Of a stretch of 64,000 nt of DNA, positions 1-64,000 are shown one piece after another. The DNA is taken from contig JAFUOJ010000015.1 in NCBI GenBank assembly GCA_017481945.1, positions 62,001 to 126,000 of the forward strand, written 5' to 3'. How positions within the stretch are numbered: the stretch's first letter is position 1; each line of letters opens with the position of its first letter. Under the pieces are notes generated by a model. The model made no database searches, was not told the DNA's origin, and saw only the letters and a list, made by a program, of their open reading frames with translations. Position numbers and translations under genes: made by a program. Source of the DNA: Parabacteroides sp. (GTDB lineage Bacteria > Bacteroidota > Bacteroidia > Bacteroidales > Tannerellaceae).

Positions 1-1025
1 CTCAGCGTCCAGTCGTTATCGCCGGTCCGTGTAGTGCGGAAACAGAAGAACAGGTAATGGAAACAGCCAAAGATTTGGCTAACAAAGGCATTAAAATATT
101 CCGTGCCGGTATCTGGAAACCCCGTACAAAACCAGGTGGATTCGAAGGAGTAGGTGTTGAAGGTTTAGCTTGGTTGAAACGAGTTCAAAAAGAAACTGGA
201 ATGTATGTTTCTACAGAAGTAGCAACTAAAGACCATGTCTTTGAAGCTTTAAAAGCAGGAGTAGACATTCTATGGATTGGTGCACGTACCAGCGCAAACC
301 CATTTGCAGTTCAGGAAATTGCAGATGCTTTGAAAGGGGTAGATATTCCTGTATTGATCAAAAACCCGGTTAACCCTGATTTGGAATTGTGGATTGGAGC
401 AATCCAACGTATCTACAACGCAGGTATCCGTCGTATCGGGGTAATCCATCGCGGTTTCAGCTCTTACGACAAAAAGATGTATCGCAACTCACCGTTATGG
501 CATATTCCTATTGAATTACGTCGTCGTATTCCTAATATGCCTATCTTCTGTGACCCAAGTCACATCGGTGGTAAACGCGAATTGGTAGCTCCACTTTGTC
601 AGCAGGCAATGGACTTAAGTTTCGATGGTTTGATTGTTGAATCACACTGTAATCCGGATTGTGCATGGAGTGACGCTTCTCAGCAAGTAACTCCTGACGT
701 GTTAGATTACGTATTGAACCTTTTGGTGATCCGCGATTCTACACAGACAACAGAAAACTTATCTGAACTACGTCGCCAGATTGACTGTATAGACGAACAA
801 CTGTTGGAATTATTGGCAAAGCGTATGCGTATCTCTCGCGAAATCGGTATCTACAAAAAAGAGCACAATATGCCGATTTTACAATCTCCACGCTACAGTG
901 AAATCTTGGAAAAACGCTCTAACATGGGTGAACAAATGGATTTGAACACTGAATTTGTCAAAGAAATCTTGAAAAATATTCATGAAGAATCTGTTCGTCA
1001 ACAGATGATTATCATGAACGAATAA
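1..1025 (+). CDS. aroG: Bifunctional DAHP synthase / chorismate mutase (5' end outside window)
   Basis: First enzyme of the shikimate pathway (phosphoenolpyruvate plus erythrose 4-phosphate to DAHP) fused to a chorismate mutase. The frame is open from base 3, so the true start lies before the window. The first visible residues contain the GPCSAE motif of the AroA-beta/KDO8P-synthase type of DAHP synthase, followed by CDPSHIGG and the SHCNP region. The last ~90 residues (from about base 755, NLSELRRQID onward) are a typical AroQ-class chorismate mutase helix bundle with the LLAKRM segment. This order (synthase, then mutase) is usual in Bacteroidetes. It is followed 80 bases later by prephenate dehydrogenase, which uses the product, so the two probably act together in tyrosine synthesis. 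A terminator hairpin separates them. Confidence 0.95.
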   Translation, partial: QRPVVIAGPCSAETEEQVMETAKDLANKGIKIFRAGIWKPRTKPGGFEGVGVEGLAWLKRVQKETGMYVSTEVATKDHVFEALKAGVDILWIGARTSANPFAVQEIADALKGVDIPVLIKNPVNPDLELWIGAIQRIYNAGIRRIGVIHRGFSSYDKKMYRNSPLWHIPIELRRRIPNMPIFCDPSHIGGKRELVAPLCQQAMDLSFDGLIVESHCNPDCAWSDASQQVTPDVLDYVLNLLVIRDSTQTTENLSELRRQIDCIDEQLLELLAKRMRISREIGIYKKEHNMPILQSPRYSEILEKRSNMGEQMDLNTEFVKEILKNIHEESVRQQMIIMNE

Positions 1026-1036
1026 TATCAACCGAC

Positions 1037-1083
1037 AAAGGACAATTAAGAACCTCCAATCTTCCCGTTTTTAATTGTCCTTT
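1037..1083 (+). terminator. Intrinsic terminator after DAHP synthase/chorismate mutase
   Basis: A perfect 13-bp stem (AAAGGACAATTAA at 1037 with TTAATTGTCCTTT ending at 1083) is followed by a T-rich run. It lies between the two aromatic-pathway genes, so the downstream gene may depend partly on read-through. Confidence 0.8.
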
Positions 1084-1105
1084 TTCTTTTCAATAGTCAA
1101 TTAAG

Positions 1106-1879
1106 ATGAAAATACTTATTCTTGGTGCAGGAAAGATGGGCTCCTTCTTCACCGACCTATTGAGTTTCGACCATGAGGTAGCCGTATTAGAAAGTGACCC
1201 TAAACGCATGCGTTTTATCTACAACGCACTTCGTTTACAAAAGCCTGAAGAAGTCGCTGAATTCGAACCTGAGCTGGTTATTAATTGCGTAACGTTAAGT
1301 TATACAATCGAAGCTTTTAAAAGTATTATCCCCTACTTGCCGAAGACTTGTATTCTTTCGGATATTGCTTCCGTTAAAACACATCTGCAAGAGTTTTACG
1401 AGGCATCAGGGTTCCGCTACGTATCTACCCACCCGATGTTCGGACCGACATTTGCCAATTTGGGACAATTGGAAAAAGAAAATACGATCATCATTGCCGA
1501 AGGTGACCATTTAGGTAAAATCTTCTTCAAAGATGTTTATGCCAGCTTACGTTTGCATATCTGTGAATATACGTTCGAAGAACATGATAAAGTAGTTGCA
1601 TACTCTTTAGGAATTCCTTTTGCTTCAACAATGGTTTTTGCTGCCACAATGAAACATCAGGACGCTCCCGGTACGACCTTCAAACGTCACATGAAAATAG
1701 CTCGTGGGCTTTTGTCGGAAGATGATTACCTTTTGACTGAAATTCTTTTCAATCCACGCACACCACGCCAGATTGAACGCATACAAGAGGAATTGAATAT
1801 CTTGCAAGAGTTAATCCAAAACAAAGACTCAGAAGGTATGAAAGAGTATCTTACTAAAATCCGTAAGAACATCGAATAA
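1106..1879 (+). CDS. tyrA: Prephenate dehydrogenase
   Basis: Oxidatively decarboxylates prephenate to 4-hydroxyphenylpyruvate for tyrosine synthesis, in the cytoplasm. The 257-residue protein opens with a Rossmann nucleotide-binding glycine motif (GAGKMG) and carries the STHPMFGPT segment typical of this family around residues 108-116. The C-terminal part is the usual helical dimerisation domain. There is no ACT or chorismate mutase domain; the mutase activity is supplied by the gene just upstream. The start is an ATG at 1106 directly after the preceding terminator. It ends in a hairpin shared with the convergent Nudix gene. Confidence 0.93.
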   Translation: MKILILGAGKMGSFFTDLLSFDHEVAVLESDPKRMRFIYNALRLQKPEEVAEFEPELVINCVTLSYTIEAFKSIIPYLPKTCILSDIASVKTHLQEFYEASGFRYVSTHPMFGPTFANLGQLEKENTIIIAEGDHLGKIFFKDVYASLRLHICEYTFEEHDKVVAYSLGIPFASTMVFAATMKHQDAPGTTFKRHMKIARGLLSEDDYLLTEILFNPRTPRQIERIQEELNILQELIQNKDSEGMKEYLTKIRKNIE

Positions 1880-1900
1880 AAGATACATCAATCCATATAG

Positions 1901-1932
1901 CAAGCCGTTGTTCTATTTTAGGCAACGGCTTG
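1901..1932. terminator. Bidirectional terminator between tyrA and the Nudix gene
   Basis: CAAGCCGTTG at 1901-1910 pairs with CAACGGCTTG at 1923-1932, a perfect 10-bp stem with a T-rich right flank. It lies between two convergent genes and could serve both. Confidence 0.75.
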
Positions 1933-1937
1933 TTTCT

Positions 1938-2429
1938 TTAAGTAAACAACCGCTTATACTCCTGTTCAAAATTGGGAGTAAAAACACCTTTTCCCAAATT
2001 CTCCAATATCTCACTTTGTTTCCAAAAACGCCCCTCTTCCAATTCTGAAGGATCAGGTGTAATAGTTCCGGAATAGGTTGTACGGAATGTATTTACTAGC
2101 TCTTTCTCAACGGCTGATTCAAAAACATAACGTGTCATAAATTGAGGTTCAAAATCGGTTACCCCTAACTCCTCACGTACCTCTCTTCGGAGTGCCTCTT
2201 CGACCGTCTCTCCATAATCCATGTGACCACCGACTGCCGTATCCCACTTTCCCGGCTGAATATCTTTCGTCATCGAACGTTTTTGCAGGTAGAGCTCGCC
2301 AGCCTCATTAAAGAGATGAAGGTGAACAACAGGGTGCAATAATTTGGAACCACTATGACACTCTTTGCGAGTCGCCTTTCCGATCGTCTCTCCCACTTCA
2401 TTCACAAGCGGAAACCATTCTTCTTTCAT
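1938..2429 (-). CDS. Nudix hydrolase (YfcD/isopentenyl-diphosphate isomerase-like)
   Basis: Hydrolyses a nucleoside diphosphate linked to another group, or isomerises a related substrate; the substrate cannot be told from sequence. The 163-residue protein carries a complete Nudix box near residues 67-90: the glycine of GGHMDYGE, the REVREELG core and correct spacing (G-x5-E-x7-RE-x2-EE-x-G). The N-terminal segment (EWFPLVNEVGETIG) and the PVVHLHLFN strand are typical of YfcD and IDI-type Nudix proteins. The ATG at 2429 lies 4 bases after the stop of topB (2434), so it is likely co-transcribed with topB. Sure of the family, not of the substrate. Confidence 0.9.
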   Translation of the reverse strand: MKEEWFPLVNEVGETIGKATRKECHSGSKLLHPVVHLHLFNEAGELYLQKRSMTKDIQPGKWDTAVGGHMDYGETVEEALRREVREELGVTDFEPQFMTRYVFESAVEKELVNTFRTTYSGTITPDPSELEEGRFWKQSEILENLGKGVFTPNFEQEYKRLFT

Positions 2430-2433
2430 CTTC

Positions 2434-4482
2434 TTATGATTTTGAATAATTACTTATTGCTTTTATCAAGTCCTCTTCACTCAACCCCTCCCCATAGGTA
2501 GCGTAATCCATACGGAAAGCACACCCACTCTTATATTCCGAACATCCATAAGCCGTTTTCCCGCGCAAAATGGTTCCTTTTCCACAGAGTGGACAAACCG
2601 GCTTCTGTACCGAATCCGTTTTCTCCTTTTTGGCACGAGGTTTACGCGGTTTCTTCTCTTTCGGCTCCTTCTCCGCTTTCGGCTGAACCTGTTCGATCGT
2701 AATCGAACGTCCGGTCTGGTCAGAAAGTACATTTAAAACCACCTGATGAACCATCTGCTTCAATTCTTCCAAGAAAGTACGCGCCTCATAAGTTCCTCGC
2801 TCTATCTGACGTAATTTCTTCTCCCAAAGCCCTGTCAACTCAGCACTTTTTAAAAGCTCTTCATGAATTGTACCAATGAGTTCGATCCCCGTAGCTGTCG
2901 GATAAAGGTTCTTGCGTTCCTTCCGAATATAATTCCGTTTGAAAAGAGTTTCAATGATAGCTGCACGAGTAGAAGGACGTCCGATTCCATTCTCCTTCAG
3001 CGCGTCACGCAACTCATCATTATCAACCAACTTCCCCGCAGTCTCCATCGCACGAAGCAAAGTTGCTTCCGTATAAGGTTTAGGCGGCTGCGTCCATTTT
3101 TCTCCCAATGTAGGGGTATGCGGACCACTCTCTCCTTTTACGAAATCTGGCAAAACACCCTCCTCGTCGTTCGACTCAGCGTCTGGTTCCTTCTGTTCCG
3201 CACCAAAGACCACACGCCACCCCGGTTTAAGAATCTGTTTTCCCGTTACCTTAAATTCTACCTTCCCGACTTTACCCAATACCGTGGTCGTCGATATCTC
3301 ACAATCGGGATAAAAAACAGCAATGAAACGACGGGTAACCAGATCATACACCCGCTTCTCATTCTCTGTCAAATTACGTGCAGGTACACCTGTCGGTATG
3401 ATCGCATGATGATCCGTCACTTTTGAGTTATCAAAGACTCGCTTATCTTTCCTCAATTTTGTATTCAATAGAGGAGCTACTAACTCCGCATAATCGACCA
3501 GCCCCTTCAGCGTATTCGGGACTTTAGGATAAATATCATCACTTAAAAAGGTGGTATCTACACGCGGATAGGTAGTAACCTTTTTTTCATAAAGCGACTG
3601 TATCAACTTCAACGTATCATCCGCAGTAAAGGCAAATTTCTTATTACATTCTACTTGTAAAGAGGTCAAATCAAAAAGACGAGGGGCATATTCCTTTCCC
3701 TTCTTCTCAGAAACATTTGTAACGGTGAAATCCTCCTGTTTCACAATCTCCAAGAAAGCCTCTCCCTCCTCCTTACTGGTAAACTTTCCCTTTGTAGCGG
3801 AGAAAGTCGTATTGCGATAAACGGTTTTCAACTCCCAATAAGGCTCCGGCTTAAAGTTCTCTATCTCTAAATGCCGATTGACAATCAATGCCAAAGTCGG
3901 AGTTTGTACACGACCAATAGAGAGTACCTGCCGGTTCTGTCCATAACGCAGCGTATAAAGACGGGTGGCATTCATCCCCAACAGCCAGTCACCTATCGCA
4001 CGAGAAAGTCCTGCCTCATACAATTTCGTAAACTCCGTCTGCTCCTTCAAATGCTGAAACCCTTCGCGAATCGCCTCCTCGGTCAATGAAGAGATCCAAA
4101 GGCGATAGACCGGACATTTACAGCCAGCTTTTTGCATAACCCAACGTTGAATAAGTTCTCCCTCCTGCCCGGCATCACCGCAGTTAATGACCATCTTGGC
4201 TTTTTGCATTAACTCCTCTATCACCTTGAACTGCTGTTCGTAGGTAGGATTACTAATCAACTTAATACCAAAACGGGGAGGAATCATCGGTAGAGAAGCC
4301 AAACTCCAGCGTTTCCAACTCTCCGAATAGTCATTGGGTTCCTTGAGTGTACACAGATGCCCGAAAGTCCAAGTCACCTGGTAACCATTCCCTTCGATAT
4401 ATCCATTCATCTTCTTAGTTGCCCCCAGCACTTCTGCTATTTCACGCGCCACACTGGGCTTTTCAGCTATACATACTTTCAT
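2434..4482 (-). CDS. topB: DNA topoisomerase III (type IA)
   Basis: Relaxes and decatenates DNA by passing single strands. The 682-residue protein has an N-terminal Toprim domain (CIAEKPSVAREIAEVLG, then the acidic GDAGQEGEL around residues 102-110), the type IA core with SIGRVQTPTLAL near 188-199, and the catalytic tyrosine in TTYPRVDT (about Tyr305). A lysine-rich linker (about 600-625) leads to a C-terminal four-cysteine zinc motif (CPLCGKG ... YGCSEYKSGC). The length fits chromosomal TopB of Bacteroidetes. It is first in a two-gene unit with the Nudix gene. Upstream lies an unusual palindrome array (4647-4812) in what should be its promoter region. Confidence 0.95.
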   Translation of the reverse strand: MKVCIAEKPSVAREIAEVLGATKKMNGYIEGNGYQVTWTFGHLCTLKEPNDYSESWKRWSLASLPMIPPRFGIKLISNPTYEQQFKVIEELMQKAKMVINCGDAGQEGELIQRWVMQKAGCKCPVYRLWISSLTEEAIREGFQHLKEQTEFTKLYEAGLSRAIGDWLLGMNATRLYTLRYGQNRQVLSIGRVQTPTLALIVNRHLEIENFKPEPYWELKTVYRNTTFSATKGKFTSKEEGEAFLEIVKQEDFTVTNVSEKKGKEYAPRLFDLTSLQVECNKKFAFTADDTLKLIQSLYEKKVTTYPRVDTTFLSDDIYPKVPNTLKGLVDYAELVAPLLNTKLRKDKRVFDNSKVTDHHAIIPTGVPARNLTENEKRVYDLVTRRFIAVFYPDCEISTTTVLGKVGKVEFKVTGKQILKPGWRVVFGAEQKEPDAESNDEEGVLPDFVKGESGPHTPTLGEKWTQPPKPYTEATLLRAMETAGKLVDNDELRDALKENGIGRPSTRAAIIETLFKRNYIRKERKNLYPTATGIELIGTIHEELLKSAELTGLWEKKLRQIERGTYEARTFLEELKQMVHQVVLNVLSDQTGRSITIEQVQPKAEKEPKEKKPRKPRAKKEKTDSVQKPVCPLCGKGTILRGKTAYGCSEYKSGCAFRMDYATYGEGLSEEDLIKAISNYSKS

Positions 4483-4646
4483 CTCAGTCTACACTCTTTT
4501 ATCAAAGCTGCAAAAGTACACTTTCTTCAAGACTTTCTAAAAAGAAAAAGGAGTTATTACATCCTCCTCTACTTCTTGAACAAAGTTTAGAGTCATTTTT
4601 ATACCCCAAAAACATTCACTTTAAGGCTCTATGCGTTTAACTTTTC

Positions 4647-4812
4647 AATACCCCGTAAGGTATCGAGTCAATACCTTATAAGGTATCGGTCCAGTACCCC
4701 GTAAGGTATTACGCTAATACCCTATAAGGTATCGACCTAATACCTTATAGGGTATTCGTGTAATAACTTATCGGTTATTGAGTCAATAACTGGTAAGTTA
4801 TTGGAGTAATAA
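4647..4812. repeat. Array of seven 17-18 bp palindromes with exact 23-bp period
   Basis: Units begin at 4647, 4670, 4693, 4716, 4739, 4762 and 4785, with a truncated eighth at 4808, always 23 bases apart. Units 1-5 are variants of AATACCTTATAAGGTAT and units 6-7 are AATAAC...GTTATT, so both arms changed together and the dyad was kept. The 5-6 bases between palindromes are not conserved. It occupies the gap between the glmM terminator and topB. No coding potential is apparent. The function is unknown; tandem operators for a dimeric protein or a palindrome-based repeat element are possible. Confidence 0.9.
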
Positions 4813-4834
4813 ATGAAGGGGGAAGCTTAAGACA

Positions 4835-4865
4835 TAAAAAAACCGCCCTTCTTGGAAGGACGGTT
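4835..4865 (-). terminator. Intrinsic terminator of glmM
   Basis: Stem AACCGCCCTTC (4841-4851) with GAAGGACGGTT (4855-4865), one mismatch, loop of three. The A run at 4835-4840 gives a U tract on the minus-strand transcript. It lies 26 bases after the glmM stop. Confidence 0.85.
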
Positions 4866-4891
4866 CGCTTTATCTAAAGAGATTCATTTTA

Positions 4892-6280
4892 TCATTTACA
4901 CATTTCACGAATAATTTGAATCAACTCCTCTCCAATCTCTTCAGCTTCCTGCATTGTATGAGCTTCTGAATAGATACGAATAATAGGTTCCGTATTACTC
5001 TTACGTAAATGTACCCATTTTTCTGGAAAATCAATCTTTACCCCATCAATATCAGTGATATCATAATGAGCAAACTTTTCTTTTACTTTCAATAAAATAG
5101 CATCCACATCAATATCAGGAGTTAACTCAATCTTTTTCTTTGAGATAAAATATGGAGGATAAGAAGCTCGTAGTTCGCTAGTCTTCATCTGCTTCTTTGC
5201 TAAATGAGTCAGAAACAAAGCTATACCAACTAAAGCATCTCGACCATAATGACTTGCAGGATAAATCACTCCTCCATTACCTTCTCCACCAATAATTGCA
5301 TTTGTTTCTTTCATCTTCGTAACGACATTCACTTCTCCTACAGCTGCAGCATTATACTCACAACCATGGGCACGCGTGATATCTCGTAATGCACGACTAG
5401 AACTTAAATTACTTACAGTATTACCAGGTGTATGACTCAAAACATAGTCACTAACAGCAACTAAAGTATATTCCTCGCCAAACATTTCACCATCTTCACA
5501 AACAATGGCTAAACGATCGACATCGGGATCAACAACAAATCCTACATCAGCTTTAGCACCTCTCATTAAATCAGAGATCTCCGTCAAATTCTCAGGAATT
5601 GGTTCCGGATTATGAGCGAAATTACCATGAGGAGTACAATGTAACTTTAATATCTCTTTTACTCCCAAAGAAGAGAGTAATTCTGGGATAACAATACCTC
5701 CAACAGAATTAACACAATCAATCGCAACTCGGAAGTTTGCAGCTTTTATGGCTTCTACGTCTACTAAATCTAAATCAAGAACACTCTCAATATGTTTTTG
5801 ATTTAGATTTTCATTTACAATAATCTTTCCTAAATGATCTACATCAGCAAAAATAAAATCTTCTTCTGCCGCAATTCTAAGGACCTCTACTCCATCTGCT
5901 GCATTTAAAAACTCACCACGTTCATTCAATAATTTCAAAGCATTCCATTGCTTTGGATTATGGCTGGCTGTTAATATAATACCCCCACAAGCATTTTCCC
6001 ACACGACAGCCAATTCTGTAGTCGGGGTTGTGGCCAAATCTATATCTACCACATCAAATCCCATCCCGGTAAGAGTTCCTAACACAACTTGTTTTACCAT
6101 TGAACCTGAGAGACGAGCATCACGACCCACTACAATTTTATTTGTTGTCACTTTCGTGTTTTTTCTAATGAATGTAGCATATGCTGCTACAAACTTAACA
6201 ATAGCCAAAGGATTTAACCCTTCTTCTGGGTTTCCCCCTATTGTACCACGGATACCAGAAATAGATTTAATTAGTGTCAT
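4892..6280 (-). CDS. glmM: Phosphoglucosamine mutase
   Basis: Converts glucosamine 6-phosphate to glucosamine 1-phosphate for UDP-GlcNAc, peptidoglycan and LPS synthesis. The 462-residue protein has the alpha-D-phosphohexomutase layout: RGTIGG near residue 11, the phosphoserine loop TASHNP (Ser about 106), the metal-binding DPDVDR near 250, the sugar-binding GEGNGG region near 335 and the phosphate-binding RKSNTEPIIRIY near the C terminus. The Bacteroidetes form is often labelled phosphomannomutase, so substrate choice between glucosamine and mannose phosphates is inferred. The start ATG at 6280 follows the DUF4827 stop by only 8 bases, so the two are probably co-transcribed. Confidence 0.9.
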   Translation of the reverse strand: MTLIKSISGIRGTIGGNPEEGLNPLAIVKFVAAYATFIRKNTKVTTNKIVVGRDARLSGSMVKQVVLGTLTGMGFDVVDIDLATTPTTELAVVWENACGGIILTASHNPKQWNALKLLNERGEFLNAADGVEVLRIAAEEDFIFADVDHLGKIIVNENLNQKHIESVLDLDLVDVEAIKAANFRVAIDCVNSVGGIVIPELLSSLGVKEILKLHCTPHGNFAHNPEPIPENLTEISDLMRGAKADVGFVVDPDVDRLAIVCEDGEMFGEEYTLVAVSDYVLSHTPGNTVSNLSSSRALRDITRAHGCEYNAAAVGEVNVVTKMKETNAIIGGEGNGGVIYPASHYGRDALVGIALFLTHLAKKQMKTSELRASYPPYFISKKKIELTPDIDVDAILLKVKEKFAHYDITDIDGVKIDFPEKWVHLRKSNTEPIIRIYSEAHTMQEAEEIGEELIQIIREMCK

Positions 6281-6288
6281 CAGTCTAC

Positions 6289-6870
6289 TTATTTTATAAA
6301 AACATATTTTACCTTCTCAAAATAAACAGGAACTCCCGCACTCTGAAAATCACTACTCATCAATTTGAAAGGGACTATCAACTTCACAATAGAACTATCT
6401 CCCACATAAGGAAGTCCAGCTCCTAACCCTTCACAAATAAACATATCCCACGCATAGTAATAATCAGGACTTAAACTTGTATAATAACCATATTTAAACT
6501 CAACAGGATGTGTTCCATTTGAATGAGGTCCTAATAAATCAAGAGTACCTGTAGAAATGCTACTATTTTCCATGAACATAGTAGCTATAAATCGAGATCT
6601 AATGGCAGTTTCCCCTAATACAGCACGTTCTGTATTTCCTTTATCTACGATATTCAGATATACTCCATTATCTAATTCTACAAATTCATTTTCTTTAAAA
6701 ACGCTGTCTTTTGGCCATTCATCAAGAAAAATCAAACCACTATCTACTCGCAGACGTTCTATTGCTTTTCGTTCATCATTTAGCATATCTGTATATGATT
6801 TTGTATCATCACAAGAAGCTATGACAAAAGCAACAAACATAATCATCAAAACATAAAAACTTTTCTTCAT
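6289..6870 (-). CDS. DUF4827 family lipoprotein
   Basis: A 193-residue exported protein of unknown function. A hydrophobic signal ends in a lipobox-like VIASC with Cys19, so it is probably lipid-anchored in the envelope. The following KSYTDMLNDERKAIERL segment and later YGYYTSLSPDYYYAWDMF match my recollection of the DUF4827 family restricted to Bacteroidales. Such proteins resemble FKBP-like lipoproteins in their N-terminal pattern, but no catalytic residues can be named. It sits between nrnA (64 bases upstream) and glmM (8 bases downstream) on the same strand, a gene order common in Bacteroidales. Confidence 0.8.
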   Translation of the reverse strand: MKKSFYVLMIMFVAFVIASCDDTKSYTDMLNDERKAIERLRVDSGLIFLDEWPKDSVFKENEFVELDNGVYLNIVDKGNTERAVLGETAIRSRFIATMFMENSSISTGTLDLLGPHSNGTHPVEFKYGYYTSLSPDYYYAWDMFICEGLGAGLPYVGDSSIVKLIVPFKLMSSDFQSAGVPVYFEKVKYVFIK

Positions 6871-6934
6871 CTCTTACATATTAATTATAAATGAATGACA
6901 AATGTATATAATATCCACCACATCTCAGACATAT

Positions 6935-7975
6935 TCACTTTAAATCTTCTATTTCATTTGGATTAAATTCTTCCAATCCTTTTTCAAATGTATCAATAGC
7001 CTCTACCAATGAACCATAAAATTCTCCTCCCGAAGCATTTTTATGTCCACCTCCATTAAAAAATCGATTTGCAAATTGATTACAAGGAAAATCTCCTACA
7101 GAACGTAATGAAACCTTAACATAATCTTTATCTTCTCGAATAAAAACACTAAAAAGAACACCTTCTATACTTAATGGAAGATTAACAAAACCCTCTGTAT
7201 CCCCCGTTATATAATGAAAACGATTCAATTCTTCTTTTGATAGCGTAATTAAAGCCGCATGTTTTTCTGGATAAACCTTCATTTTCTCAAAAAGGACGTA
7301 TCCCATCATACGTAGACGACTTTCTGAATGAACCTGATTAACTTTCCTATAAATTAAATCTTTGTCTATACCTTTCTTTATTAGTTCACTAATAATCGTA
7401 TATATTTCCGGTTTATTTGAATTATAAGTAAATGCTCCTGTATCAGTCATCATACCTGTGTAAATACAAGTTGCACAATCTCTATTAATCAGATCAAACA
7501 ACCCTATCCGACAGATAAAACGAAATATCATTTCGCTTGTAGAAGACATCTCCGGATATGAAATTGTTACACGACAAAAATCTGCAGGGTTCAAGTGATG
7601 ATCAATCATCACTTTACGCCCTTTTGCCTCCAATACAAAAGGTGCTAACTTTTCAATTCGTTTTGGTTCATTAAAATCTAAACAAAATATAACGTCAGCT
7701 TCTCGGATTAATTGTTCTGCAAATTCTGAATATTTTTCATGAATCACAATCTCTTTACATCCAGGCATCCATTTATAAAACTGAGGGAAATTATTAGGAA
7801 CAACGATCGATACATTATCCTTTCCATAAGCTATCAAAAAATGGTAAAGTCCTAATGCAGAACCGATAGCATCTCCATCAGGAGTAACATGTGTTATAAT
7901 AACAAAACGTTCACCTTTCTCTAAATATTTTTTAGCTTTCTGAATCTTTTCTTCATGAATGACTTTTGTAATCAT
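6935..7975 (-). CDS. nrnA: DHH-family nanoRNase / pAp phosphatase NrnA
   Basis: Degrades oligoribonucleotides of a few nucleotides and dephosphorylates 3'-phosphoadenosine 5'-phosphate. DHH domain: HVTPDGDAIGSALG near residue 28, the CLDFNEP aspartate near 100 and the signature MIDHHLNP near 125. DHHA1 domain: GGGHKNASGG near residue 305. An in-frame start at 8035 would add 20 residues that overlap comEC. I chose the ATG at 7975 because MITKVIHEEK matches the family start, an A/G-rich AAAGAAAGA precedes it, and it removes the overlap. This gives 346 residues, the usual length. It follows comEC by 43 bases. Confidence 0.9.
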   Translation of the reverse strand: MITKVIHEEKIQKAKKYLEKGERFVIITHVTPDGDAIGSALGLYHFLIAYGKDNVSIVVPNNFPQFYKWMPGCKEIVIHEKYSEFAEQLIREADVIFCLDFNEPKRIEKLAPFVLEAKGRKVMIDHHLNPADFCRVTISYPEMSSTSEMIFRFICRIGLFDLINRDCATCIYTGMMTDTGAFTYNSNKPEIYTIISELIKKGIDKDLIYRKVNQVHSESRLRMMGYVLFEKMKVYPEKHAALITLSKEELNRFHYITGDTEGFVNLPLSIEGVLFSVFIREDKDYVKVSLRSVGDFPCNQFANRFFNGGGHKNASGGEFYGSLVEAIDTFEKGLEEFNPNEIEDLK

Positions 7976-8018
7976 ATATCTTTCTTTTTTCAGAGACAAA
8001 AATACTACTTTTTTAAAT

Positions 8019-9290
8019 CTATACAGCAAAACCATCTATTAATCGAACCAATAAAAAAACTAATAATAACAAAAGAGCCATGAATAAATATTTAATACGT
8101 TTCGTTTTAATAAATAATAAACCAATGATTCCCATACCATAAGCAACACCCATCATCCAAAAATCGAAATGAAAGGTATATGTACACCCTGGTACTTGAC
8201 TAAATATCTCCACTACATCAAACATACTTCGTGTTAACAATTCTACAACATTCTCCAATTCTTCACAAGGGGACAATAAAATAGATAATGTAATCCAAAG
8301 TAATCCAACAGGTATCAAAAGTATAGCCAAAAAGGTTAATGGTAAATTTACGAATAAAAAGACTGTAGAGAAGTTACCCCAATAATATAAACACAAGAAC
8401 ACTGTTCCTAATTGAGCTGATAAAGTAACAGTAATCCATTTCCAAGGAGTCCTAAACAGAGGATTACGAATCTTCATAAAAGATTGTAAACGGGGTTGAA
8501 AATAAAAAATAGAAACAACAGCTAAATAACTCAATTGAAATCCTATATCAAACAAATATAAAGGATTGTACACTAACATACAAAAAGCAGACGCGATTAA
8601 TATATTATAACGTTCTATAAGTTTTCCCATTTGATGTCCAGTCAAATATAAAGTTAACATCAAAACAGCTCGAATAGCAGAGGCAGCAAAACCCGTTATT
8701 AAAACAAAAAACCACAAACACAAAACAATAAATATATATTGAATCCACTTTCCCCACTCTTTACGAAAAAACAAGGATGATAAAAAAGACAAAAAACTAT
8801 AAACTATCGCAACATGAAAACCACTTACAGCCAAAAGATGGGCAACTCCTGTGACTGAAAATTGTTTTTGGACTCTTTTATCCATTCCTTTCCTATATCC
8901 GAATGTGATTGCCGCTAATACTTGTTTTTCTTGATCTGTTAAATTAAGATTATTAAAAGGTTCTAATAAACATTTTTGTATTTTTTCCGAATATTGATAC
9001 ATATAAGATTTTGAAGAGGACTTCAATAAATCAACTTGCTGTATTTTTGTTTTTTGTATTGATAAAAATAATAAGAACGTAAAAAAGATACTTCCCCAAA
9101 GCCAACGACCATCGTAACAAAAAGAATTTTCTCTTTTAATAAAAAGAACTGATAAAAATAAAACAAGAAAAGGGAGAAACAATAAATAAAAAGAATAATT
9201 ATATACACAACAAAAAGACTGCAAGACTATTCCAACAATCCAAATAAATAACGGACGAGCAAAAGGACGTATTTGTAACTCTTTTATCAT
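8019..9290 (-). CDS. comEC: ComEC/Rec2 family inner-membrane protein without beta-lactamase-like domain
   Basis: ComEC proteins form the inner-membrane channel for single-stranded DNA uptake. The 423-residue product is very hydrophobic, with around ten membrane segments. It holds the competence-domain hallmark LLAVSGFHVAIVYS near residues 151-164, preceded by TFGYRKGMDKRVQKQF, and the AASAIRAVLML segment near 205. The first ~90 residues are a membrane region resembling DUF4131. The C-terminal metallo-beta-lactamase domain of many ComEC proteins is absent; the ORF ends in a hydrophobic segment, so this is a short form. It lies between rpe and nrnA. Whether it supports transformation in this organism is unknown. 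Confidence 0.87.
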   Translation of the reverse strand: MIKELQIRPFARPLFIWIVGIVLQSFCCVYNYSFYLLFLPFLVLFLSVLFIKRENSFCYDGRWLWGSIFFTFLLFLSIQKTKIQQVDLLKSSSKSYMYQYSEKIQKCLLEPFNNLNLTDQEKQVLAAITFGYRKGMDKRVQKQFSVTGVAHLLAVSGFHVAIVYSFLSFLSSLFFRKEWGKWIQYIFIVLCLWFFVLITGFAASAIRAVLMLTLYLTGHQMGKLIERYNILIASAFCMLVYNPLYLFDIGFQLSYLAVVSIFYFQPRLQSFMKIRNPLFRTPWKWITVTLSAQLGTVFLCLYYWGNFSTVFLFVNLPLTFLAILLIPVGLLWITLSILLSPCEELENVVELLTRSMFDVVEIFSQVPGCTYTFHFDFWMMGVAYGMGIIGLLFIKTKRIKYLFMALLLLLVFLLVRLIDGFAV

Positions 9291-9362
9291 AGTAAAGGTT
9301 TTAGTAACAAAAATCTATGAGATAGTAACATAACTGTATACTATCTCTACATTATAATCAAT

Positions 9363-10013
9363 CTATAAATTCTTCAACTCTTGAATTGTCTTTAGGGGAT
9401 TAGAGGCATTAAAGACAAAACTACCTGCAACTAAGACATCTGCTCCTACTTCAATCAAACGAGCTGCAGTTTGCATATTAACCCCACCATCAACTTCAAT
9501 CAAAGTATTCAAACCTTTTGACAGAATCATATCCTTTAAACGTGCTGTTTTATCTACAGAATGTTCTATAAATTTCTGACCACCATAGCCAGGATTAACA
9601 GACATCAATAAAACCATATCTAAATCCTGCAAAATATCTTCCAATAAAGAAATTGGAGTATGAGGATTCAATGTAACAGCAGCTTGCATTCCAGCTTCTT
9701 TAATAGCCGCAACAGTACGATGTAAATGTGTACAAGCTTCATAATGTACATTCATCATATAAGCCCCAGTCGCGGCTACTTGAGGAATAAACTTCTGTGG
9801 TTCAACAATCATCAAATGTACATCCATCGGTTTCTTACAAATCGACTTTAATGCTTCTAATACAGGAAATCCAAAAGAAATATTAGGGACAAAAACACCG
9901 TCCATAATATCCAGATGCAACCAATCTGCATCACTTTTATTTATCATTTCTATATCACGCTGCAAATTTAAAAAGTCAGCAGCCAATAAAGAAGGAGCTA
10001 TTTTATGATTCAT
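9363..10013 (-). CDS. rpe: Ribulose-phosphate 3-epimerase
   Basis: Interconverts ribulose 5-phosphate and xylulose 5-phosphate in the pentose phosphate pathway. It is a TIM barrel with SLLAADF at the N terminus, HLDIMDGVFVPN (metal-binding His and Asp), DVHLMIVEP, LMSVNPGYGGQKFI and the phosphate-binding EVDGGVN near the end. An upstream in-frame start at 10064 would add a Phe-rich 17-residue extension not found in the family. The ATG at 10013 gives the normal ~216 residues and begins MNHKIAPSLLAADF. A terminator hairpin of the upstream unit (10047-10075) would lie inside the longer version, which also argues for 10013. Confidence 0.94.
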   Translation of the reverse strand: MNHKIAPSLLAADFLNLQRDIEMINKSDADWLHLDIMDGVFVPNISFGFPVLEALKSICKKPMDVHLMIVEPQKFIPQVAATGAYMMNVHYEACTHLHRTVAAIKEAGMQAAVTLNPHTPISLLEDILQDLDMVLLMSVNPGYGGQKFIEHSVDKTARLKDMILSKGLNTLIEVDGGVNMQTAARLIEVGADVLVAGSFVFNASNPLKTIQELKNL

Positions 10014-10046
10014 ATTCTTTATTTTAAAAACAAAAGTAAAAATAAA

Positions 10047-10075
10047 AAAGGTATGGACAAACAATCCATACCTTT
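10047..10075 (-). terminator. Intrinsic terminator after the sigma factor / 55-residue ORF unit
   Basis: AAAGGTATGGA (10047-10057) pairs perfectly with TCCATACCTTT (10065-10075), with a T-rich tail on the minus strand. It begins just after the stop of the small ORF at 10082, which supports that ORF being the end of a transcript. Confidence 0.8.
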
Positions 10076-10081
10076 AATTTT

Positions 10082-10249
10082 TCAATTCAGAATCAAACCA
10101 CCAAAATTTGCTTTTAAAACAGGTTCAGCATGATAAACCCTCGCAAATTGACTTAAAAAATCCAATGTACGCTGACGAGGAAATAAGTCAATATCCTTTT
10201 CATTTCGGTTATCAGTTTCATTCATACAAGAAGTAGAAAGTTTCTTCAT
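10082..10249 (-). CDS. Small conserved-looking protein downstream of ECF sigma factor (55 aa)
   Basis: A short ORF that begins MKKLSTSCMNETDNRNEKDI and ends in FGGLILN. It starts with ATG at 10249, is preceded by an AAAAAGAG stretch, and stops at 10082 directly before a strong terminator. It lies 87 bases downstream of the sigma factor on the same strand. The composition (no long hydrophobic stretch, mixed charge, an amphipathic RTLDFLSQFARVYHAEP segment) looks like real protein rather than noise. It has no domain I recognise. It is too small and lacks a membrane span for a classical anti-sigma factor, but its position would suit a regulator or partner of the sigma factor. Confidence 0.6.
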   Translation of the reverse strand: MKKLSTSCMNETDNRNEKDIDLFPRQRTLDFLSQFARVYHAEPVLKANFGGLILN

Positions 10250-10336
10250 AGGCAACTCTTTTTAATTGTTCGATATTAAAACGAGTGCATCCTCTACTTA
10301 TTGTACAATAAAGATTTTTTATACAATCTCCAAATA

Positions 10337-10930
10337 TCAAACCAATGACAATTCTATCTGATTTTCTTCAGCCATACGACGCATATTTAAAATAGCATAA
10401 CGCATTCGTCCCAAAGCTGTATTAATACTAACCCCCGTAATATCAGCAATCTCTTTAAAACTTAAATCTTGATAATAACGCATTTCCAAAACTTCTCGCT
10501 GATTATCCGGTAAATGTCGAATTAACTTTTTTACATCTGACAAAACCTGATAGCGCACAAGATTATCTTCTATTGTTCCATCACACAATTTTATATTATT
10601 AAAAAGATCAACTTCGACATCATCATTAGAAATCGTATTCTCACTACGTTCCTGACGATAATTATCAATAATCAAATTGTGCGCAATACGCGTAATCCAA
10701 GCTTTAAATTTGCCATTTTCTGTATAACGGCCTTGTTTAATTGTCATAATCACTTTAACAAAGGTTTCTTGAAAGATATCCTCTGCAAGTTCTTTATTAT
10801 GAACTATAAAGAAAATATAAGAATATATACTACTTTTATAACGATTTAGTAAAATATCAAAAGCAGTATTATTACCTTTTGCATAAAGAACAACCAACTC
10901 CTCGTCAGTTTTCATCCTTAAAGTATTCAT
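10337..10930 (-). CDS. ECF-type RNA polymerase sigma factor
   Basis: Directs RNA polymerase to a specific promoter set. The 197-residue protein has sigma region 2 (AFDILLNRYKSSIYSYI ... AEDIFQETFVKVI, residues about 18-62) with the region 2.4 segment FKAWITRIAHNLIIDNYR near 80-97, and a region 4 helix-turn-helix near 155-185 (LSFKEIADITGVSINTALGRMRYAI). No anti-sigma gene with a membrane span and FecR-like domain is adjacent, so it is not a SusC/FecI-type sigma. The following gene is the 55-residue ORF. Its target genes cannot be told from this window. Confidence 0.92.
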   Translation of the reverse strand: MNTLRMKTDEELVVLYAKGNNTAFDILLNRYKSSIYSYIFFIVHNKELAEDIFQETFVKVIMTIKQGRYTENGKFKAWITRIAHNLIIDNYRQERSENTISNDDVEVDLFNNIKLCDGTIEDNLVRYQVLSDVKKLIRHLPDNQREVLEMRYYQDLSFKEIADITGVSINTALGRMRYAILNMRRMAEENQIELSLV

Positions 10931-11080
10931 TACCTTTATATTTTTAGTTTTTTCGAGTAATGTTTATGCTATAGGCAATAAATTTAGAAATGTTAGACAA
11001 TACTATGTTTATATTCACAAAGGCAAATAAACAAAAAGTATTCTACATAGACAAACTTTTCCTATCATTTTTATAAAAGA

Positions 11081-11120
11081 ATTCCCCTAATCATACACTT
11101 CTTTGTACAAAAAGGGGAGT
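11081..11120 (-). terminator. Probable terminator of the OmpP1/FadL gene
   Basis: ATTCCCCT (11081-11088) can pair with AGGGGAGT (11113-11120). The next minus-strand bases are TCTTTTAT. It starts 23 bases after the porin stop; the loop is long, so confidence is moderate. Confidence 0.55.
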
Positions 11121-11142
11121 TTTCTTAATAAAAGAACCACTT

Positions 11143-12831
11143 TTAAAATTTATATCCCAAAGTCAATGCAACTTTAGTAGTATTTGTTTTTAATGTAGCA
11201 GGAATAGATTCAACCAGTACATCTCCATCATTTATTAAATGTGGATACGGATAAACATCTTCTTTTTGCTTCCGATAAACACAAGCTAAATCTAAATAAA
11301 AGTTAGGTGTAAAACGATAGCCTAAACCAACAGTATAATAATTAACTTGGTGATCTATAGTATAGGCTGTACGAGTTCCAGCCGGATAAACTTCAGTAAT
11401 ATCTCCATATTCACTATATTTCATATGGTCTTGAACTGGACTATTTTGCCAAGCACCTCCTAACCGAATTGCAAACTGAGGAGTTACTTTATATTCAGCA
11501 CCAACTTTCAACATTCCAGCAGTACGAAAGTCTTCTTTAATCATACTATTATCCCCCTCCTGTTCATAGCCATCCCGATCTTGTAAATTCATAGATTTGT
11601 AATTTGTCAACTCATAATCAACACTAATCAAAGCACTTTCTCCCAATATAGCAGCTGCACTAAAAATCCATTTATCTGGCGTACGAAGTTTATATTCTGT
11701 ATAATAATCAGTTGGTGTAGACGCTTCCCTAGTCATATCTGGATTATTAGGATCTAAAGGATTCTGTGAACCAGCATAATAATCAAAAACAAAAGCCCCA
11801 GCTTCTGCACTATAATAATTCGTCATTTTATACCAAGTAGAAGAATTATAAGCGACTCCTAAACGCAAAAAATCTGTCGGACGAGCAATAACTCCTAAAT
11901 TAAAAGAATATCCCGTTCCTTCAAGTGCAGTATAATTATCCCAATAAAGATGATCATTAAAGTCTATATTTTCTGCTTCGGAATTAAAATAGCCAAAATT
12001 CTCATCATAGATAGTACTTGAATGATAATCTATATCTGTTACAGAAACAGTGGCTCCTACAAAAAACAGATTCGAAATATTTGTAGCAAAAGAAAAATCA
12101 TATTTATCTATTGCGCCTTTTTCTGTAACTAACATATCAGCAGATTGCACCTCCAAGGGTTGCCAATTATGCTGATCGTCCCAATAACCAAAAGTCGAAT
12201 AAAAATTACCTGATTGATTTTTATTATCGACATCTATTAACCCAGCATTATAAGCTAACGTAGGTAACCAGTTTTGACTCAAATAAGGATTATAATTATC
12301 TGTCGACCATAAATCATTACCAGTCAATCCTCCCCCTGTATTAGGATCATAACTTAGGTTTGCATAACCTGCCAAATAATCAGAAATAGAATTTCCCCCA
12401 GCACCACGCCCCATTCGATAACAACGATTAAAGTTCTTCACACGATTATAAGAAAAACCTACATTCCAACCAACGATTCCCTCATCACTCCCTGTCGGAA
12501 AATAACCGACATAGGCTATATTATCAAAATTAAACTTTGTACGATCATCATCCATTTCAGTTCCAATCCAATTGGTATTTGTCTTTATAGAAGATAAACT
12601 TAAAGTTGTAACCACTTCTGAACTACGATATATTGCTAAACCAGCAGGATTCGTTCTCATTGCTGAAATATCCCCACCCAATGCACCAAAAGCTCCTCCC
12701 ATTGACAAATAACGAGCTGTACCATTCAAATCTGACTGTGAAAACTTATAGGCATCCATTTCTCCCTGTGCAAACCCACTCTCACAATTCAGCAACCAAG
12801 CAGATACCAATAAACAAAGTATTTTCTTCAT
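11143..12831 (-). CDS. OmpP1/FadL/TodX-family outer-membrane transporter
   Basis: Outer-membrane beta-barrel of the long-chain fatty acid/hydrophobic compound uptake family. The 562-residue protein has a cleavable signal peptide (hydrophobic segment followed by GFAQ near residue 21). Next comes the FadL-type N-terminal hatch segment with GTARYLSMGGAFGALGGDISAMRTNPAGLA (read in two parts, residues about 37-66). Alternating aromatic strands end in the C-terminal VALTLGYKF, where a final Phe is typical for barrel insertion. It is one of several outer-membrane barrels here. A terminator separates it from the upstream aromatic-rich gene, so it probably has its own promoter. The substrate is not known. 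Confidence 0.88.
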   Translation of the reverse strand: MKKILCLLVSAWLLNCESGFAQGEMDAYKFSQSDLNGTARYLSMGGAFGALGGDISAMRTNPAGLAIYRSSEVVTTLSLSSIKTNTNWIGTEMDDDRTKFNFDNIAYVGYFPTGSDEGIVGWNVGFSYNRVKNFNRCYRMGRGAGGNSISDYLAGYANLSYDPNTGGGLTGNDLWSTDNYNPYLSQNWLPTLAYNAGLIDVDNKNQSGNFYSTFGYWDDQHNWQPLEVQSADMLVTEKGAIDKYDFSFATNISNLFFVGATVSVTDIDYHSSTIYDENFGYFNSEAENIDFNDHLYWDNYTALEGTGYSFNLGVIARPTDFLRLGVAYNSSTWYKMTNYYSAEAGAFVFDYYAGSQNPLDPNNPDMTREASTPTDYYTEYKLRTPDKWIFSAAAILGESALISVDYELTNYKSMNLQDRDGYEQEGDNSMIKEDFRTAGMLKVGAEYKVTPQFAIRLGGAWQNSPVQDHMKYSEYGDITEVYPAGTRTAYTIDHQVNYYTVGLGYRFTPNFYLDLACVYRKQKEDVYPYPHLINDGDVLVESIPATLKTNTTKVALTLGYKF

Positions 12832-12861
12832 ATCTTTATTTTCTTTTTATTATTAAAACAC

Positions 12862-12884
12862 AAGGACACGACTAGCGTGTCCTT
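12862..12884 (-). terminator. Intrinsic terminator of the aromatic-rich protein gene
   Basis: AAGGACACG and CGTGTCCTT form a perfect 9-bp stem with loop ACTAG. On the minus strand it is followed by a T-rich GTGTTTTAATAAT. It lies 21 bases downstream of the stop at 12906. Confidence 0.75.
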
Positions 12885-12905
12885 ACAATTTTTATGTATC
12901 TAGTT

Positions 12906-14180
12906 TTATCGACTACGTCCACCACCAGAACGACCACCTCCACTAAAACTACCACCAGAAGAACGAGTACTACCAGAAGAAGAGGTTCCAAACGAACTTC
13001 TACTACCACTGCTACTCCTAGAAAGCGAATAAGAATTACTACGCTGAGTACTATTCATGTTATCGTATGAACGAGAAGAACGATTAGCACTTCTTGTAGA
13101 TTCAGTATATTGACGATTAGACCCTTTAATTCCAGCTGAATTATCACGAGAAATACGAGTACGTCCAATTGTTGATACAGCTGAAGAACGAGTCGTTGTT
13201 CCGACAGTTGAATTACGGTTAATTCCCATATTTGTACGTCCACTAACTCCAGTACTAGTTCTATTATTCGTTCCATTAGAAGAACGTACTCGACCAACCG
13301 TACGAGCATCACTTTTCAAAGAAGTTGCATTACCACGCCCCACAGATGTACGCTGACCAGCAGAAGAACGTATAACACTTCCTGAATTTGCATAAGTTCT
13401 ACGTCCAACGGACGTCCTCGACCCTACATAATTATGTTGATAAGGAGAAACATGATGATGGTGATGAAAATTCGGACTCCAAAAACTTGGTCCCCAGTAA
13501 CCACCCCAGCCCCAAGAAGGACCCCAATAACCCGCATAAAAACCATTCCATCCCCAACTAAATCCCCAAGAAGGACCGTAATATCCCCAATAACGGGCTG
13601 GACTATAAAACCATGGGTCATACCAACCACCGTACCAACTGCCATACCAGCCATTATACCATGGATCATACCAACCACCATATCCCATATTGATATTAAC
13701 ATTCACATTAGTTTGTCCATCAGAATAATCTGTATCATATCCGTAAGCATAATATCCATCACTCAAATACAAATCAACCTGATCAGCACCTGCAATAGTA
13801 ATCTTACTTGGTGAATGATAACGAATAATACGTTCCGTATACTCCGTGTCTGAACGACGTTCAGTTACAATGTCATCTGCCTCCACGGTTTCAACGTCCT
13901 CTTCATACAATTCATCAGTTGAAAAATAACGACGATTGTATTCATCAACATCACGTTCTTCATTTAAAACCAAATCATCCCTTTGACTTGTTGTATATGT
14001 CGAAGCCATCAGTGTTGTATCCACACTTTTCCTAGTCTGTACAACCTTCTCCTCAGTTTTTACTTTTTTATTTTTTTTACTGGAAGAGAAATATACATCA
14101 TCAAAAAATACTTCCTGAGCTATTCCCCCAAAAGAGACTAGAAACATCATCACCAAAAATGTCAATTTCATGGATTTCAT
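12906..14180 (-). CDS. Secreted protein with Trp/Tyr/Gly-rich middle and Ser/Arg/Gly-rich tail
   Basis: Function unknown. A signal peptide (LTFLVMMFLVSFGGIAQ) is followed by a charged, acidic region with many Asp/Glu. About residues 165-240 are then almost entirely Gly, Tyr, Trp, Pro and Ser, in repeats of the type GGWYDPWYNGWYGSWY, ending in a run of five histidines. The remaining ~180 residues are Ser/Arg/Thr/Asn-rich with repeated RTSVGR, RSS and SGG units and finish GGGRSGGGRSR. An upstream TTG is possible, but the ATG at 14180 is preceded by GAGGAG at good distance. Bacteroidetes genomes often carry such proteins. Low-complexity aromatic/arginine composition suggests a sticky surface, adhesive or phase-separating protein, which is inference only. 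Confidence 0.75.
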   Translation of the reverse strand: MKSMKLTFLVMMFLVSFGGIAQEVFFDDVYFSSSKKNKKVKTEEKVVQTRKSVDTTLMASTYTTSQRDDLVLNEERDVDEYNRRYFSTDELYEEDVETVEADDIVTERRSDTEYTERIIRYHSPSKITIAGADQVDLYLSDGYYAYGYDTDYSDGQTNVNVNINMGYGGWYDPWYNGWYGSWYGGWYDPWFYSPARYWGYYGPSWGFSWGWNGFYAGYWGPSWGWGGYWGPSFWSPNFHHHHHVSPYQHNYVGSRTSVGRRTYANSGSVIRSSAGQRTSVGRGNATSLKSDARTVGRVRSSNGTNNRTSTGVSGRTNMGINRNSTVGTTTRSSAVSTIGRTRISRDNSAGIKGSNRQYTESTRSANRSSRSYDNMNSTQRSNSYSLSRSSSGSRSSFGTSSSGSTRSSGGSFSGGGRSGGGRSR

Positions 14181-14285
14181 ATTCAATTCTCCTCTAATTA
14201 ATTATTTATCAATTCGACTATATAAAAATGAATAGGTTTAATCCCCTCCATCTTACCAAATTATAAAACCATCCATTTTGTATCA

Positions 14286-14293
14286 CAAATATA
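14286..14293 (-). promoter_or_regulatory. Possible -7 element for the aromatic-rich protein gene
   Basis: The minus strand reads TATATTTG, matching the Bacteroides -7 consensus TAnnTTTG. No TTTG lies at 19-21 bases upstream. It would give a leader of about 100 bases. Confidence 0.35.
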
Positions 14294-14420
14294 GCTGTTT
14301 CCAAACTGTTTCCTAATATTTATATACACTTTAACTATCTCAATCCTTTCTCTAAAAAAATACGTTTATATATAGAAGATGTAAGAAATGAAGAAAATGC
14401 TGCATAACAAATAACAAAAA

Positions 14421-14476
14421 CCTATTAAAACTAAAGAGGACTTTTTCACAAAGGTCCTCTTTAAGGTTTTAATAGG
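14421..14476 (-). terminator. Long-stem terminator after glpK-glpF-pyrC
   Basis: The region from pyrC (14629) to 14180 has no gene. Its main structure is this inverted repeat: CCTATTAAAAC plus TAAAGAGGAC (14421-14441) pairs with GTCCTCTTTA plus GTTTTAATAGG (14454-14476), about 21 bp with a two-base bulge. On the minus strand it is followed by TTTTTG. The stem is longer than most terminators, so it may also protect the mRNA 3' end. I see nothing else in the rest of the gap except a possible -7 element at 14286. Confidence 0.65.
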
Positions 14477-14628
14477 TATTAGTCTTAAGGCAAAAAGATT
14501 GTTTAGGTTATCTGTTTGCAAAGATGAATCATTTTAATATATCGAACAAATAAAAAAATATATTATAAAACACATTTTTAAATTTATCGAAACTTTATTA
14601 CTTTTTTGGTTTTACCCTTACAGTTCTT

Positions 14629-15981
14629 TTATTCTTCATCTATCTTATACTTTACTTCCATCCCATGAATTTCATTATTCACAAATCCATTATCATACGC
14701 TAATAGACCATTAACAAACGTTTTCCATACCGCATGATGTAAAACTTCTCCTTCAATAGGAGACCAACCGCACTTATACAATAAATTATCTTTGGTAACT
14801 ATCCATGTCTGTTGTGGATCTATTAAAACTAAATCAGCATAATATCCAGGACGAATATATCCTCTTCGATCTATACGAAAAAGTTCAGCTGGCATATGAG
14901 CCATCTTTTCTACAACTTTTTCATAAGTAAAATACCCATCTTTAGCCAACTCTAACATAGCCAACAAAGAATGCTGAACAAAAGGTCCACCTGAAGCAGC
15001 CGTTAAACAATTACCTTCCTTTTCTGAAAGTAAATGAGGTGCATGATCTGTAGCTACTATATCTATAAGATTCGTTTTGACAGCCTCACGCAAAGCAGTT
15101 CTATCTGCTAGTGTTTTAATAGAAGGATTCCATTTTATACGATTTCCCAATCGCTCATAATCTCCCTCATGAAACCACAGATGATGAACACATACTTCCC
15201 CTGTAATTTTCTTTTGCTTCAATGGAAGTGTATTATTCAACAACGTTAATTCTTTCGCCGTTGAAAGATGTAATATATGTAAACGGGAATTTAAACGAGT
15301 CGCTAATTCTACCGCTTCAGAAGAAGAGGCATAGCAAGCTTCAGCACTACGAATCTTGCTATGAAAAGAAATATCTAAATCATTTCCATATAAATTCGTA
15401 TAATAAACTTTATTCTGCTTTATGATTTCTTCCTTCTCCGCATGGATAGCAATTAACATTCCTGCCTCACCAAAAATTCGTTCTAAACTATCTTTCTGAT
15501 CAACTAACATATTTCCTGTTGAAGATCCTAAAAACAGTTTTAATCCAGGTACACGACTTCGGTCTAAACACCGAATTTCATTTATATTCTCATTGGTTCC
15601 ACCAAAGAAAAAAGAATAATTCGCAGCAGATGTTTCCGCAGCACGTTGAAATTTCCATTCCAAATCAGCTAATGTTGTTGTTTGTGGTTTTGTATTAGGC
15701 ATATCCATAAAAGTAGTTACACCTCCAGCAACCGCAGCTCTACTTTCACTGGCAATATCTCCTTTATGAGTCAAACCAGGTTCACGAAAATGGACCTGAT
15801 CATCAATTGCTCCAGGTAATAATAATTTCCCCGTTGCATCTATCACTTGGGCTACTGATAAAGATTCAGGAGCTCCTCCTTCATACACAGCAGCTATTTT
15901 ATCTCCCTCAACAAGAACCGACCCCAAGAAAGATCGGTTCTCATTAATAATTTTTGCATTTTGAATTAATACACTATTCAT
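14629..15981 (-). CDS. pyrC: Dihydroorotase
   Basis: Cyclises carbamoyl aspartate to dihydroorotate in pyrimidine synthesis. The amidohydrolase fold shows [10 protein letters not shown] near residue 62, [12 protein letters not shown] near 87, the carboxylated-lysine strand GLKLFLGSS near 140, a zinc His in [17 protein letters not shown], and the catalytic Asp in VATDHAPH near 310. The first zinc motif reads QVH where most class I enzymes have HVH; I believe this is usual for the Bacteroidetes branch. An earlier start at 16029 overlaps glpF. The ATG at 15981 has AGGAAAAG before it and starts [10 protein letters not shown], so I chose it (~450 residues). It lies 25 bases after glpF and is probably in the glycerol operon. 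Confidence 0.9.
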
Positions 15982-16006
15982 TTCTTTTCCTTTTTCAAAA
16001 TTATGC

Positions 16007-16753
16007 TTATGACATTTGAAGCAAATCAAAAGCCAATGCTGCTAAGCAGGCACCAACAATCGGAGCAACAACAGGAATCCAAGCATAATCCCATTCACTA
16101 CTACCTTTTCCTTTTAATGGTAAAATTGCATGCATAATACGAGGGCCTAAATCACGTGCCGGGTTAATTGCATATCCTGTCAATCCACCTAAAGACAAAC
16201 CGATAGACCAAACCGTTAATGCTACAGGCAACGCACCTATAGAACCTAATCCGACAGGCAATGATTCACCATTATTTAATGTAACTTCTGCTCCTGTTTG
16301 ATGAAGTACAACGAACATCATAACAAAAGTAGCAACAACTTCCACTAAAAAATTTCTTGGATGATTTTTAATAGCCGGGCTTGTACAGAAAATACCTAAC
16401 AATTTTCCCGGATCATCTGTTGTCTCATCAAAATGATCTTTATAAATAACCCAAACTATAAATGCACCTAATGCTCCTCCTAACATTTGAGCGACCACAT
16501 AAGAAAATACATTCTCCCACGGGAAACATCCTTGTACTGCCATACCAATTGTAATAGCCGGACTAAAATGTGCTCCACTATAAGGACCTGCAACCGTAAC
16601 ACTAATAAAAACACCTAATGCCCAAGCTGTCGTATTTGCTAACCAATTAAAACCTGTTGCTTTTGTTTTGTTCAATGTCAAATCAGCAACTACGCCACAT
16701 CCCATTAAAAGTAATAGCGCAGTTCCGACCAATTCTGCAATAAATGGACTCAT
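16007..16753 (-). CDS. glpF: Glycerol facilitator (MIP/aquaporin family)
   Basis: Inner-membrane channel for glycerol diffusion. The 248-residue protein has six membrane spans and the two half-helix motifs. The second is canonical, with [10 protein letters not shown], where the Asp after NPAR marks glycerol-type channels. The first reads HFSPAITIG, so the first NPA has Ser instead of Asn. The gene is between glpK (41 bases upstream) and pyrC on the same strand, which fixes its role in glycerol uptake coupled to phosphorylation. A second MIP gene (AqpZ type) is at 50814-51485. Confidence 0.9.
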
Positions 16754-16794
16754 GGTAATAAAATTAATTTATAATTAGATTTTTGTTTGTTTAC

Positions 16795-18300
16795 TTAATT
16801 CTCTGCTTTCCACTTTAAAGAACGACCAACAGCCTTATGCCAATCTGCCAATAAAACATCAGCTTCTTCTTGCTTCATTTCAGCATTGAACACTCTATCT
16901 AAAGACCACTGTTCTCTTAGTTCTTCAATATCCTTCCAATAACCGACTGCTAATCCCGCCAAGTATGCTGCTCCTAAAGCTGTTGTTTCCAAAACATGTG
17001 GACGAACCACTGGACAACGGCTAATATCAGCCTGAAACTGCATTAAAAAGTTATTTGCAATAGCCCCACCATCAACCCGAATTTCTTTGGGCTGTGTATG
17101 AATATCACTTTCCATCGCTTTCAGAACATCATAAACCTGATAGCAAATACCCTCCAATGCTGCACGAGTCAGATGCGCAGCACTCGTTCCACGGGTAATA
17201 CCAATAATTGCCCCACGTGCATACTGATCCCAATAAGGAGCCCCTAAACCCGTCAAAGCAGGAACAAAGTAAACACCGCCATTATCAGGGACAGACAAAG
17301 CCAACTGTTCAGTAATCGCAGCACTTTGTATCAGTCCTAACTCATCACGCAACCATTGAATTACAGCACCTCCTACAAAGACACTTCCTTCTAACGCATA
17401 CGTCACCTTATCCCCTACCTTCCAAGCAACAGTTGTCAAAAGATTATTTTGAGAAAGGACAGGCTTATCACCCGTATTCAGAACCATAAAACAGCCTGTT
17501 CCATAAGTAGTCTTTATCATACCAATATCCGTACACAACTGTCCAAACAGGGCAGCCTGCTGATCACCAGCCATTCCTGAAACAGGAATTCCATTCTTAA
17601 ATATTGGTGTTGAAGTCTCACAATAAACCTCACTACAGCTTTTTACTTCAGGCATCATAGAGGAAGGTATCTGGAAAAGATCAAGTAATTCTTGATCCCA
17701 TTCCTGTGTATGAATATTAAACAGCATAGTGCGGGAAGCATTCGTTATATCTGTTATATGTTTTGTTCCCCTTGTCAATTTCCAAACCAACCAAGAATCA
17801 ACAGTTCCAAAACAAAGTTCCCCTCGTTCAGCCCTTTCACGAACACCTTTCACATGATCCAATATCCAACGAATCTTTGTCGCAGAAAAATAAGCATCAA
17901 TGACTAATCCAGTCTTTTCCCGAATCATCGAGGCATAGCCTTTCGCTTTCAAGTCTTCACAATAATCTGCAGTACGGCGATCCTGCCATACAATCGCATT
18001 ATAAACAGGAAAACCTGTTTCCCGATCCCATACAATCGTAGTTTCACGCTGATTCGCAATACCGATACAAGCGATATGCTCATCCGTCAAATCCGCCTTC
18101 GCCATTGCTTCTGTTATTACAGAAGATTGTGTATACCAGATTTCATTAGGATCATGCTCAACCCAACCAGGCTTAGGGAAATACTGCTGAAACGTCTTCT
18201 GCGCCAACGTCACAGTTTCACCTTGATGATTAAATAGAATAGCTCTTGAAGAAGTTGTACCTTGGTCAATTGCCAATACATACCTATTTTTCAACTCCAT
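16795..18300 (-). CDS. glpK: Glycerol kinase
   Basis: Phosphorylates glycerol to glycerol 3-phosphate and so traps glycerol entering through GlpF. The 501-residue FGGY-family kinase starts [17 protein letters not shown] (phosphate-binding loop), has the glycerol-binding [10 protein letters not shown] and [10 protein letters not shown] segments, [11 protein letters not shown], and the FGGY-type signatures [12 protein letters not shown] and [12 protein letters not shown], ending in the ADP-binding [13 protein letters not shown] region. Length and order are standard. It is first in the unit glpK-glpF-pyrC. A TAGATTTG -7-like site lies 46 bases upstream of the start. Confidence 0.96.
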
Positions 18301-18345
18301 ATTATTTGTTTTTTAGGTTATCGATTCACTATTAGTTAACACTCA

Positions 18346-18353
18346 CAAATCTA
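18346..18353 (-). promoter_or_regulatory. Likely -7 element of the glpK-glpF-pyrC promoter
   Basis: The minus strand reads TAGATTTG, matching TAnnTTTG, 46 bases before the glpK ATG and directly after the PBP1A terminator. The -33 region has only a partial match (TTGA at 23 bases). Confidence 0.5.
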
Positions 18354-18389
18354 ACAATTAATTTTGGATTAAATTATCAATGCCTATAA

Positions 18390-18443
18390 AAAAAGAAACG
18401 CATGCCTATGAAATTTTATTTTCATAGGCATGCGTTTCTTTTT
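18390..18443 (-). terminator. Terminator of the PBP1A gene
   Basis: A perfect 24-bp stem (arms 18390-18413 and 18420-18443, including GCATGCCTATGAAA) with a six-base loop and A/T runs at both bases, so it could work on either strand. It begins 23 bases after the PBP1A stop. Confidence 0.85.
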
Positions 18444-18465
18444 CGATGCCGAGAGAAATTAATCC

Positions 18466-20811
18466 CTATTCAAACATTTTATCAATACCTCCTATATCCG
18501 TCGGTGTCTGCTGGCGCTCCTCTTCCGTTCTCATTTTACAAGGATCTGCATATTCTTCCGGTATTTCAAAATCTTCCTCCTGCGAATATCCCAACGTTTT
18601 ATCAGCATACACTTTCTGCATATACAGTCCGTAAATTGGTAAAGCCATACTTGCTCCTTGGCCTTCCGCCATCCGGTCAAAATGGATAGACCGATCCTCA
18701 CCACCGACCCATACACCAGAAACCAGACTTGGTGTAAAGCCCATAAACCAACCATCGGAGTTGTTTTGAGTTGTACCCGTTTTTCCTCCCATTGGAGCCT
18801 TAATACCATAACGAGCACGAATACGTCCACCCGTACCTCCATCAATCACATTCTTCAACATATGAAGCATTTTATAAGAGGCGTCTTCCGTTAAAACTTC
18901 ACTCATCTGCGGATTGAAGCTGGCAATTGTATTACCGTATGAATCTTCAATGCGAGTCACATATAAAGGCTCTACACGAATTCCTTTATTCGAGAAAGTA
19001 GTGTAAGCACTTACCATCTCACCCACCGATACATCCGGTGTTCCTAAACAAATAGAAATAACAGGATCCATCTCATTCTTTAAACCAAACGACTGTAATA
19101 GACGAACAAAGGTGTATGGAGACAATTGACTCATCAACCAAGCTGTTACCCAATTATCTGAGTTCTGCAATCCCCACTGAACAGAAACCATCTCACCAAT
19201 ACACTTCTTATTTGCATTACGCGGTTCCCAAAGTTTTCCATTCTCATCTGTCAAACGCTGCTGTACGTGCATCATTTCATCACAAGGGCTGATTCCTTCA
19301 ATCATAGCCAATGAATATAAGAAAGGCTTAATAGTCGAACCTATCTGACGACGTCCTCCATTTACCATGTCGTATTGGAAATTATTATAATCAATCCCCC
19401 CAACATAAGCCTTTACATGTCCCGTACGGGGATCCATAGACATAAAACCTGTACGCAAGAAACTTTTATGGTAGCGAATAGAATCCTTCGGAGACATAAT
19501 CGTATCAATCGGTCCATTCCAACTAAACACACGCATTTCAACTGGAGTATTGAAAGCCTCATTGATTTCTTTCTCCTTAGCTCCTGCTTTCTTCATAATA
19601 CGATAACGATCCGTCTGCTGAATTGCACGCATAAAAATCGTATCCACCTCACCTTGGCGTAAGTCACTCGAGAATGGAGCATAACTTTTTCCTCGTTTCT
19701 CTCTAAAAAAGGCATTTTGTAAATACCCACCGATATGCTCACGTACAGCGTCCTCTGCATATTTCTGCATACGAGAATCAATCGTAGTATAGATCTTTAA
19801 CCCATCAGTATAAAGATTATAAAATTCGCCGTCCGCTCTTTTATTTTTATTACACCACCCGTATACCGGATTGTTTTCCCAAGCAATTGAATCCTCCTTA
19901 AACTGTTGCATTTGCCATCCACGATAATTTTTCTTTTCTGGCTTTTTAGCAGTCAAAGTTAAACGCAAATATTCACGAAAATAAGGAGCTAACCCATCCT
20001 TATGATCCATACGGCTAAAATGAAGAGTCAAAGGTAAAGCCTTTAGTGAATCACATTCTGCTTGTGTGATATATCCAGCTTTTTGCATTTGTTCCAAAAC
20101 CGTATTTCTGCGCCCACGTGTTCGTTCATTACGGCGCACGGGGTTAAAATAAGAAGGGTTCTTACACATACCAACCAATGTTGCCGCTTCTTCTATTGTC
20201 AACGTTTTAGGAGTCTTTCCAAAATAGACTCGAGCTGCCGACTGAATTCCTACGGCATTATATAAGAAATCAAACTTATTCAAATACATATTTATAATCT
20301 CTTCCTTGGTATAGAAACGCTCTAATTGGACAGCGATTACCCATTCTATCGGTTTCTGGAAAAGACGTTCCATCATATTATCTGCACTTGGAGAAAATAA
20401 TTGCTTAGCCAGCTGCTGAGTAATCGTACTACCACCACCACCACTCTTTTGCATTAAAATACCACGCTTAACAATTGCACGAAATAATCCTTGTACATCA
20501 ATACCACTGTGTTGTGCAAAACGTACATCCTCCGTAGCAATCAATGCTTTCACTAAATCCGGTGAAAGATCATTGTAGTTAACATAAATACGATTATCCT
20601 GACTATGTGCATAACTACCTAATGTTTTCCCATCAGAAGATATTACCTGCGAAGCATATTTATCGATTGGATTTTCAAGCTGTTCAACAGGAGGCATATA
20701 GCCAATAGAACCATTCGCTATGGCTAAGAATAAGAAAAATATTGCCCCTACAACTGTAGCAAACAGCACCCAGAAAGAAATTAAAATACCTTTTGTAACT
20801 TTTGAAGCCAT
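18466..20811 (-). CDS. mrcA: Class A penicillin-binding protein 1A
   Basis: Bifunctional peptidoglycan glycosyltransferase and DD-transpeptidase. The 781-residue protein has a single N-terminal membrane anchor (about residues 7-33). The GT51 domain carries the catalytic glutamate in ATEDVRFAQHSGID and the GGSTITQQLAKQL motif, residues about 90-135. The transpeptidase domain has the SxxK motif GSTIKPF, SxN in NSDNW and KTGTT near residue 680. The C-terminal tail is short and acidic. The gene stands alone between terminators. The minus strand upstream has TACCTTTG at 20837-20844 as a possible -7 element. The symbol is by function; Bacteroidetes annotation often uses pbp1A. Confidence 0.95.
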   Translation of the reverse strand: MASKVTKGILISFWVLFATVVGAIFFLFLAIANGSIGYMPPVEQLENPIDKYASQVISSDGKTLGSYAHSQDNRIYVNYNDLSPDLVKALIATEDVRFAQHSGIDVQGLFRAIVKRGILMQKSGGGGSTITQQLAKQLFSPSADNMMERLFQKPIEWVIAVQLERFYTKEEIINMYLNKFDFLYNAVGIQSAARVYFGKTPKTLTIEEAATLVGMCKNPSYFNPVRRNERTRGRRNTVLEQMQKAGYITQAECDSLKALPLTLHFSRMDHKDGLAPYFREYLRLTLTAKKPEKKNYRGWQMQQFKEDSIAWENNPVYGWCNKNKRADGEFYNLYTDGLKIYTTIDSRMQKYAEDAVREHIGGYLQNAFFREKRGKSYAPFSSDLRQGEVDTIFMRAIQQTDRYRIMKKAGAKEKEINEAFNTPVEMRVFSWNGPIDTIMSPKDSIRYHKSFLRTGFMSMDPRTGHVKAYVGGIDYNNFQYDMVNGGRRQIGSTIKPFLYSLAMIEGISPCDEMMHVQQRLTDENGKLWEPRNANKKCIGEMVSVQWGLQNSDNWVTAWLMSQLSPYTFVRLLQSFGLKNEMDPVISICLGTPDVSVGEMVSAYTTFSNKGIRVEPLYVTRIEDSYGNTIASFNPQMSEVLTEDASYKMLHMLKNVIDGGTGGRIRARYGIKAPMGGKTGTTQNNSDGWFMGFTPSLVSGVWVGGEDRSIHFDRMAEGQGASMALPIYGLYMQKVYADKTLGYSQEEDFEIPEEYADPCKMRTEEERQQTPTDIGGIDKMFE

Positions 20812-20836
20812 GTATACTTAAAACTCAATTTGCCGG

Positions 20837-20844
20837 CAAAGGTA
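20837..20844 (-). promoter_or_regulatory. Possible -7 element for PBP1A
   Basis: The minus strand reads TACCTTTG (TAnnTTTG), 26 bases before the start codon. No clear -33 TTTG was found at the expected distance. Confidence 0.4.
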
Positions 20845-21076
20845 ATAAATTTTATAGCAGCATAATCACTCCTTTATTAACAACTACTATAAAAATCTAT
20901 AATATAACAGCTTGTATTATCAACCATACATCCACTAAGGATTCTCAAACAACTATAAAAACATTCTAATAGTGGAATTAATTGTTCCAAATCAATAATA
21001 GCAACTATTTTCAAGCCTAAAGAAAGCCAGGATATAAAAAGTTTTATTTTATTTTGCTATCAAAAAGAATAACACA

Positions 21077-21775
21077 ATGAAACGAATTTATTTTACAGTA
21101 TTACTTAGTATACTTTTTATTTTGCCTACAATGGCACAACACAGAGGTGGAGGTAGTCGCCCTACTCCTCCCAGTCGAAACCATTCCCCTTATAGTTCTT
21201 CTAATATTAGTCGGTGGACTAATTATGGTCGAGAGACCTATTTTGGTCTTCGATTAGGAGTTGCCGTTGCTTCTGTTAATTCAGACGATAAATACTTAGA
21301 TGGAGGTAATGCAAAAGCAGGATTAAACGTAGGATTCATTGCAGGGACTCAATTAACACCTTATGTTCCGATTTTTATTGAAAGTGGATTACAATTTACA
21401 CAAAAAGGAGGGAAAGGTGATATAGAGGGGAAAAAATTCACGTATGGTCTAAAATATTTAGAACTCCCTATTATCATCAAATACAAATACTTTTTAGACT
21501 ATTCCGACATTGCAATACAACCCTTTTTCGGAGGATTCCTATCTTGTGGTGTTGGAGGAAAAATTAAAAATTTTGGAGATCGGGAGATACAAGAATCTTT
21601 TTCAAAAGAGAACTTCAAACGTTTTGATGGGGGTCTTCGTTTAGGGTGTGGTGTCTCTTTCCAAAATTTATATTTGGATTTAGGATATGATATTGGTTTA
21701 GCAAACATCTGTCATGATTCTTTTGATACTTCACGAACTGGATGTTTTTATGCGACTATTGGAGTAGATTTTTAG
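21077..21775 (+). CDS. PorT-family outer-membrane beta-barrel protein
   Basis: A 232-residue exported protein with a signal peptide ending TMAQ near residue 21. A short polar linker (HRGGGSRPTPPSRNHSP) precedes an eight-stranded-type barrel with alternating Gly/aromatic strands: YFGLRLGVAVASV, AGLNVGFIAGTQL, IFIESGLQFTQKG, LELPIIIKYKYF, and a final TGCFYATIGVDF ending in Phe. This is the pattern of OMP_b-brl_2/PorT proteins of Bacteroidetes. It is a lone plus-strand gene between divergent PBP1A and convergent GH3. A ligand or partner cannot be inferred. Confidence 0.82.
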   Translation: MKRIYFTVLLSILFILPTMAQHRGGGSRPTPPSRNHSPYSSSNISRWTNYGRETYFGLRLGVAVASVNSDDKYLDGGNAKAGLNVGFIAGTQLTPYVPIFIESGLQFTQKGGKGDIEGKKFTYGLKYLELPIIIKYKYFLDYSDIAIQPFFGGFLSCGVGGKIKNFGDREIQESFSKENFKRFDGGLRLGCGVSFQNLYLDLGYDIGLANICHDSFDTSRTGCFYATIGVDF

Positions 21776-21784
21776 TCTAAATTA

Positions 21785-21829
21785 AAAAACCAAAAGGTAT
21801 CATGATATTTACGATGCCTTTTGGTTTTT
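21785..21829. terminator. Bidirectional terminator between the barrel gene and GH3
   Basis: AAAAACCAAAAGGTATC (21785-21801) pairs with GATGCCTTTTGGTTTTT (21813-21829) with one G-U. T runs occur on both strands. It lies between two convergent stops. Confidence 0.85.
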
Positions 21830-21840
21830 AAAATAATATC

Positions 21841-24348
21841 TTAATCAATCCTAAATGAACAACTATTAGAAGCACCTGCGTTAGGAACTACATGCAGTTC
21901 ATAGGAACCTTCAAGAACTTGCCAAGTATGTTTTTGTACACTCCATCTCTTTAATGAAGAAGTTGGAATATCGATTGTTATATTAACAGTCTTACCTTTT
22001 GGTATAAATACTCGCTTAAAAGCGACCAACTTCCGATTCAAATCACTCCATAGAGGGGAGTTTACATAGCATTGAACCACTTCCTCTCCATCCATATTTC
22101 CTGTATTTGTAATCGGAGTAACCACTCGTAAACATTCCTTTTTAGAGATTCTTTCTTGTTCAACAATAGGTTTACCATATTTAAATGTTGTATAGCTCAA
22201 TCCAAACCCAAATGGGAATAATACATTTCCTTTAAAATATTGATAACTTCTACCATTTTTCATATTATAATCATCCAATGGAGGCAATTCATTTTCATCA
22301 ACAACAAATGTTACCGGTGTTTTACCTGAAGGATTAACCTTTCCCAAAAGGATATTTGATAATGCTTGTGCCTCTCCTTGACCTGCAATCCAAATATTTA
22401 ACAATGCCGCAGATTTTTTAGCCACTTCTTTCAACAATAAAGGTGTACTTGCACCAACAATAACCACTGTATTCGGATTGGCTTGAATAATCTTTTCCAC
22501 AAAAGTTTTTTGATGATCAGTCATTGCCAAAGTTGTTCTATCTTTGCCCTCTGAAGCTCGATCATCTCGAATAAAAACAACTGCCAAATCAGATGAAGCC
22601 GCAACAGACTCAGGGCTCTCTGTCTGTTTCTTTCGAGGGATTTCCCAACTCAACGCATAATGTCCATTCTTTTGCATATTTCGAGCTTCTATTACCAACT
22701 GATTTTCCTTTTGGGCCTCCAGCTTAACTTCAACATTTGCTTTTATTTTCCGTACAGTCTGATCCAAAATTAGTTTTCCATTTAAATACAGTTTTACATC
22801 CGAAGCTCCTTTAAAATAAAGTTTATAAATTCCTGTTTCAGGAGCAATTAAAGCCGAATGCCACCTGGCTGATATACCTATTGTATTAGAGGCAAAGACC
22901 TTTCGGTCCGTAGAAACATCCAATGTCAAATCGTGTTGTTTCAAAACTGGTTCTCCAGTTAAATCTGGATTTAGGAAATATTCACCTGTCAACCCCAAAC
23001 GTCCCTCATAATCGTATATAGATTCACGTAAAAAACAAGCTGAAGGTATAATTTCTTCTTCCTCTGAGAAATCACTGATCCACATCAACTTAGCCTTATT
23101 TCCAATCTCCTTTTTTAACACATCTAATAAAGTATAATTATGTTCAGGCATTCCGCTGTAATCTCCATAATATATTTTATTAAAAGCGTCACCTATCAAT
23201 GCTATTTTTTTACCTAAATAATTTATAGGAAGTACTCCATCATTTTTCAATAAAATAATAGATTTTTCAGCAGCTTTTTGTGCTAACTTCTGGTGTTTCT
23301 CGCATTCTACCACATTTTCCGAAATTGTAGCATAAGGTGAGGCAAAATAAGAATCAAACATACCCAAACGAACCCGAAGTTCCAACACGTGTCTAACAGC
23401 CTCATCTAAATCTTTTTCAGCTACTAATTTTTGTGCATAAGCCTCTCGTAATCCCTCTCGATATTCGTCTCTCAAAGACATATTACAACCTGCCAATAAA
23501 GCAGCAGCAGAAGCCTCTGCTAAATTTTCCTTATATTTATGATGAGTATAAATCTTCTCAACAGCAGAACCGTCAGAGATAGTAACACCATCAAATCCCC
23601 ATTCTTTTCGTAACACCTCTTCTAACAAAAAAGAATTTGAAGTACAAGGGACTCCATTCAAAGCATTATAAGCAGCCATAACAGAAGCGACTTTACCATC
23701 TTTTACACTAGCTTCAAAGGCCGGAAAATAATATTCTCTTAAAGAGAGTTCATCCACCTCCGCCGAACCTGAATTACGACGATTCTCCTCGTTATTTGCA
23801 ACAAAATGTTTGGATGTTGCCACCAATTTCAAATGTCCCTCCTTCTCTCCTTGTAATCCTTTTATAAAAGAGACACCCAATTGTGAAGTCAGATAGGGAT
23901 CCTCACTAAAACACTCTGATGTTCTCCCCCAACGAGGATCTCTTGCAATATTTAAAGTTGGAGAAAAATAAGTAAGCCCTTCATATCGTTCTGTATACCC
24001 TTTTTGGGCTAATGTTTTATGATATTTAGCCCTTGCTTCATCCGAAATAGCGACAGCAATCTCATTCAATAATTCTACATCCCACATAGAACCTAATGCT
24101 ATAGGTTTCGGAAAAACCGTTGCCTTCCCTGCACGAGCTACTCCATGAAGACATTCACTCCACCAATCATAAGCTGGCATAGACAAACGTTCAAAAGCAG
24201 GTGCTCTTGCACACAACAAATCAATCTTTTCTTCCACACTTAACTCTTTCAGCACCGCTGAGACCTTTAACTTTACAGAATCTACTTGTGCTTCTAATCC
24301 TTGAATCAAACAAGAAAATACAAAAACAATTAAAACATTCTTCCTCAT
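21841..24348 (-). CDS. Family 3 glycoside hydrolase with PA14 insertion (beta-xylosidase/glucosidase type)
   Basis: Exported exo-glycosidase. A signal peptide (RKNVLIVFVFSCLIQG) is followed by the GH3 barrel, with ECLHGVARAG and ATVFPKPIALG typical of the xylosidase-like branch, KHFVANNEE, and the nucleophile region TISDGSAV with Asp about residue 259. The alpha/beta sandwich follows, interrupted at about residues 430-560 by a PA14 domain (LTGEYFLNPDLTGEP ... DVKLYLNGKLILD). It ends with a fibronectin III-like domain from about 730. An upstream TTG could add six residues; the ATG at 24348 gives a clean signal peptide. No SusC/SusD pair is adjacent, so it is outside an obvious polysaccharide locus. 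The substrate is inferred only. Confidence 0.9.
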   Translation of the reverse strand: MRKNVLIVFVFSCLIQGLEAQVDSVKLKVSAVLKELSVEEKIDLLCARAPAFERLSMPAYDWWSECLHGVARAGKATVFPKPIALGSMWDVELLNEIAVAISDEARAKYHKTLAQKGYTERYEGLTYFSPTLNIARDPRWGRTSECFSEDPYLTSQLGVSFIKGLQGEKEGHLKLVATSKHFVANNEENRRNSGSAEVDELSLREYYFPAFEASVKDGKVASVMAAYNALNGVPCTSNSFLLEEVLRKEWGFDGVTISDGSAVEKIYTHHKYKENLAEASAAALLAGCNMSLRDEYREGLREAYAQKLVAEKDLDEAVRHVLELRVRLGMFDSYFASPYATISENVVECEKHQKLAQKAAEKSIILLKNDGVLPINYLGKKIALIGDAFNKIYYGDYSGMPEHNYTLLDVLKKEIGNKAKLMWISDFSEEEEIIPSACFLRESIYDYEGRLGLTGEYFLNPDLTGEPVLKQHDLTLDVSTDRKVFASNTIGISARWHSALIAPETGIYKLYFKGASDVKLYLNGKLILDQTVRKIKANVEVKLEAQKENQLVIEARNMQKNGHYALSWEIPRKKQTESPESVAASSDLAVVFIRDDRASEGKDRTTLAMTDHQKTFVEKIIQANPNTVVIVGASTPLLLKEVAKKSAALLNIWIAGQGEAQALSNILLGKVNPSGKTPVTFVVDENELPPLDDYNMKNGRSYQYFKGNVLFPFGFGLSYTTFKYGKPIVEQERISKKECLRVVTPITNTGNMDGEEVVQCYVNSPLWSDLNRKLVAFKRVFIPKGKTVNITIDIPTSSLKRWSVQKHTWQVLEGSYELHVVPNAGASNSCSFRID

Positions 24349-24496
24349 AGAATACTTGATTAACAAAACTTCAGCGAAGATAAAAGAAATATATCATTTC
24401 TAATCCTCAAGGAATTACAATTTTGAACTTAGGAGTACATAAATTAACAAGTTTCTTAATCTATATATTCTAAAAACAGTTATCCCTCTAAAAACA

Positions 24497-24533
24497 ATTA
24501 GGGATAACCAACGTAATATTTGTTATCCCTAAT
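24497..24533 (-). terminator. Terminator at the end of the tubulin-like cluster
   Basis: ATTAGGGATAAC (24497-24508) pairs perfectly with GTTATCCCTAAT (24522-24533). On the minus strand it is followed by TGTTTTTAG. A second AGGGATAAC plus TGTTTTTAG copy follows at once, which suggests a duplicated terminator half. Confidence 0.8.
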
Positions 24534-24569
24534 CGTTTAATTTAACTTTAGTAAATTTAATGTTATAAT

Positions 24570-25277
24570 TTAAATACCATTAAACATATCATCGATCTGT
24601 TCTTCATTATCAGAAGTATTCCCAATATTTTCTTCTACACTTTTCCTTTCTTCTAAAAATGACTCTTCTATTAATGAAGTCTTAGTCTGTTCCATATTCA
24701 CAGAAATCCATATTAACCCTCCACCTACAAGAAGAGTAACAAGTATAAGAATAAAAGACCGATGAGATATTTTCATCATATAACGTTGACTCATAAAGAA
24801 GAAAGTGGATAATCCCATAAGAAATAAGGTAATAACATAAGGTAAAACAATATCAAGTAAAGCAAATACACACATCAGTGGATAAAAAATAAGACAAGCA
24901 TAAATAATTGGTTCAAAAACAAAATGACCTAATATAGGTAATAAAATATGCGCGAACAAATTTTCTATAATATTATCGTTCCGTTTTGTATATTTATTAC
25001 CATAACTATCTTTATAAACATCATAAGGCTGACCTCCCCAATGACCAAACTTACCCCAATTAACTATTGCAAGTAACAAACCAATAATAAATAAAGGGGT
25101 AAACCATACTGATTCAAAAATATTCCATTCTATATCGAATCCAAAATCAGCTACAGTAAACATTTCATAACAAAAAAATATAGAGCATGCAAAAACAACT
25201 CCTCCACAAATATAACTCGCCTTAACAAAACTTTGCTCTGAAAGTTCTGGTATCTTATTTAATAATGACATATTCAT
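24570..25277 (-). CDS. Multi-span membrane protein, last gene of tubulin-like cluster
   Basis: Function unknown. The 235-residue product has about five or six hydrophobic segments (near residues 22-42, 58-74, 108-125, 127-146, 150-165 and 175-193). A conserved-looking soluble loop between the second and third spans contains GKFGHWGGQPYDVYKDSYGNKY. The C-terminal tail is acidic and polar (LEERKSVEENIGNTSDNEEQ, then IDDMFNGI). It follows the short tubulin-like gene by 47 bases, with no terminator between them, and a strong terminator follows it. It is therefore the likely end of the operon and a candidate membrane partner of the pseudo-tubulin. Confidence 0.75.
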   Translation of the reverse strand: MNMSLLNKIPELSEQSFVKASYICGGVVFACSIFFCYEMFTVADFGFDIEWNIFESVWFTPLFIIGLLLAIVNWGKFGHWGGQPYDVYKDSYGNKYTKRNDNIIENLFAHILLPILGHFVFEPIIYACLIFYPLMCVFALLDIVLPYVITLFLMGLSTFFFMSQRYMMKISHRSFILILVTLLVGGGLIWISVNMEQTKTSLIEESFLEERKSVEENIGNTSDNEEQIDDMFNGI

Positions 25278-25324
25278 ATACTACAATTTAAACATTAATA
25301 ATTTTCATCTTTTACATAATTAAA

Positions 25325-26443
25325 TCAAAATAAATCATCAAGTTCTTCTAAAGTTTCTGTATGAAGAAATATTTTTTCCTTAACACCATTTGATTCATTA
25401 ATCATATATTGATATTTACTCCGACCAATATTCAAATAAGGAGTTATATCAAGCGAAGGATATAAATAGATACTCGTTTTTCCCTCTTTAAAACAACAAG
25501 CAACTAATCCTCTACTTTTAGAAACACAATATGAATCACAAAAAATTCTCCCTATTAATGAAGTAGTTTCTTTGAATTTAAAATCATGCTCTTGATGACG
25601 AATAAGGAGTTCTTCTATATTATCTGCAACTTTATCATCTTCAATTATATTTCCTAAATCAGTTCTATTTGAAACAATATATCCATACCTAAAGGCTTGC
25701 TCATAATAAATTCGACCAACCTTACCAGTCATAGGATCTAGCTCACCATAAATATCAATAGGATTATATTTATGATAGTACATAGCATTCAACTCCATCA
25801 AAGTAGCATAGCCACTCCCTTGATAAAATGAAACGAAATCGTCATCTGAATCAGTTTCTCTTGTAAAAAGATAAAGATCTATAATCAAATTGTCCGAATG
25901 TATTAGCTTATGTAATTGTGCTATAAGATCCACGATCATAGCAGTTCCTAAAGAATCTGATAAATCCACACAAATACGAACAAAAATATTTTCTCCCAGA
26001 ATATATTTAGGATCATGCTTCAAACTAAAAATACAATCTCGCAGAATCGTAGTAAAACCACCAATAGGATTATGAGTGATACCATCAACCATAGCGGTAC
26101 GCCATATTCGTCGGCTACGATTCTGAAAAAAGAACTTCGGGAGAGGAATTTTCCAAGGACGAGCTATATCATGACTATCTTGTTTTGTAATAAAATCTTT
26201 TATAATAGGATAATCTGCAATTAATAATTTCCCTCCATATTCTATTCCACCTCCAAGTCTAACCTTCAATGAAAGAGAAAATGGATAAGTATAAACTTTT
26301 TGATTCGATACATTCCAAGTATCACTTTCTGCTTTTATATGTACATATCTCACAGCTCCATCCGATAGAGCATTTTCCTTTCGACAAAGCCTTTTAATGA
26401 GCATTCCTCCCATGCCATCAAGACCTATAATAATCTGATTCAT
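25325..26443 (-). CDS. Degenerate tubulin/FtsZ-like protein (paralogue of 33190-36282)
   Basis: A 372-residue protein that aligns by eye with the N-terminal half of the large tubulin-like protein in the same cluster. GLDGMGGM matches GLGGTGGQ; NRSRRIWRTAM matches GQRRRFGRMLM; YATLMELNAMYYHKYNPIDIY matches FAALSELNALSLGKYYPTDVS (shared first 20 residues shown in parts); MTGKVGRI matches TTGKVARL. At the nucleotide-binding T4 loop the partner has AGGTGSGSIVDV, but this protein has SDSLGTAMIVDL, so the glycine-rich GTP signature is gone. The large C-terminal region of the partner is missing. An upstream TTG would add four residues; the ATG at 26443 gives MNQIIIGLDG. It probably binds GTP poorly or not at all and may cap or regulate the partner (inference). 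Confidence 0.75.
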   Translation of the reverse strand: MNQIIIGLDGMGGMLIKRLCRKENALSDGAVRYVHIKAESDTWNVSNQKVYTYPFSLSLKVRLGGGIEYGGKLLIADYPIIKDFITKQDSHDIARPWKIPLPKFFFQNRSRRIWRTAMVDGITHNPIGGFTTILRDCIFSLKHDPKYILGENIFVRICVDLSDSLGTAMIVDLIAQLHKLIHSDNLIIDLYLFTRETDSDDDFVSFYQGSGYATLMELNAMYYHKYNPIDIYGELDPMTGKVGRIYYEQAFRYGYIVSNRTDLGNIIEDDKVADNIEELLIRHQEHDFKFKETTSLIGRIFCDSYCVSKSRGLVACCFKEGKTSIYLYPSLDITPYLNIGRSKYQYMINESNGVKEKIFLHTETLEELDDLF

Positions 26444-26583
26444 TTTTATATTCAAATTTAACTATATTACCTTCCAAATTTCAGGTACACAACTTTTAAT
26501 CGTATTAATAACCGTCACAAAAGTAGTAACAACCATTTATCCATTGATAGAGATACCATGACCTCCATCAATGAAACAAAGAG

Positions 26584-27144
26584 TTAGAACCGATAAGACA
26601 CCCCTATATTTGCATACGCAACTCCATAGCCTAATTCTAAAACTGCCGCAAAATTATCACTCAGATAATACCTTGCCCCTAAATGACCAGCTAATATTAA
26701 TCCATTACTATCTACCTTAATAGAATAATCATAATCATACAGATCTGAGTTATCATCTACCCAAGAACTCGAATTAACAATTTCATATCCAAACATCAAT
26801 CCTACATAAGTATCTAAACGGTCGATAAATTGAACATGTAAATTACCACGTGCACCAATAATTATATTATGGTATTTAGCTCCAGCTGTAACTCCCATAA
26901 GACTTTTTTCTACTTTATCATGGCTATAGCCCAAATATCCTCCGATTCCGACGGAACCATTTCCATTATTAAATAAGCCATCAACTATACAATTCTCATA
27001 AGTAAGAGAAGCCGCAAGCCCATCTCCAACACCTACATTTGCACCAATTAAATTATCCCCTTTCATAAAAATATCCTGGGCATAAGAAGAAAAAACAGAA
27101 CTTATAAGTCCAACTATCAAAACTATAACCTTTTGTATTTTCAT
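26584..27144 (-). CDS. Small outer-membrane beta-barrel protein of the cluster
   Basis: A 186-residue exported protein. It has a signal peptide (VIVLIVGLISSVFSSYAQ), then barrel-type strands such as DNLIGANVGVGDGLAASLTYENC, cited here only by its first part DNLIGANVGVGDG, then VGIGGYLGYSHD and LGARYYLSDNFAAVLELGYG, ending ANIGVSYRF with a terminal Phe. The size suggests an eight-stranded barrel of the OmpW/PorT kind. It lies 64 bases after the 279-residue protein gene and 140 bases before the degenerate tubulin gene, same strand. It could be the outer-membrane end of the system. Confidence 0.75.
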   Translation of the reverse strand: MKIQKVIVLIVGLISSVFSSYAQDIFMKGDNLIGANVGVGDGLAASLTYENCIVDGLFNNGNGSVGIGGYLGYSHDKVEKSLMGVTAGAKYHNIIIGARGNLHVQFIDRLDTYVGLMFGYEIVNSSSWVDDNSDLYDYDYSIKVDSNGLILAGHLGARYYLSDNFAAVLELGYGVAYANIGVSYRF

Positions 27145-27208
27145 ATCTTTTTAGATGTTATTATATCTATTTATAAAATTATTTTTCCACTCTAAAACAG
27201 ATTATGCT

Positions 27209-28048
27209 TCACGAATTCTGTTCCATTTTTTGAAGTTCTTCCTCCAATCTTTTCAATTCCTCTTCGTCAATTTCAACCTGTTCTTCTTCCGTAGCTTCCC
27301 GTATCTCTTGCTGAGCCATAGCTAGTAATTTACCTCCATCTTCTTTTGTAAGATCCTCCAAACTCTTTTCCGTTGAAATTATCTCTGTCTGAATATATTC
27401 ATCAGAAGCGACTTCTCTAAAAAACACACAATTAGAAATCTTTTTTATATCATTTTCTGTAAGCCCAATACTACTTAAATCCAATGTTTTAATATCCACA
27501 TGATCATTTTTTAAATCTTTCCAATTTCCCCATTGATGTTTACGCATATTGACAATTTCCTTTATTTCTTTTGTCGCCATACCTATAATTTTAGGTCCAG
27601 CTTTTAGATATTTAGCATAAGAAATTGCAGCAAATCCTAAATTTGGCAAAGCTAATGTAGCATTAACAGTTTGTAACCCAACTAAAGTTCCATCTAAAAC
27701 AATGACTGTTCCGGTTAATACACTATTTAATAGCTGCCAATTAATATTAGCCGTACTTAATAATTGACTATTTACATCTTCCATCCATACCATTTCATAG
27801 GCTTTTCCAGCAATTAATACTGTATCATTTTTATACTCATATTGATTAATATTCTCCTGATAAGATTGAATTTTATTCCAAAGTGTATCACATTGCATTA
27901 AATATGAATCAACCTCTTTATTTCCAGATTTAGTACCATCCCATTCCCACTTAAAGGGCTTTTTTTCTTTTTTAGCAGAGATTTCAAAAGGTGTAAATAA
28001 AATAAAACCTATCAATAAAAGACTTTTTATCCATAATTTTGTATTCAT
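27209..28048 (-). CDS. Secreted protein of unknown function with coiled-coil tail
   Basis: A 279-residue protein with an N-terminal signal (LWIKSLLLIGFILFTPFEISAKK). The next region is rich in Lys/Trp (KKPFKWEWDGTKSGNKEVD). A hydrophobic stretch near residues 93-145 (LLNSVLTGTVIVLDGTLVGL and a following Ala/Leu-rich part) could be one or two membrane segments. The C terminus (EEEQVEIDEEELKRLEEELQ) is a highly charged heptad-like coil. I recognise no family. The ATG at 28048 is 2 bases after the previous stop, so it is translationally coupled to the 28051-29583 gene. Confidence 0.7.
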   Translation of the reverse strand: MNTKLWIKSLLLIGFILFTPFEISAKKEKKPFKWEWDGTKSGNKEVDSYLMQCDTLWNKIQSYQENINQYEYKNDTVLIAGKAYEMVWMEDVNSQLLSTANINWQLLNSVLTGTVIVLDGTLVGLQTVNATLALPNLGFAAISYAKYLKAGPKIIGMATKEIKEIVNMRKHQWGNWKDLKNDHVDIKTLDLSSIGLTENDIKKISNCVFFREVASDEYIQTEIISTEKSLEDLTKEDGGKLLAMAQQEIREATEEEQVEIDEEELKRLEEELQKMEQNS

Positions 28049-28050
28049 AC

Positions 28051-29583
28051 CTATTTCGTTACTTTAAGTTTAACATCTAATTTTCTTGTTGTTGAAGTAA
28101 TCGGAAACAGTTCGTCACTAAGTTCCAATTGTCCGCAGAAATAAAGAGCTGCATATTTTTTATCAGGTTCAAGTTTTATTAAATAAGAATTATTACTTCC
28201 AACTCGTCCTACCAAAGTAAAATGCTTTCTTTTTTTCTCTTCACTTAAATATTTTATTCGTTCTTTATATTTTACTATATTTTTCTTAATAAAAGAATCA
28301 TATTGATCTTTCGTCACTGCAAAAATTTCAGTTCCCGGAATACGATCTTTATAGCTATCATCCTTAGTTACAACACCTTGTATTCGTTGTTTTTCAAGAA
28401 CTGTTGTTCGAATAGAATCAGTTCCACTTTTTGGATGTTTATACAATTGTTTTTTAGCAGCCTGTAAATCTTCTTCAAGTTGCACGTCTGCTGGATAAGA
28501 ATCACTCAATTTTTGATTTGCCAATACAATCATTCGACAACAATCATAAGCACTTTCATGTTCAAATCCATATGTTTGAATAATCTCACCTAATTTATTT
28601 TCATGCTTCTGAATGATTCGCATATACCCTTCTGAATTAGCTGCTTTCTTTTTCAGCTCCAACAATTCCTGTTTACGTTCAAGAGGGCAATACACATGAT
28701 CACGTGCATTTTGATAAGTATTGGCTGCTGCTAAAAAGTTATGTTTTTCTTCTAATTGTCGAGCTTTTTGTAGTAATTCATCAAAAGACAAATCACGTTG
28801 TTCCAATATGACTTCTTTCTCTCCTACTATATTTTTATAAAATACCCGGAATTTAAAATTCGCTTTAGGAGCAATTGTCGCATTATCTTTTAATTGAATT
28901 TCTAATTCATTTGAATCCCCATCTTCTGTAGTATGTTGTACTTTTAACACTGGTCTTTTAAATGAAGTCTGATTGATTTGCTCTCCTTCTAACGTGAAAA
29001 GGAAATGATAATCTTCATCTTCTTTTTCAATCGATAGAAAAGTTGGTAAAGAGACCTCTACTACACCTCGTTTCAATACCTGAATATCATTATAAAAGAT
29101 GTTCAAATTGGTCAATCTACTACTAATCGTAATTCGAGCTCTATCAGAAGCATATAAACCTCTGTCCACACTTTCATCTGCATAAGCAAATTCTGGTGGT
29201 ACCGTAAAGCTACATTTATATTGTTTTCCCGGAGACAATCGACAAGTCAAATCAGTTTGCCCATAATCACTACCAATTTTTAAGATTCTTCTAAATACCT
29301 CTGTTCCATCTAATTCATCTTCACTGTACTGAATGACTAACGTGTACTTAAAAGTTCCATCTGCCTCTGTCGTCGGAGTAACTGTACATTCATCTCCCAT
29401 ATTACTCTTTATACTCAATCGTTCAATGGGTGAATAAATGGATACAATCGATTGATTAGAAGGACTTGTTCCTTCTACTAATTCTAAGTTCGTAATTTTA
29501 ACTATTTTCTCCTGAGCAAAAAGGGAGAAAGTAGATAACATTCCTATTAGCAATAAGATTAATATATATATTTGTTTTCTCAT
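28051..29583 (-). CDS. Secreted repeat-containing protein of unknown function, tubulin-like cluster
   Basis: About 510 residues. The signal peptide is RKQIYILILLLIGMLSTFSLFAQ read from MRKQ. The N-terminal ~240 residues look like two beta-sandwich modules: VTPTTEADGTFKYTLVIQY, then a LSPGKQYKCSFTVPPEFAYA-type strand and a repeat of the pattern near 180-240. A helical middle region (LLQKARQLEEKHNFLAAANT, then ERKQELLELKKKAA) resembles a TPR-like hairpin. The C-terminal domain ends in RKLDVKLKVTK. A TTG at 29592 precedes the ATG at 29583; I prefer the ATG because it begins the signal peptide cleanly. Stop-to-start distances on both sides are very short, so it is firmly in the operon. No function can be assigned. 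Confidence 0.7.
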   Translation of the reverse strand: MRKQIYILILLLIGMLSTFSLFAQEKIVKITNLELVEGTSPSNQSIVSIYSPIERLSIKSNMGDECTVTPTTEADGTFKYTLVIQYSEDELDGTEVFRRILKIGSDYGQTDLTCRLSPGKQYKCSFTVPPEFAYADESVDRGLYASDRARITISSRLTNLNIFYNDIQVLKRGVVEVSLPTFLSIEKEDEDYHFLFTLEGEQINQTSFKRPVLKVQHTTEDGDSNELEIQLKDNATIAPKANFKFRVFYKNIVGEKEVILEQRDLSFDELLQKARQLEEKHNFLAAANTYQNARDHVYCPLERKQELLELKKKAANSEGYMRIIQKHENKLGEIIQTYGFEHESAYDCCRMIVLANQKLSDSYPADVQLEEDLQAAKKQLYKHPKSGTDSIRTTVLEKQRIQGVVTKDDSYKDRIPGTEIFAVTKDQYDSFIKKNIVKYKERIKYLSEEKKRKHFTLVGRVGSNNSYLIKLEPDKKYAALYFCGQLELSDELFPITSTTRKLDVKLKVTK

Positions 29584-29595
29584 CACAATCAATAA

Positions 29596-30585
29596 TTAAA
29601 TATCTATATCAAAATCTCCCAAAGTGAATGCGTCCTCTTTTTGAACAGCAATTTTTGTCTGAGTATTGTCTGTATATTTAGGTTGCCAAGTTCGCACATG
29701 AATCATGGGTTTATTTTCATTTCTGAAATCCCACAACAAGAACAAATAGCCATCATCACCGTATGTACTGGACGTATATAACTGATGTAAATTCACTCCA
29801 TAGAAATCTTTCTTTGTAGGATGTTGAGTTACCTTTATCTCATCAAATTTCACATTAATGAATTTATTGGTTGCAAATGTTTTTTTCAAAGTAGAGATAT
29901 ACTCTTCCTTAGTACGTTTGTAATATTCAACATGAGGTTTACTTTTAACACCATCAGATGTTGGAGAAGTTTGTATCACTTTCCCAACAATAATCAAAGC
30001 GTCATCACTAAATATTTGTTCCAAAAAATTAATATCTTTCTCATTATATGCAGTTCTAAAATGTTCCACATAATCCAATATTAGCATACGTCTACGTACA
30101 TCCTTTACTTCATTCTTATTTTTCATCACTTTAGAATAAAGATTGGTACTAATTGTAAAATAAAAGCTGGAAATTTCTCCAGATGGTTCAAAATTTATCA
30201 CAGCTTCCTGATAGGTATCATCCGTAGTAGTAGCACCTTGCGGTTCAATAACTAATGGGATCTGACGAATTTGAAAACCATTACTAGTAATTAAACAATC
30301 CTGTATTACTTCACTATCTTCACATTTGAAACGTACATTAGCCCACAACGCAGCTAAAGATTCTTTAGCTTTCATTGAAATCTGCACATTACTAAGATCT
30401 AATCCACTCTGTTTAGCCTCAAACGCTTTATTAATTTGCGTCAATAAAGCACTTGCATTACTTTCCAAAACAGCTTTATTACTTACACTATTTTTCACTT
30501 TCAGCTGAACACTATTTGATGCATGAATAGGTGATAAACATACACAAATGAACAGCACAATAAATTGTAAAACTGACTTTCTCAT
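29596..30585 (-). CDS. Secreted protein with NTF2-like domain, tubulin-like cluster
   Basis: 329 residues from the ATG at 30585, which begins a signal peptide (RKSVLQFIVLFICVCLSPIHA). A start at 30627 would overlap the upstream gene by 28 bases and add a Lys/Asn-rich leader, so I rejected it. The C-terminal half is NTF2/SnoaL-like: ILDYVEHFRTAYNEKDINFL followed by EQIFSDDALIIVG, then EEYISTLKKTFATNKFINVK and a final WDFRNENKPMIHVRTWQP strand. NTF2-like folds often bind small ligands or serve as scaffolds. The N-terminal half (about residues 25-165) is unassigned. It is coupled to its neighbours by short gaps (3 bases downstream to the next gene region). Confidence 0.72.
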   Translation of the reverse strand: MRKSVLQFIVLFICVCLSPIHASNSVQLKVKNSVSNKAVLESNASALLTQINKAFEAKQSGLDLSNVQISMKAKESLAALWANVRFKCEDSEVIQDCLITSNGFQIRQIPLVIEPQGATTTDDTYQEAVINFEPSGEISSFYFTISTNLYSKVMKNKNEVKDVRRRMLILDYVEHFRTAYNEKDINFLEQIFSDDALIIVGKVIQTSPTSDGVKSKPHVEYYKRTKEEYISTLKKTFATNKFINVKFDEIKVTQHPTKKDFYGVNLHQLYTSSTYGDDGYLFLLWDFRNENKPMIHVRTWQPKYTDNTQTKIAVQKEDAFTLGDFDIDI

Positions 30586-30599
30586 ATTTTTATTCTTTT

Positions 30600-31418
30600 T
30601 TATTTTCCTTGTGTTATGACAAACCAATAAGCAGCATTTCCACTATAATTACTTAATTTATCCAGTTGATTCGTTCTAAGATTCATCCGTTCTTGATCCC
30701 CTTCTCCCAATACGCCAACCACTTTTCCTTCGCGATTATAAAACAATAAACAACAAGCCTGAACATCTAAATCAATAGAAGTCATTTTTCCATAAACGAT
30801 ACCAGTTGCAGCCTTTAACTCCTGAAAAATAACTTTAATCTCATCCATTGTTTGTGCTTCAATAATTCTTTGCAATGCTTTCTTAGGAACCTCTGGTTTA
30901 GGTTTAGATATTGATTGAGAAGTTGTTGTTTTCGATTCTGCAAAATCCTTCTTTGTAGTAGTAGTTGTTGTTGCTGTTGTATTTGTCGCAACAACAGATT
31001 CTTTAAGGGAAACTTCCACTATAGTACCCTGCCCCTCCTCCTGTTCATCATCATCCAAATGAATAAGATTACCATAAATAGGAATAATATCCTTTTTCAA
31101 GGTATAGGCTAACACCCGAACATTAGAACCTCGATTCATCGTTAATTTCTCAACACAAGATTTAATATCTTGAGTAGCGATTTGTTTTGCTCCGGTATAT
31201 TTCTTTTCCTCCTTAGCCCATTGTTCTATCGCCAGTATCAATGCTTCTTTAGCCTCATTTAAAGCCTCATCCAAAGTAGGCATAGTAGCTTCTGCACAAA
31301 TATAAGCCCGAGATAATTTTATCCGGTTAATCTCTTTTTTAGTTTTCTCTACAACATTCTGAGCAGACATAAAAGTACAGAAAAACAGACTTACTAAAAT
31401 AAAATAAACTCTTTTCAT
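30600..31418 (-). CDS. Secreted LPP20-like protein, tubulin-like cluster
   Basis: A 272-residue protein with a signal peptide ending MSAQ near residue 19. The region at about 35-115 (AYICAEATMPTLDEALNEA, then KEALILAIEQWAKEEKKY) has the alanine/acid spacing of LPP20-type domains found in envelope lipoproteins. A Thr/Ser/Lys-rich linker follows (about 145-175, with VVATNTTATTTTTTKK), then a mixed alpha/beta C-terminal domain (IYGKMTSIDLDVQACCLLFY, VVGVLGEGDQERMNLRTN) ending NAAYWFVITQGK. The start ATG overlaps the upstream stop by four bases (ATGA), showing translational coupling. LPP20 assignment is by eye and tentative. Confidence 0.68.
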   Translation of the reverse strand: MKRVYFILVSLFFCTFMSAQNVVEKTKKEINRIKLSRAYICAEATMPTLDEALNEAKEALILAIEQWAKEEKKYTGAKQIATQDIKSCVEKLTMNRGSNVRVLAYTLKKDIIPIYGNLIHLDDDEQEEGQGTIVEVSLKESVVATNTTATTTTTTKKDFAESKTTTSQSISKPKPEVPKKALQRIIEAQTMDEIKVIFQELKAATGIVYGKMTSIDLDVQACCLLFYNREGKVVGVLGEGDQERMNLRTNQLDKLSNYSGNAAYWFVITQGK

Positions 31419-32413
31419 TTTTTCTTGACATTAACGTTGTACAATTTATTCTTTCCTTTATACGTTTCAAATAGATTTTCTAAATTATGGATAGGAATAT
31501 AAACATGAATACTTCCCTCAATAACACCCTTACGTTCTTTCAATAAATTCTGTGAAAATGTGACTGTCAAAACATGATTATATTGTAAAGTCTTATTGAC
31601 CACAAATTGAGTAGCCTGAATAATTCCATGATGAATCTCTTCAACCCCAACAAACAATTCACAACCACTATTTTTACAAAACAGAAGCCACTGTTTTAAA
31701 GGAAGCGTGAATTCCTCTTTCTTAAAACCATATTTACAGACAGAAAGACGAAGTTGAAAATCACCGGGGGTATCAGGCGAAAGGAAAAGATTATACACAC
31801 TCTCTTCCGGATAATCCGGATTACATATAAGTGTGGCTTTGTCTATTTCCTTTTTATAATAAAGATTAGAAGTAATCTCTGGTATGAAATAAAAATTTCC
31901 GTCTTGAACTCCAAATGTATGCAGACTATCCACCCAAAATGGTATAGCTTTCTCTTTCAAACAGAAAGGATGTAAACTTTTACCTATTTCTTGCAAAAAA
32001 TCATCCTCTAATTTCTTTTTATTTTTTCCCATAATCAATTCAAAAGAACAGGGAGCCGACAATTCAAAAAAAGATTTCTCGGCATTAGATAATCGAATCC
32101 AATGTCGCTTATCTTTTGTTTCCATTTGTAAGCTTGTACTATCATTGATAAAAGTCAATGCACTTAAATTTCCTTGAACGATTTGAACATCATCTATTTC
32201 CATTTTCTGTTTTTGTTCTGCAATTGAGTAGGTTTGCAATTCATCTGTATAACGACAAAAGAAATGAAAAAGAACACGCATATTGGGATTATCAGCCAAA
32301 ATAGAATCGTTTTGTTTATAAAACGAAGTCTTGGACAATATGGGATTTATGGCGATGGTTTCTACTACCACCGCCATAAAAATATAAATCCATATAAAAG
32401 GTCTGTATTTCAA
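31415..32413 (-). CDS. Unknown exported protein, tubulin-like cluster (TTG start proposed)
   Basis: 332 residues, no family recognised. From the TTG at 32413 the protein opens KYRPFIWIYIFMAVVVETIA, a good signal or membrane anchor. The first ATG at 32377 would cut this segment in half. An in-frame stop lies just upstream of the TTG, so no longer version exists. TTG starts are uncommon here, so the start is uncertain. The body is mixed alpha/beta with many aromatic residues and about six cysteines, including KYGFKKEEFTLPLKQWLLF and CKNSGCELFVGVEEIHHG. It overlaps the next gene by four bases and follows the zinc-ribbon gene by 11. Confidence 0.65.
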   Translation of the reverse strand: MKYRPFIWIYIFMAVVVETIAINPILSKTSFYKQNDSILADNPNMRVLFHFFCRYTDELQTYSIAEQKQKMEIDDVQIVQGNLSALTFINDSTSLQMETKDKRHWIRLSNAEKSFFELSAPCSFELIMGKNKKKLEDDFLQEIGKSLHPFCLKEKAIPFWVDSLHTFGVQDGNFYFIPEITSNLYYKKEIDKATLICNPDYPEESVYNLFLSPDTPGDFQLRLSVCKYGFKKEEFTLPLKQWLLFCKNSGCELFVGVEEIHHGIIQATQFVVNKTLQYNHVLTVTFSQNLLKERKGVIEGSIHVYIPIHNLENLFETYKGKNKLYNVNVKKK

Positions 32414-32424
32414 AAGAATTCAGT

Positions 32425-33177
32425 TTATTGACCAATCATAATCACTTCTACATTCCCATCTTTCTTATACCACTTTCCTTGCACAAGTTTTCCGTGAATA
32501 TATTCACCAACTACTGAATCACCTTCTTCAGCATACCGTTCTTGATCATCTTTCGGACTAATCCGTTGACGAGCTTTAAAATACATACGTCCATTTGTAT
32601 CGTGTGGTAGTCCTTTCTCATCCACAGCCCCAGTCCAAACAGCATAGCCTAAATCAGTCCCGCTATCCGGTTCAAAGTCTCCTCCTACTTTTACTTTCAC
32701 CTCATATTCACAAAAAGCCTTCAATTCTTTATTTTCGTTTACCTGTACACCTATTTTTGCAGTCCCTGGTGCTACAGCAGTAACTACACCATTTACTACT
32801 GTAACAACAGCTGAATTATTAGAGGCCCAGCGTACTGTTGCATTAGATTTTTCCGGAGTAAAAACAACTTCCAAAGTATCTGTAGCTCCTACTACTAATT
32901 CTGATTTTTGTTTATTAAGAGAAATCGTTTTAGGGGCTGTAGTATCTCCGCCTCCAGAAGACCAAATAAAATAGCCTCCAGTACCTAAAATAGCAGCAGC
33001 GGCAACACCTCCAACAATAGGTTTCCAATTAGGACCTCCTCCCTTTGCTTTTTTCTCTTTCAATTCTCTACCACATTCTTCACAAACGAAATTTGCAGCT
33101 TCAACTGTCTGTATTTCCTTTTTTCTTGCCTTCGAACAATTTCCGATATTAAGGCAAATTCCTGTTTTTTTCGGCAT
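32425..33177 (-). CDS. Zinc-ribbon / transmembrane / Ig-like (BIG2) protein of tubulin-like cluster
   Basis: 250 residues with a clear domain order. Residues 1-40 hold four cysteines (C8, C14, C32, C35, the last pair as CEEC) that look like a cytoplasmic zinc ribbon. A basic Gly/Lys linker is followed by one membrane span near 55-73 (VGGVAAAAILGTGGYFIW). An extracytoplasmic BIG2-type immunoglobulin fold covers about 82-165 (KTISLNKQKSELVVGATDTL, VTPGTAKIGV-like end). The C-terminal ~70 residues (GLPHDTNGRMYF, then YIHGKLVQGKWYKKDG) resemble MORN/YwqK-type repeats. It directly follows the tubulin-like gene (12 bases). This topology could connect a cytoplasmic filament to the periplasm. Confidence 0.78.
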   Translation of the reverse strand: MPKKTGICLNIGNCSKARKKEIQTVEAANFVCEECGRELKEKKAKGGGPNWKPIVGGVAAAAILGTGGYFIWSSGGGDTTAPKTISLNKQKSELVVGATDTLEVVFTPEKSNATVRWASNNSAVVTVVNGVVTAVAPGTAKIGVQVNENKELKAFCEYEVKVKVGGDFEPDSGTDLGYAVWTGAVDEKGLPHDTNGRMYFKARQRISPKDDQERYAEEGDSVVGEYIHGKLVQGKWYKKDGNVEVIMIGQ

Positions 33178-33189
33178 ATTCTTTTATTG

Positions 33190-36100
33190 TTATCTATTTT
33201 CTAATTTTGTTTCAAAAAGATTTTCTGCAGCTTTACGATACTCTACAAATAAAGGATCTAAATCATTCTCATGACACAAAGGCAATATTGTTTCACATAC
33301 CTTGTTTTCAATCGCTTTACGTAAAGTTTCTCGCTGACTATTTTGTTTATATTCTGTAGCTAATGTATTATCAACAAACTCTGCAACAGATTTTGCTAAA
33401 ATTGCGTCCTGAACCAAGAGCCTTAGCGTTTCCTCCATGTTTTTACCCACACGCAACCACTTACGGCTAAAACCACTACCTACTCCTAAAGCCATAAATA
33501 TTCCACCTGTCTCTGGATCTGTTTTTTCCTCTAATACATTCAAACTATGCAAAAGAATGGAATAAGGCAACAATTTAGACCGCTTATCAGTATTACTTGC
33601 TTCAAATAATTCAGGTAAGTCATTTACGAAACTTTCTGTATGTAACAATACCTTGTTTAGTTCTCCCAATGAATTATTAATTAATGCTTTATATTTACTT
33701 TCCAAAAATTTAACATTCTGAATATAGCGTAACGGATAAGAAAAAGAAGCAGAAATTATAACCATTTGACTCTCTCTTGGATTAATACAAACATCTTCCT
33801 GAGGAGAAAAACCTGGACACTGTTGTGCAAATGTTTGGATAAACCTATCTCTAAAATTAGTAGGGTCATTGTATTCCGGCAAACAAAGTTGTACCATTCG
33901 CCTCATACCTAATGCAGCTTGTCCGGCAACAACTTTTCCCATTTCAGCAGGATCAAACTGAATAAAACATTTAGCTTCTTGAACAATCTTATGAACATAT
34001 TGCTCTAAAAGGTCACTTGTAGCACACTCTTGTTTGATCTTTTCTAAAACATTTACATTCAACATTTTTAATGTAACATCTTTTTGAGCCAAATCATTCA
34101 TAGAATTAGCCGCATTACGCTGACAAACCTGCATAATACTTCGAGTCATCGTATCAATGTCACTTAAACTATTATTGAGTAATGCAAAATTTTTCTCATC
34201 CTCACCTAAGAATCTCGCTAACATATTACGGACCTCTTGAGCATTCGTTTTTTGCATACCACTATCAATAATTAATCCTGCTGCTATTTCACGAATAGCC
34301 TGTGGATTATATTTTTTATCCAGTACCTCAGCCTCTTGGTTAGGAGAATCCATAGTTATTCGACATTTTGATTCAGCTGCATCTATCACCTTCTCCAAAA
34401 CAGCGTTTAAGGAGGCTTTAAAATCCGTAACACCACTAAGCATTGCTGAAAGCTGACGACTGATTGCTTCTAACAAAGTTTTTGCATATTGATAACTTTC
34501 AATTTCTGTTTGAATTGTATAATACTCACATTTAAGTGTCTTATATTGGTCAAAAATTTTCTTAGAAGCTCCTGTTATGACATCTTTCAGCCAACTGATA
34601 TTATTCCACTCATTTAATATACTTTCAATCGTGACTAATGTCTCCTGTTCCATATATTTATAGAGATCTGCCACTTTATTACCAAAAAAATTAAGGCGTT
34701 CTTCACTAACCAAAATCAGTGTCTGAATATATTTTTCAACCTCTAAAAGCGATTTATCACCAGACAGCCACTCATTAAATAATAAAGATTCAATATGTCT
34801 TCTTAAAGTAGCTGCATATCCGTTATTTTCTGCACGTTGAGTTTCGTAAAAATGTTTGACACCAACTCCTCTAAAATTAGTATTAAATTCAACTTCACAA
34901 CTTCTTACAAAATTATCAATCCAATTTTTTTTCTCTCCATCCTCTCTTGCTTCTCCAGCAAAGAATTGAGTAATTGTTTCCCAATAACTATAAAACTCCT
35001 GCCAATTATCAGTAACTCCTCTAATATTTCTAATGGGAGCTTGTAGTGTCAAATAACGATTTGAGAGATGTAATTTATCAAGTTCTTCTTCCCTTCTATC
35101 CGTAAACATCTGCCGGTAACCCAAACCGACCTCATCAATACTACAACTTTCAAAACCTTTTCCATCCACCCAAAGATTATATGCTAATTGTTTTGCAGCC
35201 TGTTCTGCAAACTTATAAGAGACATATTCTTTAATTTCCGTTTCAGGATATTCGATACGTTTAATACCAAAAGTCATAAACTCTCGAGAGTGTACATTAG
35301 TTCCAGCTTCATCTTTTTCTGGTGCACATCCTTCATTTTCAGCATTCATCAAACGGTTCATCTCCGTACCTGTACCAAATACTCCAGGAACTACTGCTTT
35401 TTGATAAAGAAAATCTGCAACCGCTTCCGGTAATTTTTTAGATTTAGGTAAAACCTTTCTATCCTCATTAAAATTACTAAACAAATAGGCCTTGGTAAAA
35501 GCGTCACAATTATTTAATAAACGAGCAACTTTACCAGTTGTATAATCTGTTTCTCCTGATACATCCGTCGGATAATATTTACCTAAAGAAAGGGCATTAA
35601 GCTCACTTAAGGCTGCAAAGCCATTCGCATGATAAAAACCCGCATTATGTTTTTCTGGAACCAATATCTCAGGAATATATAAATAAAGAAATAGGCGAAA
35701 CTGATTTTCCATAGGAGCTGTAATTTTTCGTATTTGAGAAACAACATCAACAATAGAACCAGATCCTGTCCCTCCTGCCAATCCAGCACACACATGAAAA
35801 TCAAGCGTGCCATTTCCAGAATTAGTCAGTTTTAAAGCTTTATCTCTCAAACGGGAAACAAAACTTGCATCCATATCATTAGTTGAGATATTATTGGCCA
35901 TTAACATACGTCCAAAACGGCGACGTTGGCCACCAATTCCAGCTGAGATAATAGACATCACTTGATCATTTTGAAGTAATGTTCGATCTTTTTCTGAAAG
36001 AAAAGACTGAATTCCAGGATAAGCATGAAGAGTTTGTAGAACACCAGCCTTCATTCCATGAATACTTACTTTTTGAGCAGGCCCTAAATAGAGAGGTTCA

Positions 36101-36282
36101 CCCATATAGGTCCAATTCGTACGATCATTCAAGTCATCTTCTGAAGAATCCACATACAAATAGTCAATATTTGCTCTTCCTGTGACATCCTTTGTTCCCA
36201 ATTCCGCATAAATACGTTTACGTAATGCACAAAGGATTTGTCCCCCTGTACCTCCAAGCCCAATAATAAGATGATTTGCCAT
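33190..36282 (-). CDS. Large tubulin/FtsZ-like GTPase (Tubulin_2-type), 1030 aa
   Basis: Core gene of the cluster. The N terminus has a Rossmann-like start (HLIIGLGGTGGQILCALRK), the segment GIGGQRRRFGRMLM near residues 115-128, and the tubulin signature AGGTGSGSIVDV at about 169-180. These are followed by SELNALSLGKYYPTD and TTGKVARLLNNCDAFTKAYL near 230-270, the region that carries the nucleotide-contacting Asn in tubulins. The C-terminal ~650 residues are mostly helical and unassigned. FtsZ is about 400 residues, so this is far larger and belongs with the tubulin-like families that form conserved clusters in diverse bacteria. It likely binds GTP and polymerises in the cytoplasm. The ATG at 36282 follows the membrane gene by 43 bases. 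Confidence 0.85.
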   Translation of the reverse strand: MANHLIIGLGGTGGQILCALRKRIYAELGTKDVTGRANIDYLYVDSSEDDLNDRTNWTYMGEPLYLGPAQKVSIHGMKAGVLQTLHAYPGIQSFLSEKDRTLLQNDQVMSIISAGIGGQRRRFGRMLMANNISTNDMDASFVSRLRDKALKLTNSGNGTLDFHVCAGLAGGTGSGSIVDVVSQIRKITAPMENQFRLFLYLYIPEILVPEKHNAGFYHANGFAALSELNALSLGKYYPTDVSGETDYTTGKVARLLNNCDAFTKAYLFSNFNEDRKVLPKSKKLPEAVADFLYQKAVVPGVFGTGTEMNRLMNAENEGCAPEKDEAGTNVHSREFMTFGIKRIEYPETEIKEYVSYKFAEQAAKQLAYNLWVDGKGFESCSIDEVGLGYRQMFTDRREEELDKLHLSNRYLTLQAPIRNIRGVTDNWQEFYSYWETITQFFAGEAREDGEKKNWIDNFVRSCEVEFNTNFRGVGVKHFYETQRAENNGYAATLRRHIESLLFNEWLSGDKSLLEVEKYIQTLILVSEERLNFFGNKVADLYKYMEQETLVTIESILNEWNNISWLKDVITGASKKIFDQYKTLKCEYYTIQTEIESYQYAKTLLEAISRQLSAMLSGVTDFKASLNAVLEKVIDAAESKCRITMDSPNQEAEVLDKKYNPQAIREIAAGLIIDSGMQKTNAQEVRNMLARFLGEDEKNFALLNNSLSDIDTMTRSIMQVCQRNAANSMNDLAQKDVTLKMLNVNVLEKIKQECATSDLLEQYVHKIVQEAKCFIQFDPAEMGKVVAGQAALGMRRMVQLCLPEYNDPTNFRDRFIQTFAQQCPGFSPQEDVCINPRESQMVIISASFSYPLRYIQNVKFLESKYKALINNSLGELNKVLLHTESFVNDLPELFEASNTDKRSKLLPYSILLHSLNVLEEKTDPETGGIFMALGVGSGFSRKWLRVGKNMEETLRLLVQDAILAKSVAEFVDNTLATEYKQNSQRETLRKAIENKVCETILPLCHENDLDPLFVEYRKAAENLFETKLENR

Positions 36283-36325
36283 AATTATTTATTTTAAAAT
36301 TTGTTTGTATGATGATGATTTAGTG

Positions 36326-36901
36326 TTACCGATACATTCTAACTCTACGATTTGAAACACGAGATCTTCTTGTCGTAACACCTTTTCTTTGTCTCTGACC
36401 TTGTTCAAACAAAATCGCTATAAAACATGCGACCACGATATAGCCTAAAGACCACAAAAATTTACTCCAAATTACATGGTTCATCTCTTTACGAACCACT
36501 TCGGGTATAACCATCGCAAGATTCGATATATCATTTCCGCTAAAATCTGCTATTTGAAGGTAATTTCCTAAAAGAGGATATTCATCTATCAAGTAATCAA
36601 ATACGGCTTGGCTTTCTTTTGCATTAACAATACCAGAAGTATTTTCAGTAAGTTGTCTTAAAGATAACGCCATAGCCTCTGTCGTACTTTTTACTTGAAA
36701 AGCGCCAATCAAGACAGATAGATTACAAATAAGTAGAAAAGCTAGTATTAAGCCCGTTATGTAAAAAGGGAACGACTGGACAATTCCTTTACTTAAAGAT
36801 TTCAGGACAAAATATAAAATAGACATAATCACAGCCGTCGTGATAACGCCATAGAAGATACAGGAAAATGCTGTTGTTAATAAAGAGAAGAATGTTACCA
36901 T
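36326..36901 (-). CDS. Three-span membrane protein, first gene of tubulin-like cluster
   Basis: 191 residues. Hydrophobic segments are near 5-32, 45-68 and 143-165. Between spans two and three is a ~70-residue soluble stretch with VKSTTEAMALSLRQLTENTS and YPLLGNYLQIADFSGNDIS. The C-terminal tail after the last span is strongly basic (RQRKGVTTRRSRVSNRRVRM). Its lengths recall MotA/TolQ-like proteins only superficially; I find no motif to support that. It leads into the tubulin-like gene with a 43-base gap. It begins about 67 bases after the terminator of the upstream RNA, so it may have its own promoter or be fed by read-through. Confidence 0.72.
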   Translation of the reverse strand: MVTFFSLLTTAFSCIFYGVITTAVIMSILYFVLKSLSKGIVQSFPFYITGLILAFLLICNLSVLIGAFQVKSTTEAMALSLRQLTENTSGIVNAKESQAVFDYLIDEYPLLGNYLQIADFSGNDISNLAMVIPEVVRKEMNHVIWSKFLWSLGYIVVACFIAILFEQGQRQRKGVTTRRSRVSNRRVRMYR

Positions 36902-36967
36902 TACTATTTACTTTTTATAATATCCAGCGTTCCCTAACTGAATAAAAAATAAACTTCACGTAACGGC

Positions 36968-37378
36968 ATAAAAAAAGCGCGGGAACTGTTCAGCTGCTGT
37001 CCCGCACGTATAGGCCTTCGCATTGCCTTTAGAAGTAGGACAAGCAACACAGAGCCCACGCCGATATGATACAACATACCCTTATGACCATAACCATCAA
37101 ATATCTACAAAGGTTGATATTCGATTACCCATATAAGACCATAAGGGATGCGAATAATCACATCCCATGGACATCTATCATTGCTTTACCTTTGACTTCT
37201 AATTGTGTGAAGTTGCGAAGTTCATACGTGCCAAAGACTAAGCGCGTGATAAACGCCTTATAATATGTCGCGATTCTCCATGTCCCACCCAACCATCTTT
37301 AGTCCTAAACTATTGACATCGGCGTAGTCTCAAAACCATACGTCATAAAAACATATAGGTCACAATATTTCGAAGAAT
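36968..37378 (-). ncRNA. Candidate ~410-nt structured RNA upstream of the tubulin-like cluster
   Basis: The 600-base gap between the OmpA gene and the cluster has no coding gene but has the parts of an RNA gene on the minus strand. A consensus promoter lies at 37385-37417, long-range pairing ATCGGCGT (37318-37325) with ACGCCGAT (37058-37065) closes a domain, a GGGATG...CATCCC hairpin lies at 37145-37166, and CCCTTATG (37079-37086) can pair with CATAAGGG (37140-37147), competing for the same GGG. A terminator follows at 36970-37005. It is more GC-rich than the flanks. It lacks tmRNA ends and the conserved RNase P and SRP motifs, so it is not one of those. It could be a free regulatory RNA (6S-like has not been excluded) or an attenuating leader of the cluster. 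Confidence 0.65.
36970..37005 (-). terminator. Terminator of the candidate ncRNA
   Basis: GCGGGA (36979-36984) pairs with TCCCGC (37000-37005) around an inner CAGC/GCTG element, followed on the minus strand by a seven-base U run (36970-36976). It ends 69 bases before the first gene of the tubulin-like cluster. Confidence 0.75.
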
Positions 37379-37384
37379 CAATCG

Positions 37385-37417
37385 CAAATATAGGAAAATA
37401 TCTAAATAAAAAACAAA
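37385..37417 (-). promoter_or_regulatory. Consensus Bacteroides promoter of the candidate ncRNA
   Basis: The minus strand has TTTG (37417-37414), 21 bases, then TATATTTG (37392-37385). Both elements match the known Bacteroides -33/-7 consensus exactly and the spacing is allowed. The expected start is near 37378. It is the best promoter match in the window. Confidence 0.8.
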
Positions 37418-37439
37418 TTAAACATCTTTAAACCACAAA

Positions 37440-37477
37440 AAAAGCGAGTTCCCTCTCTATTTTGGGTTCTCGCTTTT
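37440..37477 (-). terminator. Terminator of the OmpA-family gene
   Basis: AAAAGCGAG and CTCGCTTTT pair perfectly, with CCC/GGG inside after a TT mismatch. A further A run at 37437 gives the U tract. It follows the OmpA stop by 26 bases. Confidence 0.8.
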
Positions 37478-37503
37478 CTAATTAAAAGATCTATTTACTC
37501 TTT

Positions 37504-38190
37504 TTATTGCAATGTACCTTGTTGTGCTTCCTGAATCATTTTTTCGTTTGGAAGAATAATGATTTCTACACGACGATTTTGAGCACGACCAGCTTCTGTA
37601 CTGTTATCAGCAATGGGTTCATGAATGCCCTTGCCTTCGTAAGTCATACGTTTACTACTGATACCTTGGTCTTCCATTAAATAATCAAAAACGCTCTTAG
37701 CTCGTTTTTCTGATAAAATTTGATTATAATCAACCTTACCTGTATTATCTGTATGACCAATAATCTTAATATCCGTATCCGGATTTGCCTCTAAGCTGGT
37801 AGCTAATGTGCGTAAAGCGCTCTTAGAAGCAGCACTTACTGTACTGGAGTTTGTAGCAAACAAAATACCTGAATCGAACGTTACTTTCAAAGCTTCACCT
37901 TCATTAATGACCTCAACAGTTGTCGTTTCTTCAGGTAAAGAGGCTTCCAATTCTTTCTTTTGCTTATCCATTTTCTTACCGATCAATGCACCAGCAGTAC
38001 CACCAACTGCAGCACCAATTATAGAACCTAACGCCGTATTTCCTGCTAAAGCTCCTACACCTGCACCTACAGCAGCTCCACCACCAACACCGATAGCAGT
38101 TCCCTTAGCAGTATTATTCCATGTTCCACAACTTGTAAAAACAACTGCCATACAAAGCAGCAAAACAGATAATAATTTTAAATTCTTCAT
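37504..38190 (-). CDS. OmpA-family lipoprotein with glycine-zipper domain
   Basis: 228 residues. A signal peptide ends in a lipobox (VVFTSC, Cys21). A glycine-zipper membrane-associating domain covers about 28-72, with repeats of GxxxG/AxxxG (GGGAAVGAGVGALAG, GAAVGGTAGALIG). The OmpA C-terminal peptidoglycan-binding domain follows from about 105 to 215: FDSGILFATNSS, IIGHTDNTG, and the closing NRRVEIIILP with the conserved Arg. It is YiaD-like and probably anchors the outer membrane to peptidoglycan. It is just upstream of the candidate RNA and tubulin-like cluster. OmpA-type proteins have been reported beside one FtsZ-like family, but a terminator separates them here. Confidence 0.9.
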   Translation of the reverse strand: MKNLKLLSVLLLCMAVVFTSCGTWNNTAKGTAIGVGGGAAVGAGVGALAGNTALGSIIGAAVGGTAGALIGKKMDKQKKELEASLPEETTTVEVINEGEALKVTFDSGILFATNSSTVSAASKSALRTLATSLEANPDTDIKIIGHTDNTGKVDYNQILSEKRAKSVFDYLMEDQGISSKRMTYEGKGIHEPIADNSTEAGRAQNRRVEIIILPNEKMIQEAQQGTLQ

Positions 38191-38233
38191 CTTCTTTCTT
38201 TTTATGTAAAATCAACTCATTTAAGACTATCTA

Positions 38234-38560
38234 TCAATCGAACATATCAAGAGAATCACAATATTCAAGTTCACCTTGAACGATAAATGTAATTTCCTCA
38301 GGTGTAAACTTGCCTACGCCATCTTTTTGTGCATTCTTTACGACAAACTCAACCAATTCATCTTCATCAATATCAATTTCTGCATTCTCATCTACATTTT
38401 CATTCAAAAAGCCTTTTGATTCATAGAACTCATAAATCAAATCTACAATATAATTGATATCGTCATTACTGAACTTTCCCTTTAATTCCTGTGGAAGATA
38501 ATTCTGAATAAATACTACAGATTCATCTTCATCATACATAAAATCATCTTTTTCGCTCAT
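38234..38560 (-). CDS. Small acidic protein of unknown function (108 aa)
   Basis: A strongly acidic cytoplasmic protein (many Asp/Glu; MSEKDDFMYDEDESVVFIQ at the start, EIDIDEDELVEFV in the middle). It seems to contain an internal duplication: LPQELKGKFSNDDINYIVDL and KDGVGKFTPEEITFIVQGEL share the K-F-s/t-x-(D/E)-x-I-x-(Y/F)-IV pattern, each followed by an acidic helix and tyrosine. Acidic loops suggest possible metal binding, but no EF-hand consensus is clear. It lies 43 bases before the OmpA gene on the same strand, and a TATCTTTG -7-like element precedes it, so it may be co-transcribed with ompA. Confidence 0.75.
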   Translation of the reverse strand: MSEKDDFMYDEDESVVFIQNYLPQELKGKFSNDDINYIVDLIYEFYESKGFLNENVDENAEIDIDEDELVEFVVKNAQKDGVGKFTPEEITFIVQGELEYCDSLDMFD

Positions 38561-38592
38561 AATATTTCTTTTTTAATGATTAATAGCTTTTG

Positions 38593-38600
38593 CAAAGATA
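38593..38600 (-). promoter_or_regulatory. Possible -7 element for the acidic protein / OmpA unit
   Basis: The minus strand reads TATCTTTG (TAnnTTTG), 32 bases before the start codon at 38560; no clear -33 element. Confidence 0.4.
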
Positions 38601-38644
38601 TTGGAATAATCGAGACTACCCGACTTTATCCGAATTTTTTTATC

Positions 38645-40348
38645 TCATCTTTTTCTCAAACAATTGTCACAAATACCACAATTCCGTCCCTCCATACCAA
38701 AATAATCTGAGATAAATTCCTGACGGCACCCCTCTGTTTCCAGATAATCAACCACCTTCTCAATCCGCATTTTGAAAGCAGCTAAACGACTCTCATAAGA
38801 GGCTGTCGTAATAAATAGCCGATCTAAAGGTACACGAATCATCTTAAATGTAATCCGAGGTTCCTTTCTCGACGGGACATAATAAAAACCCACATTTCGT
38901 AAATAGCCCAAAGCTTTTGTAACCTCTCCCAATCCAAGTTGTGTTTTCCTTGCCAACATCTCGACACTCACAAAAGCCCCAGCTGAGAAGATTCCTTCAT
39001 AATTCCGCAAAATTTCTATTGCAATCTTAGCGGCCGGAGATTCATCATCCAAAAAACGATCCATCGCCCAGCGTGGTTGGTCATAACGCAAATAAGGCTG
39101 CGTATTAGGATAGGGTTCAAAATTCAAATATCCAGATAAAGAAAGTATTTCCAAAGAGGAGCGTAAACGCCCCTTATCAAAATGCCAATCTCGTAAGAAC
39201 TCCGGTTCATCTAAATAAAAAGAGCCCCCTTCCCCATCTCCTTCTGCAACCTGAAAATGGTTACAGATAGCTTCATAGACTCGTTGGATATATTCTATTG
39301 TAGGAAAAGCATTGGATGGACGCCGTTTTATATCCGTAATATCTTGCGGTCCCAACAAAGCGACAGCATAGGCTCGATTCCCATCACGCCCGGCACGCCC
39401 AGCTTCCTGATAATAGGCCTCCATCGAATCGGGGAACTCGGTATGAATTACCAGTCGGACATCTCCTTTATCAATCCCCATACCAAAAGCATTGGTAGCC
39501 ACTAACACCCGTGTCTGTCCAGATACCCATTCCGCTTGTCGTTCCGTTTTCGTCACCGGATCTAAACCTGCATGAAAATAGGTAGCCGAAATACCTGCTG
39601 CCCGTAACTTCCCAGCATATTCCTCTACCCCCTTTCTCGTACGACTATACACAACAGCCGAACCCGGTACAGAGGAGAGTATATGACACAATTCTTTCAA
39701 TTTATTATCTGTTTTCCTAACAACAAAGGAGAGATTTTTCCGCTCAAACGAGGTTTTAAATATTTGGTAACCTTTCCGGAAATGGAGCTGCTCACAAATA
39801 TCAGCGACAACAGCAGTCGTAGCCGAAGCGGTTACTGCAATTACTGGTACTCGAGGAATTGAATCACGAATATCAGCAATCAAACGATAGTCCCGCCGAA
39901 AATCATTCCCCCATTGTGAAATACAATGTGCCTCATCCACAACCAACAGATTTACTTTCCGAGAAAGATGCTTTAACTTTTCCTGAAAAAGATCCGAAGA
40001 AATTCGTTCCGGAGAAATATAAAGAAATTTATAATCCCCCAAAATACAATTATCCAACTGTTGCAAGATTTCCCAGCGAGGCATTTCTGAACTAATAAAT
40101 GCAGAAAGGATTCCTCGCTTTTGTAAGTTTTTCACCTGATCTTTCATCAAAGCGACCAATGGACTAATCACCAAACAAATCCCCGACTTCGCCAATGCCG
40201 GTACCTGAAAGGTAATAGACTTTCCACCTCCCGTCGGCATCAATGCCAACGTATCGCGTCCGGAAAGAATGCTATTAATCACCTCTTCCTGCCCCGGCCG
40301 AAACGATTCATAACCCCAATAGTGCTTTAAAACCTGTTGTGGATACAT
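38645..40348 (-). CDS. RecQ-family ATP-dependent DNA helicase, short form
   Basis: 3'-5' DNA helicase of the RecQ superfamily 2 group. 567 residues: motif 0 YWGYESFRPGQEEVI, Walker A LMPTGGGKS near 36-44, DEAH box VVDEAHCISQWG near 136-147, motif III VTASAT, motif V ATNAFGMGIDKGDVR and motif VI YYQEAGRAGRDG near 310. A winged-helix-like region follows, and the four-cysteine zinc motif (GCRQEFISDYFG ... NCGICDNC) is the last 30 residues. No HRDC domain. Canonical RecQ places zinc before the winged helix, so the C-terminal order looks altered. Starts 3 bases after the stop of the AraC-type gene, so they are co-transcribed. Confidence 0.9.
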   Translation of the reverse strand: MYPQQVLKHYWGYESFRPGQEEVINSILSGRDTLALMPTGGGKSITFQVPALAKSGICLVISPLVALMKDQVKNLQKRGILSAFISSEMPRWEILQQLDNCILGDYKFLYISPERISSDLFQEKLKHLSRKVNLLVVDEAHCISQWGNDFRRDYRLIADIRDSIPRVPVIAVTASATTAVVADICEQLHFRKGYQIFKTSFERKNLSFVVRKTDNKLKELCHILSSVPGSAVVYSRTRKGVEEYAGKLRAAGISATYFHAGLDPVTKTERQAEWVSGQTRVLVATNAFGMGIDKGDVRLVIHTEFPDSMEAYYQEAGRAGRDGNRAYAVALLGPQDITDIKRRPSNAFPTIEYIQRVYEAICNHFQVAEGDGEGGSFYLDEPEFLRDWHFDKGRLRSSLEILSLSGYLNFEPYPNTQPYLRYDQPRWAMDRFLDDESPAAKIAIEILRNYEGIFSAGAFVSVEMLARKTQLGLGEVTKALGYLRNVGFYYVPSRKEPRITFKMIRVPLDRLFITTASYESRLAAFKMRIEKVVDYLETEGCRQEFISDYFGMEGRNCGICDNCLRKR

Positions 40349-40351
40349 AAG

Positions 40352-40909
40352 TTACAATTTAAACCTTCCTATATCTCCCCTTTTTCTCAACTCTCGGCGG
40401 CGTACACCGGGGGCAACACCGAACTCCCGTTTACAAGTCAGGTAGAGGTTGTTGGCCGAACCAAAACCGGCACGACGGGATACATCTGCCAGCTCCAGGT
40501 TGGTATAGCGCAACAACTCGTCTGCCATGCGCACTTGGAATGCCATGCGGAAATCGATTCCACGCATACCGGTAAAGACAAATATCAACGAGTCAATATC
40601 ATCCCGGCGCAGGCCATACCGTTCGGCAAAAACATGTATATCCGAATGGCCTTCCGACAGGTAAAGCAGGTAGTCATCAAAAATACGGAATCCTGTCGGC
40701 GCCGTATTCCGCTCTATCGGCTCATAGCTTATGTCTCCATCTTCACTATATTTCCGCCGTAGTTTGAAAGGCGAAAGATAGAGTTCTTCCATACTGAATT
40801 GCGGTTCTCCTTTCAATTCCCGAGGTAACCGCTTTCGTGGAGGCTGTCCCGGCGAAGGCACCCAAGACTGTCTATGTTTCCACGCATCTCCGTTTCCATT
40901 TCTGCTCAT
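40352..40909 (-). CDS. AraC-type helix-turn-helix regulator
   Basis: 185 residues. The C-terminal ~100 residues match an AraC-like DNA-binding region: FRMAFQVRMADELLRYTNLE followed by LADVSRRAGFGSANNLYLTC (the second helix-turn-helix) and KREFGVAPGVRRRELRKRG. The N-terminal ~85 residues are basic/proline-rich, then SMEELYLSPFKLRRKYSE, and contain no cupin sensor domain. Codons are visibly more GC-rich than in the flanking genes, consistent with more recent acquisition. It is upstream of and nearly touching recQ. Its own upstream region is filled with nested palindromes (40985-41144) that could be its operator. Confidence 0.85.
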   Translation of the reverse strand: MSRNGNGDAWKHRQSWVPSPGQPPRKRLPRELKGEPQFSMEELYLSPFKLRRKYSEDGDISYEPIERNTAPTGFRIFDDYLLYLSEGHSDIHVFAERYGLRRDDIDSLIFVFTGMRGIDFRMAFQVRMADELLRYTNLELADVSRRAGFGSANNLYLTCKREFGVAPGVRRRELRKRGDIGRFKL

Positions 40910-40984
40910 AATTCATCGATTTTTCACAAAAATAGGATTTAAATTAGAAATATACTAATCTTTTTCATCAAAATAATGGTACGA

Positions 40985-41144
40985 AATAATCTACCTCGTG
41001 GATTAGTCTATTTAATCACCCTGCGATATAATTTTTTAGTGTTGGAAATATGCGTCGCATGGTGCGACGCATATTCTTCCACGAGGTAGATTATTAAATC
41101 ACCTTGCGAAATAATATTCTATCGATAGAATATTATTTCGCAAG
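40985..41144. repeat. Nested palindrome element between clpB and the AraC-type gene
   Basis: This fills most of the 326-base gap without a gene. An 18-bp perfect inverted repeat (40985-41002 with 41078-41095, containing CTACCTCGTGG) encloses a second perfect 13-bp inverted repeat with a 3-base loop (41047-41075, ATGCGTCGCA/TGCGACGCAT). Next to it is a 42-bp perfect palindrome at 41103-41144 centred on ATCGAT. The motif AATCACCyTGCGAwATAAT occurs twice, at 41014 and 41097, 83 bases apart. No protein-coding signal. It resembles a multi-site operator or a palindromic repeat element. Confidence 0.85.
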
Positions 41145-41184
41145 CCGTGACGAGACAAAGGAAGTTGTTTTACCACAAAAAAAA

Positions 41185-41208
41185 GCCCCACTCCTCTCAG
41201 AGCAGGGC
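41185..41208 (-). terminator. Terminator of clpB
   Basis: GCCC/GGGC and CTC/GAG stems separated by a CA/CA internal loop, with eight A residues to the left that give a U tract on the minus strand. It lies 27 bases after the clpB stop. Confidence 0.75.
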
Positions 41209-41235
41209 CCATTAATATATCCCAACCAAACAAAT

Positions 41236-43827
41236 TTATTCGTTCTTAAAGATAAGCTCCGTACCGTTGCTGTCAATCGTAATCGGATGGTTCTTATCAA
41301 TCCTTCCGGACAAGAGCGCTTTCGATAATTCATTCAATACGTATCGCTGGATCACTCGTTTAACGGGACGTGCACCAAACTGTGGATCATAGCCTTTATC
41401 GGTAATGAACGCTAAAGCTTCATTCGTAAAGTTCAATGCTACCCCATTCTGAGCCAACATACTCTTCACGCCGTTCAACTGCAAAGAGACAATTTGACGA
41501 ATCTCTTCTTCATTCAACGGAGTAAACATGATGATGTCATCAATACGGTTCAAGAATTCCGGACGAATGGTCTTTTTCAACAATTCCAAGACTTGCACCT
41601 TGGTATCGTCCACCACCTTATCATGATTTGCCGGAGTCATCTTCTCAAAGTTTTCACGAATCAAAGAGGAGCCCATGTTACTGGTCATGATGATGATTGT
41701 GTTTTTGAAATTCACTACACGTCCTTTGTTGTCCGTCAGACGTCCGTCGTCCAATACTTGCAACAAGATATTGAATACATCCGGATGTGCTTTTTCTATT
41801 TCATCAAACAAAACAACGGAATAGGGTTTACGACGGATCGCTTCCGTCAATTGCCCACCTTCATCATATCCAACGTATCCCGGAGGCGCACCGATCAATC
41901 GGGTTGCACTGAACTTCTCTTGATATTCACTCATATCAATACGGGTCATCATGTTTTCGTCATCAAACAGATACTCTGCCAAAGCCTTTGCCAACTCCGT
42001 CTTTCCGACACCGGTTGTACCTAAGAAGATGAAAGAGCCGATCGGTCGTTTCGGATCTTGTAATCCGGCACGGCTACGACGCACAGCGTCCGCAATTGCT
42101 TGAATGGCTTCATCCTGTCCAATCACTCGTGTATGTAACTCATCTTCCAGACGAAGCAGTTTTTCCTTTTCGCTCTGCATCATTTTGCTGACCGGGATTC
42201 CGGTCCAACGAGAAACGACATCAGCAATATCTTCGCTATCGACCTCTTCTTTAATCATAGCAGCTGCACCTTGCATGGTCTTCAGTTTCTCTTGTACCTC
42301 TTTGATTTCCTCTTCTTTCTGCTTAATCTTTCCGTAGCGGATTTCAGCGACTTTACCATAATCCCCTTCGCGCTCTGCTTTATCGGCTTCAAACTTCAGA
42401 TTCTCAATATCAATTTTATTCTGTTGAATCTTGTTGATTTGTGCCTTTTCGCTTTGCCATTGCGCTTTCTGTTTCGTCTCCTCATCCTTCAAATCGGCAA
42501 TCTCTTTATTGAGTTGTTCCAATTTGTCTTTATCATTCTCTCGCTTAATGGCCTCCCGTTCGATCTCCAATTGTTTGATACGACGAGAAACTTCGTCCAA
42601 AGACTCCGGAACGGAATCAATCTGGATACGTAGACGAGCGGCAGCTTCATCCATCAAGTCGATCGCCTTATCCGGCAAGAAACGATCCGTAATATATCGA
42701 GAAGACAACTGAACAGCAGCGATGATCGCGTCATCTTTGATACGTACTTTATGGTGGTTCTCATACTTTTCTTTCAAACCACGTAAGATAGAAATTGCGT
42801 CCAGCTCATCCGGTTCGTCTACCATTACAATCTGGAAACGACGTTCAAGTGCCTTATCCTTTTCAAAATATTTCTGGTACTCGTCCAAAGTCGTTGCCCC
42901 AATAGAGCGTAATTCGCCACGCGCCAAAGCCGGTTTCAAAATGTTGGCAGCGTCCATCGCACCTTCACCCTTTCCAGCTCCGACCAAAGTATGAATTTCA
43001 TCGATGAAAAGAATAATCTCTCCTTCTGATTTTGTTACTTCATTTACAACGGCTTTCAAACGTTCCTCAAATTCACCTTTGTATTTTGCACCGGCCACCA
43101 AAGCTCCCATATCCAATGAAAAGATCTGCTTTGATTTCAAATTTTCAGGGACATCGCCGCGAACAATACGGTGTGCCAATCCCTCTGCAATCGCTGTTTT
43201 ACCGACACCCGGTTCACCTATCAAAATCGGATTATTCTTAGTACGTCGGCTCAAAATCTGAAGTACACGACGGATTTCATCGTCACGACCAATCACCGGA
43301 TCTAACTTTCCACTCCGGGCACGTTCGTTCAGATTAATTGCATATTTACCTAAAGCGTCATAGGTATCTTCAGCCGATTGACTGGTTACTCTATTTCCTT
43401 TTCTCAGTTCTTCTATGGCCTGACGCAATTCGTTTTCAGTTACGCCAGCGTCTTTTAAGATTTGAGAAGCGGTACTTTTTTCTGTAAACAAGGCCAAGAT
43501 AATCGGTTCCAAAGAGACATATTGGTCTCCCATCTTGGATGAATAATCAATAGCCTTTTGTAAAACAGCGTTAGCTTCGTTTGACAAATAGGGTTCACCG
43601 CCGGAAACTTTCGGCAATGAGTTAATTTGTGCATCCAACACACGATTTAGGTTCTGGATATTCACTCCCAACTTTTGGAAGATAAAGTTGGTCACACTCT
43701 CACCCGTCAAAATGACACCCTTCAACAAGTGCACGGCTTCTATTGCTTGCTGTCCGTTTCGAGACACCAGCTGAACAGCCTGTTGAACGGCTTCCTGTGA
43801 TTTAATTGTAAAATTGTTTAAATTCAT
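41236..43827 (-). CDS. clpB: ATP-dependent disaggregase ClpB (Hsp104 type)
   Basis: Rescues aggregated proteins with DnaK. 863 residues from the ATG at 43827, which has AAAGGAG at suitable distance and begins [15 protein letters not shown] start at 43872 would add 15 Lys-rich residues not seen in the family. Domain order: ClpN (1-145); AAA module 1 with Walker A GEPGVGKT at 204-211 and [12 protein letters not shown]; the coiled-coil middle domain about 395-525 that defines ClpB; AAA module 2 with [23 protein letters not shown] and arginine-finger region; C-terminal D2-small domain. Heat-shock control is expected, but no CIRCE element was seen. Confidence 0.96.
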
Positions 43828-43978
43828 TGAGTTAAACTCCTTTCTTTTACACTTTTTGTTTTCAACTTTCACCTATATTCCTACAAAAGAAATACCAAAA
43901 CGAAAATCTGCCAAAATGACAGCAACTAATACTCCTTCTATAAAACAAGAGGGGAGACCGATTTGTTGTTGAGGACCG

Positions 43979-44027
43979 CTTCGCCAAGCGATGCCCAGCG
44001 AATTTTATTTCCCTGCCGAGGGAAATT
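43979..44027. other. Two compact hairpins in the clpB-yaaA divergent region
   Basis: CGCTT-CGCC-AAGCG (43979-43992) and TTTCCCT-GCCG-AGGGAAA (about 44010-44027) lie between the divergent starts. CCTGCCGAG is repeated just after the second hairpin. The second hairpin is followed by TTCTTTTT on the plus strand, like a small terminator before yaaA. The role is uncertain. Confidence 0.4.
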
Positions 44028-44084
44028 CTTTTTCCTGCCGAGAAGTTTTTTACTACCTTTACGTGAAATTTTTCTACCATAATC

Positions 44085-44849
44085 ATGCATATTTTATTAT
44101 CTCCTGCAAAAACAATAACAGGAACCTCTAAAATAAAAGTACCAAGTGGTACTATACCTCAGTTTCAACAAGCAGCAACTGATATTGCGCTATACATGGC
44201 ACAATACTCCGTTGAAGATTTAAAGCGGTTGTTAAAGCTAAGCCCCAAATTGGCTTTAGAAAGCTACGAACGCTTTCAACATTTTCATTCAACAGACAAA
44301 CGACCTTTACAGGCTCTTTTGGCTTATACCGGTGTCGTCTTTAAACACATTAATCCCAAAGACTTTTCAGAAGAGGATTTCTTATTTGCGCAAACTCATC
44401 TACGTATCGTCTCTATTTGTTACGGTTTGCTTCGTCCTTTGGATCTTATCAAACCCTATCGAATGGAATATGATATCAAACTTCCTGAATTAGGAGATGG
44501 TAATATGTATAATTTTTGGAAGGGACGACAAACGCAATCGTTAATCAAAGAGGTAAAAGCCGACGATAATTTGCTTATCAATTTAGCCAGTATGGATGTG
44601 CAACCCGCTTTCGAGTGGAAAAAGATCGAAGAAAGTGTCCGTATAATCACTCCGGAATTTAAAGTTTGGAAGAATGGGAAAGCAGAGACCATTGTTATTT
44701 ATGCAAAAATGGCACGAGGACAAATGAGTCGTTATATTATTAAGAATAAAATTTCTAATCCTGAGGAGTTAAAAAGTTTTACCTGGGAAGGGTTCCAATA
44801 TAAAGAGACTTTGTCTTCCGAAAATAATTGGGTTTTCTTGCAAGACTGA
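44085..44849 (+). CDS. yaaA: YaaA family peroxide-stress protein (DUF328)
   Basis: Protects against peroxide by lowering free iron and binding DNA, as known for the E. coli member. 254 residues starting MHILLSPAKTI, the typical DUF328 start with the LSPAKT motif. Other family blocks are LLAYTGVVFKHINPKDFSEE, RIVSICYGLLRPLDLIKPYR, MYNFWKGRQT, LINLASMDVQPAF (LASxE-like position) and KMARGQMSRYII near the C terminus. Normal length. It is divergent from clpB, another stress gene, across a region with two hairpins, and 54 bases upstream of the beta-propeller gene. Confidence 0.93.
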   Translation: MHILLSPAKTITGTSKIKVPSGTIPQFQQAATDIALYMAQYSVEDLKRLLKLSPKLALESYERFQHFHSTDKRPLQALLAYTGVVFKHINPKDFSEEDFLFAQTHLRIVSICYGLLRPLDLIKPYRMEYDIKLPELGDGNMYNFWKGRQTQSLIKEVKADDNLLINLASMDVQPAFEWKKIEESVRIITPEFKVWKNGKAETIVIYAKMARGQMSRYIIKNKISNPEELKSFTWEGFQYKETLSSENNWVFLQD

Positions 44850-44903
44850 TAATAAAAGACCTGTTTCTAACGTTTTAATCACAGATATTAAATCTAACAG
44901 AAG

Positions 44904-45950
44904 ATGAGAAAAACGTTTACTATACTATTTCTTGCAATAGTAGTTCTATACAGCTGGTTTGGTTATCAATCAATTGCCAACCAAGAAGAACTGAATTGTC
45001 AAATGGAAGGAACTCTTTCTGAAATTGCCGAGGAGGTCATTGCAATTCCTTTAGAAACAAATACTCATTGCAGATTAGAACAAATAGGAAGTATCAAGCG
45101 GGACAAAGAACATATCTTTTTGGTAAGTAATCAACAGCTTTATCACTTTAATCGCGAAGGTAAGTTCTTAGGGAAAATAACAAACTCGCAAAAACCAATT
45201 GAGGTGATTGATTATGTCATAGACCCTACTCATTCCTGCCTAATTGTCATAGGAAAGAATAAGGAGGTCCATTATTATGATTATGCCGGGCAACTACTCG
45301 CCCAACGAACTTTGCCTCAAAATGCTTCTTGGAAAACATTTGGCCATTTAGCTTACTACAATCATTATCTTTGGGCAACCATTGACCTAATAAATACGGA
45401 AGATGAGCATGCGGTTACTGTTGAACAATGGCTTTATAAATTTGATTTAAACTTTAGAGAAGTCGATAAACGGAAATTAGAAGCTGCAGACTTAGGCCGT
45501 ATAAATATAAACCATAGACCTAATCCGGAAATTAGTATCAGTCCTAACGGGCAAGTATATGTGCAGGCTCCATCGCTACAGCCTTCTCAGATACTAAACG
45601 ATACGCTTTATTTAATCAGTACCAAGCAGCTGACTATTACAGAAGGATATTCAAAGATTCTTCCAGTGAAAATCGGAACACGCTTTCTCATTTCCCTTTA
45701 CCATAATCCACTATCGGCAGAGTCTTCTTATACTTTTTGTTATGACCAGAGAAAGACAAAAGCGTACAACATACAAGGAGGATTAAAAGATAACTTTTAC
45801 ATGACTGGAGAAATTCAAACCCTACAACCGATGGACATCTATAATCAAATTTACTGTTACTATCAGAAAGGCGACAAACTGAATCAGTCTTTTCCTAAAA
45901 GGAAAGTAGATGATAATCCCGTTTTGTTCATTGTTAAAATGAAAGCATAA
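44904..45950 (+). CDS. 6-bladed beta-propeller protein, membrane-anchored
   Basis: 348 residues. A single hydrophobic N-terminal segment (TFTILFLAIVVLYSWFG) acts as signal or anchor. It is followed by the EEVIAIPLETNTHCRL opening and repeated blade strands of the NHL/6-bladed type common in Bacteroidetes: IFLVSNQQLYHFNREGKFLG, then EVHYYDYAGQLLAQRTL, and VYVQAPSLQPSQIL. Such proteins are often near TlpA-like thioredoxins, and a TlpA gene lies convergent at 46001. The function is unknown; blades suggest ligand or protein binding in the periplasm. It is separated from yaaA by 54 bases on the same strand. Confidence 0.8.
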   Translation: MRKTFTILFLAIVVLYSWFGYQSIANQEELNCQMEGTLSEIAEEVIAIPLETNTHCRLEQIGSIKRDKEHIFLVSNQQLYHFNREGKFLGKITNSQKPIEVIDYVIDPTHSCLIVIGKNKEVHYYDYAGQLLAQRTLPQNASWKTFGHLAYYNHYLWATIDLINTEDEHAVTVEQWLYKFDLNFREVDKRKLEAADLGRININHRPNPEISISPNGQVYVQAPSLQPSQILNDTLYLISTKQLTITEGYSKILPVKIGTRFLISLYHNPLSAESSYTFCYDQRKTKAYNIQGGLKDNFYMTGEIQTLQPMDIYNQIYCYYQKGDKLNQSFPKRKVDDNPVLFIVKMKA

Positions 45951-45951
45951 A

Positions 45952-45982
45952 AAAGCTCCAGTCGAGAAACGACCGGAGCTTT
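45952..45982. terminator. Bidirectional terminator between beta-propeller and TlpA genes
   Basis: AAAGCTCC (45952-45959) pairs with GGAGCTTT (45975-45982) and GTCG with CGAC inside, each separated by a single bulged base. Convergent genes flank it. Confidence 0.85.
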
Positions 45983-46000
45983 CTATACTGAAACATACAT

Positions 46001-46510
46001 TCATTTCAATGCTTCTTCTATCTTTTTCATTAATTCAGCAAACTCAGTATCCTTATATCCCTTTGTTTGATAAATAATCTTACCTGATTTATCAAATAAA
46101 TAACAACGAGGTATTAAATTCTTGGCAAAGGCGCCATAAATAAAACGGCTTTTATCCGGATACAAAGGGAAGGTAAAGCCTTTTTTCTCATTATACTTTT
46201 GTAAATCAGCGTCCGTATGTTCACGACCTATAACCAAGAGGGCAAAATCTTTATTGTCCTTATATTTAGGCCAAAGTGTCTCTTGTACCTCCGCTAATTC
46301 TTTCTGACAAGGAGGACACCAAGTGGCAAAGAAGTTTATCAAAATCACTTTCCCTTTTAAAGAAGAAGAGGGAGTCTTTGTTCCATTATCATTCACAATC
46401 GTGAAAGCCGGCATTTGATCGCCAACTTTAACTACATCACCTCCATCATTTTGAGCTTTCATAACAAAAGCAACCAAAGCAAAAACAACCAAGAATAGAT
46501 ATTTCTTCAT
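46001..46510 (-). CDS. TlpA-family periplasmic thioredoxin
   Basis: 169 residues with a signal peptide (KKYLFLVVFALVAFVMKAQ). The thioredoxin fold starts GDQMPAFTIVNDNG and contains the active site FFATWCPPCQKEL (CPPC) near residues 69-73 of the motif. A cis-Pro region is seen at FAKNLIPRCYLFDKSGKI. AhpC/TSA-like redoxin features are present (TKTPSSSLKGKVILINF). It probably reduces periplasmic disulfides or supports respiration/stress. It is a single gene between a bidirectional terminator and mltG (64 bases upstream on the same strand). Confidence 0.92.
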   Translation of the reverse strand: MKKYLFLVVFALVAFVMKAQNDGGDVVKVGDQMPAFTIVNDNGTKTPSSSLKGKVILINFFATWCPPCQKELAEVQETLWPKYKDNKDFALLVIGREHTDADLQKYNEKKGFTFPLYPDKSRFIYGAFAKNLIPRCYLFDKSGKIIYQTKGYKDTEFAELMKKIEEALK

Positions 46511-46574
46511 ACTTTTTATTTATTAACTGTTTTATTTTTTACACGACAAAGATAAAAACTTTAGATATAGAATA

Positions 46575-47618
46575 TCACCGTATACGCCGTTTATTCAATT
46601 CTGCCCGATAGCGATTCGCATTACGATTATGTTCCGCAAGCGTGACCGCAAAATTATGCCTTCCTGAGAAATCTTCTTTCGCACACATATATAAATATTT
46701 ATGCTTCGTATAATTTAATACACTATTCAACCCTTTAATAGTCGGAATACGGAGAGGTCCGGGAGGAAGCCCTGTGTGCTTATAAGTATTATAGGGAGAA
46801 TCTATTTCCAAATGTTCAAATAATATACGCTGAAGAGAAAAGTCTCCAACTGCAAATTTTACAGTGGGATCAGCTTGCAGTGGGATTCCTCGATGAAGAC
46901 GATTAAGATATAATCCTGCAACAATAGGATATTCATCAACAGCCGCTGTCTCCTCTTCTACTATCGAAGCTAAAATAGAAACTTCAATAGGAGTTAATCC
47001 TATTTCTTTCGCTTGTGTTAAACGAGATTCTGTCCAAAAACTTTTATACTCCCGTTTCATCCGTTGCATTAACTTCTCGGCTGATATATTCCAGTAAACT
47101 TCGTATGTATTAGGTATAAATAATGTTTGAATTGTTTCAGTAGTGAACCCTAAAGAATCACAATAAACAGAGTCATTAAGTAAACAAAGTAACTCTGAAT
47201 CCTTTAGCATCAACTGATCAGACAAGCGTTTCGACAAATCTGTTTTAAGACGTATATTATTAAAAGTAATACGAGTTGCTGATTGTTGTCCTCGACGTAA
47301 ATTATTAAGAAGAGCCAAATGATTCATTCCTGGTTCAACAGCATAACGTCCTGTACGCATATTCTTAGGATACTTCAAAAGACCAGCGAGTTGTTTAAAA
47401 CTTCCTATTCGTTGACAATTAGCGGTATCAGAAAGTTGTCGGCATAAATCAGAAAAATCCTTTTGTTCATCAACAAATACATAAACCGTTTCATTAATAA
47501 TAAAGTCTGAAGCCCATAATAAACGATATCCCCAAAGACCTACACCTACCAATAAAAAGAAGATAAAAGCAACTATTCCTATAGAAACTTTATGTTTCAA
47601 CAATTTTTCTTTATTCAT
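46575..47618 (-). CDS. mltG: Endolytic peptidoglycan transglycosylase MltG
   Basis: Cuts nascent glycan strands at the inner membrane and so limits strand length. 347 residues. A single membrane anchor near 10-32 (VSIGIVAFIFFLLVGVGLWG) is followed by a LysM-like region and the YceG domain with ILASIVEEETAAVDEYPIVA. The catalytic glutamate is in VEEET (about residue 217). The following AGLYLNRLHRGIPLQADPTV and SPYNTYKHTGLPPGPL blocks are diagnostic. Length is typical. Probably a monocistronic gene, since tlpA has its own gap of 64 bases, though read-through is possible. Confidence 0.95.
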   Translation of the reverse strand: MNKEKLLKHKVSIGIVAFIFFLLVGVGLWGYRLLWASDFIINETVYVFVDEQKDFSDLCRQLSDTANCQRIGSFKQLAGLLKYPKNMRTGRYAVEPGMNHLALLNNLRRGQQSATRITFNNIRLKTDLSKRLSDQLMLKDSELLCLLNDSVYCDSLGFTTETIQTLFIPNTYEVYWNISAEKLMQRMKREYKSFWTESRLTQAKEIGLTPIEVSILASIVEEETAAVDEYPIVAGLYLNRLHRGIPLQADPTVKFAVGDFSLQRILFEHLEIDSPYNTYKHTGLPPGPLRIPTIKGLNSVLNYTKHKYLYMCAKEDFSGRHNFAVTLAEHNRNANRYRAELNKRRIR

Positions 47619-47765
47619 ATTTCACCTAATAAATCTCTGAATATCAGAACTCGATACAAAAGTAGTATCTTTTTTTTGAAAAATATCATCAAAATACCTT
47701 GTTTATTTGAAAACTTCCATCTATCTTTGCAACGCATTTCAGAAAAACAGAGTGTAAATGCTCTT

Positions 47766-47852
47766 GGAAGTGTGGGTGAGTGGCTGAAACCACCAGTTTG
47801 CTAAACTGACGTACGGGTAACTGTACCGGGGGTTCGAATCCCCCCGCTTCCG
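47766..47852 (+). tRNA. tRNA-Ser (anticodon GCT)
   Basis: An 87-base cloverleaf. The acceptor GGAAGTG (47766-47772) pairs with CGCTTCC (47845-47851), the discriminator is G at 47852 and CCA is not encoded. The anticodon loop is CAGTTTGCTAAACTG with anticodon GCT reading AGC/AGT. A long variable arm follows (ACGTACGGGTAACTGTACC), as expected of tRNA-Ser, then a GGGGG-TTCGAATC-CCCCC T arm. It is read on the plus strand alone, divergent from mltG. Confidence 0.95.
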
Positions 47853-47856
47853 CTGA

Positions 47857-47902
47857 AAAAACAAAAAAGCCGTAATCAAAAGATTACGGCTTTTTTGTTT
47901 TT
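47857..47902. terminator. Strong bidirectional terminator between tRNA-Ser and the CBM9-like gene
   Basis: A perfect 21-bp stem (47857-47877 with 47882-47902, GC core GCCGTAATC) with loop AAAA and T runs on both strands. Confidence 0.92.
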
Positions 47903-47913
47903 AATATTCTTAT

Positions 47914-48606
47914 TCATTGCAGCCTTAATTTCCCAAGAGAAGATGGAATATGAAAGTCAGGATCTTTCGAATCTGGTACTATCCATGAATACCAGACAAT
48001 ACTTTCATCATTTTCAGGTTCTATTGCATTCGCTCTATATAAACCAATAAACATTTCTCCTTCATCAGACAATAACTGGGAGGACTTCAACCACTCAATG
48101 GGTAAAGCTCCTTCAACTACATACCCATCATTTTCTAACTGTGAAGCAACAATAAGCTGTTTAAAATCCCATTCAAAGTTGAAATCACGATAGAAATGAG
48201 CCTCATAATCAAGCACCTTTACTTGCGGATCAATTTCTGCACAAAAATAAGTACTCAGCTTTTCATCCTTACTAAAAAAAATTTCTGCTCTATCTCTATA
48301 ATTAACAGCCTCCTCTCCTTCTCTATCATCATATATCAAATTATCATCTTTAATCTTAAAAAGGAAATAAAGATTCTTTTTATCATGACATATACAAATT
48401 GCCGTACTATCTTTTATGGAGCCATTCCAAGGAGCCGTCAAACCTAAGACCAAAGGTTTACTATCCCAATCTTTTCCATCTCCATCCACCGTAATTTCCT
48501 TTTCAGCCACAGGAACATCCAATAGAACATCGGAAACGGATTGAGATGAACGACAAGAGACTAAACAAAATACAACAACCAAACAAATATAAAACTTCAT
48601 ATCCAT
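47914..48606 (-). CDS. Lipoprotein with carbohydrate-binding (CBM9-like) domain
   Basis: 230 residues. A signal peptide ends FCLVSC, with the lipid-modified Cys near residue 18. The rest is one CBM9-like beta-sandwich: KEITVDGDGKDWDSKPLVLG, CHDKKNLYFLFKIKDDNL, RDRAEIFFSKDEK, EWDFKQLIVASQLENDGYVV, EGALPIEWL, and FIGLYRANAIEPENDE. CBM9 domains bind sugar ends, often in xylan-related proteins, but many Bacteroidetes relatives have unknown ligands. Its start is 3 bases after the stop of the deacetylase/beta-lactamase fusion, so the two are co-transcribed and probably work on the same material. Confidence 0.82.
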   Translation of the reverse strand: MDMKFYICLVVVFCLVSCRSSQSVSDVLLDVPVAEKEITVDGDGKDWDSKPLVLGLTAPWNGSIKDSTAICICHDKKNLYFLFKIKDDNLIYDDREGEEAVNYRDRAEIFFSKDEKLSTYFCAEIDPQVKVLDYEAHFYRDFNFEWDFKQLIVASQLENDGYVVEGALPIEWLKSSQLLSDEGEMFIGLYRANAIEPENDESIVWYSWIVPDSKDPDFHIPSSLGKLRLQ

Positions 48607-48609
48607 TTA

Positions 48610-50457
48610 CTATTTTAATACAGGTAGCAGATATTTCCAAACTAAATCAATTTCAGCTTGCATATTCCCAATATGCGCCGTCATGGCAATTACTGCGTCC
48701 TGATCCGGCAGAATCAGTATATACTGTCCATTAGCACCATCTGCACGTACTCCATTATGACGGCAACGCCACATCTGATAGCCATAACCTTGTAGCCAAT
48801 CACTATCTTTCGGCTTTACTTTTAAATTCTCTCTTCTTACTCCTGCCGGCAACGAAGCAATATGTGAAGTCATCGCCTCATTTACCCAATCTTCCGATAT
48901 AATTTGTTTGCCGTTCCACTTTCCTTTCTGCAAAAACAATTGTCCCATCTTCGCCAAATCTTCAGTCTTCAGATATAATCCCCAACCACCGGCATTTATA
49001 CCTTGTGGACTCTCTTCCCAAGTCGCACCAACAATACCTAACGGACGGAATAAACGAGGATATAGATAATCTATCACCTTCTCTCCCGTAACTTTCTGCA
49101 CAATAGCTGAAAGCATATAAGTTCCTAAGCTATTATAAACAAAGAAAGTACCAGGTTCATGTACTAAAGGTTCAGTAAAAAAGGCTTCCACCCAATCTAT
49201 TCCTTTATCTTTAAAAACAGCTTTAGTCGGATCTACATCATGACCTGAAGACATTGTTAATAAATGACGGACTTCCAACTTCTTTAAATATTCACTCGTT
49301 TGGGCAGGTAACTTATCCGGGAAAAATGAAATCACTTTATCCGTCAGCTTCAACTTTCCTTCAGCCACAGCAAAACCTACTGCCGTAGCCGTAAACGTCT
49401 TGCTTACTGAATTTAGGACATGCGGTTTGTTACGTTCTCCCTCTCCTAACCATTGTTCCTTAATTACCTTTCCTTCTTTTACAATCATAATACTATGCAA
49501 ATCCTGCTTAGCGTCCTGCACAGCTTTTATATAACGATCAAAGGCTTTATCCATCTTCTGCGAGGCCTTACCACGAGGTAATTCCTTCGTCAAATCATTA
49601 TAACTGATAAGTTCAATCTGTTTCTCTTTCAAAGCCTGTTTCACCTTGGGACTCGTAAACAAATCAGTAACTCCTTGCCGGTCCGAAGCTACATTTGTAT
49701 AACCGGCATGTCCTACTGTCTCCATCTCATCATTATCCAATGCCGGATGATCCAAAAACATATAATTCTTACCTGCTTCCAGCTTATCCAGCATTTTTAT
49801 AAAGCTGGCCTCCTTCTCTGCTGAAGTCTTACTTGGACCATCATATCCTACATAGCTGAAATTATATTTAGCCATAGTCCCCTTGCGGTCAATAATCGGA
49901 AGATGATATTCCTCGGATAAGCGACTCATCAACGCCTCGATCTGTGGATCAAAGCCGGTAGACCCCATGTGGCCGGATATATGACTAATGTGAGGGATAT
50001 TTTTTAATGCCAATTCAATCTGCGCTCGTGTCTCCTGTTCAATCTCTTTTATATCCCAATTTCTTTCCCTTATGGCTAACCCGGGATAAGTTTTACTTGG
50101 ATTTAATGTCGGTAAAAAATAGCCATTACTATCTGTCAAACTGGGACAGTGAGTCAATGGACGCCATTTTACATTTTCCCATTCACTTGTTATCGTCAAA
50201 TGAAGTCCGACATCTATTCCCGGATTTTCACGTAACATTCTGGCAGCCTCCGGGAACCAAGCGGTAACAACCATCACCTCGATACAAGTCTCCACTCCGT
50301 TCTTATATCCATCTAAACAAGCAACATTTGCTGCACGGAAAGCCCCCATATCATCTGCTCGAATTATCAATCGAGGATTTTGTTGCCCCCACAAAGGTGT
50401 TGAAACAGTACACAAAAAACAGCCCCAAAGCATTCCTTTTAATACATTCGTTTTCAT
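48610..50457 (-). CDS. YdjC/ChbG-like deacetylase fused to serine beta-lactamase-type hydrolase
   Basis: 615 residues, exported (signal peptide ending LWGQ near residue 25). Residues about 28-305 are a YdjC/ChbG deacetylase: LIIRADDMGAFRAAN (metal-binding Asp pair), DVGLHLTITSEWE, HISHISGHMGSTGF and FLDHPALDNDEM. Residues about 325-615 are a class C beta-lactamase-like domain with the SxxK nucleophile in NSVSKTFTA near 365, a Tyr-containing YNSLGTYML (YxN-like) near 455 and HNGVRADGANGQY near the C terminus in place of KTG. The two activities suggest removal of an acetyl group and cleavage of an ester or peptide from a glycan or wall fragment. Co-transcribed with the CBM9-like lipoprotein. 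Confidence 0.88.
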   Translation of the reverse strand: MKTNVLKGMLWGCFLCTVSTPLWGQQNPRLIIRADDMGAFRAANVACLDGYKNGVETCIEVMVVTAWFPEAARMLRENPGIDVGLHLTITSEWENVKWRPLTHCPSLTDSNGYFLPTLNPSKTYPGLAIRERNWDIKEIEQETRAQIELALKNIPHISHISGHMGSTGFDPQIEALMSRLSEEYHLPIIDRKGTMAKYNFSYVGYDGPSKTSAEKEASFIKMLDKLEAGKNYMFLDHPALDNDEMETVGHAGYTNVASDRQGVTDLFTSPKVKQALKEKQIELISYNDLTKELPRGKASQKMDKAFDRYIKAVQDAKQDLHSIMIVKEGKVIKEQWLGEGERNKPHVLNSVSKTFTATAVGFAVAEGKLKLTDKVISFFPDKLPAQTSEYLKKLEVRHLLTMSSGHDVDPTKAVFKDKGIDWVEAFFTEPLVHEPGTFFVYNSLGTYMLSAIVQKVTGEKVIDYLYPRLFRPLGIVGATWEESPQGINAGGWGLYLKTEDLAKMGQLFLQKGKWNGKQIISEDWVNEAMTSHIASLPAGVRRENLKVKPKDSDWLQGYGYQMWRCRHNGVRADGANGQYILILPDQDAVIAMTAHIGNMQAEIDLVWKYLLPVLK

Positions 50458-50560
50458 GATATAATCGTTATTAAATTATTCTAAGGATTGGCTAATATAC
50501 AAGTTATTTATATATTTACCCCGTTTTAAAAAGAATTTTAAACTCACAAAATTATAATTT

Positions 50561-50737
50561 ATGACACTACCAGAAGATCCAATCATGCTTCTCAGTACCA
50601 TCAACATGAAGCTACGAGATCAGTATTCTTCTCTCGACGAATTATGTGATGACATGGATGTTTCAAAAGAAGATTTAATTCAAAAACTCAAAGACGCAGG
50701 GTTTGAATACAGTGAAGAGCATAAAAAGTTTTGGTAA
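50561..50737 (+). CDS. DUF4250 domain protein (58 aa)
   Basis: A small cytoplasmic protein starting MTLPEDPIMLLSTINMKLRD and ending EYSEEHKKFW. The phrase PxDPxMLLSxxNMKLRD with the following SLDELCDDMDVSKEDL helix and the final GFxYxxExxxFW is what I know of DUF4250, found in Bacteroidetes and Firmicutes. The DLCxxxD helix-turn-helix-like segment may bind nucleic acid; the function is unknown. ATG at 50561, stop at 50737, followed by a strong terminator hairpin. It is divergent from the fusion hydrolase. Confidence 0.85.
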   Translation: MTLPEDPIMLLSTINMKLRDQYSSLDELCDDMDVSKEDLIQKLKDAGFEYSEEHKKFW

Positions 50738-50752
50738 AAGCTCCATAATCAA

Positions 50753-50791
50753 AAGAGAGGGGAGAATTTTGTTGAAACTCTCCCCTCTTTT
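50753..50791. terminator. Bidirectional terminator between DUF4250 and AqpZ genes
   Basis: AGGGGAGA (50758-50765) pairs with TCTCCCCT (50779-50786), extended outward by further A/G-T pairs to 50791, flanked by A and T runs. Confidence 0.85.
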
Positions 50792-50813
50792 ATTCTTCAG
50801 ACTCAATCCTCAA

Positions 50814-51485
50814 TCATTTCTCTTCTCCTACCATTTTCCAAACAATGGCAGACAAGGCAGCTCCAATAAATGGTCCCACAATAAATACCCACAATTGAGA
50901 TAATGCTTCACCTCCGTTGAAAATAGCCGGGGCAATACTACGAGCCGGATTCACTGATGTACCGGTAATAGGGATACAGACAATATGCACTAAAACAAGA
51001 GACAGACCTATCGCTAAACCGGCAAAATTCCCTGCCCCTTTTTTCGAATCCGTAGTTCCTAAAACGACCAATACAAAAACAAAAGTGAATATAATCTCGG
51101 CTATCAAGCCTCCTGTAAGGCTAACTCCAGAAGCACAAGCATTTGCACCGGTTGTCGTCGCATACTGCATGTCGATATTCGAAGTTAATACCCACAACAA
51201 GGTCGATCCGATAAAAGCTCCGATTACTTGGAATAACATATACATCACTCCCTCTTTGCTTTCCATACGGCCAGACAGCATACATCCCAAAGTAATAGCC
51301 GGATTAATATGACAACCTGATACGCCCCCAATAGTATAAGCCATAGAAACTACAGCCAGACCAAACGCCACTGCAACCATCAACACTTGAGCCGGAGTTC
51401 CGCAACCTCCGTTAAAAATAGCGCTACCACATCCCATCAGTACAAGCACCATCGTACCAACCATTTCTGCTAAATACTTTTTCAT
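50814..51485 (-). CDS. aqpZ: Aquaporin Z-type water channel
   Basis: 223 residues, six membrane spans. Both half-helix motifs are canonical: SGCHINPAITLG and TSVNPARSIAP. Ser after NPAR, not Asp, and the shorter length mark a water-selective aquaporin, unlike the glycerol channel at 16007. The N terminus MKKYLAEMVGTMVLVLMG and C-terminal QLWVFIVGPFIGAALSAIVW fit AqpZ. It stands alone. Upstream are a possible -7 element (TACATTTG at 51526-51533) and then the 41-bp-period palindrome array. Confidence 0.94.
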   Translation of the reverse strand: MKKYLAEMVGTMVLVLMGCGSAIFNGGCGTPAQVLMVAVAFGLAVVSMAYTIGGVSGCHINPAITLGCMLSGRMESKEGVMYMLFQVIGAFIGSTLLWVLTSNIDMQYATTTGANACASGVSLTGGLIAEIIFTFVFVLVVLGTTDSKKGAGNFAGLAIGLSLVLVHIVCIPITGTSVNPARSIAPAIFNGGEALSQLWVFIVGPFIGAALSAIVWKMVGEEK

Positions 51486-51525
51486 AATAATAACTTTTAA
51501 AATGTTACAAACAAATTGATTATCA

Positions 51526-51533
51526 CAAATGTA
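51526..51533 (-). promoter_or_regulatory. Possible -7 element for aqpZ
   Basis: The minus strand reads TACATTTG (TAnnTTTG) 41 bases before the start codon; no -33 TTTG at the expected distance. It lies between the palindrome array and the gene. Confidence 0.4.
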
Positions 51534-51597
51534 TAATATTTCTTTTATTCCATATTAAAATTATCCATTTATTTCTATATCAATTAGAATTATAGTA

Positions 51598-51817
51598 AGA
51601 ATGCTCCATTCTTCTTTCTCTACAAATGTTTTGTTCGCAGAATGCACCATTCTTGAGTCTTTTTGTTTGTTTTAGTCCAAGAATGCCCCATTCTGGCTTC
51701 TCTTAATTTATTTTGATGTTAGAATGCGGCATTCTTGTTACGCTACATTTGTAGAGAGGGAAGAATGGAGCATTCTTGTCGTGCAACATTTGCAGAGAGA
51801 GAAGAATGCAACAATCT
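51598..51817. repeat. Six 15-bp palindromes at an exact 41-bp period
   Basis: AGAATGnnnCATTCT occurs at 51598, 51639, 51680, 51721 and 51762, with a decayed copy at 51803, each exactly 41 bases after the last (four helical turns). The three central bases differ (CTC, CAC, CCC, CGG, GAG). The 26-base gaps are mostly different, but gaps 4 and 5 share CATTTG-AGAGAG features and gap 1 carries the same text in inverse orientation. It fills most of the 384-base stretch between the toxin terminator and aqpZ. No coding potential. The function is unknown; evenly phased binding sites for a dimeric protein are the simplest reading. Confidence 0.92.
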
Positions 51818-51820
51818 GAC

Positions 51821-51844
51821 TACAAAACAAAAATGGCGACCCTC
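51821..51844. repeat. 24-bp direct repeat, left copy (toxin-side terminator)
   Basis: Identical over 24 bases to 52461-52484 (TACAAAACAAAAATGG followed by CGACCCTC). This copy starts the terminator behind the toxin gene. The pair frames the toxin-antitoxin module. Confidence 0.85.
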
Positions 51845-51860
51845 GGAGGAGTCACCATTT
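51831..51860 (-). terminator. Terminator of the toxin-antitoxin unit
   Basis: AAATGG/CCATTT plus GAC/GTC and CCT/AGG pairs; the minus-strand tail is TTTTTGTTTTG. It begins 9 bases after the toxin stop. Confidence 0.7.
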
Positions 51861-51869
51861 CTTCGTTTT

Positions 51870-52211
51870 CTAATTATTATTCATCGTATCTATTTCAATG
51901 ATAATGCTATCCAGAAATTCGTCCGAAACACTTGCCATGTCACTTTTATCATATATATAAAGGAAAGAAAGGCAGGTCTCTTCAATAGTCAGTCGAATAA
52001 TGACACGACCGCCACCACGTTTTCCACGTCCTTTGGAAGCGAAACTGATACGCACTTTCCGCATTCCGTCATGAAGTTCAGAACCTTGCAACGGATTTTC
52101 AATGAGGGATGACATCAAAGTTTTGAAATCTTCGGGTAAAGAACGATAGCGTTTCTTCAGTCGTTTGAAAGCCCGTTGAAAGTCTTCCGAAAATTTGATT
52201 TCTTTAATCAT
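51870..52211 (-). CDS. RelE/ParE-like toxin of a type II toxin-antitoxin pair
   Basis: 113 residues, basic. The start MIKEIKFSEDFQRAFKRLKK has the pattern of RelE-superfamily toxins (beta strand, then two basic helices). LPEDFKTLMSSLIENPLQGS and ELHDGMRKVRISFASKGRGKRGG match the helix-to-strand core of the group that includes HigB-like and addiction-module toxins. The following GGRVIIRLTIEETCLSFLYIYDKSD gives the later strands and the catalytic face. The ATG overlaps the upstream antitoxin stop by four bases (ATGA). Likely an mRNA-cleaving or gyrase-directed toxin; the family is inferred from layout, not from a search. Confidence 0.8.
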   Translation of the reverse strand: MIKEIKFSEDFQRAFKRLKKRYRSLPEDFKTLMSSLIENPLQGSELHDGMRKVRISFASKGRGKRGGGRVIIRLTIEETCLSFLYIYDKSDMASVSDEFLDSIIIEIDTMNNN

Positions 52212-52393
52212 AGTGAATCAATAAAATTCATTGCTTCTTCCTTGGTCATTCCTTTGACCTTTTCACATTCTTTCTTAGCACGCACTACAGACTTTGCTAT
52301 ACGGTAAGCATTTTCCAATTCCATCAGTCGGTTCCATCGGGCGTTGCTCAGACGAACGGTGATGTTTCGAGCGTTTCGTTCAATGATACACAT
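52208..52393 (-). CDS. Putative antitoxin (61 aa)
   Basis: A short protein upstream of and overlapping the toxin gene by four bases, the usual antitoxin-first order. It starts MCIIERNARNITVRLSNARW; the NITVRLSNARWNRL stretch could be a ribbon-helix-helix-like strand and helix, which would let it autoregulate the operon. The C-terminal KECEKVKGMTKEEAMNFIDS is a helix that could bind the toxin. No family could be named. The identification rests mostly on context. Confidence 0.7.
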   Translation of the reverse strand: MCIIERNARNITVRLSNARWNRLMELENAYRIAKSVVRAKKECEKVKGMTKEEAMNFIDSL

Positions 52394-52460
52394 TTTCTGT
52401 CCTCCTATATTTGATGATATTACAAAGATAATGACTTTTGTCGGATAATGGTTGATTCTT

Positions 52461-52484
52461 TACAAAACAAAAATGGCGACCCTC
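52461..52484. repeat. 24-bp direct repeat, right copy (por-side terminator)
   Basis: Second copy of the 24-bp repeat at 51821-51844. Here it is the left part of the por terminator. Confidence 0.85.
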
Positions 52485-52501
52485 AATCGAGAGTCGCCAT
52501 T
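52472..52501 (-). terminator. Terminator of the pyruvate:ferredoxin oxidoreductase gene
   Basis: ATGGCGAC pairs with GTCGCCAT, plus CTC/GAG, with TTTTTGTTTTG following on the minus strand. Begins 26 bases after the por stop. Confidence 0.85.
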
Positions 52502-52526
52502 CTCTATTTATCTAATTGAAATGATA

Positions 52527-55500
52527 TTATTCGTTAGACCAATCCATTTTTGTCATACGGATATAGCTCTGATAACGTTTCTTCGCCATATCTTCACAAG
52601 CTTGGAACAAGTCAGCAGCTTCATTCGGATATTGTTTCATAACTGAAGCAAAACGAACTTCACCCTTCAAATAATCCTGGAAGCCTTCCCAGTTCGGTTC
52701 CTTAGAATCAAGTGAGAATGGATTCTTACCTTCTTCTTCCAATGCAGGATTGTAACGCCACAAGTGCCAGTAACCACATGCAACTGCAGCAGCTTCTTCT
52801 GCTTGAGCTTTACCCATACCTTTCTTCAAACCGTGGTTGATACATGGAGCGTATGCAATCACAATTGAAGGACCTGGATAAGCTTCTGCTTCACGGATTG
52901 CTTTCAAGCATTGAGCTTGGTCTGCACCCATTGCAATCTGAGCTACATATACGTAACCGTAAGTAGTTGCGATCATACCCAAATCTTTCTTACGAACACG
53001 TTTACCAGCAGCAGCGAACTTAGCGATAGCGCCCAGAGGAGTTGCTTTAGAAGACTGACCACCTGTGTTAGAGTAAACTTCTGTATCCAATACAAGAATA
53101 TTTACATCTTCACCAGAAGCGATCACATGATCCAAACCACCGTAACCGATATCGTAAGAAGCACCGTCACCACCGATAATCCACTGTGAACGTTTTACAA
53201 GGTAGTGGCTTAATTCAGCTAACTTAACGCAAGTTTCACAACCCTTAGCAGCACCAGCTTCAATCATAGGTTTCAATGCAGCAGCTGCAGCTTTAGAAGC
53301 TTCAGCATCATCTTTACCAGCAATCCATGCCTGAGCAGCTTCCTTGTATTCAGCAGGAGCAGCTTCGTTAGCGATTACTTCGTTTAGCAAATCAACGATA
53401 CGAGCACGCATCTTCTTATTTGCCAAAGTCATACCTAAACCGAATTCACAGAAGTCTTCAAACAAAGAGTTAGCCCAAGCCGGACCTTGTCCCTTTTCGT
53501 TTGTAGTGTACGGAGTTGAAGGAATAGAACCAGAGTAGATAGAAGAACAACCGGTTGCATTAGCTACCATCTGACGATCACCGAACAACTGAGAAATCAA
53601 TTTTACATACGGGGTTTCACCACAACCTGAGCAAGCGCCAGAGAACTCAAACAACGGAGTAGCAAACTGAGAGTTCTTCGGATTAGACTTGATGTCTACC
53701 AAATCCTGTTTGCTCTTCACGTTCTTCACACAATATTCCCAGTTAGCAGCTTCTGCCAATTCGCCTTCCAATGGAACCATCTTCAATGCAGGACCACCAG
53801 CTTTTGGATTACCCGGACATACGTCAACGCAGTTACCACAACCCAAGCAGTCCATAACACCTACCTGCATACGGAACTTCATGCCCTTCATTGCAGCCGG
53901 AGCCTTCATTTCGATTGTTGTTGCATTCAAGCCAGCAGCTTCAGCTTCATCCATAACGAACGGACGGATACAAGCGTGAGGACAAACGTAAGCACACTTG
54001 TTACACTGGATACAGTTTTCAGCAGTCCAAGTCGGAACAAATGCAGCTACACCACGTTTTTCATAAGCAGCTGTACCCTGTGGCCAAGTACCATCTTCGA
54101 TACCTTTGAATGCAGAAACTGGCAACAAGTCACCGTTTTGAGCATTGATCGGACGAACAACTTCGTTAATGAATGCAGGATCGTTATTAGCAGCTTTTTC
54201 ATCTGCTGGTAAATTAGCCCAAGCAGCGTCAACAGTCAACTGTTTGTATTCACCACCACGGTCAACAGCAGCATAGTTCTTATTAACAACGTCTTCACCC
54301 TTCTTACCATAAGACTTAACGATGAATTTTTTCATCTGTTCGATAGCCAAGTCTACAGGAATAACACCTGTGATACGGAAGAATGCAGACTGTAAGATTG
54401 TATTTGTACGGTTACCCAAACCGATTTCCTGAGCAATCTTAGTTGCGTTAATATAGTAAACAGAGATATTATTTTCTGCGAAGTATTTCTTTACATTGTT
54501 CGGTAAGTTCTTAGCTAATTCTTCACCTTCCCAAATAGTATTCAACAAGAAAGTACCATTCTTCTGCAAACCACGAGTTACATCATACATGTGCAAATAA
54601 GCCTGTACGTGGCAAGCAACGAAGTTCGGTGTATTAACTAAATATGTAGAACGGATTTCAGAATCACCGAAACGCAAGTGTGAACAAGTGAAACCACCTG
54701 ACTTCTTAGAGTCATAAGAGAAATATGCCTGGCAATGTTTATCTGTATTATCACCGATAATCTTTACAGAGTTTTTGTTTGCACCTACAGTACCGTCAGC
54801 ACCCAAACCATAGAACTTAGCTTGGAACATGCCTTCGCCACCCATAGCGATTTCTTCTTTCTTTGGAAGAGATGTAAATGTAACATCATCAACGATACCA
54901 ATAGTAAAGTGGTTCTTCGGTTCAGCCATAGCCAAGTTTTCATAAACAGCCAAAATCTGAGCCGGAGTTGTATCATTAGAACCTAAACCATAACGACCAC
55001 CAACGATTACCGGTGCATTTTCTACGCCATAGAAGCAATCCTTAACATCTAAATACAACGGTTCACCATTAGCACCCGGTTCTTTTGTACGGTCCAAAAC
55101 AGCAATACGTTTTGCAGTCTTAGGAACAGCAGCCAAGAAATGTTTAGCTGAGAACGGACGATACAAGTGAACAGCAACCAAACCTACTTTTTCACCTTGA
55201 GCAGTCAAATGGTCTATTACTTCACGAATAGCTTCAGTTACAGAACCCATAGCAATAATTACACGTTCTGCATCTTCAGCACCATAATAATCAAACAAAC
55301 CATATTTACGACCTGTGATTTCAGATACCTTATTCATGTATTCTTCTACAATAGCAGGAACTGCATCATAGTAAGGATTACAAGATTCACGATGAGCAAA
55401 GAATGTATCTGGGTTTTCAGCCATACCACGAGCAACCGGTTTCTCCGGAGTCAATGCACGGCTACGGAATTCAGCCAAAGCTTGCTGATCTACCAGCGGA

Positions 55501-56081
55501 GCTAAATCTTCGTTTTCCAACATTTCAATCTTCTGGATTTCGTGAGATGTACGGAAACCATCGAAGAAGTTTAAGAAAGGAACACGAGATTTAATTGTAG
55601 ACAAGTGAGCAACACCTGCTAAATCCATAACTTCCTGAACAGAACCTTCAGCTAACATTGCGAAACCAGTCTGACGGCAAGACATAACATCTTGATGGTC
55701 TCCAAAGATACACAATGCATGAGAAGCTAATGTACGAGCAGAAACATGGAATACACAAGGCAAAAATTCACCTGCAATCTTATACATATTAGGAATCATC
55801 AAAAGTAGACCCTGAGACGCTGTATAAGTAGTAGTCAATGCACCAGCCTGCAAAGAACCGTGAACTGCACCAGCAGCACCACCTTCAGACTGCATTTCTT
55901 GTACTAAAACTGTTTCGCCGAAAATGTTCTTACGGCCTTGAGCTGCCCATTCATCTACATATTCAGCCATAGTAGATGACGGAGTGATAGGATAAATAGC
56001 AGCAACTTCAGAGAACATATATGAAATATGTGCAGCTGCTTGGTTACCATCACAAGTGATGAATTTCTTTTGTTTTGTCAT
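52527..56081 (-). CDS. nifJ: Pyruvate:ferredoxin (flavodoxin) oxidoreductase, single-chain
   Basis: Oxidatively decarboxylates pyruvate to acetyl-CoA with reduction of ferredoxin; the central step of anaerobic pyruvate use. 1184 residues with all domains on one chain. Domain I (YPITPSSTMAEYVDEWA) and domain II with the transketolase-type body come first. Then the ferredoxin domain with two 4Fe-4S motifs CIQCNKCAYVCPHAC and CLGCGNCVDVCPGNP near residues 690-770, and FSGACSGCGETPYVK with further cluster cysteines. The thiamine-diphosphate site is GGDGASYDIGYGGLDH and LDTEVYSNTGGQSSK near 980-1030. Highly biased codons suggest strong expression. Preceded 31 bases upstream by the AAA ATPase gene on the same strand; a promoter inside that gene is probable. 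Confidence 0.97.
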   Translation of the reverse strand: MTKQKKFITCDGNQAAAHISYMFSEVAAIYPITPSSTMAEYVDEWAAQGRKNIFGETVLVQEMQSEGGAAGAVHGSLQAGALTTTYTASQGLLLMIPNMYKIAGEFLPCVFHVSARTLASHALCIFGDHQDVMSCRQTGFAMLAEGSVQEVMDLAGVAHLSTIKSRVPFLNFFDGFRTSHEIQKIEMLENEDLAPLVDQQALAEFRSRALTPEKPVARGMAENPDTFFAHRESCNPYYDAVPAIVEEYMNKVSEITGRKYGLFDYYGAEDAERVIIAMGSVTEAIREVIDHLTAQGEKVGLVAVHLYRPFSAKHFLAAVPKTAKRIAVLDRTKEPGANGEPLYLDVKDCFYGVENAPVIVGGRYGLGSNDTTPAQILAVYENLAMAEPKNHFTIGIVDDVTFTSLPKKEEIAMGGEGMFQAKFYGLGADGTVGANKNSVKIIGDNTDKHCQAYFSYDSKKSGGFTCSHLRFGDSEIRSTYLVNTPNFVACHVQAYLHMYDVTRGLQKNGTFLLNTIWEGEELAKNLPNNVKKYFAENNISVYYINATKIAQEIGLGNRTNTILQSAFFRITGVIPVDLAIEQMKKFIVKSYGKKGEDVVNKNYAAVDRGGEYKQLTVDAAWANLPADEKAANNDPAFINEVVRPINAQNGDLLPVSAFKGIEDGTWPQGTAAYEKRGVAAFVPTWTAENCIQCNKCAYVCPHACIRPFVMDEAEAAGLNATTIEMKAPAAMKGMKFRMQVGVMDCLGCGNCVDVCPGNPKAGGPALKMVPLEGELAEAANWEYCVKNVKSKQDLVDIKSNPKNSQFATPLFEFSGACSGCGETPYVKLISQLFGDRQMVANATGCSSIYSGSIPSTPYTTNEKGQGPAWANSLFEDFCEFGLGMTLANKKMRARIVDLLNEVIANEAAPAEYKEAAQAWIAGKDDAEASKAAAAALKPMIEAGAAKGCETCVKLAELSHYLVKRSQWIIGGDGASYDIGYGGLDHVIASGEDVNILVLDTEVYSNTGGQSSKATPLGAIAKFAAAGKRVRKKDLGMIATTYGYVYVAQIAMGADQAQCLKAIREAEAYPGPSIVIAYAPCINHGLKKGMGKAQAEEAAAVACGYWHLWRYNPALEEEGKNPFSLDSKEPNWEGFQDYLKGEVRFASVMKQYPNEAADLFQACEDMAKKRYQSYIRMTKMDWSNE

Positions 56082-56111
56082 AGACTCTAACTATTAGTAT
56101 TTAAAAAGATT

Positions 56112-57290
56112 TCAATATAAAAAACCAAAAAGCCAAAGTGGAATCATATTTTCACTTCCCACTTCAACTTTATCAACAGCATAATATAAATCAGGATTAT
56201 TCTTCATTTTCATGTTTTCCTCAATCTTGAAATTATATTTACCATTCACTAAGAAATGTGCATTCTTAATTCCCTCGTTTAACTTATTATCTTTCAACAA
56301 TTGATTATAAAAGAAAGACTCACGAACAGATTGCACGTTTACTTCCATTGGACGAACAGGATACATTAGGTTTGAATTATACATATATACTTTAGACGGC
56401 TTTTTAGGGAATGACTCCCCTACTGGATAAAGCATATTCATTAAACGAGCATCTGCCAAATACTTAATATAATTCATAACTGTCGCCCGGGACATTTCAA
56501 TGTCTTTACTTAGCTGACTTATATTAGGCGAACAAGGAGCGTTTGTCGCTAATAAATACAGTAATTTTCGCAATTTGGGTAAATAACTCTGTTCTATTTG
56601 CTTGATGTATAAAACATCAACCTCCAACATCATATTCATCGTCTTTAACAAATTCTCTGAGAAATTTCTTTTCTCTAAGAAAAAAGGATAGAAACCATGA
56701 TGTAGATAATCCTGAAAATAAGCCATCGGCTTCCCTATCGAACAGATTTCTTTTGCAATCTTCTGATGGTCTGCCAATACCTCTTCAAATGTATATGCAG
56801 GGATTTTACAACCTGCCATTAAATTAAAGAACTCTCGAAACGAAAACCCTCTTAAATTATAAGAGACAACTTTACCTGATAAATCCGGATTCTCCTCTTT
56901 TAATCTCATCACCGAAGAACCTGAAAATATAATTTTCAAATCAGTAAAATTGTCATAACAATATCGAAGTTCTCTCGACCAATCTGAATACTTAAACACT
57001 TGGTCTATTAGCAACACCTTTCCTCCTTTTGCTCGGAACTCTGCTGCAAAATCAACCAAAGTACGTTCTGTAAAATAGAAATGATTTAAATTAATGTATA
57101 AGCATTCTTTATTATTTACATCAAAATACTCACGAGCATAATCCAACAAAAACGTTGTTTTACCAACCCCACGAGAACCTTTTATGCCAATTAATCGGTC
57201 ATCCCAATTAATTTCATCCATAAGTCCCCTACGCACAGGTGAATACAAATGTTCAACCAAGTATTTATGTGTCCTAAAGAATGCCTCCAC
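56112..57290 (-). CDS. AAA-family ATPase (AAA_14/DUF4143 type), GTG start
   Basis: 392 residues. Starts with GTG at 57290, since no in-frame ATG precedes the conserved MEAFFRTHKYL start and an in-frame stop lies 18 bases upstream. Walker A GSRGVGKTTFLL is near residues 36-46, Walker B VLLIDQVFKYSDW near 92-104, sensor 1 IIFSGSSVMRL near 124. A winged helix (NISQLSKDIEMSRATVMNYI) precedes a C-terminal DUF4143-like nuclease-fold part (LNEGIKNAHFLVNGKYNFKI ... IPLWLFGFLY). Such ATPases are numerous in Bacteroidetes and tend to move between loci. The function is unknown. It interrupts the spacing between ilvE and por and does not look related to either. Confidence 0.87.
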   Translation of the reverse strand: MEAFFRTHKYLVEHLYSPVRRGLMDEINWDDRLIGIKGSRGVGKTTFLLDYAREYFDVNNKECLYINLNHFYFTERTLVDFAAEFRAKGGKVLLIDQVFKYSDWSRELRYCYDNFTDLKIIFSGSSVMRLKEENPDLSGKVVSYNLRGFSFREFFNLMAGCKIPAYTFEEVLADHQKIAKEICSIGKPMAYFQDYLHHGFYPFFLEKRNFSENLLKTMNMMLEVDVLYIKQIEQSYLPKLRKLLYLLATNAPCSPNISQLSKDIEMSRATVMNYIKYLADARLMNMLYPVGESFPKKPSKVYMYNSNLMYPVRPMEVNVQSVRESFFYNQLLKDNKLNEGIKNAHFLVNGKYNFKIEENMKMKNNPDLYYAVDKVEVGSENMIPLWLFGFLY

Positions 57291-57449
57291 TTTATCAATA
57301 ACATAGATTTATTATCTATGTCCCCCATTCATTTATTTAAACAAGGCAAAGATAGATAATCTTTCCCATATTGCAACACTGAGTTTACAATTTTCATATC
57401 TAATTATCAACTTCAATTGACAATCAAATCTTCTATTCTACTTCATTTA

Positions 57450-58469
57450 TTATTCTATAATACTTACCCAGCCGTATGGATCTGGTTCATCACCATATTG
57501 AATTGCACGCAATTTATTATACAGCTTCTCGCAAATAGGACCAGGTTTACCATCTTTAGCTATAATATAAGACTTATTTTCATCCAAATCATCAATCTGA
57601 GAAATTGGAGCAATCACAGCAGCTGTTCCACATTCTGCTGCCTCATCAAATGTAGCAATTTCTTCAAATGGAACTGGACGACATTCAACTGTCAATCCCA
57701 TATCTGTAGCCAGCTGTTGCAAACTTTTATTAGTAATAGAAGGTAAAATCGAATGAGACTTTGGTGTAATATAGCTATTTCCTCGTATTCCAAAAAAGTT
57801 AGCAGGTCCACATTCATCCAAGTATTTTTTCTCTTTTGGATCTAAATACAACACTGCTGCATATCCTTTAGAATGGGCAATTTCTCCTGCAACTAAACTA
57901 GCAGCATAATTACCACCAACCTTAATAGTTCCTGTTCCATAAGGTGCTGCACGATCATATTCACGCATAATACAAACTTTCGAAGGTTGGAAACCACCTT
58001 TAAAATAAGGACCTACAGGTGTAACAAAAATCACAAACATATATTCTGGAGCAGGTTTTACTCCTACCTGTGCCCCTAATCCTAACATCAAGGGACGAAT
58101 ATACAAAGCTGCTCCACTTTCATAAGGGGGAACAAAACGTTCGTTTAATTTTACAACCTTACGAACTGCTTCCTCAAATTTTTCTATTGGTAATTCAGCC
58201 ATTTTAATTCCACGGCTTGAAGACTGCATACGCTTTCCATTCTCATTCATACGGAAGACACGTACTTTTCCATCTTTACCTCTAAAAGCTTTCAAACCTT
58301 CAAAAGACTCTTGCCCATAATGTAAACATGTTGCAGCCATGTGGATATTCAGGATTTCAGATGAACAAACTTCCAATTCACCCCATTTTCCATCCCGATA
58401 ATAACAACGTACGTTATAATCAGTTTTGATGTATCCGAAGCCTAATTCGGACCAATTCATATTTTCCAT
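57450..58469 (-). CDS. ilvE: Branched-chain amino-acid aminotransferase
   Basis: PLP-dependent fold type IV enzyme that exchanges amino groups between glutamate and leucine, isoleucine or valine. 339 residues. Blocks: the N-terminal LGFGYIKTDYNVRCYYRDG, HYGQESFEGLKAFRGKDG near 55, RPLMLGLGAQVGVKPAPEY, the PLP-lysine region GTIKVGGNYAASLVAGEIA near 165, and LDECGPANFFGIRG near 205 followed by the Gly/Thr-rich phosphate site SILPSITNKSLQQL. It is the longer IlvE group-II type (about 340 residues). The upstream minus strand has TATCTTTG at 58501-58494 as a -7 element. Confidence 0.95.
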   Translation of the reverse strand: MENMNWSELGFGYIKTDYNVRCYYRDGKWGELEVCSSEILNIHMAATCLHYGQESFEGLKAFRGKDGKVRVFRMNENGKRMQSSSRGIKMAELPIEKFEEAVRKVVKLNERFVPPYESGAALYIRPLMLGLGAQVGVKPAPEYMFVIFVTPVGPYFKGGFQPSKVCIMREYDRAAPYGTGTIKVGGNYAASLVAGEIAHSKGYAAVLYLDPKEKKYLDECGPANFFGIRGNSYITPKSHSILPSITNKSLQQLATDMGLTVECRPVPFEEIATFDEAAECGTAAVIAPISQIDDLDENKSYIIAKDGKPGPICEKLYNKLRAIQYGDEPDPYGWVSIIE

Positions 58470-58493
58470 ATCTTATCAAATTAGATTATGTCG

Positions 58494-58501
58494 CAAAGAT
58501 A
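58494..58501 (-). promoter_or_regulatory. Likely -7 element of ilvE
   Basis: The minus strand reads TATCTTTG (TAnnTTTG) 25 bases before the ATG; a CTTG lies 22 bases further up as a weak -33 match. Confidence 0.45.
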
Positions 58502-58562
58502 TTAATAAAACAATAAATTGTAACAAGAACTACCTCAAAAGATAATAAGATGTAATTACCTC

Positions 58563-59390
58563 CTAATATTTTACTTTTATCCAAGAGGCATTTTGGGTAA
58601 TCCAATCTTTTAAAGCAACTGGTATATCAGTACACATATAATCACAACCTAAATAAGCTCCCAACATAAAATCCTCTGTTGATTGTCCCGGCCATAAACT
58701 AACTATTAATCCTGCCTCATGCGCTTTTTTAACAGCAGCCCGACTAGTACCATTCATCGCCGCGCCTAAACGTTTTATACCAACTGTTTTACAAAGAGCT
58801 ATCGTTTCATCATTACAAGGTTTACTGACTATTAATAATAAATCAACACTAGGATAATTAGACTGTAAATAACGTAATCCTCTATAATCAAAAGAGGTAA
58901 ATACATATTCTGCATCAATAGGCTTATTAGCCATTACCATCTTATACAGTTTATCACAATATTGTTTTAAACGTTCTTCTGGATAAAGAGAGGTCGGATT
59001 TGTTTTCATTTCAAATTCTACATATAATCCAGGTTTATCTTTCAAGAAATCAAGTAATTCATCTAAAAATAAAACCTTATTTCCCTTCTTTGTCCGCATT
59101 TGCAAAATTTCAGCTTTCGTTTTTTCTTCAACGATACCTGTTCCATCCGTAGTCCTCTCCAAAGAGCTATCATGTGTTACCACTAATTCTCCATCTTTCG
59201 TCATACGAATATCTGTTTCAAAACCTCGATATCCTACTTCATAACTTGCTCTAAAGGCTTGTATCGTATTCTCATCATGCTCCATTCGTCCCCCACGATG
59301 TGAAAACAAACGAATCTCTTGTGTCTGAGCACAAAGTTGTAAAGCCCCCATTAAGCCTATTACAACAAACATCCATCTATAAATTCTCAT
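58563..59390 (-). CDS. Glycerophosphodiester phosphodiesterase
   Basis: Exported enzyme that cleaves glycerophosphodiesters to glycerol 3-phosphate and an alcohol. 275 residues with a signal peptide (RWMFVVIGLMGALQLCAQ). GDPD-type TIM barrel: SHRGGRMEHDENTIQAFRAS (His and Glu-Asn-Thr metal and catalytic site) near 29-46, GFETDIRMTKDGELVVTHDS near 55-73, LYVEFEMKT with metal Glu near 120, VSLWPGQSTEDF near 235 and YMCTDIPVAL near the end. It ends a minus-strand unit. It begins 4 bases after the frameshifted glycoside hydrolase gene, so it is probably co-transcribed with it. Confidence 0.92.
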   Translation of the reverse strand: MRIYRWMFVVIGLMGALQLCAQTQEIRLFSHRGGRMEHDENTIQAFRASYEVGYRGFETDIRMTKDGELVVTHDSSLERTTDGTGIVEEKTKAEILQMRTKKGNKVLFLDELLDFLKDKPGLYVEFEMKTNPTSLYPEERLKQYCDKLYKMVMANKPIDAEYVFTSFDYRGLRYLQSNYPSVDLLLIVSKPCNDETIALCKTVGIKRLGAAMNGTSRAAVKKAHEAGLIVSLWPGQSTEDFMLGAYLGCDYMCTDIPVALKDWITQNASWIKVKY

Positions 59391-59394
59391 AAAA

Positions 59395-62300
59395 TCATTT
59401 ATTTATTTTTTCAACTTCAATTACAGGATCAGAAAGTAAACCAAACGGGATGGAATAATAATTATCTCTCCACAAAATGGCATTTCCCCTAATACGTGCA
59501 TCATACCAATCTCGATCCCCCGGAACTAAGTTTGGCCATCCATGATTTCCTTTAAAAACAGAAGAGCCAACTTGTGTAAACTCAGCACCCACATGATGAT
59601 GAGGCCCCATCAAATTTCGTAAACTGTTAGTTAAGGTCAAAGTCAATACATTTTCGCCCGACTGTAAAACATCTGTAATATCACATTCCCATGGAGCCGA
59701 GAAAACAGTTGGCAAATGTTTTCCATTCAATGTAATACCTACTAATGTCGTTTCTAAATCTCTAAAAGATAATATATATTTTTCAGTCTGCTTATCTACC
59801 TTATCCATCACAAACGTTTGATTCAATTCTATACTTCCAGAGAAAAATGGATACCCTTGACGAACTAAATCACCTTCTACATTCGACTGTTCCATAGATA
59901 TAGAAAAAGAGCCATATTGAAAACAGGTTGGCATCGGTTTAGGGGCCAACGTCTTCTCCTGATTTCTCCATGTTTCAGTTGGTTGCTCTTTGGTTAATCT
60001 ACCTTGTACTCCAAAATTTCCAACCAAATAAATAGCTTCTATTTCTGTTCCATAACGCTTTACAGCATTCATATCTCCTGGAACTGCACTTTTATATTCT
60101 AATTTCAAAGTTATTTCATTTTTTCCTTTTCGTAATAAAGAAGTAATTTGAGATTGAATGATAGAATGATCCACATAAGTGGCCTTTTCATCAAATGATA
60201 TAAGACTTTCATTTACCTTAATCTCATCATACATCCAAGGTTGTTCTACAGCAACATAACACAAATTTGGCAAATGATCCACAGAAAAAGAATAACGCAA
60301 ATGTAATGGTCCACTATAAGATTCTTTTTCTGCAAAACGAGTATAAATAGCCAAAACAGGTTCAGGAGCATTCCATTTCTTTCCACCATCAATACTCCAA
60401 GCTGCAAAATCTAATGGTAAAGCATTTGGACTCAATCTCTTTTGTTTCCAAGAATGATCTAATGTTAATATTGATGTTCGTTCTCCCGGTAGTTGATAAA
60501 CAGATTAGCAACAGCCTTTTCAGAGGGTTCTCCAATAGTCAACACCCAAGTTCGTGCTGGAGCAAATTCAAGTAAGTAAGATCCCTCTTTATTACTTTTC
60601 AAAGATAAACAATCACCATTTATAGGATCCCATAACATCACCTTTTGATTATCAGTAACACAAACATCAACTGTCACAGGTTGTAAACGAGAGGTATTAG
60701 ACAATTGTAAAAGGTACCCCCCTTTTACCTCACGAAGATGTGACCACACCAATTGTTTATCTTCTCCACGAAGTGTAAATACTGGAGAATAGACTTTTTC
60801 TATTTCTGAACATAAAGAAGCCTTTGTTACTAATATTGAGTTTTCTTTCAATTGTTCAATTGCCCCAATATTTTCTTTTCCTTCTACAAAATCCGGATAA
60901 CGTTCTACAACCAATATTTTTCCTCCAACCTTTGCAAATGCCTGAAGTAAATTTAATGTAGAAGGACGAATCGTACGCATAGGAGGTAACACCACTATCT
61001 GATAAGCCATTTGTCCTACCTTAAAACAGCCATCTTCAACACATCCTATTTCTGAAATAATACCTTCATCTCCTATATCTGAATTAATCTGCATAGCCAT
61101 CAACTGATTTAGTAACTCTTCAAAAGGAGTATCCCAATCTAATTTTTCAGTAAAAACTGAACCTTTAGGAGCTTCATCTATATAATCAGATTCTATCGGA
61201 CTGATAATACAAACTTCAGCTTTTGTTTTTCCAACTGTCGCAAAATAACATAAACGAGCAGAATAATCCTCAAACAATTTATTCTGTGACCAATAAGGTT
61301 GCTGATGACTAATGGTAGGAGGATAATCTCGTTTTCGCTCTCCTTTCATACTATACAAATAAAGATGAGGACACATAAAGTTCACTCCCATTATCGTATG
61401 CCAAGAAGTAATCCACATACGATCCTCAAATGACATATTTTGTCCACTAATCCCAAACAATTCACTTAAACGTCGAGAAATTCCATATTGATTCGCGGTA
61501 GATGTTAAAACTTTTCCCGTATGTGTTGGATTATAACGTAACCCCAATGCATCAATACCTGGCATTTGCATTGAACGAAATTGCTGAGATAAATTACCCT
61601 CATTTTGCATATTTTTTGCCGGAAATTCTTCATAATTATAATGTCCCGTCCATATAAAACCATGTTCAGCACAATAATCTGCAATTTGTCTTGTAAAAGA
61701 ATGTTCCAAACAATGAGCTATTGTTCGATAATAATGTAAACGAACAGTACGCCAATCACCAACTTCACTAAACAAAGAAGGTATAACCGGTCGCAAATCA
61801 TACCCCCACAAATTCTTAAAAACAGCCTCCACATAAGGAGAATAACTTACCGCTGCTGTAGAGCCCGGCACTCGACGAGGACAAACTTGCGCTTCATCCA
61901 TAAAAATACCTTTTACGTGTGGCTGCCCAGCAAAACGTTCTACATATGGACGATATGTACAATCAATAAATGCTTTTACCATTTCTGGATTCATCAAATC
62001 AACCCAAGCACCACCATTGTACCGAGCTTGACCTGTCCGTTCTGCATAAGAAACATATTTATAATTGTCATCTTCCCAAAGAAGTTCATCATCTTCTGTC
62101 AATTGATCCCAATCTTTAGGAACACGTCCCAACGTACGAACGCAATAATCTCTATTCATTAGAGGAACAATACCTCCGGCATAACCACTTGGATACCCAT
62201 CTTCATCATAAAACCAAGCGTCAATACCCAATTCTTGACAGGTTTTCACACCAACTTCCATCATGTGAAACCATTCTTCACTCAAATAAGGAGTTAGCAA

Positions 62301-62543
62301 ACCTATACGACTATGTAAAAAAGCGCCACCAAATCCCCCTTCTTTCATCAACTTCAATTGACGAGACAACTCCTCCGCAGACAGACTATCATTCAATGAA
62401 TAAAAAGGAACTGATCTAAATGTATTATCAGGACTTTTAAACTCAGACTGTTCAAATGAACAATAGTCATTTATCTCCTGTGAAGGTGATGAACAACTCC
62501 ACAGAGCGCTTAATAAGGACATAAAACATATTATTCTGTTCAT
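59395..62543 (-). pseudogene. Frameshifted large glycoside hydrolase (GH106-like), first paralogue
   Basis: One gene split in two by a single-base loss. 60465-62543 gives a 692-residue part: lipoprotein signal (LLSALWSCSS), the (beta/alpha) catalytic region with MKEGGFGGAFLHSRIG, AWFYDEDGYPSGYAGG and GIFMDEAQV. It then runs into 18 wrong residues and stops. From about 60500 the next frame continues to 59395 (VYQLPGERTSILTL, then NALPLDFAAWS and C-terminal beta-sandwich domains). The intact paralogue at 62543 has VYNVSGERTSVVTL at the same point, so one base is missing near 60499-60506. No slippery heptamer is visible. The full protein would be ~1045 residues. The DEDGYPSG motif resembles alpha-L-rhamnosidase GH106 and relatives; substrate uncertain. 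A base-call error is possible. Confidence 0.85.
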
Positions 62544-64000
62544 TATTCTTTCACTTTTTCAGTTTCAATAATAGGAGACGCCAAAAGACCAAAAGGAATA
62601 GAATAATAATCATCTCTCCATAATATAGCATTCCCTCGAATACGAGCGTCAAACCAATCTCGATCTCCAGGTTCTAAATTTGGCCAACTATGATTACCCC
62701 GGAAAACAGCAGGACCAACCTGAGCAAATTCAGCTCCAACATGATGATAAGGTCCCATCAAATTTCTTAAACTATTTGTCAAAATAACTACTAATTGATT
62801 TGAACCTTCTTGTAAAGCCTCTGTTATATCACATTCCCAAGGACTCGAGAATATAACCGGAAACTCTTTCCCATTTAAACGAACACTGACTAAAATAGTT
62901 TCCAAATTATTAAAGCGAAGAATATACTTCAACGTTTTTTTATCCACTTTCTCTATCTTAAAGTCCTGCTCTAACTCCATACGACCAGCAAAGAAAGGAT
63001 AACCTTCACGAACCAAGTCACCTTCTACAATAGCAGGTTCATCTACCAACTCAAAAGATTTATACAAGAAACGAGTTGGTAATGGTCTTGGTTCCAAATT
63101 CTTATCCCGATTTCTCCAACTTTCAGTAGGTTGTTCTTTTGATAAACTTCCCTGAACCCCAAAATCTCCTACTAAATAAATTGTTTCAATTTCCGTACCA
63201 TACCGCTCTACCGCGTCTAAACTTGCAGGCCTAGCACTTATATTATCTACAGATAAAATCACCTCATTTTTCCCAGGTTTTAACAAAGATAAAATAGAGG
63301 TTTTACAGATAGTATGATCAATGAATATATCTTCTTTTCCAATAGAAACAGATGTTCCGTTTACTTGAATACCTTTATAAATCCAAGGTTGTTCCACAGC
63401 TAAATCACATGCTTTTGGCATTTGATTTACTTGAAAAGAATATCGAAGATGTAAAGGACCATCATAAGCCTTCTTTTCACTAAAACGATAATAAATAGCC
63501 AATACAGGCTCTGGATCATTCCATGTTTTTCCTCCATCTGTACTCCATGCCGCAAAATCCAACGGAATAGCATTAGCATTCAACTTCTTATTTTTCCATT
63601 TATTAGTTAATGTAACCACAGAAGTTCGTTCCCCTGACACATTATATACCTTATCATAGATAGCCTGAACAGAGGGTTTACCGAACGTTAATATCCATGT
63701 CTGCGCCGGAGCAAAGTCTAATGTATAGAGACCATTCTTATCAGGATTTATTTGTAAACATTCACCATTTACAGGATTCCATAAAGCAACTTTATTATTA
63801 GGATCTGACACACGAACATTTACTTTTACATTCTGTAAACGAGAAGTATTTGAAAGTTGTAGAACTTGACCATCTTCTACTTCACGTAAATGAGACCATA
63901 TTAAATGCTTGTTTGTTCCCTCTAAAAAGAAAACAGGAGTATACACCTTTTCTATCTCTGCTTTCAAAGTTTCTGCTGTTACTAAAATAGAAGAAGCCTT
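62543..64000 (-). CDS. Second large glycoside hydrolase paralogue (5' end outside window)
   Basis: Only the C-terminal ~485 residues are in the window; the frame stays open to base 64000 (KASSILVTAETLKAEIEKVY), so the true start lies beyond. The residues match the C-terminal part of the frameshifted neighbour at clear similarity across the whole length (VYNVSGERTSVVTL, NAIPLDFAAWSTDGGKTW, LVREGYPFFAGRMEL, LTNSLRNLMGPYHHVGAEF, GNAILWRDDYYSIPFGLL). These are the GH2-like beta-sandwich domains behind a GH106-like catalytic barrel. Its stop overlaps the start of the downstream paralogue (TAATG), showing translational coupling and recent tandem duplication. Probably exported. Confidence 0.87.
   Translation of the reverse strand, partial: KASSILVTAETLKAEIEKVYTPVFFLEGTNKHLIWSHLREVEDGQVLQLSNTSRLQNVKVNVRVSDPNNKVALWNPVNGECLQINPDKNGLYTLDFAPAQTWILTFGKPSVQAIYDKVYNVSGERTSVVTLTNKWKNKKLNANAIPLDFAAWSTDGGKTWNDPEPVLAIYYRFSEKKAYDGPLHLRYSFQVNQMPKACDLAVEQPWIYKGIQVNGTSVSIGKEDIFIDHTICKTSILSLLKPGKNEVILSVDNISARPASLDAVERYGTEIETIYLVGDFGVQGSLSKEQPTESWRNRDKNLEPRPLPTRFLYKSFELVDEPAIVEGDLVREGYPFFAGRMELEQDFKIEKVDKKTLKYILRFNNLETILVSVRLNGKEFPVIFSSPWECDITEALQEGSNQLVVILTNSLRNLMGPYHHVGAEFAQVGPAVFRGNHSWPNLEPGDRDWFDARIRGNAILWRDDYYSIPFGLLASPIIETEKVKE

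Follow-up and report, generated by a model that had tools for sequence, protein, structure and literature searches.

The locus considered here raises the question of what a tubulin relative does when its gene is embedded among genes for membrane and exported proteins. It lies in a window of 64,000 nucleotides of DNA from the gut bacterium Parabacteroides, by which we mean the whole stretch that was analyzed, and the gene set seems to link a cytosolic tubulin-like protein, by way of a stalk that crosses the membrane once, to the outer layers of the cell. Eleven open reading frames, all on the minus strand at 24570..36901, were located where the original prediction had placed them, and their coordinates give gaps of 2 to 128 bases between genes. 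Several overlaps had also been claimed: that of 4 bases between s332 (31415..32413) and lpp (30600..31418) is firm, whereas a second, of 28 bases between lpp and ntf (29596..30627), hangs on a TTG start for ntf, where translation probably begins instead at the ATG at 30585. Promoter-like sites are equal in number to those of shuffled sequence (63 versus a mean of 62.5), and one terminator-like site was found where 4.5 are expected. The first gene of the set, m191 (36326..36901), encodes a small membrane protein of 191 amino acids with a basic tail and, by hydropathy, a few hydrophobic spans.

The gene that follows, tub (33190..36282), encodes the 1030-residue protein that had been proposed to be a tubulin-like GTPase, and the profile search that was expected to return Tubulin_2 did so: residues 5-363 match Pfam PF13809 with an E value of 1.3e-56 (192.8 bits against a cut-off of 27). 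Proteins of this type were described in 2010 as FtsZl1, a group defined by an N-terminal FtsZ-like domain, a coiled coil and a helical C-terminal domain; Bacteroides caccae is among the sequences aligned by those authors, for whom the T6-H7 elements were not assignable (PMC2875224). The glycine-rich loops IGLGGTGG and GGTGSGS are both present in tub, the latter being its form of the GTP-binding loop GG(G/T)TG(S/T)G of the family, and the loop glycines are invariant or nearly so in an alignment of 50 rows. Comparison of the tub profile with PDB sequences gave only weak matches, to FtsZ and tubulin chains over the T4 region (E 0.12-0.25). A canonical FtsZ gene is found elsewhere in the same genome. 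The short degenerate paralogue that had been noted farther along the set, dtub (25325..26455), is upheld as such: its product of 376 amino acids is 29% identical to tub (E 9e-20), falls below the Pfam cut-off (E 0.005) and, in the alignment, carries DSLGTAM in the T4 loop where tub has GGTGSGS, so that the T4 loop of this pseudo-tubulin has been lost. Tubulin_2 is patchily distributed, occurring in 13 of 123 genomes of the family. Carriage by phage or plasmid was considered and rejected: tub has no match among phage records, and the one plasmid record that matches it is distant (28% identity).

The proposed stalk is zbig (32425..33177), which consists of a Zn ribbon with four cysteines, one transmembrane segment, a BIG2 domain and a MORN-like C-terminus. 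The BIG2 assignment made earlier for this protein holds (Pfam Big_2, E 5e-9), and the four cysteines are invariant in 33 rows. At E values up to 0.05, 16 of 33 family members match BIG2 and 14 of 33 match MORN, Pfam member counts here being taken by family, out of 34, 33 and 24. The MORN repeats of the stalk are short. Hydrophobic N-termini are present in s332 and lpp (hydropathy and alignment) and likewise in ntf, s513 (28051..29592) and s279 (27209..28048), and these N-termini, together with a hydropathy scan, suggest that the envelope proteins are periplasmic. An NTF2-like fold had been suggested for ntf, and its match to Cds6_C is consistent with this but weak (E 9e-5, under the Pfam cut-off). 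The LPP20-like label for lpp fared similarly: Pfam gives it for 1 of 34 members of the window family (E 0.036), too weak for us to accept the assignment on that basis, but a distant fused relative matches LPP20 above the cut-off (E 6e-7). Profiles of lpp and s332 gave weak matches only among PDB sequences, whereas that of the s513 family has one TPR-like stretch and matches designed TPR chains (E 8e-13). A PEGA protein lies in the s513 neighbourhood of two relatives that have no cytosolic head, L170 (E 8e-30) and L163 (E 2e-31). The set closes with bar (26584..27144), a putative small outer-membrane barrel, dtub, and m235 (24570..25277), a multi-span membrane protein. Pfam, hydropathy and relatives thus bear out a set of membrane and exported partners around tub.

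It had been anticipated that the neighbours of tub would stay linked in other Bacteroidales, and this proved true of a core: tub, stalk, s332, lpp and ntf follow one another in this order and on the same strand in all 40 of the 40 relative loci whose downstream flank is long enough, a linkage far beyond chance. Both the Zn-ribbon and the MORN-like profile were found in all 40 of these tubulin-type loci. Such presence counts refer to the 40, 37 or 38 loci, out of 45 with a full-length tubulin, that were eligible by the length of flank in hand, and the profiles used were built partly from the same loci. Among the 37 loci whose upstream flank is long enough, 33 have a relative of m191 upstream of the tubulin gene; s513 is present in 23 of 38 loci and the optional s279 in 13 of 38. 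In contrast, only two members of bar were found (the window and L024), and four of m235 (the window, L038, L074 and L089), that of L074 adjoining a second tubulin gene. What had been described as an eleven-gene unit is therefore a core of tub, stalk, s332, lpp and ntf, often joined by m191, s513 and s279, and bar, dtub and m235 form a variable tail. Among the 123 family genomes, m191 occurs in 7, all of them tubulin carriers, and s332 and ntf occur in the same 16, 10 of which also have Tubulin_2; the s332 of G063 is a match of E 5.7e-6 only, at the start of a contig. In three of the 13 family genomes with Tubulin_2 (G114, G135 and G137), the stretches examined show neither a Zn-ribbon gene nor an envelope gene.

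The OmpA-type gene just beyond the set, which the original prediction had regarded as a linked partner, does not behave as one. It belongs to the core genes of the genus, 35 of 38 genomes having it, and in G002, G009, G020 and G091, the four other genus genomes with Tubulin_2, the two genes are on separate contigs. It was found in none of 49 relative loci, some with short flanks, and the genes that follow it vary among 25 stretches. We have rejected it as a partner on these grounds. Outside Bacteroidota, a Zn-ribbon gene adjoins this Tubulin_2 subclass in nine of nine loci, which are not nine independent cases because four come from Chromatiaceae and two from Deltaproteobacteria. The exported parts differ among these loci; OmpA-type and periplasmic binding domains occur, in L080 and L087 on the Zn-ribbon protein itself. 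A search for m191 outside Bacteroidota matched L080 at only E 0.008 when one query was used, and a wider profile found nothing at E values up to 1.

The same envelope genes also occur without Tubulin_2, and the upstream gene then encodes a kinase or TIR head. The gene that precedes s332 or ntf could be read in 53 stretches, of which 13 are of the Zn-ribbon/tubulin type (two being the same contigs as L078 and L079, and L116 and L127 being typed through their tubulin), 12 have Ser/Thr kinase heads, two have TIR heads, nine have a secreted gene of about 700 amino acids and 17 have something else; context was read for 14 of 40 ntf match places in one search and 18 of 32 in another, strongest first with some weaker ones, and for every place in two other ntf searches. 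The nine secreted upstream proteins have no cytosolic part, and the sole one scanned with Pfam, that of L117, is a Sel1 protein. Pfam confirms the six of the 12 kinase heads that were scanned, and those of L140, L141, L144, L145, L147 and L152 were recognized by our kinase profile only, which, like the TIR, FHA and PP2C profiles, was derived from a small number of the proteins under study. One TIR head is above the Pfam cut-off and the other just below. By hydropathy, one transmembrane span follows the head in all 12 kinase and both TIR proteins, and the MORN-like stalk is retained in both TIR and seven of the 12 kinase proteins. Four of the five kinase proteins without a MORN-like end (L105, L108, L109 and L111) have TPR matches. 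A stalk profile trained on the Zn-ribbon type only matched 24 of 1053 open reading frames (L103-L179); every one of the 24 lies directly upstream of s332 or ntf, and nine carry a kinase or TIR head. Heads are thus exchanged on a related stalk. Tubulin was found in none of 15 kinase- and TIR-type stretches; conversely, with the profiles just described, the 40 tubulin-type loci gave a kinase match in two, FHA and PP2C matches in none, and a TIR match in one at E up to 1e-3 and in none at 1e-5. In L140, of the kinase type, a Zn-ribbon match occurs in a separate FHA protein. Receptor Ser/Thr kinases are known to combine a kinase, one transmembrane segment and extracytoplasmic repeats, with PP2C and FHA partners. 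Genes for PP2C and FHA proteins stand at some of the 12 kinase-head loci, and L103 and L105, where they adjoin a gene for a kinase, one transmembrane segment and repeats, share that layout; the likeness is one of layout only, however, and the envelope gene set is its own.

Trees of ntf indicate that these exchanges are recurrent. In the AU test a single clade was rejected both for the 11 kinase-type rows (p 0.0008) and for the 44 tubulin-type rows (p 6e-46), and the rejection for the kinase type means that heads changed more than once. Several gains of tubulin do not follow from its own rejection, since tubulin may be ancestral and later lost, and on the pruned tree kinase versus tubulin requires only two changes. 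The AU tests used 77 of the 99 rows of the ntf tree, picked in view of a first tree by dropping long branches and near-identical copies; L148 was omitted from the kinase test, and L152 and L122 had already been taken out. The trees are quick ones in which long branches are present, and the 99 rows leave out L128 and other duplicate contigs, L057, L058, L164, L165 and L171, loci whose upstream gene is cut or was classed as other (five were kept), and ntf pieces under about 180-280 residues.

The architecture is very probably modular. We consider it somewhat more probable than its opposite that the gene set forms a relay across the envelope with an exchangeable cytosolic head. In such a relay, s332 and the LPP20-like, NTF2-like and TPR/PEGA-like proteins would reside either in the periplasm or at the outer membrane and would contact the MORN-like end of the one-pass stalk, whose Zn ribbon, as its cytosolic end, may recruit the Tubulin_2 GTPase. 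A change in the stalk, either clustering or a shift, could then bring about GTP-dependent assembly or switching of the tubulin at the inner membrane face, and the short pseudo-tubulin might tune or cap it. For the direction of the signal we prefer outside-in, at even chances, with inside to outside as the alternative. Several observations count against a relay: head-less sets indicate that a cytosolic switch is dispensable for the existence of the envelope part, the 17 upstream genes classed as something else are of no head type, the nine secreted upstream proteins have no cytosolic part, the MORN repeats are short and missing from five kinase proteins, L140 has its Zn-ribbon match in a separate FHA protein, and three Tubulin_2 genomes show no Zn-ribbon or envelope gene in the stretches examined.

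Membrane remodelling was proposed for FtsZl1 by Makarova and Koonin in 2010 (PMC2875224), and the original prediction named such proposals as background to its filament linked through the inner membrane and periplasm to the outer membrane. In a remodelling machine, FtsZl1 filaments would shape the inner membrane or drive vesicle formation, with the envelope proteins as anchor, and the membership of tub in FtsZl1 and the inference of that paper both speak for it. OmpA-type domains on the Zn-ribbon proteins of L080 and L087 make a wall anchor plausible, and the canonical FtsZ elsewhere in the genome would free tub for another job. The operons of the 2010 paper share with ours the GTPase family and many membrane or exported partners, although their frequent vWA, kinase, P-loop GTPase and OmpA partners have no Pfam match in the ten window proteins scanned (all but m191), nor was a P-loop GTPase family found among the Pfam and NCBIfam matches of these ten. 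Because such partners are frequent and not universal, their absence does not decide membership; the missing vWA match and the unlinked OmpA gene nevertheless weaken the remodelling proposal. The word zinc is absent from the main text of that paper, whose supplementary lists may hold some of the window families. The data do not demonstrate a remodelling filament, nor do they favour one, because the place of tubulin beside the same envelope genes can be taken by a kinase or by a TIR domain, neither of them a force-making filament. We regard a remodelling machine as unlikely, and a relay rather than membrane bending as somewhat more likely than not.

In a conflict system, an invader would be detected by the envelope set, and the head (TIR, kinase or tubulin-like assembly) would kill or raise an alarm; we rate this possibility as rather doubtful. 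Kaur et al. 2020 (PMC7159879) proposed GTPase-tubulin conflict systems, and in their account of GAP1-N2 systems the alternative themes are tubulin, HSP70, or a kinase paired with PP2C, alongside Zn ribbons, transmembrane segments, and extramembrane PEGA, NTF2 and beta-sandwich domains. Those themes are tied to a GTPase that is accompanied by GAP1 and FNIII-repeat proteins, mainly in Actinobacteria and Firmicutes, whereas in the Bacteroidales type considered here the heads are exchanged on a stalk gene that goes with a single envelope set, and TIR is a third state. The patchy presence of Tubulin_2 in the family fits a conflict role, as do flanking matches to AbiEii, PD-T4-6 and mad6 (at least 2 of 99 proteins each); however, defence matches are few among those listed for the 99 flanking proteins, which have no control set, none of ten window proteins matches PADLOC at E up to 1, and head-less versions exist. 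A defence island was rejected on the scarcity of such listed matches. Equally tentative is a regulated envelope or secretion machine with tubulin, kinase or TIR as its inside on/off control. Head-less sets in other classes of Bacteroidota suggest that the envelope part has its own function, and Bacteroidales proteins of about 600 amino acids with an ntf domain, that of L123 also with an lpp part, have no heads beside them. Phototaxis is impaired in a Tubulin_2 mutant of Synechocystis, and co-fractionation gives the protein putative links to pilus proteins (PMC9880817); it is the only Tubulin_2 protein for which we found a reported mutant phenotype. Its gene group, sll0445-sll0447, likewise includes Tubulin_2 and is linked to motility, but its partners are FtsA-like and DivIC-like, and Pfam gave no such match for the ten window proteins scanned. 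The Pfam matches of these ten also include no known secretion or pilus family, and the envelope families are without assigned function, both of which weigh against this machine.

The exchange of tubulin for kinase or TIR is a comparison that bears on the function of the Bacteroidales set, and one that we did not find in the open-access literature. It predicts that tubulin performs a task for which a kinase or TIR domain can serve as well, and the Zn ribbon can be named as a likely docking site for tubulin in several phyla. If the relay is right, a tubulin relative would serve as a signal switch at the membrane. More speculatively, and with less confidence than we place in the relay itself, the Bacteroidales may possess a family of one-pass envelope receptors whose output is a tubulin-like polymer, a Ser/Thr kinase or a TIR domain, with polymerization serving as a signal and not as a skeleton.

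Eleven open reading frames were called on the minus strand at 24570 to 36901 of the window, as originally predicted, and in order of transcription they are m191, tub, zbig, s332, lpp (LPP20-like), ntf (NTF2-like), s513, s279, bar, dtub and m235. The close spacing that had been claimed holds, with intergenic gaps of 2-128 bases rather than 2-140, but of the several overlaps only one, of 4 bases, is firm. The 1030-residue protein tub belongs to the expected family, matching Tubulin_2 with an E value of 1.3e-56 and retaining both glycine loops; a canonical FtsZ-type match, separate from tub, lies elsewhere in the same genome. The short degenerate paralogue is likewise real: dtub (376 residues; 25325-26455) is a tubulin relative without the T4 loop. 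Second tubulins occur at the same locus in the window and in five relatives (L049, L052, L066, L071 and L074). By alignment, four of the six have a lost or damaged T4 loop, namely the window, L066 (7805-9964) and the near copies L049 and L052 (each 7664-9988); in L071 and L074 it is intact or almost intact. The damage takes at least three different forms. It is possible, judging from sequence, that the T4-damaged proteins are pseudo-GTPase partners.

The distribution of Tubulin_2 is patchy: 13 of 123 genomes from the family carry it, as do 9 of 394 sampled across the phylum. Searching named genome contigs with a four-row alignment as the query gave 58 loci. Going by their titles, nine of these lie beyond Bacteroidota (Methylacidiphilum, Chromatiaceae and related taxa, Magnetospirillum, Deltaproteobacteria and Neomarinimicrobiota) and 49 are Bacteroidales, one of them labelled only Bacteroidia; 45 of these 49 carry a full-length tubulin. 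Forty loci have at least 5.5 kb of downstream sequence. Counted with profiles built partly from the same loci, and in genomes that are often fragmented, every one of the 40 contains the Zn ribbon, the MORN-like end of the stalk protein, s332, lpp and ntf, and the series tub, Zn ribbon, s332, lpp, ntf keeps one order and strand throughout. The predicted conservation of the neighbors therefore applies to a five-gene core, but not to bar and m235, whose families have two and four members. Among the other genes, m191 accompanies the core in 33 of 37 loci; of 38 loci, 23 have s513 and 13 have s279. Three stretches from the same bacterial family (L035, L036 and L037) carry other Tubulin_2 genes, and the sequence examined there contains neither a Zn-ribbon stalk nor an envelope set; L037 is more closely related (E 4e-132 against the tubulin profile).

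An OmpA gene just beyond the cluster had also been proposed as a partner, and we reject this candidate. The gene is present in 35 of 38 genomes of the genus and was found in none of the 49 relative loci, and gene content after it varies among 25 stretches compared, so proximity in the window does not count as evidence of a link. Downstream of it, window positions 36902-37503 have the appearance of a frequent insertion point across these 25 stretches of the genus.

The envelope genes are not confined to tubulin loci. Of 123 genomes in the family, ntf occurs in 16 and s332 in the same 16, and ten of these also carry Tubulin_2. In three of the six tubulin-less genomes (L103, L105 and L108) a Ser/Thr kinase gene is directly upstream of s332, with FHA and PP2C genes adjoining in L103 and L105; L106 has a response-regulator-like gene there, judged by eye, and L104 and L107 are truncated by a contig end. 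Extra copies in two tubulin carriers (L109 and L111) are of the kinase type. Widening the survey to the order and two further families gave 53 stretches in which the upstream gene could be read. It was of the Zn-ribbon/tubulin type in 13 (two being contigs of the known loci L078 and L079), a kinase in 12, TIR in 2, secreted in 9 and something else in 17, the last group including ntf domains within larger proteins and loci with lpp or a cut gene upstream. Pfam confirmed the kinase in all six heads scanned of the 12 (for example L118, E 5e-28) and assigned TIR_2 to the L121 head (E 3.5e-14) and, just under the cut-off, to that of L122 (E 4.6e-6). Every one of these 14 kinase and TIR head genes encodes one transmembrane span after the head, and eight overlap the following gene by 4 bases. 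PP2C matches occur in five, and FHA matches in four, of 13 kinase-type loci (L148 included). Other arrangements were also seen: in L158, L159 and L160 a TIR-profile gene (455-550 residues) is convergent to s513 and the gene upstream of the set is secreted, and near the TIR-type set of L121 a 1311-residue protein (1540-5475) matches AAA_16, kinase and TPR. In two tubulin-type loci, possibly hybrid systems, the tubulin is preceded at a distance of a few kb by a kinase gene (L081, 5748-6953; L076, 6049-7287).

The stalk protein zbig consists of an N-terminal four-cysteine Zn ribbon, one transmembrane span and a MORN-like C-terminus; among 33 family members, BIG2 is present in 16 and MORN is recognized by Pfam in 14. 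A profile trained on stalks of the Zn-ribbon type matched 24 of 1053 ORFs, and every match immediately precedes s332 or ntf: 13 are tubulin-type or cut stalks, seven kinase, two TIR and two others (L150 and L177). Five kinase heads are missing the MORN-like end, and four of these have TPR matches. With a Zn-ribbon profile built from Bacteroidales sequences only, a Zn-ribbon gene was found adjoining Tubulin_2 in all nine loci outside Bacteroidota, four of them Chromatiaceae and two Deltaproteobacteria (best E per locus 4e-11 to 4e-6). The exported part is different there: L080 and L087 have a PBP-like part plus OmpA, L084 an Ig-like part, and L086 and L091 an FGE-sulfatase. OmpA and binding-protein domains, named as FtsZl1 partners by PMC2875224 and its reviewer, can therefore sit on the Zn-ribbon protein itself. 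An argument against pairing in every case is that three of the 13 genomes of the family with Tubulin_2 (G114, G135 and G137) have no Zn-ribbon or envelope gene in the stretches examined.

How the heads came to differ can be approached through quick ntf trees, whose root is not fixed. A single clade was rejected by AU tests both for the 11 rows of kinase type (p 0.0008) and for the 44 of tubulin type (p 6e-46), and thus heads changed more than once. Several losses of an ancestral tubulin would also explain the tubulin-type result. Exchange of kinase and tubulin requires two changes on the pruned tree; with all six labels the full tree requires at least 13, compared with 41.5 on average after shuffling, and heads were thus also inherited over long stretches. 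In 18 stretches from other classes of the phylum, no tubulin, kinase or TIR match was present among the genes listed; s332 is found in seven, and the pair lpp and ntf is usually present.

Makarova and Koonin (2010; PMC2875224) founded the Tubulin_2/FtsZl1 family and proposed a role in remodelling, whereas a reviewer in the same article proposed transport or signalling. A Tubulin_2 mutant of Synechocystis is impaired in phototaxis (PMC9880817), and Tubulin_2 proteins serve as the root of the tree in PMC9871819. Tubulin and kinase/PP2C themes were placed within GTPase-centred conflict systems by Kaur et al. (2020; PMC7159879). At the level of titles and abstracts, the open-access literature yielded no description of a Bacteroidales stalk with exchangeable heads.

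Gene order, head exchange and the Zn ribbon-Tubulin_2 neighborhood are direct observations. For the envelope side, an LPP20-like N-terminus and an ntf-like C-terminus also occur fused, in proteins of some 600 residues that are not part of the cluster: in L123 (7387-9162) both profiles match, which supports contact between lpp and ntf, and in L112 (7282-9189) Pfam LPP20 is over the cut-off alongside the ntf match; L125 (7581-9446) has the ntf match only. We infer location, contact, direction and polymerisation in the model that follows. One envelope set and a related stalk would work with any of three cytosolic heads. The role of the head is therefore most likely one common to tubulin, kinase and TIR, and relaying or reading the state of the envelope is a role that all three could share. 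A membrane-bending tubulin would not be exchangeable for a kinase or TIR domain in such a manner.
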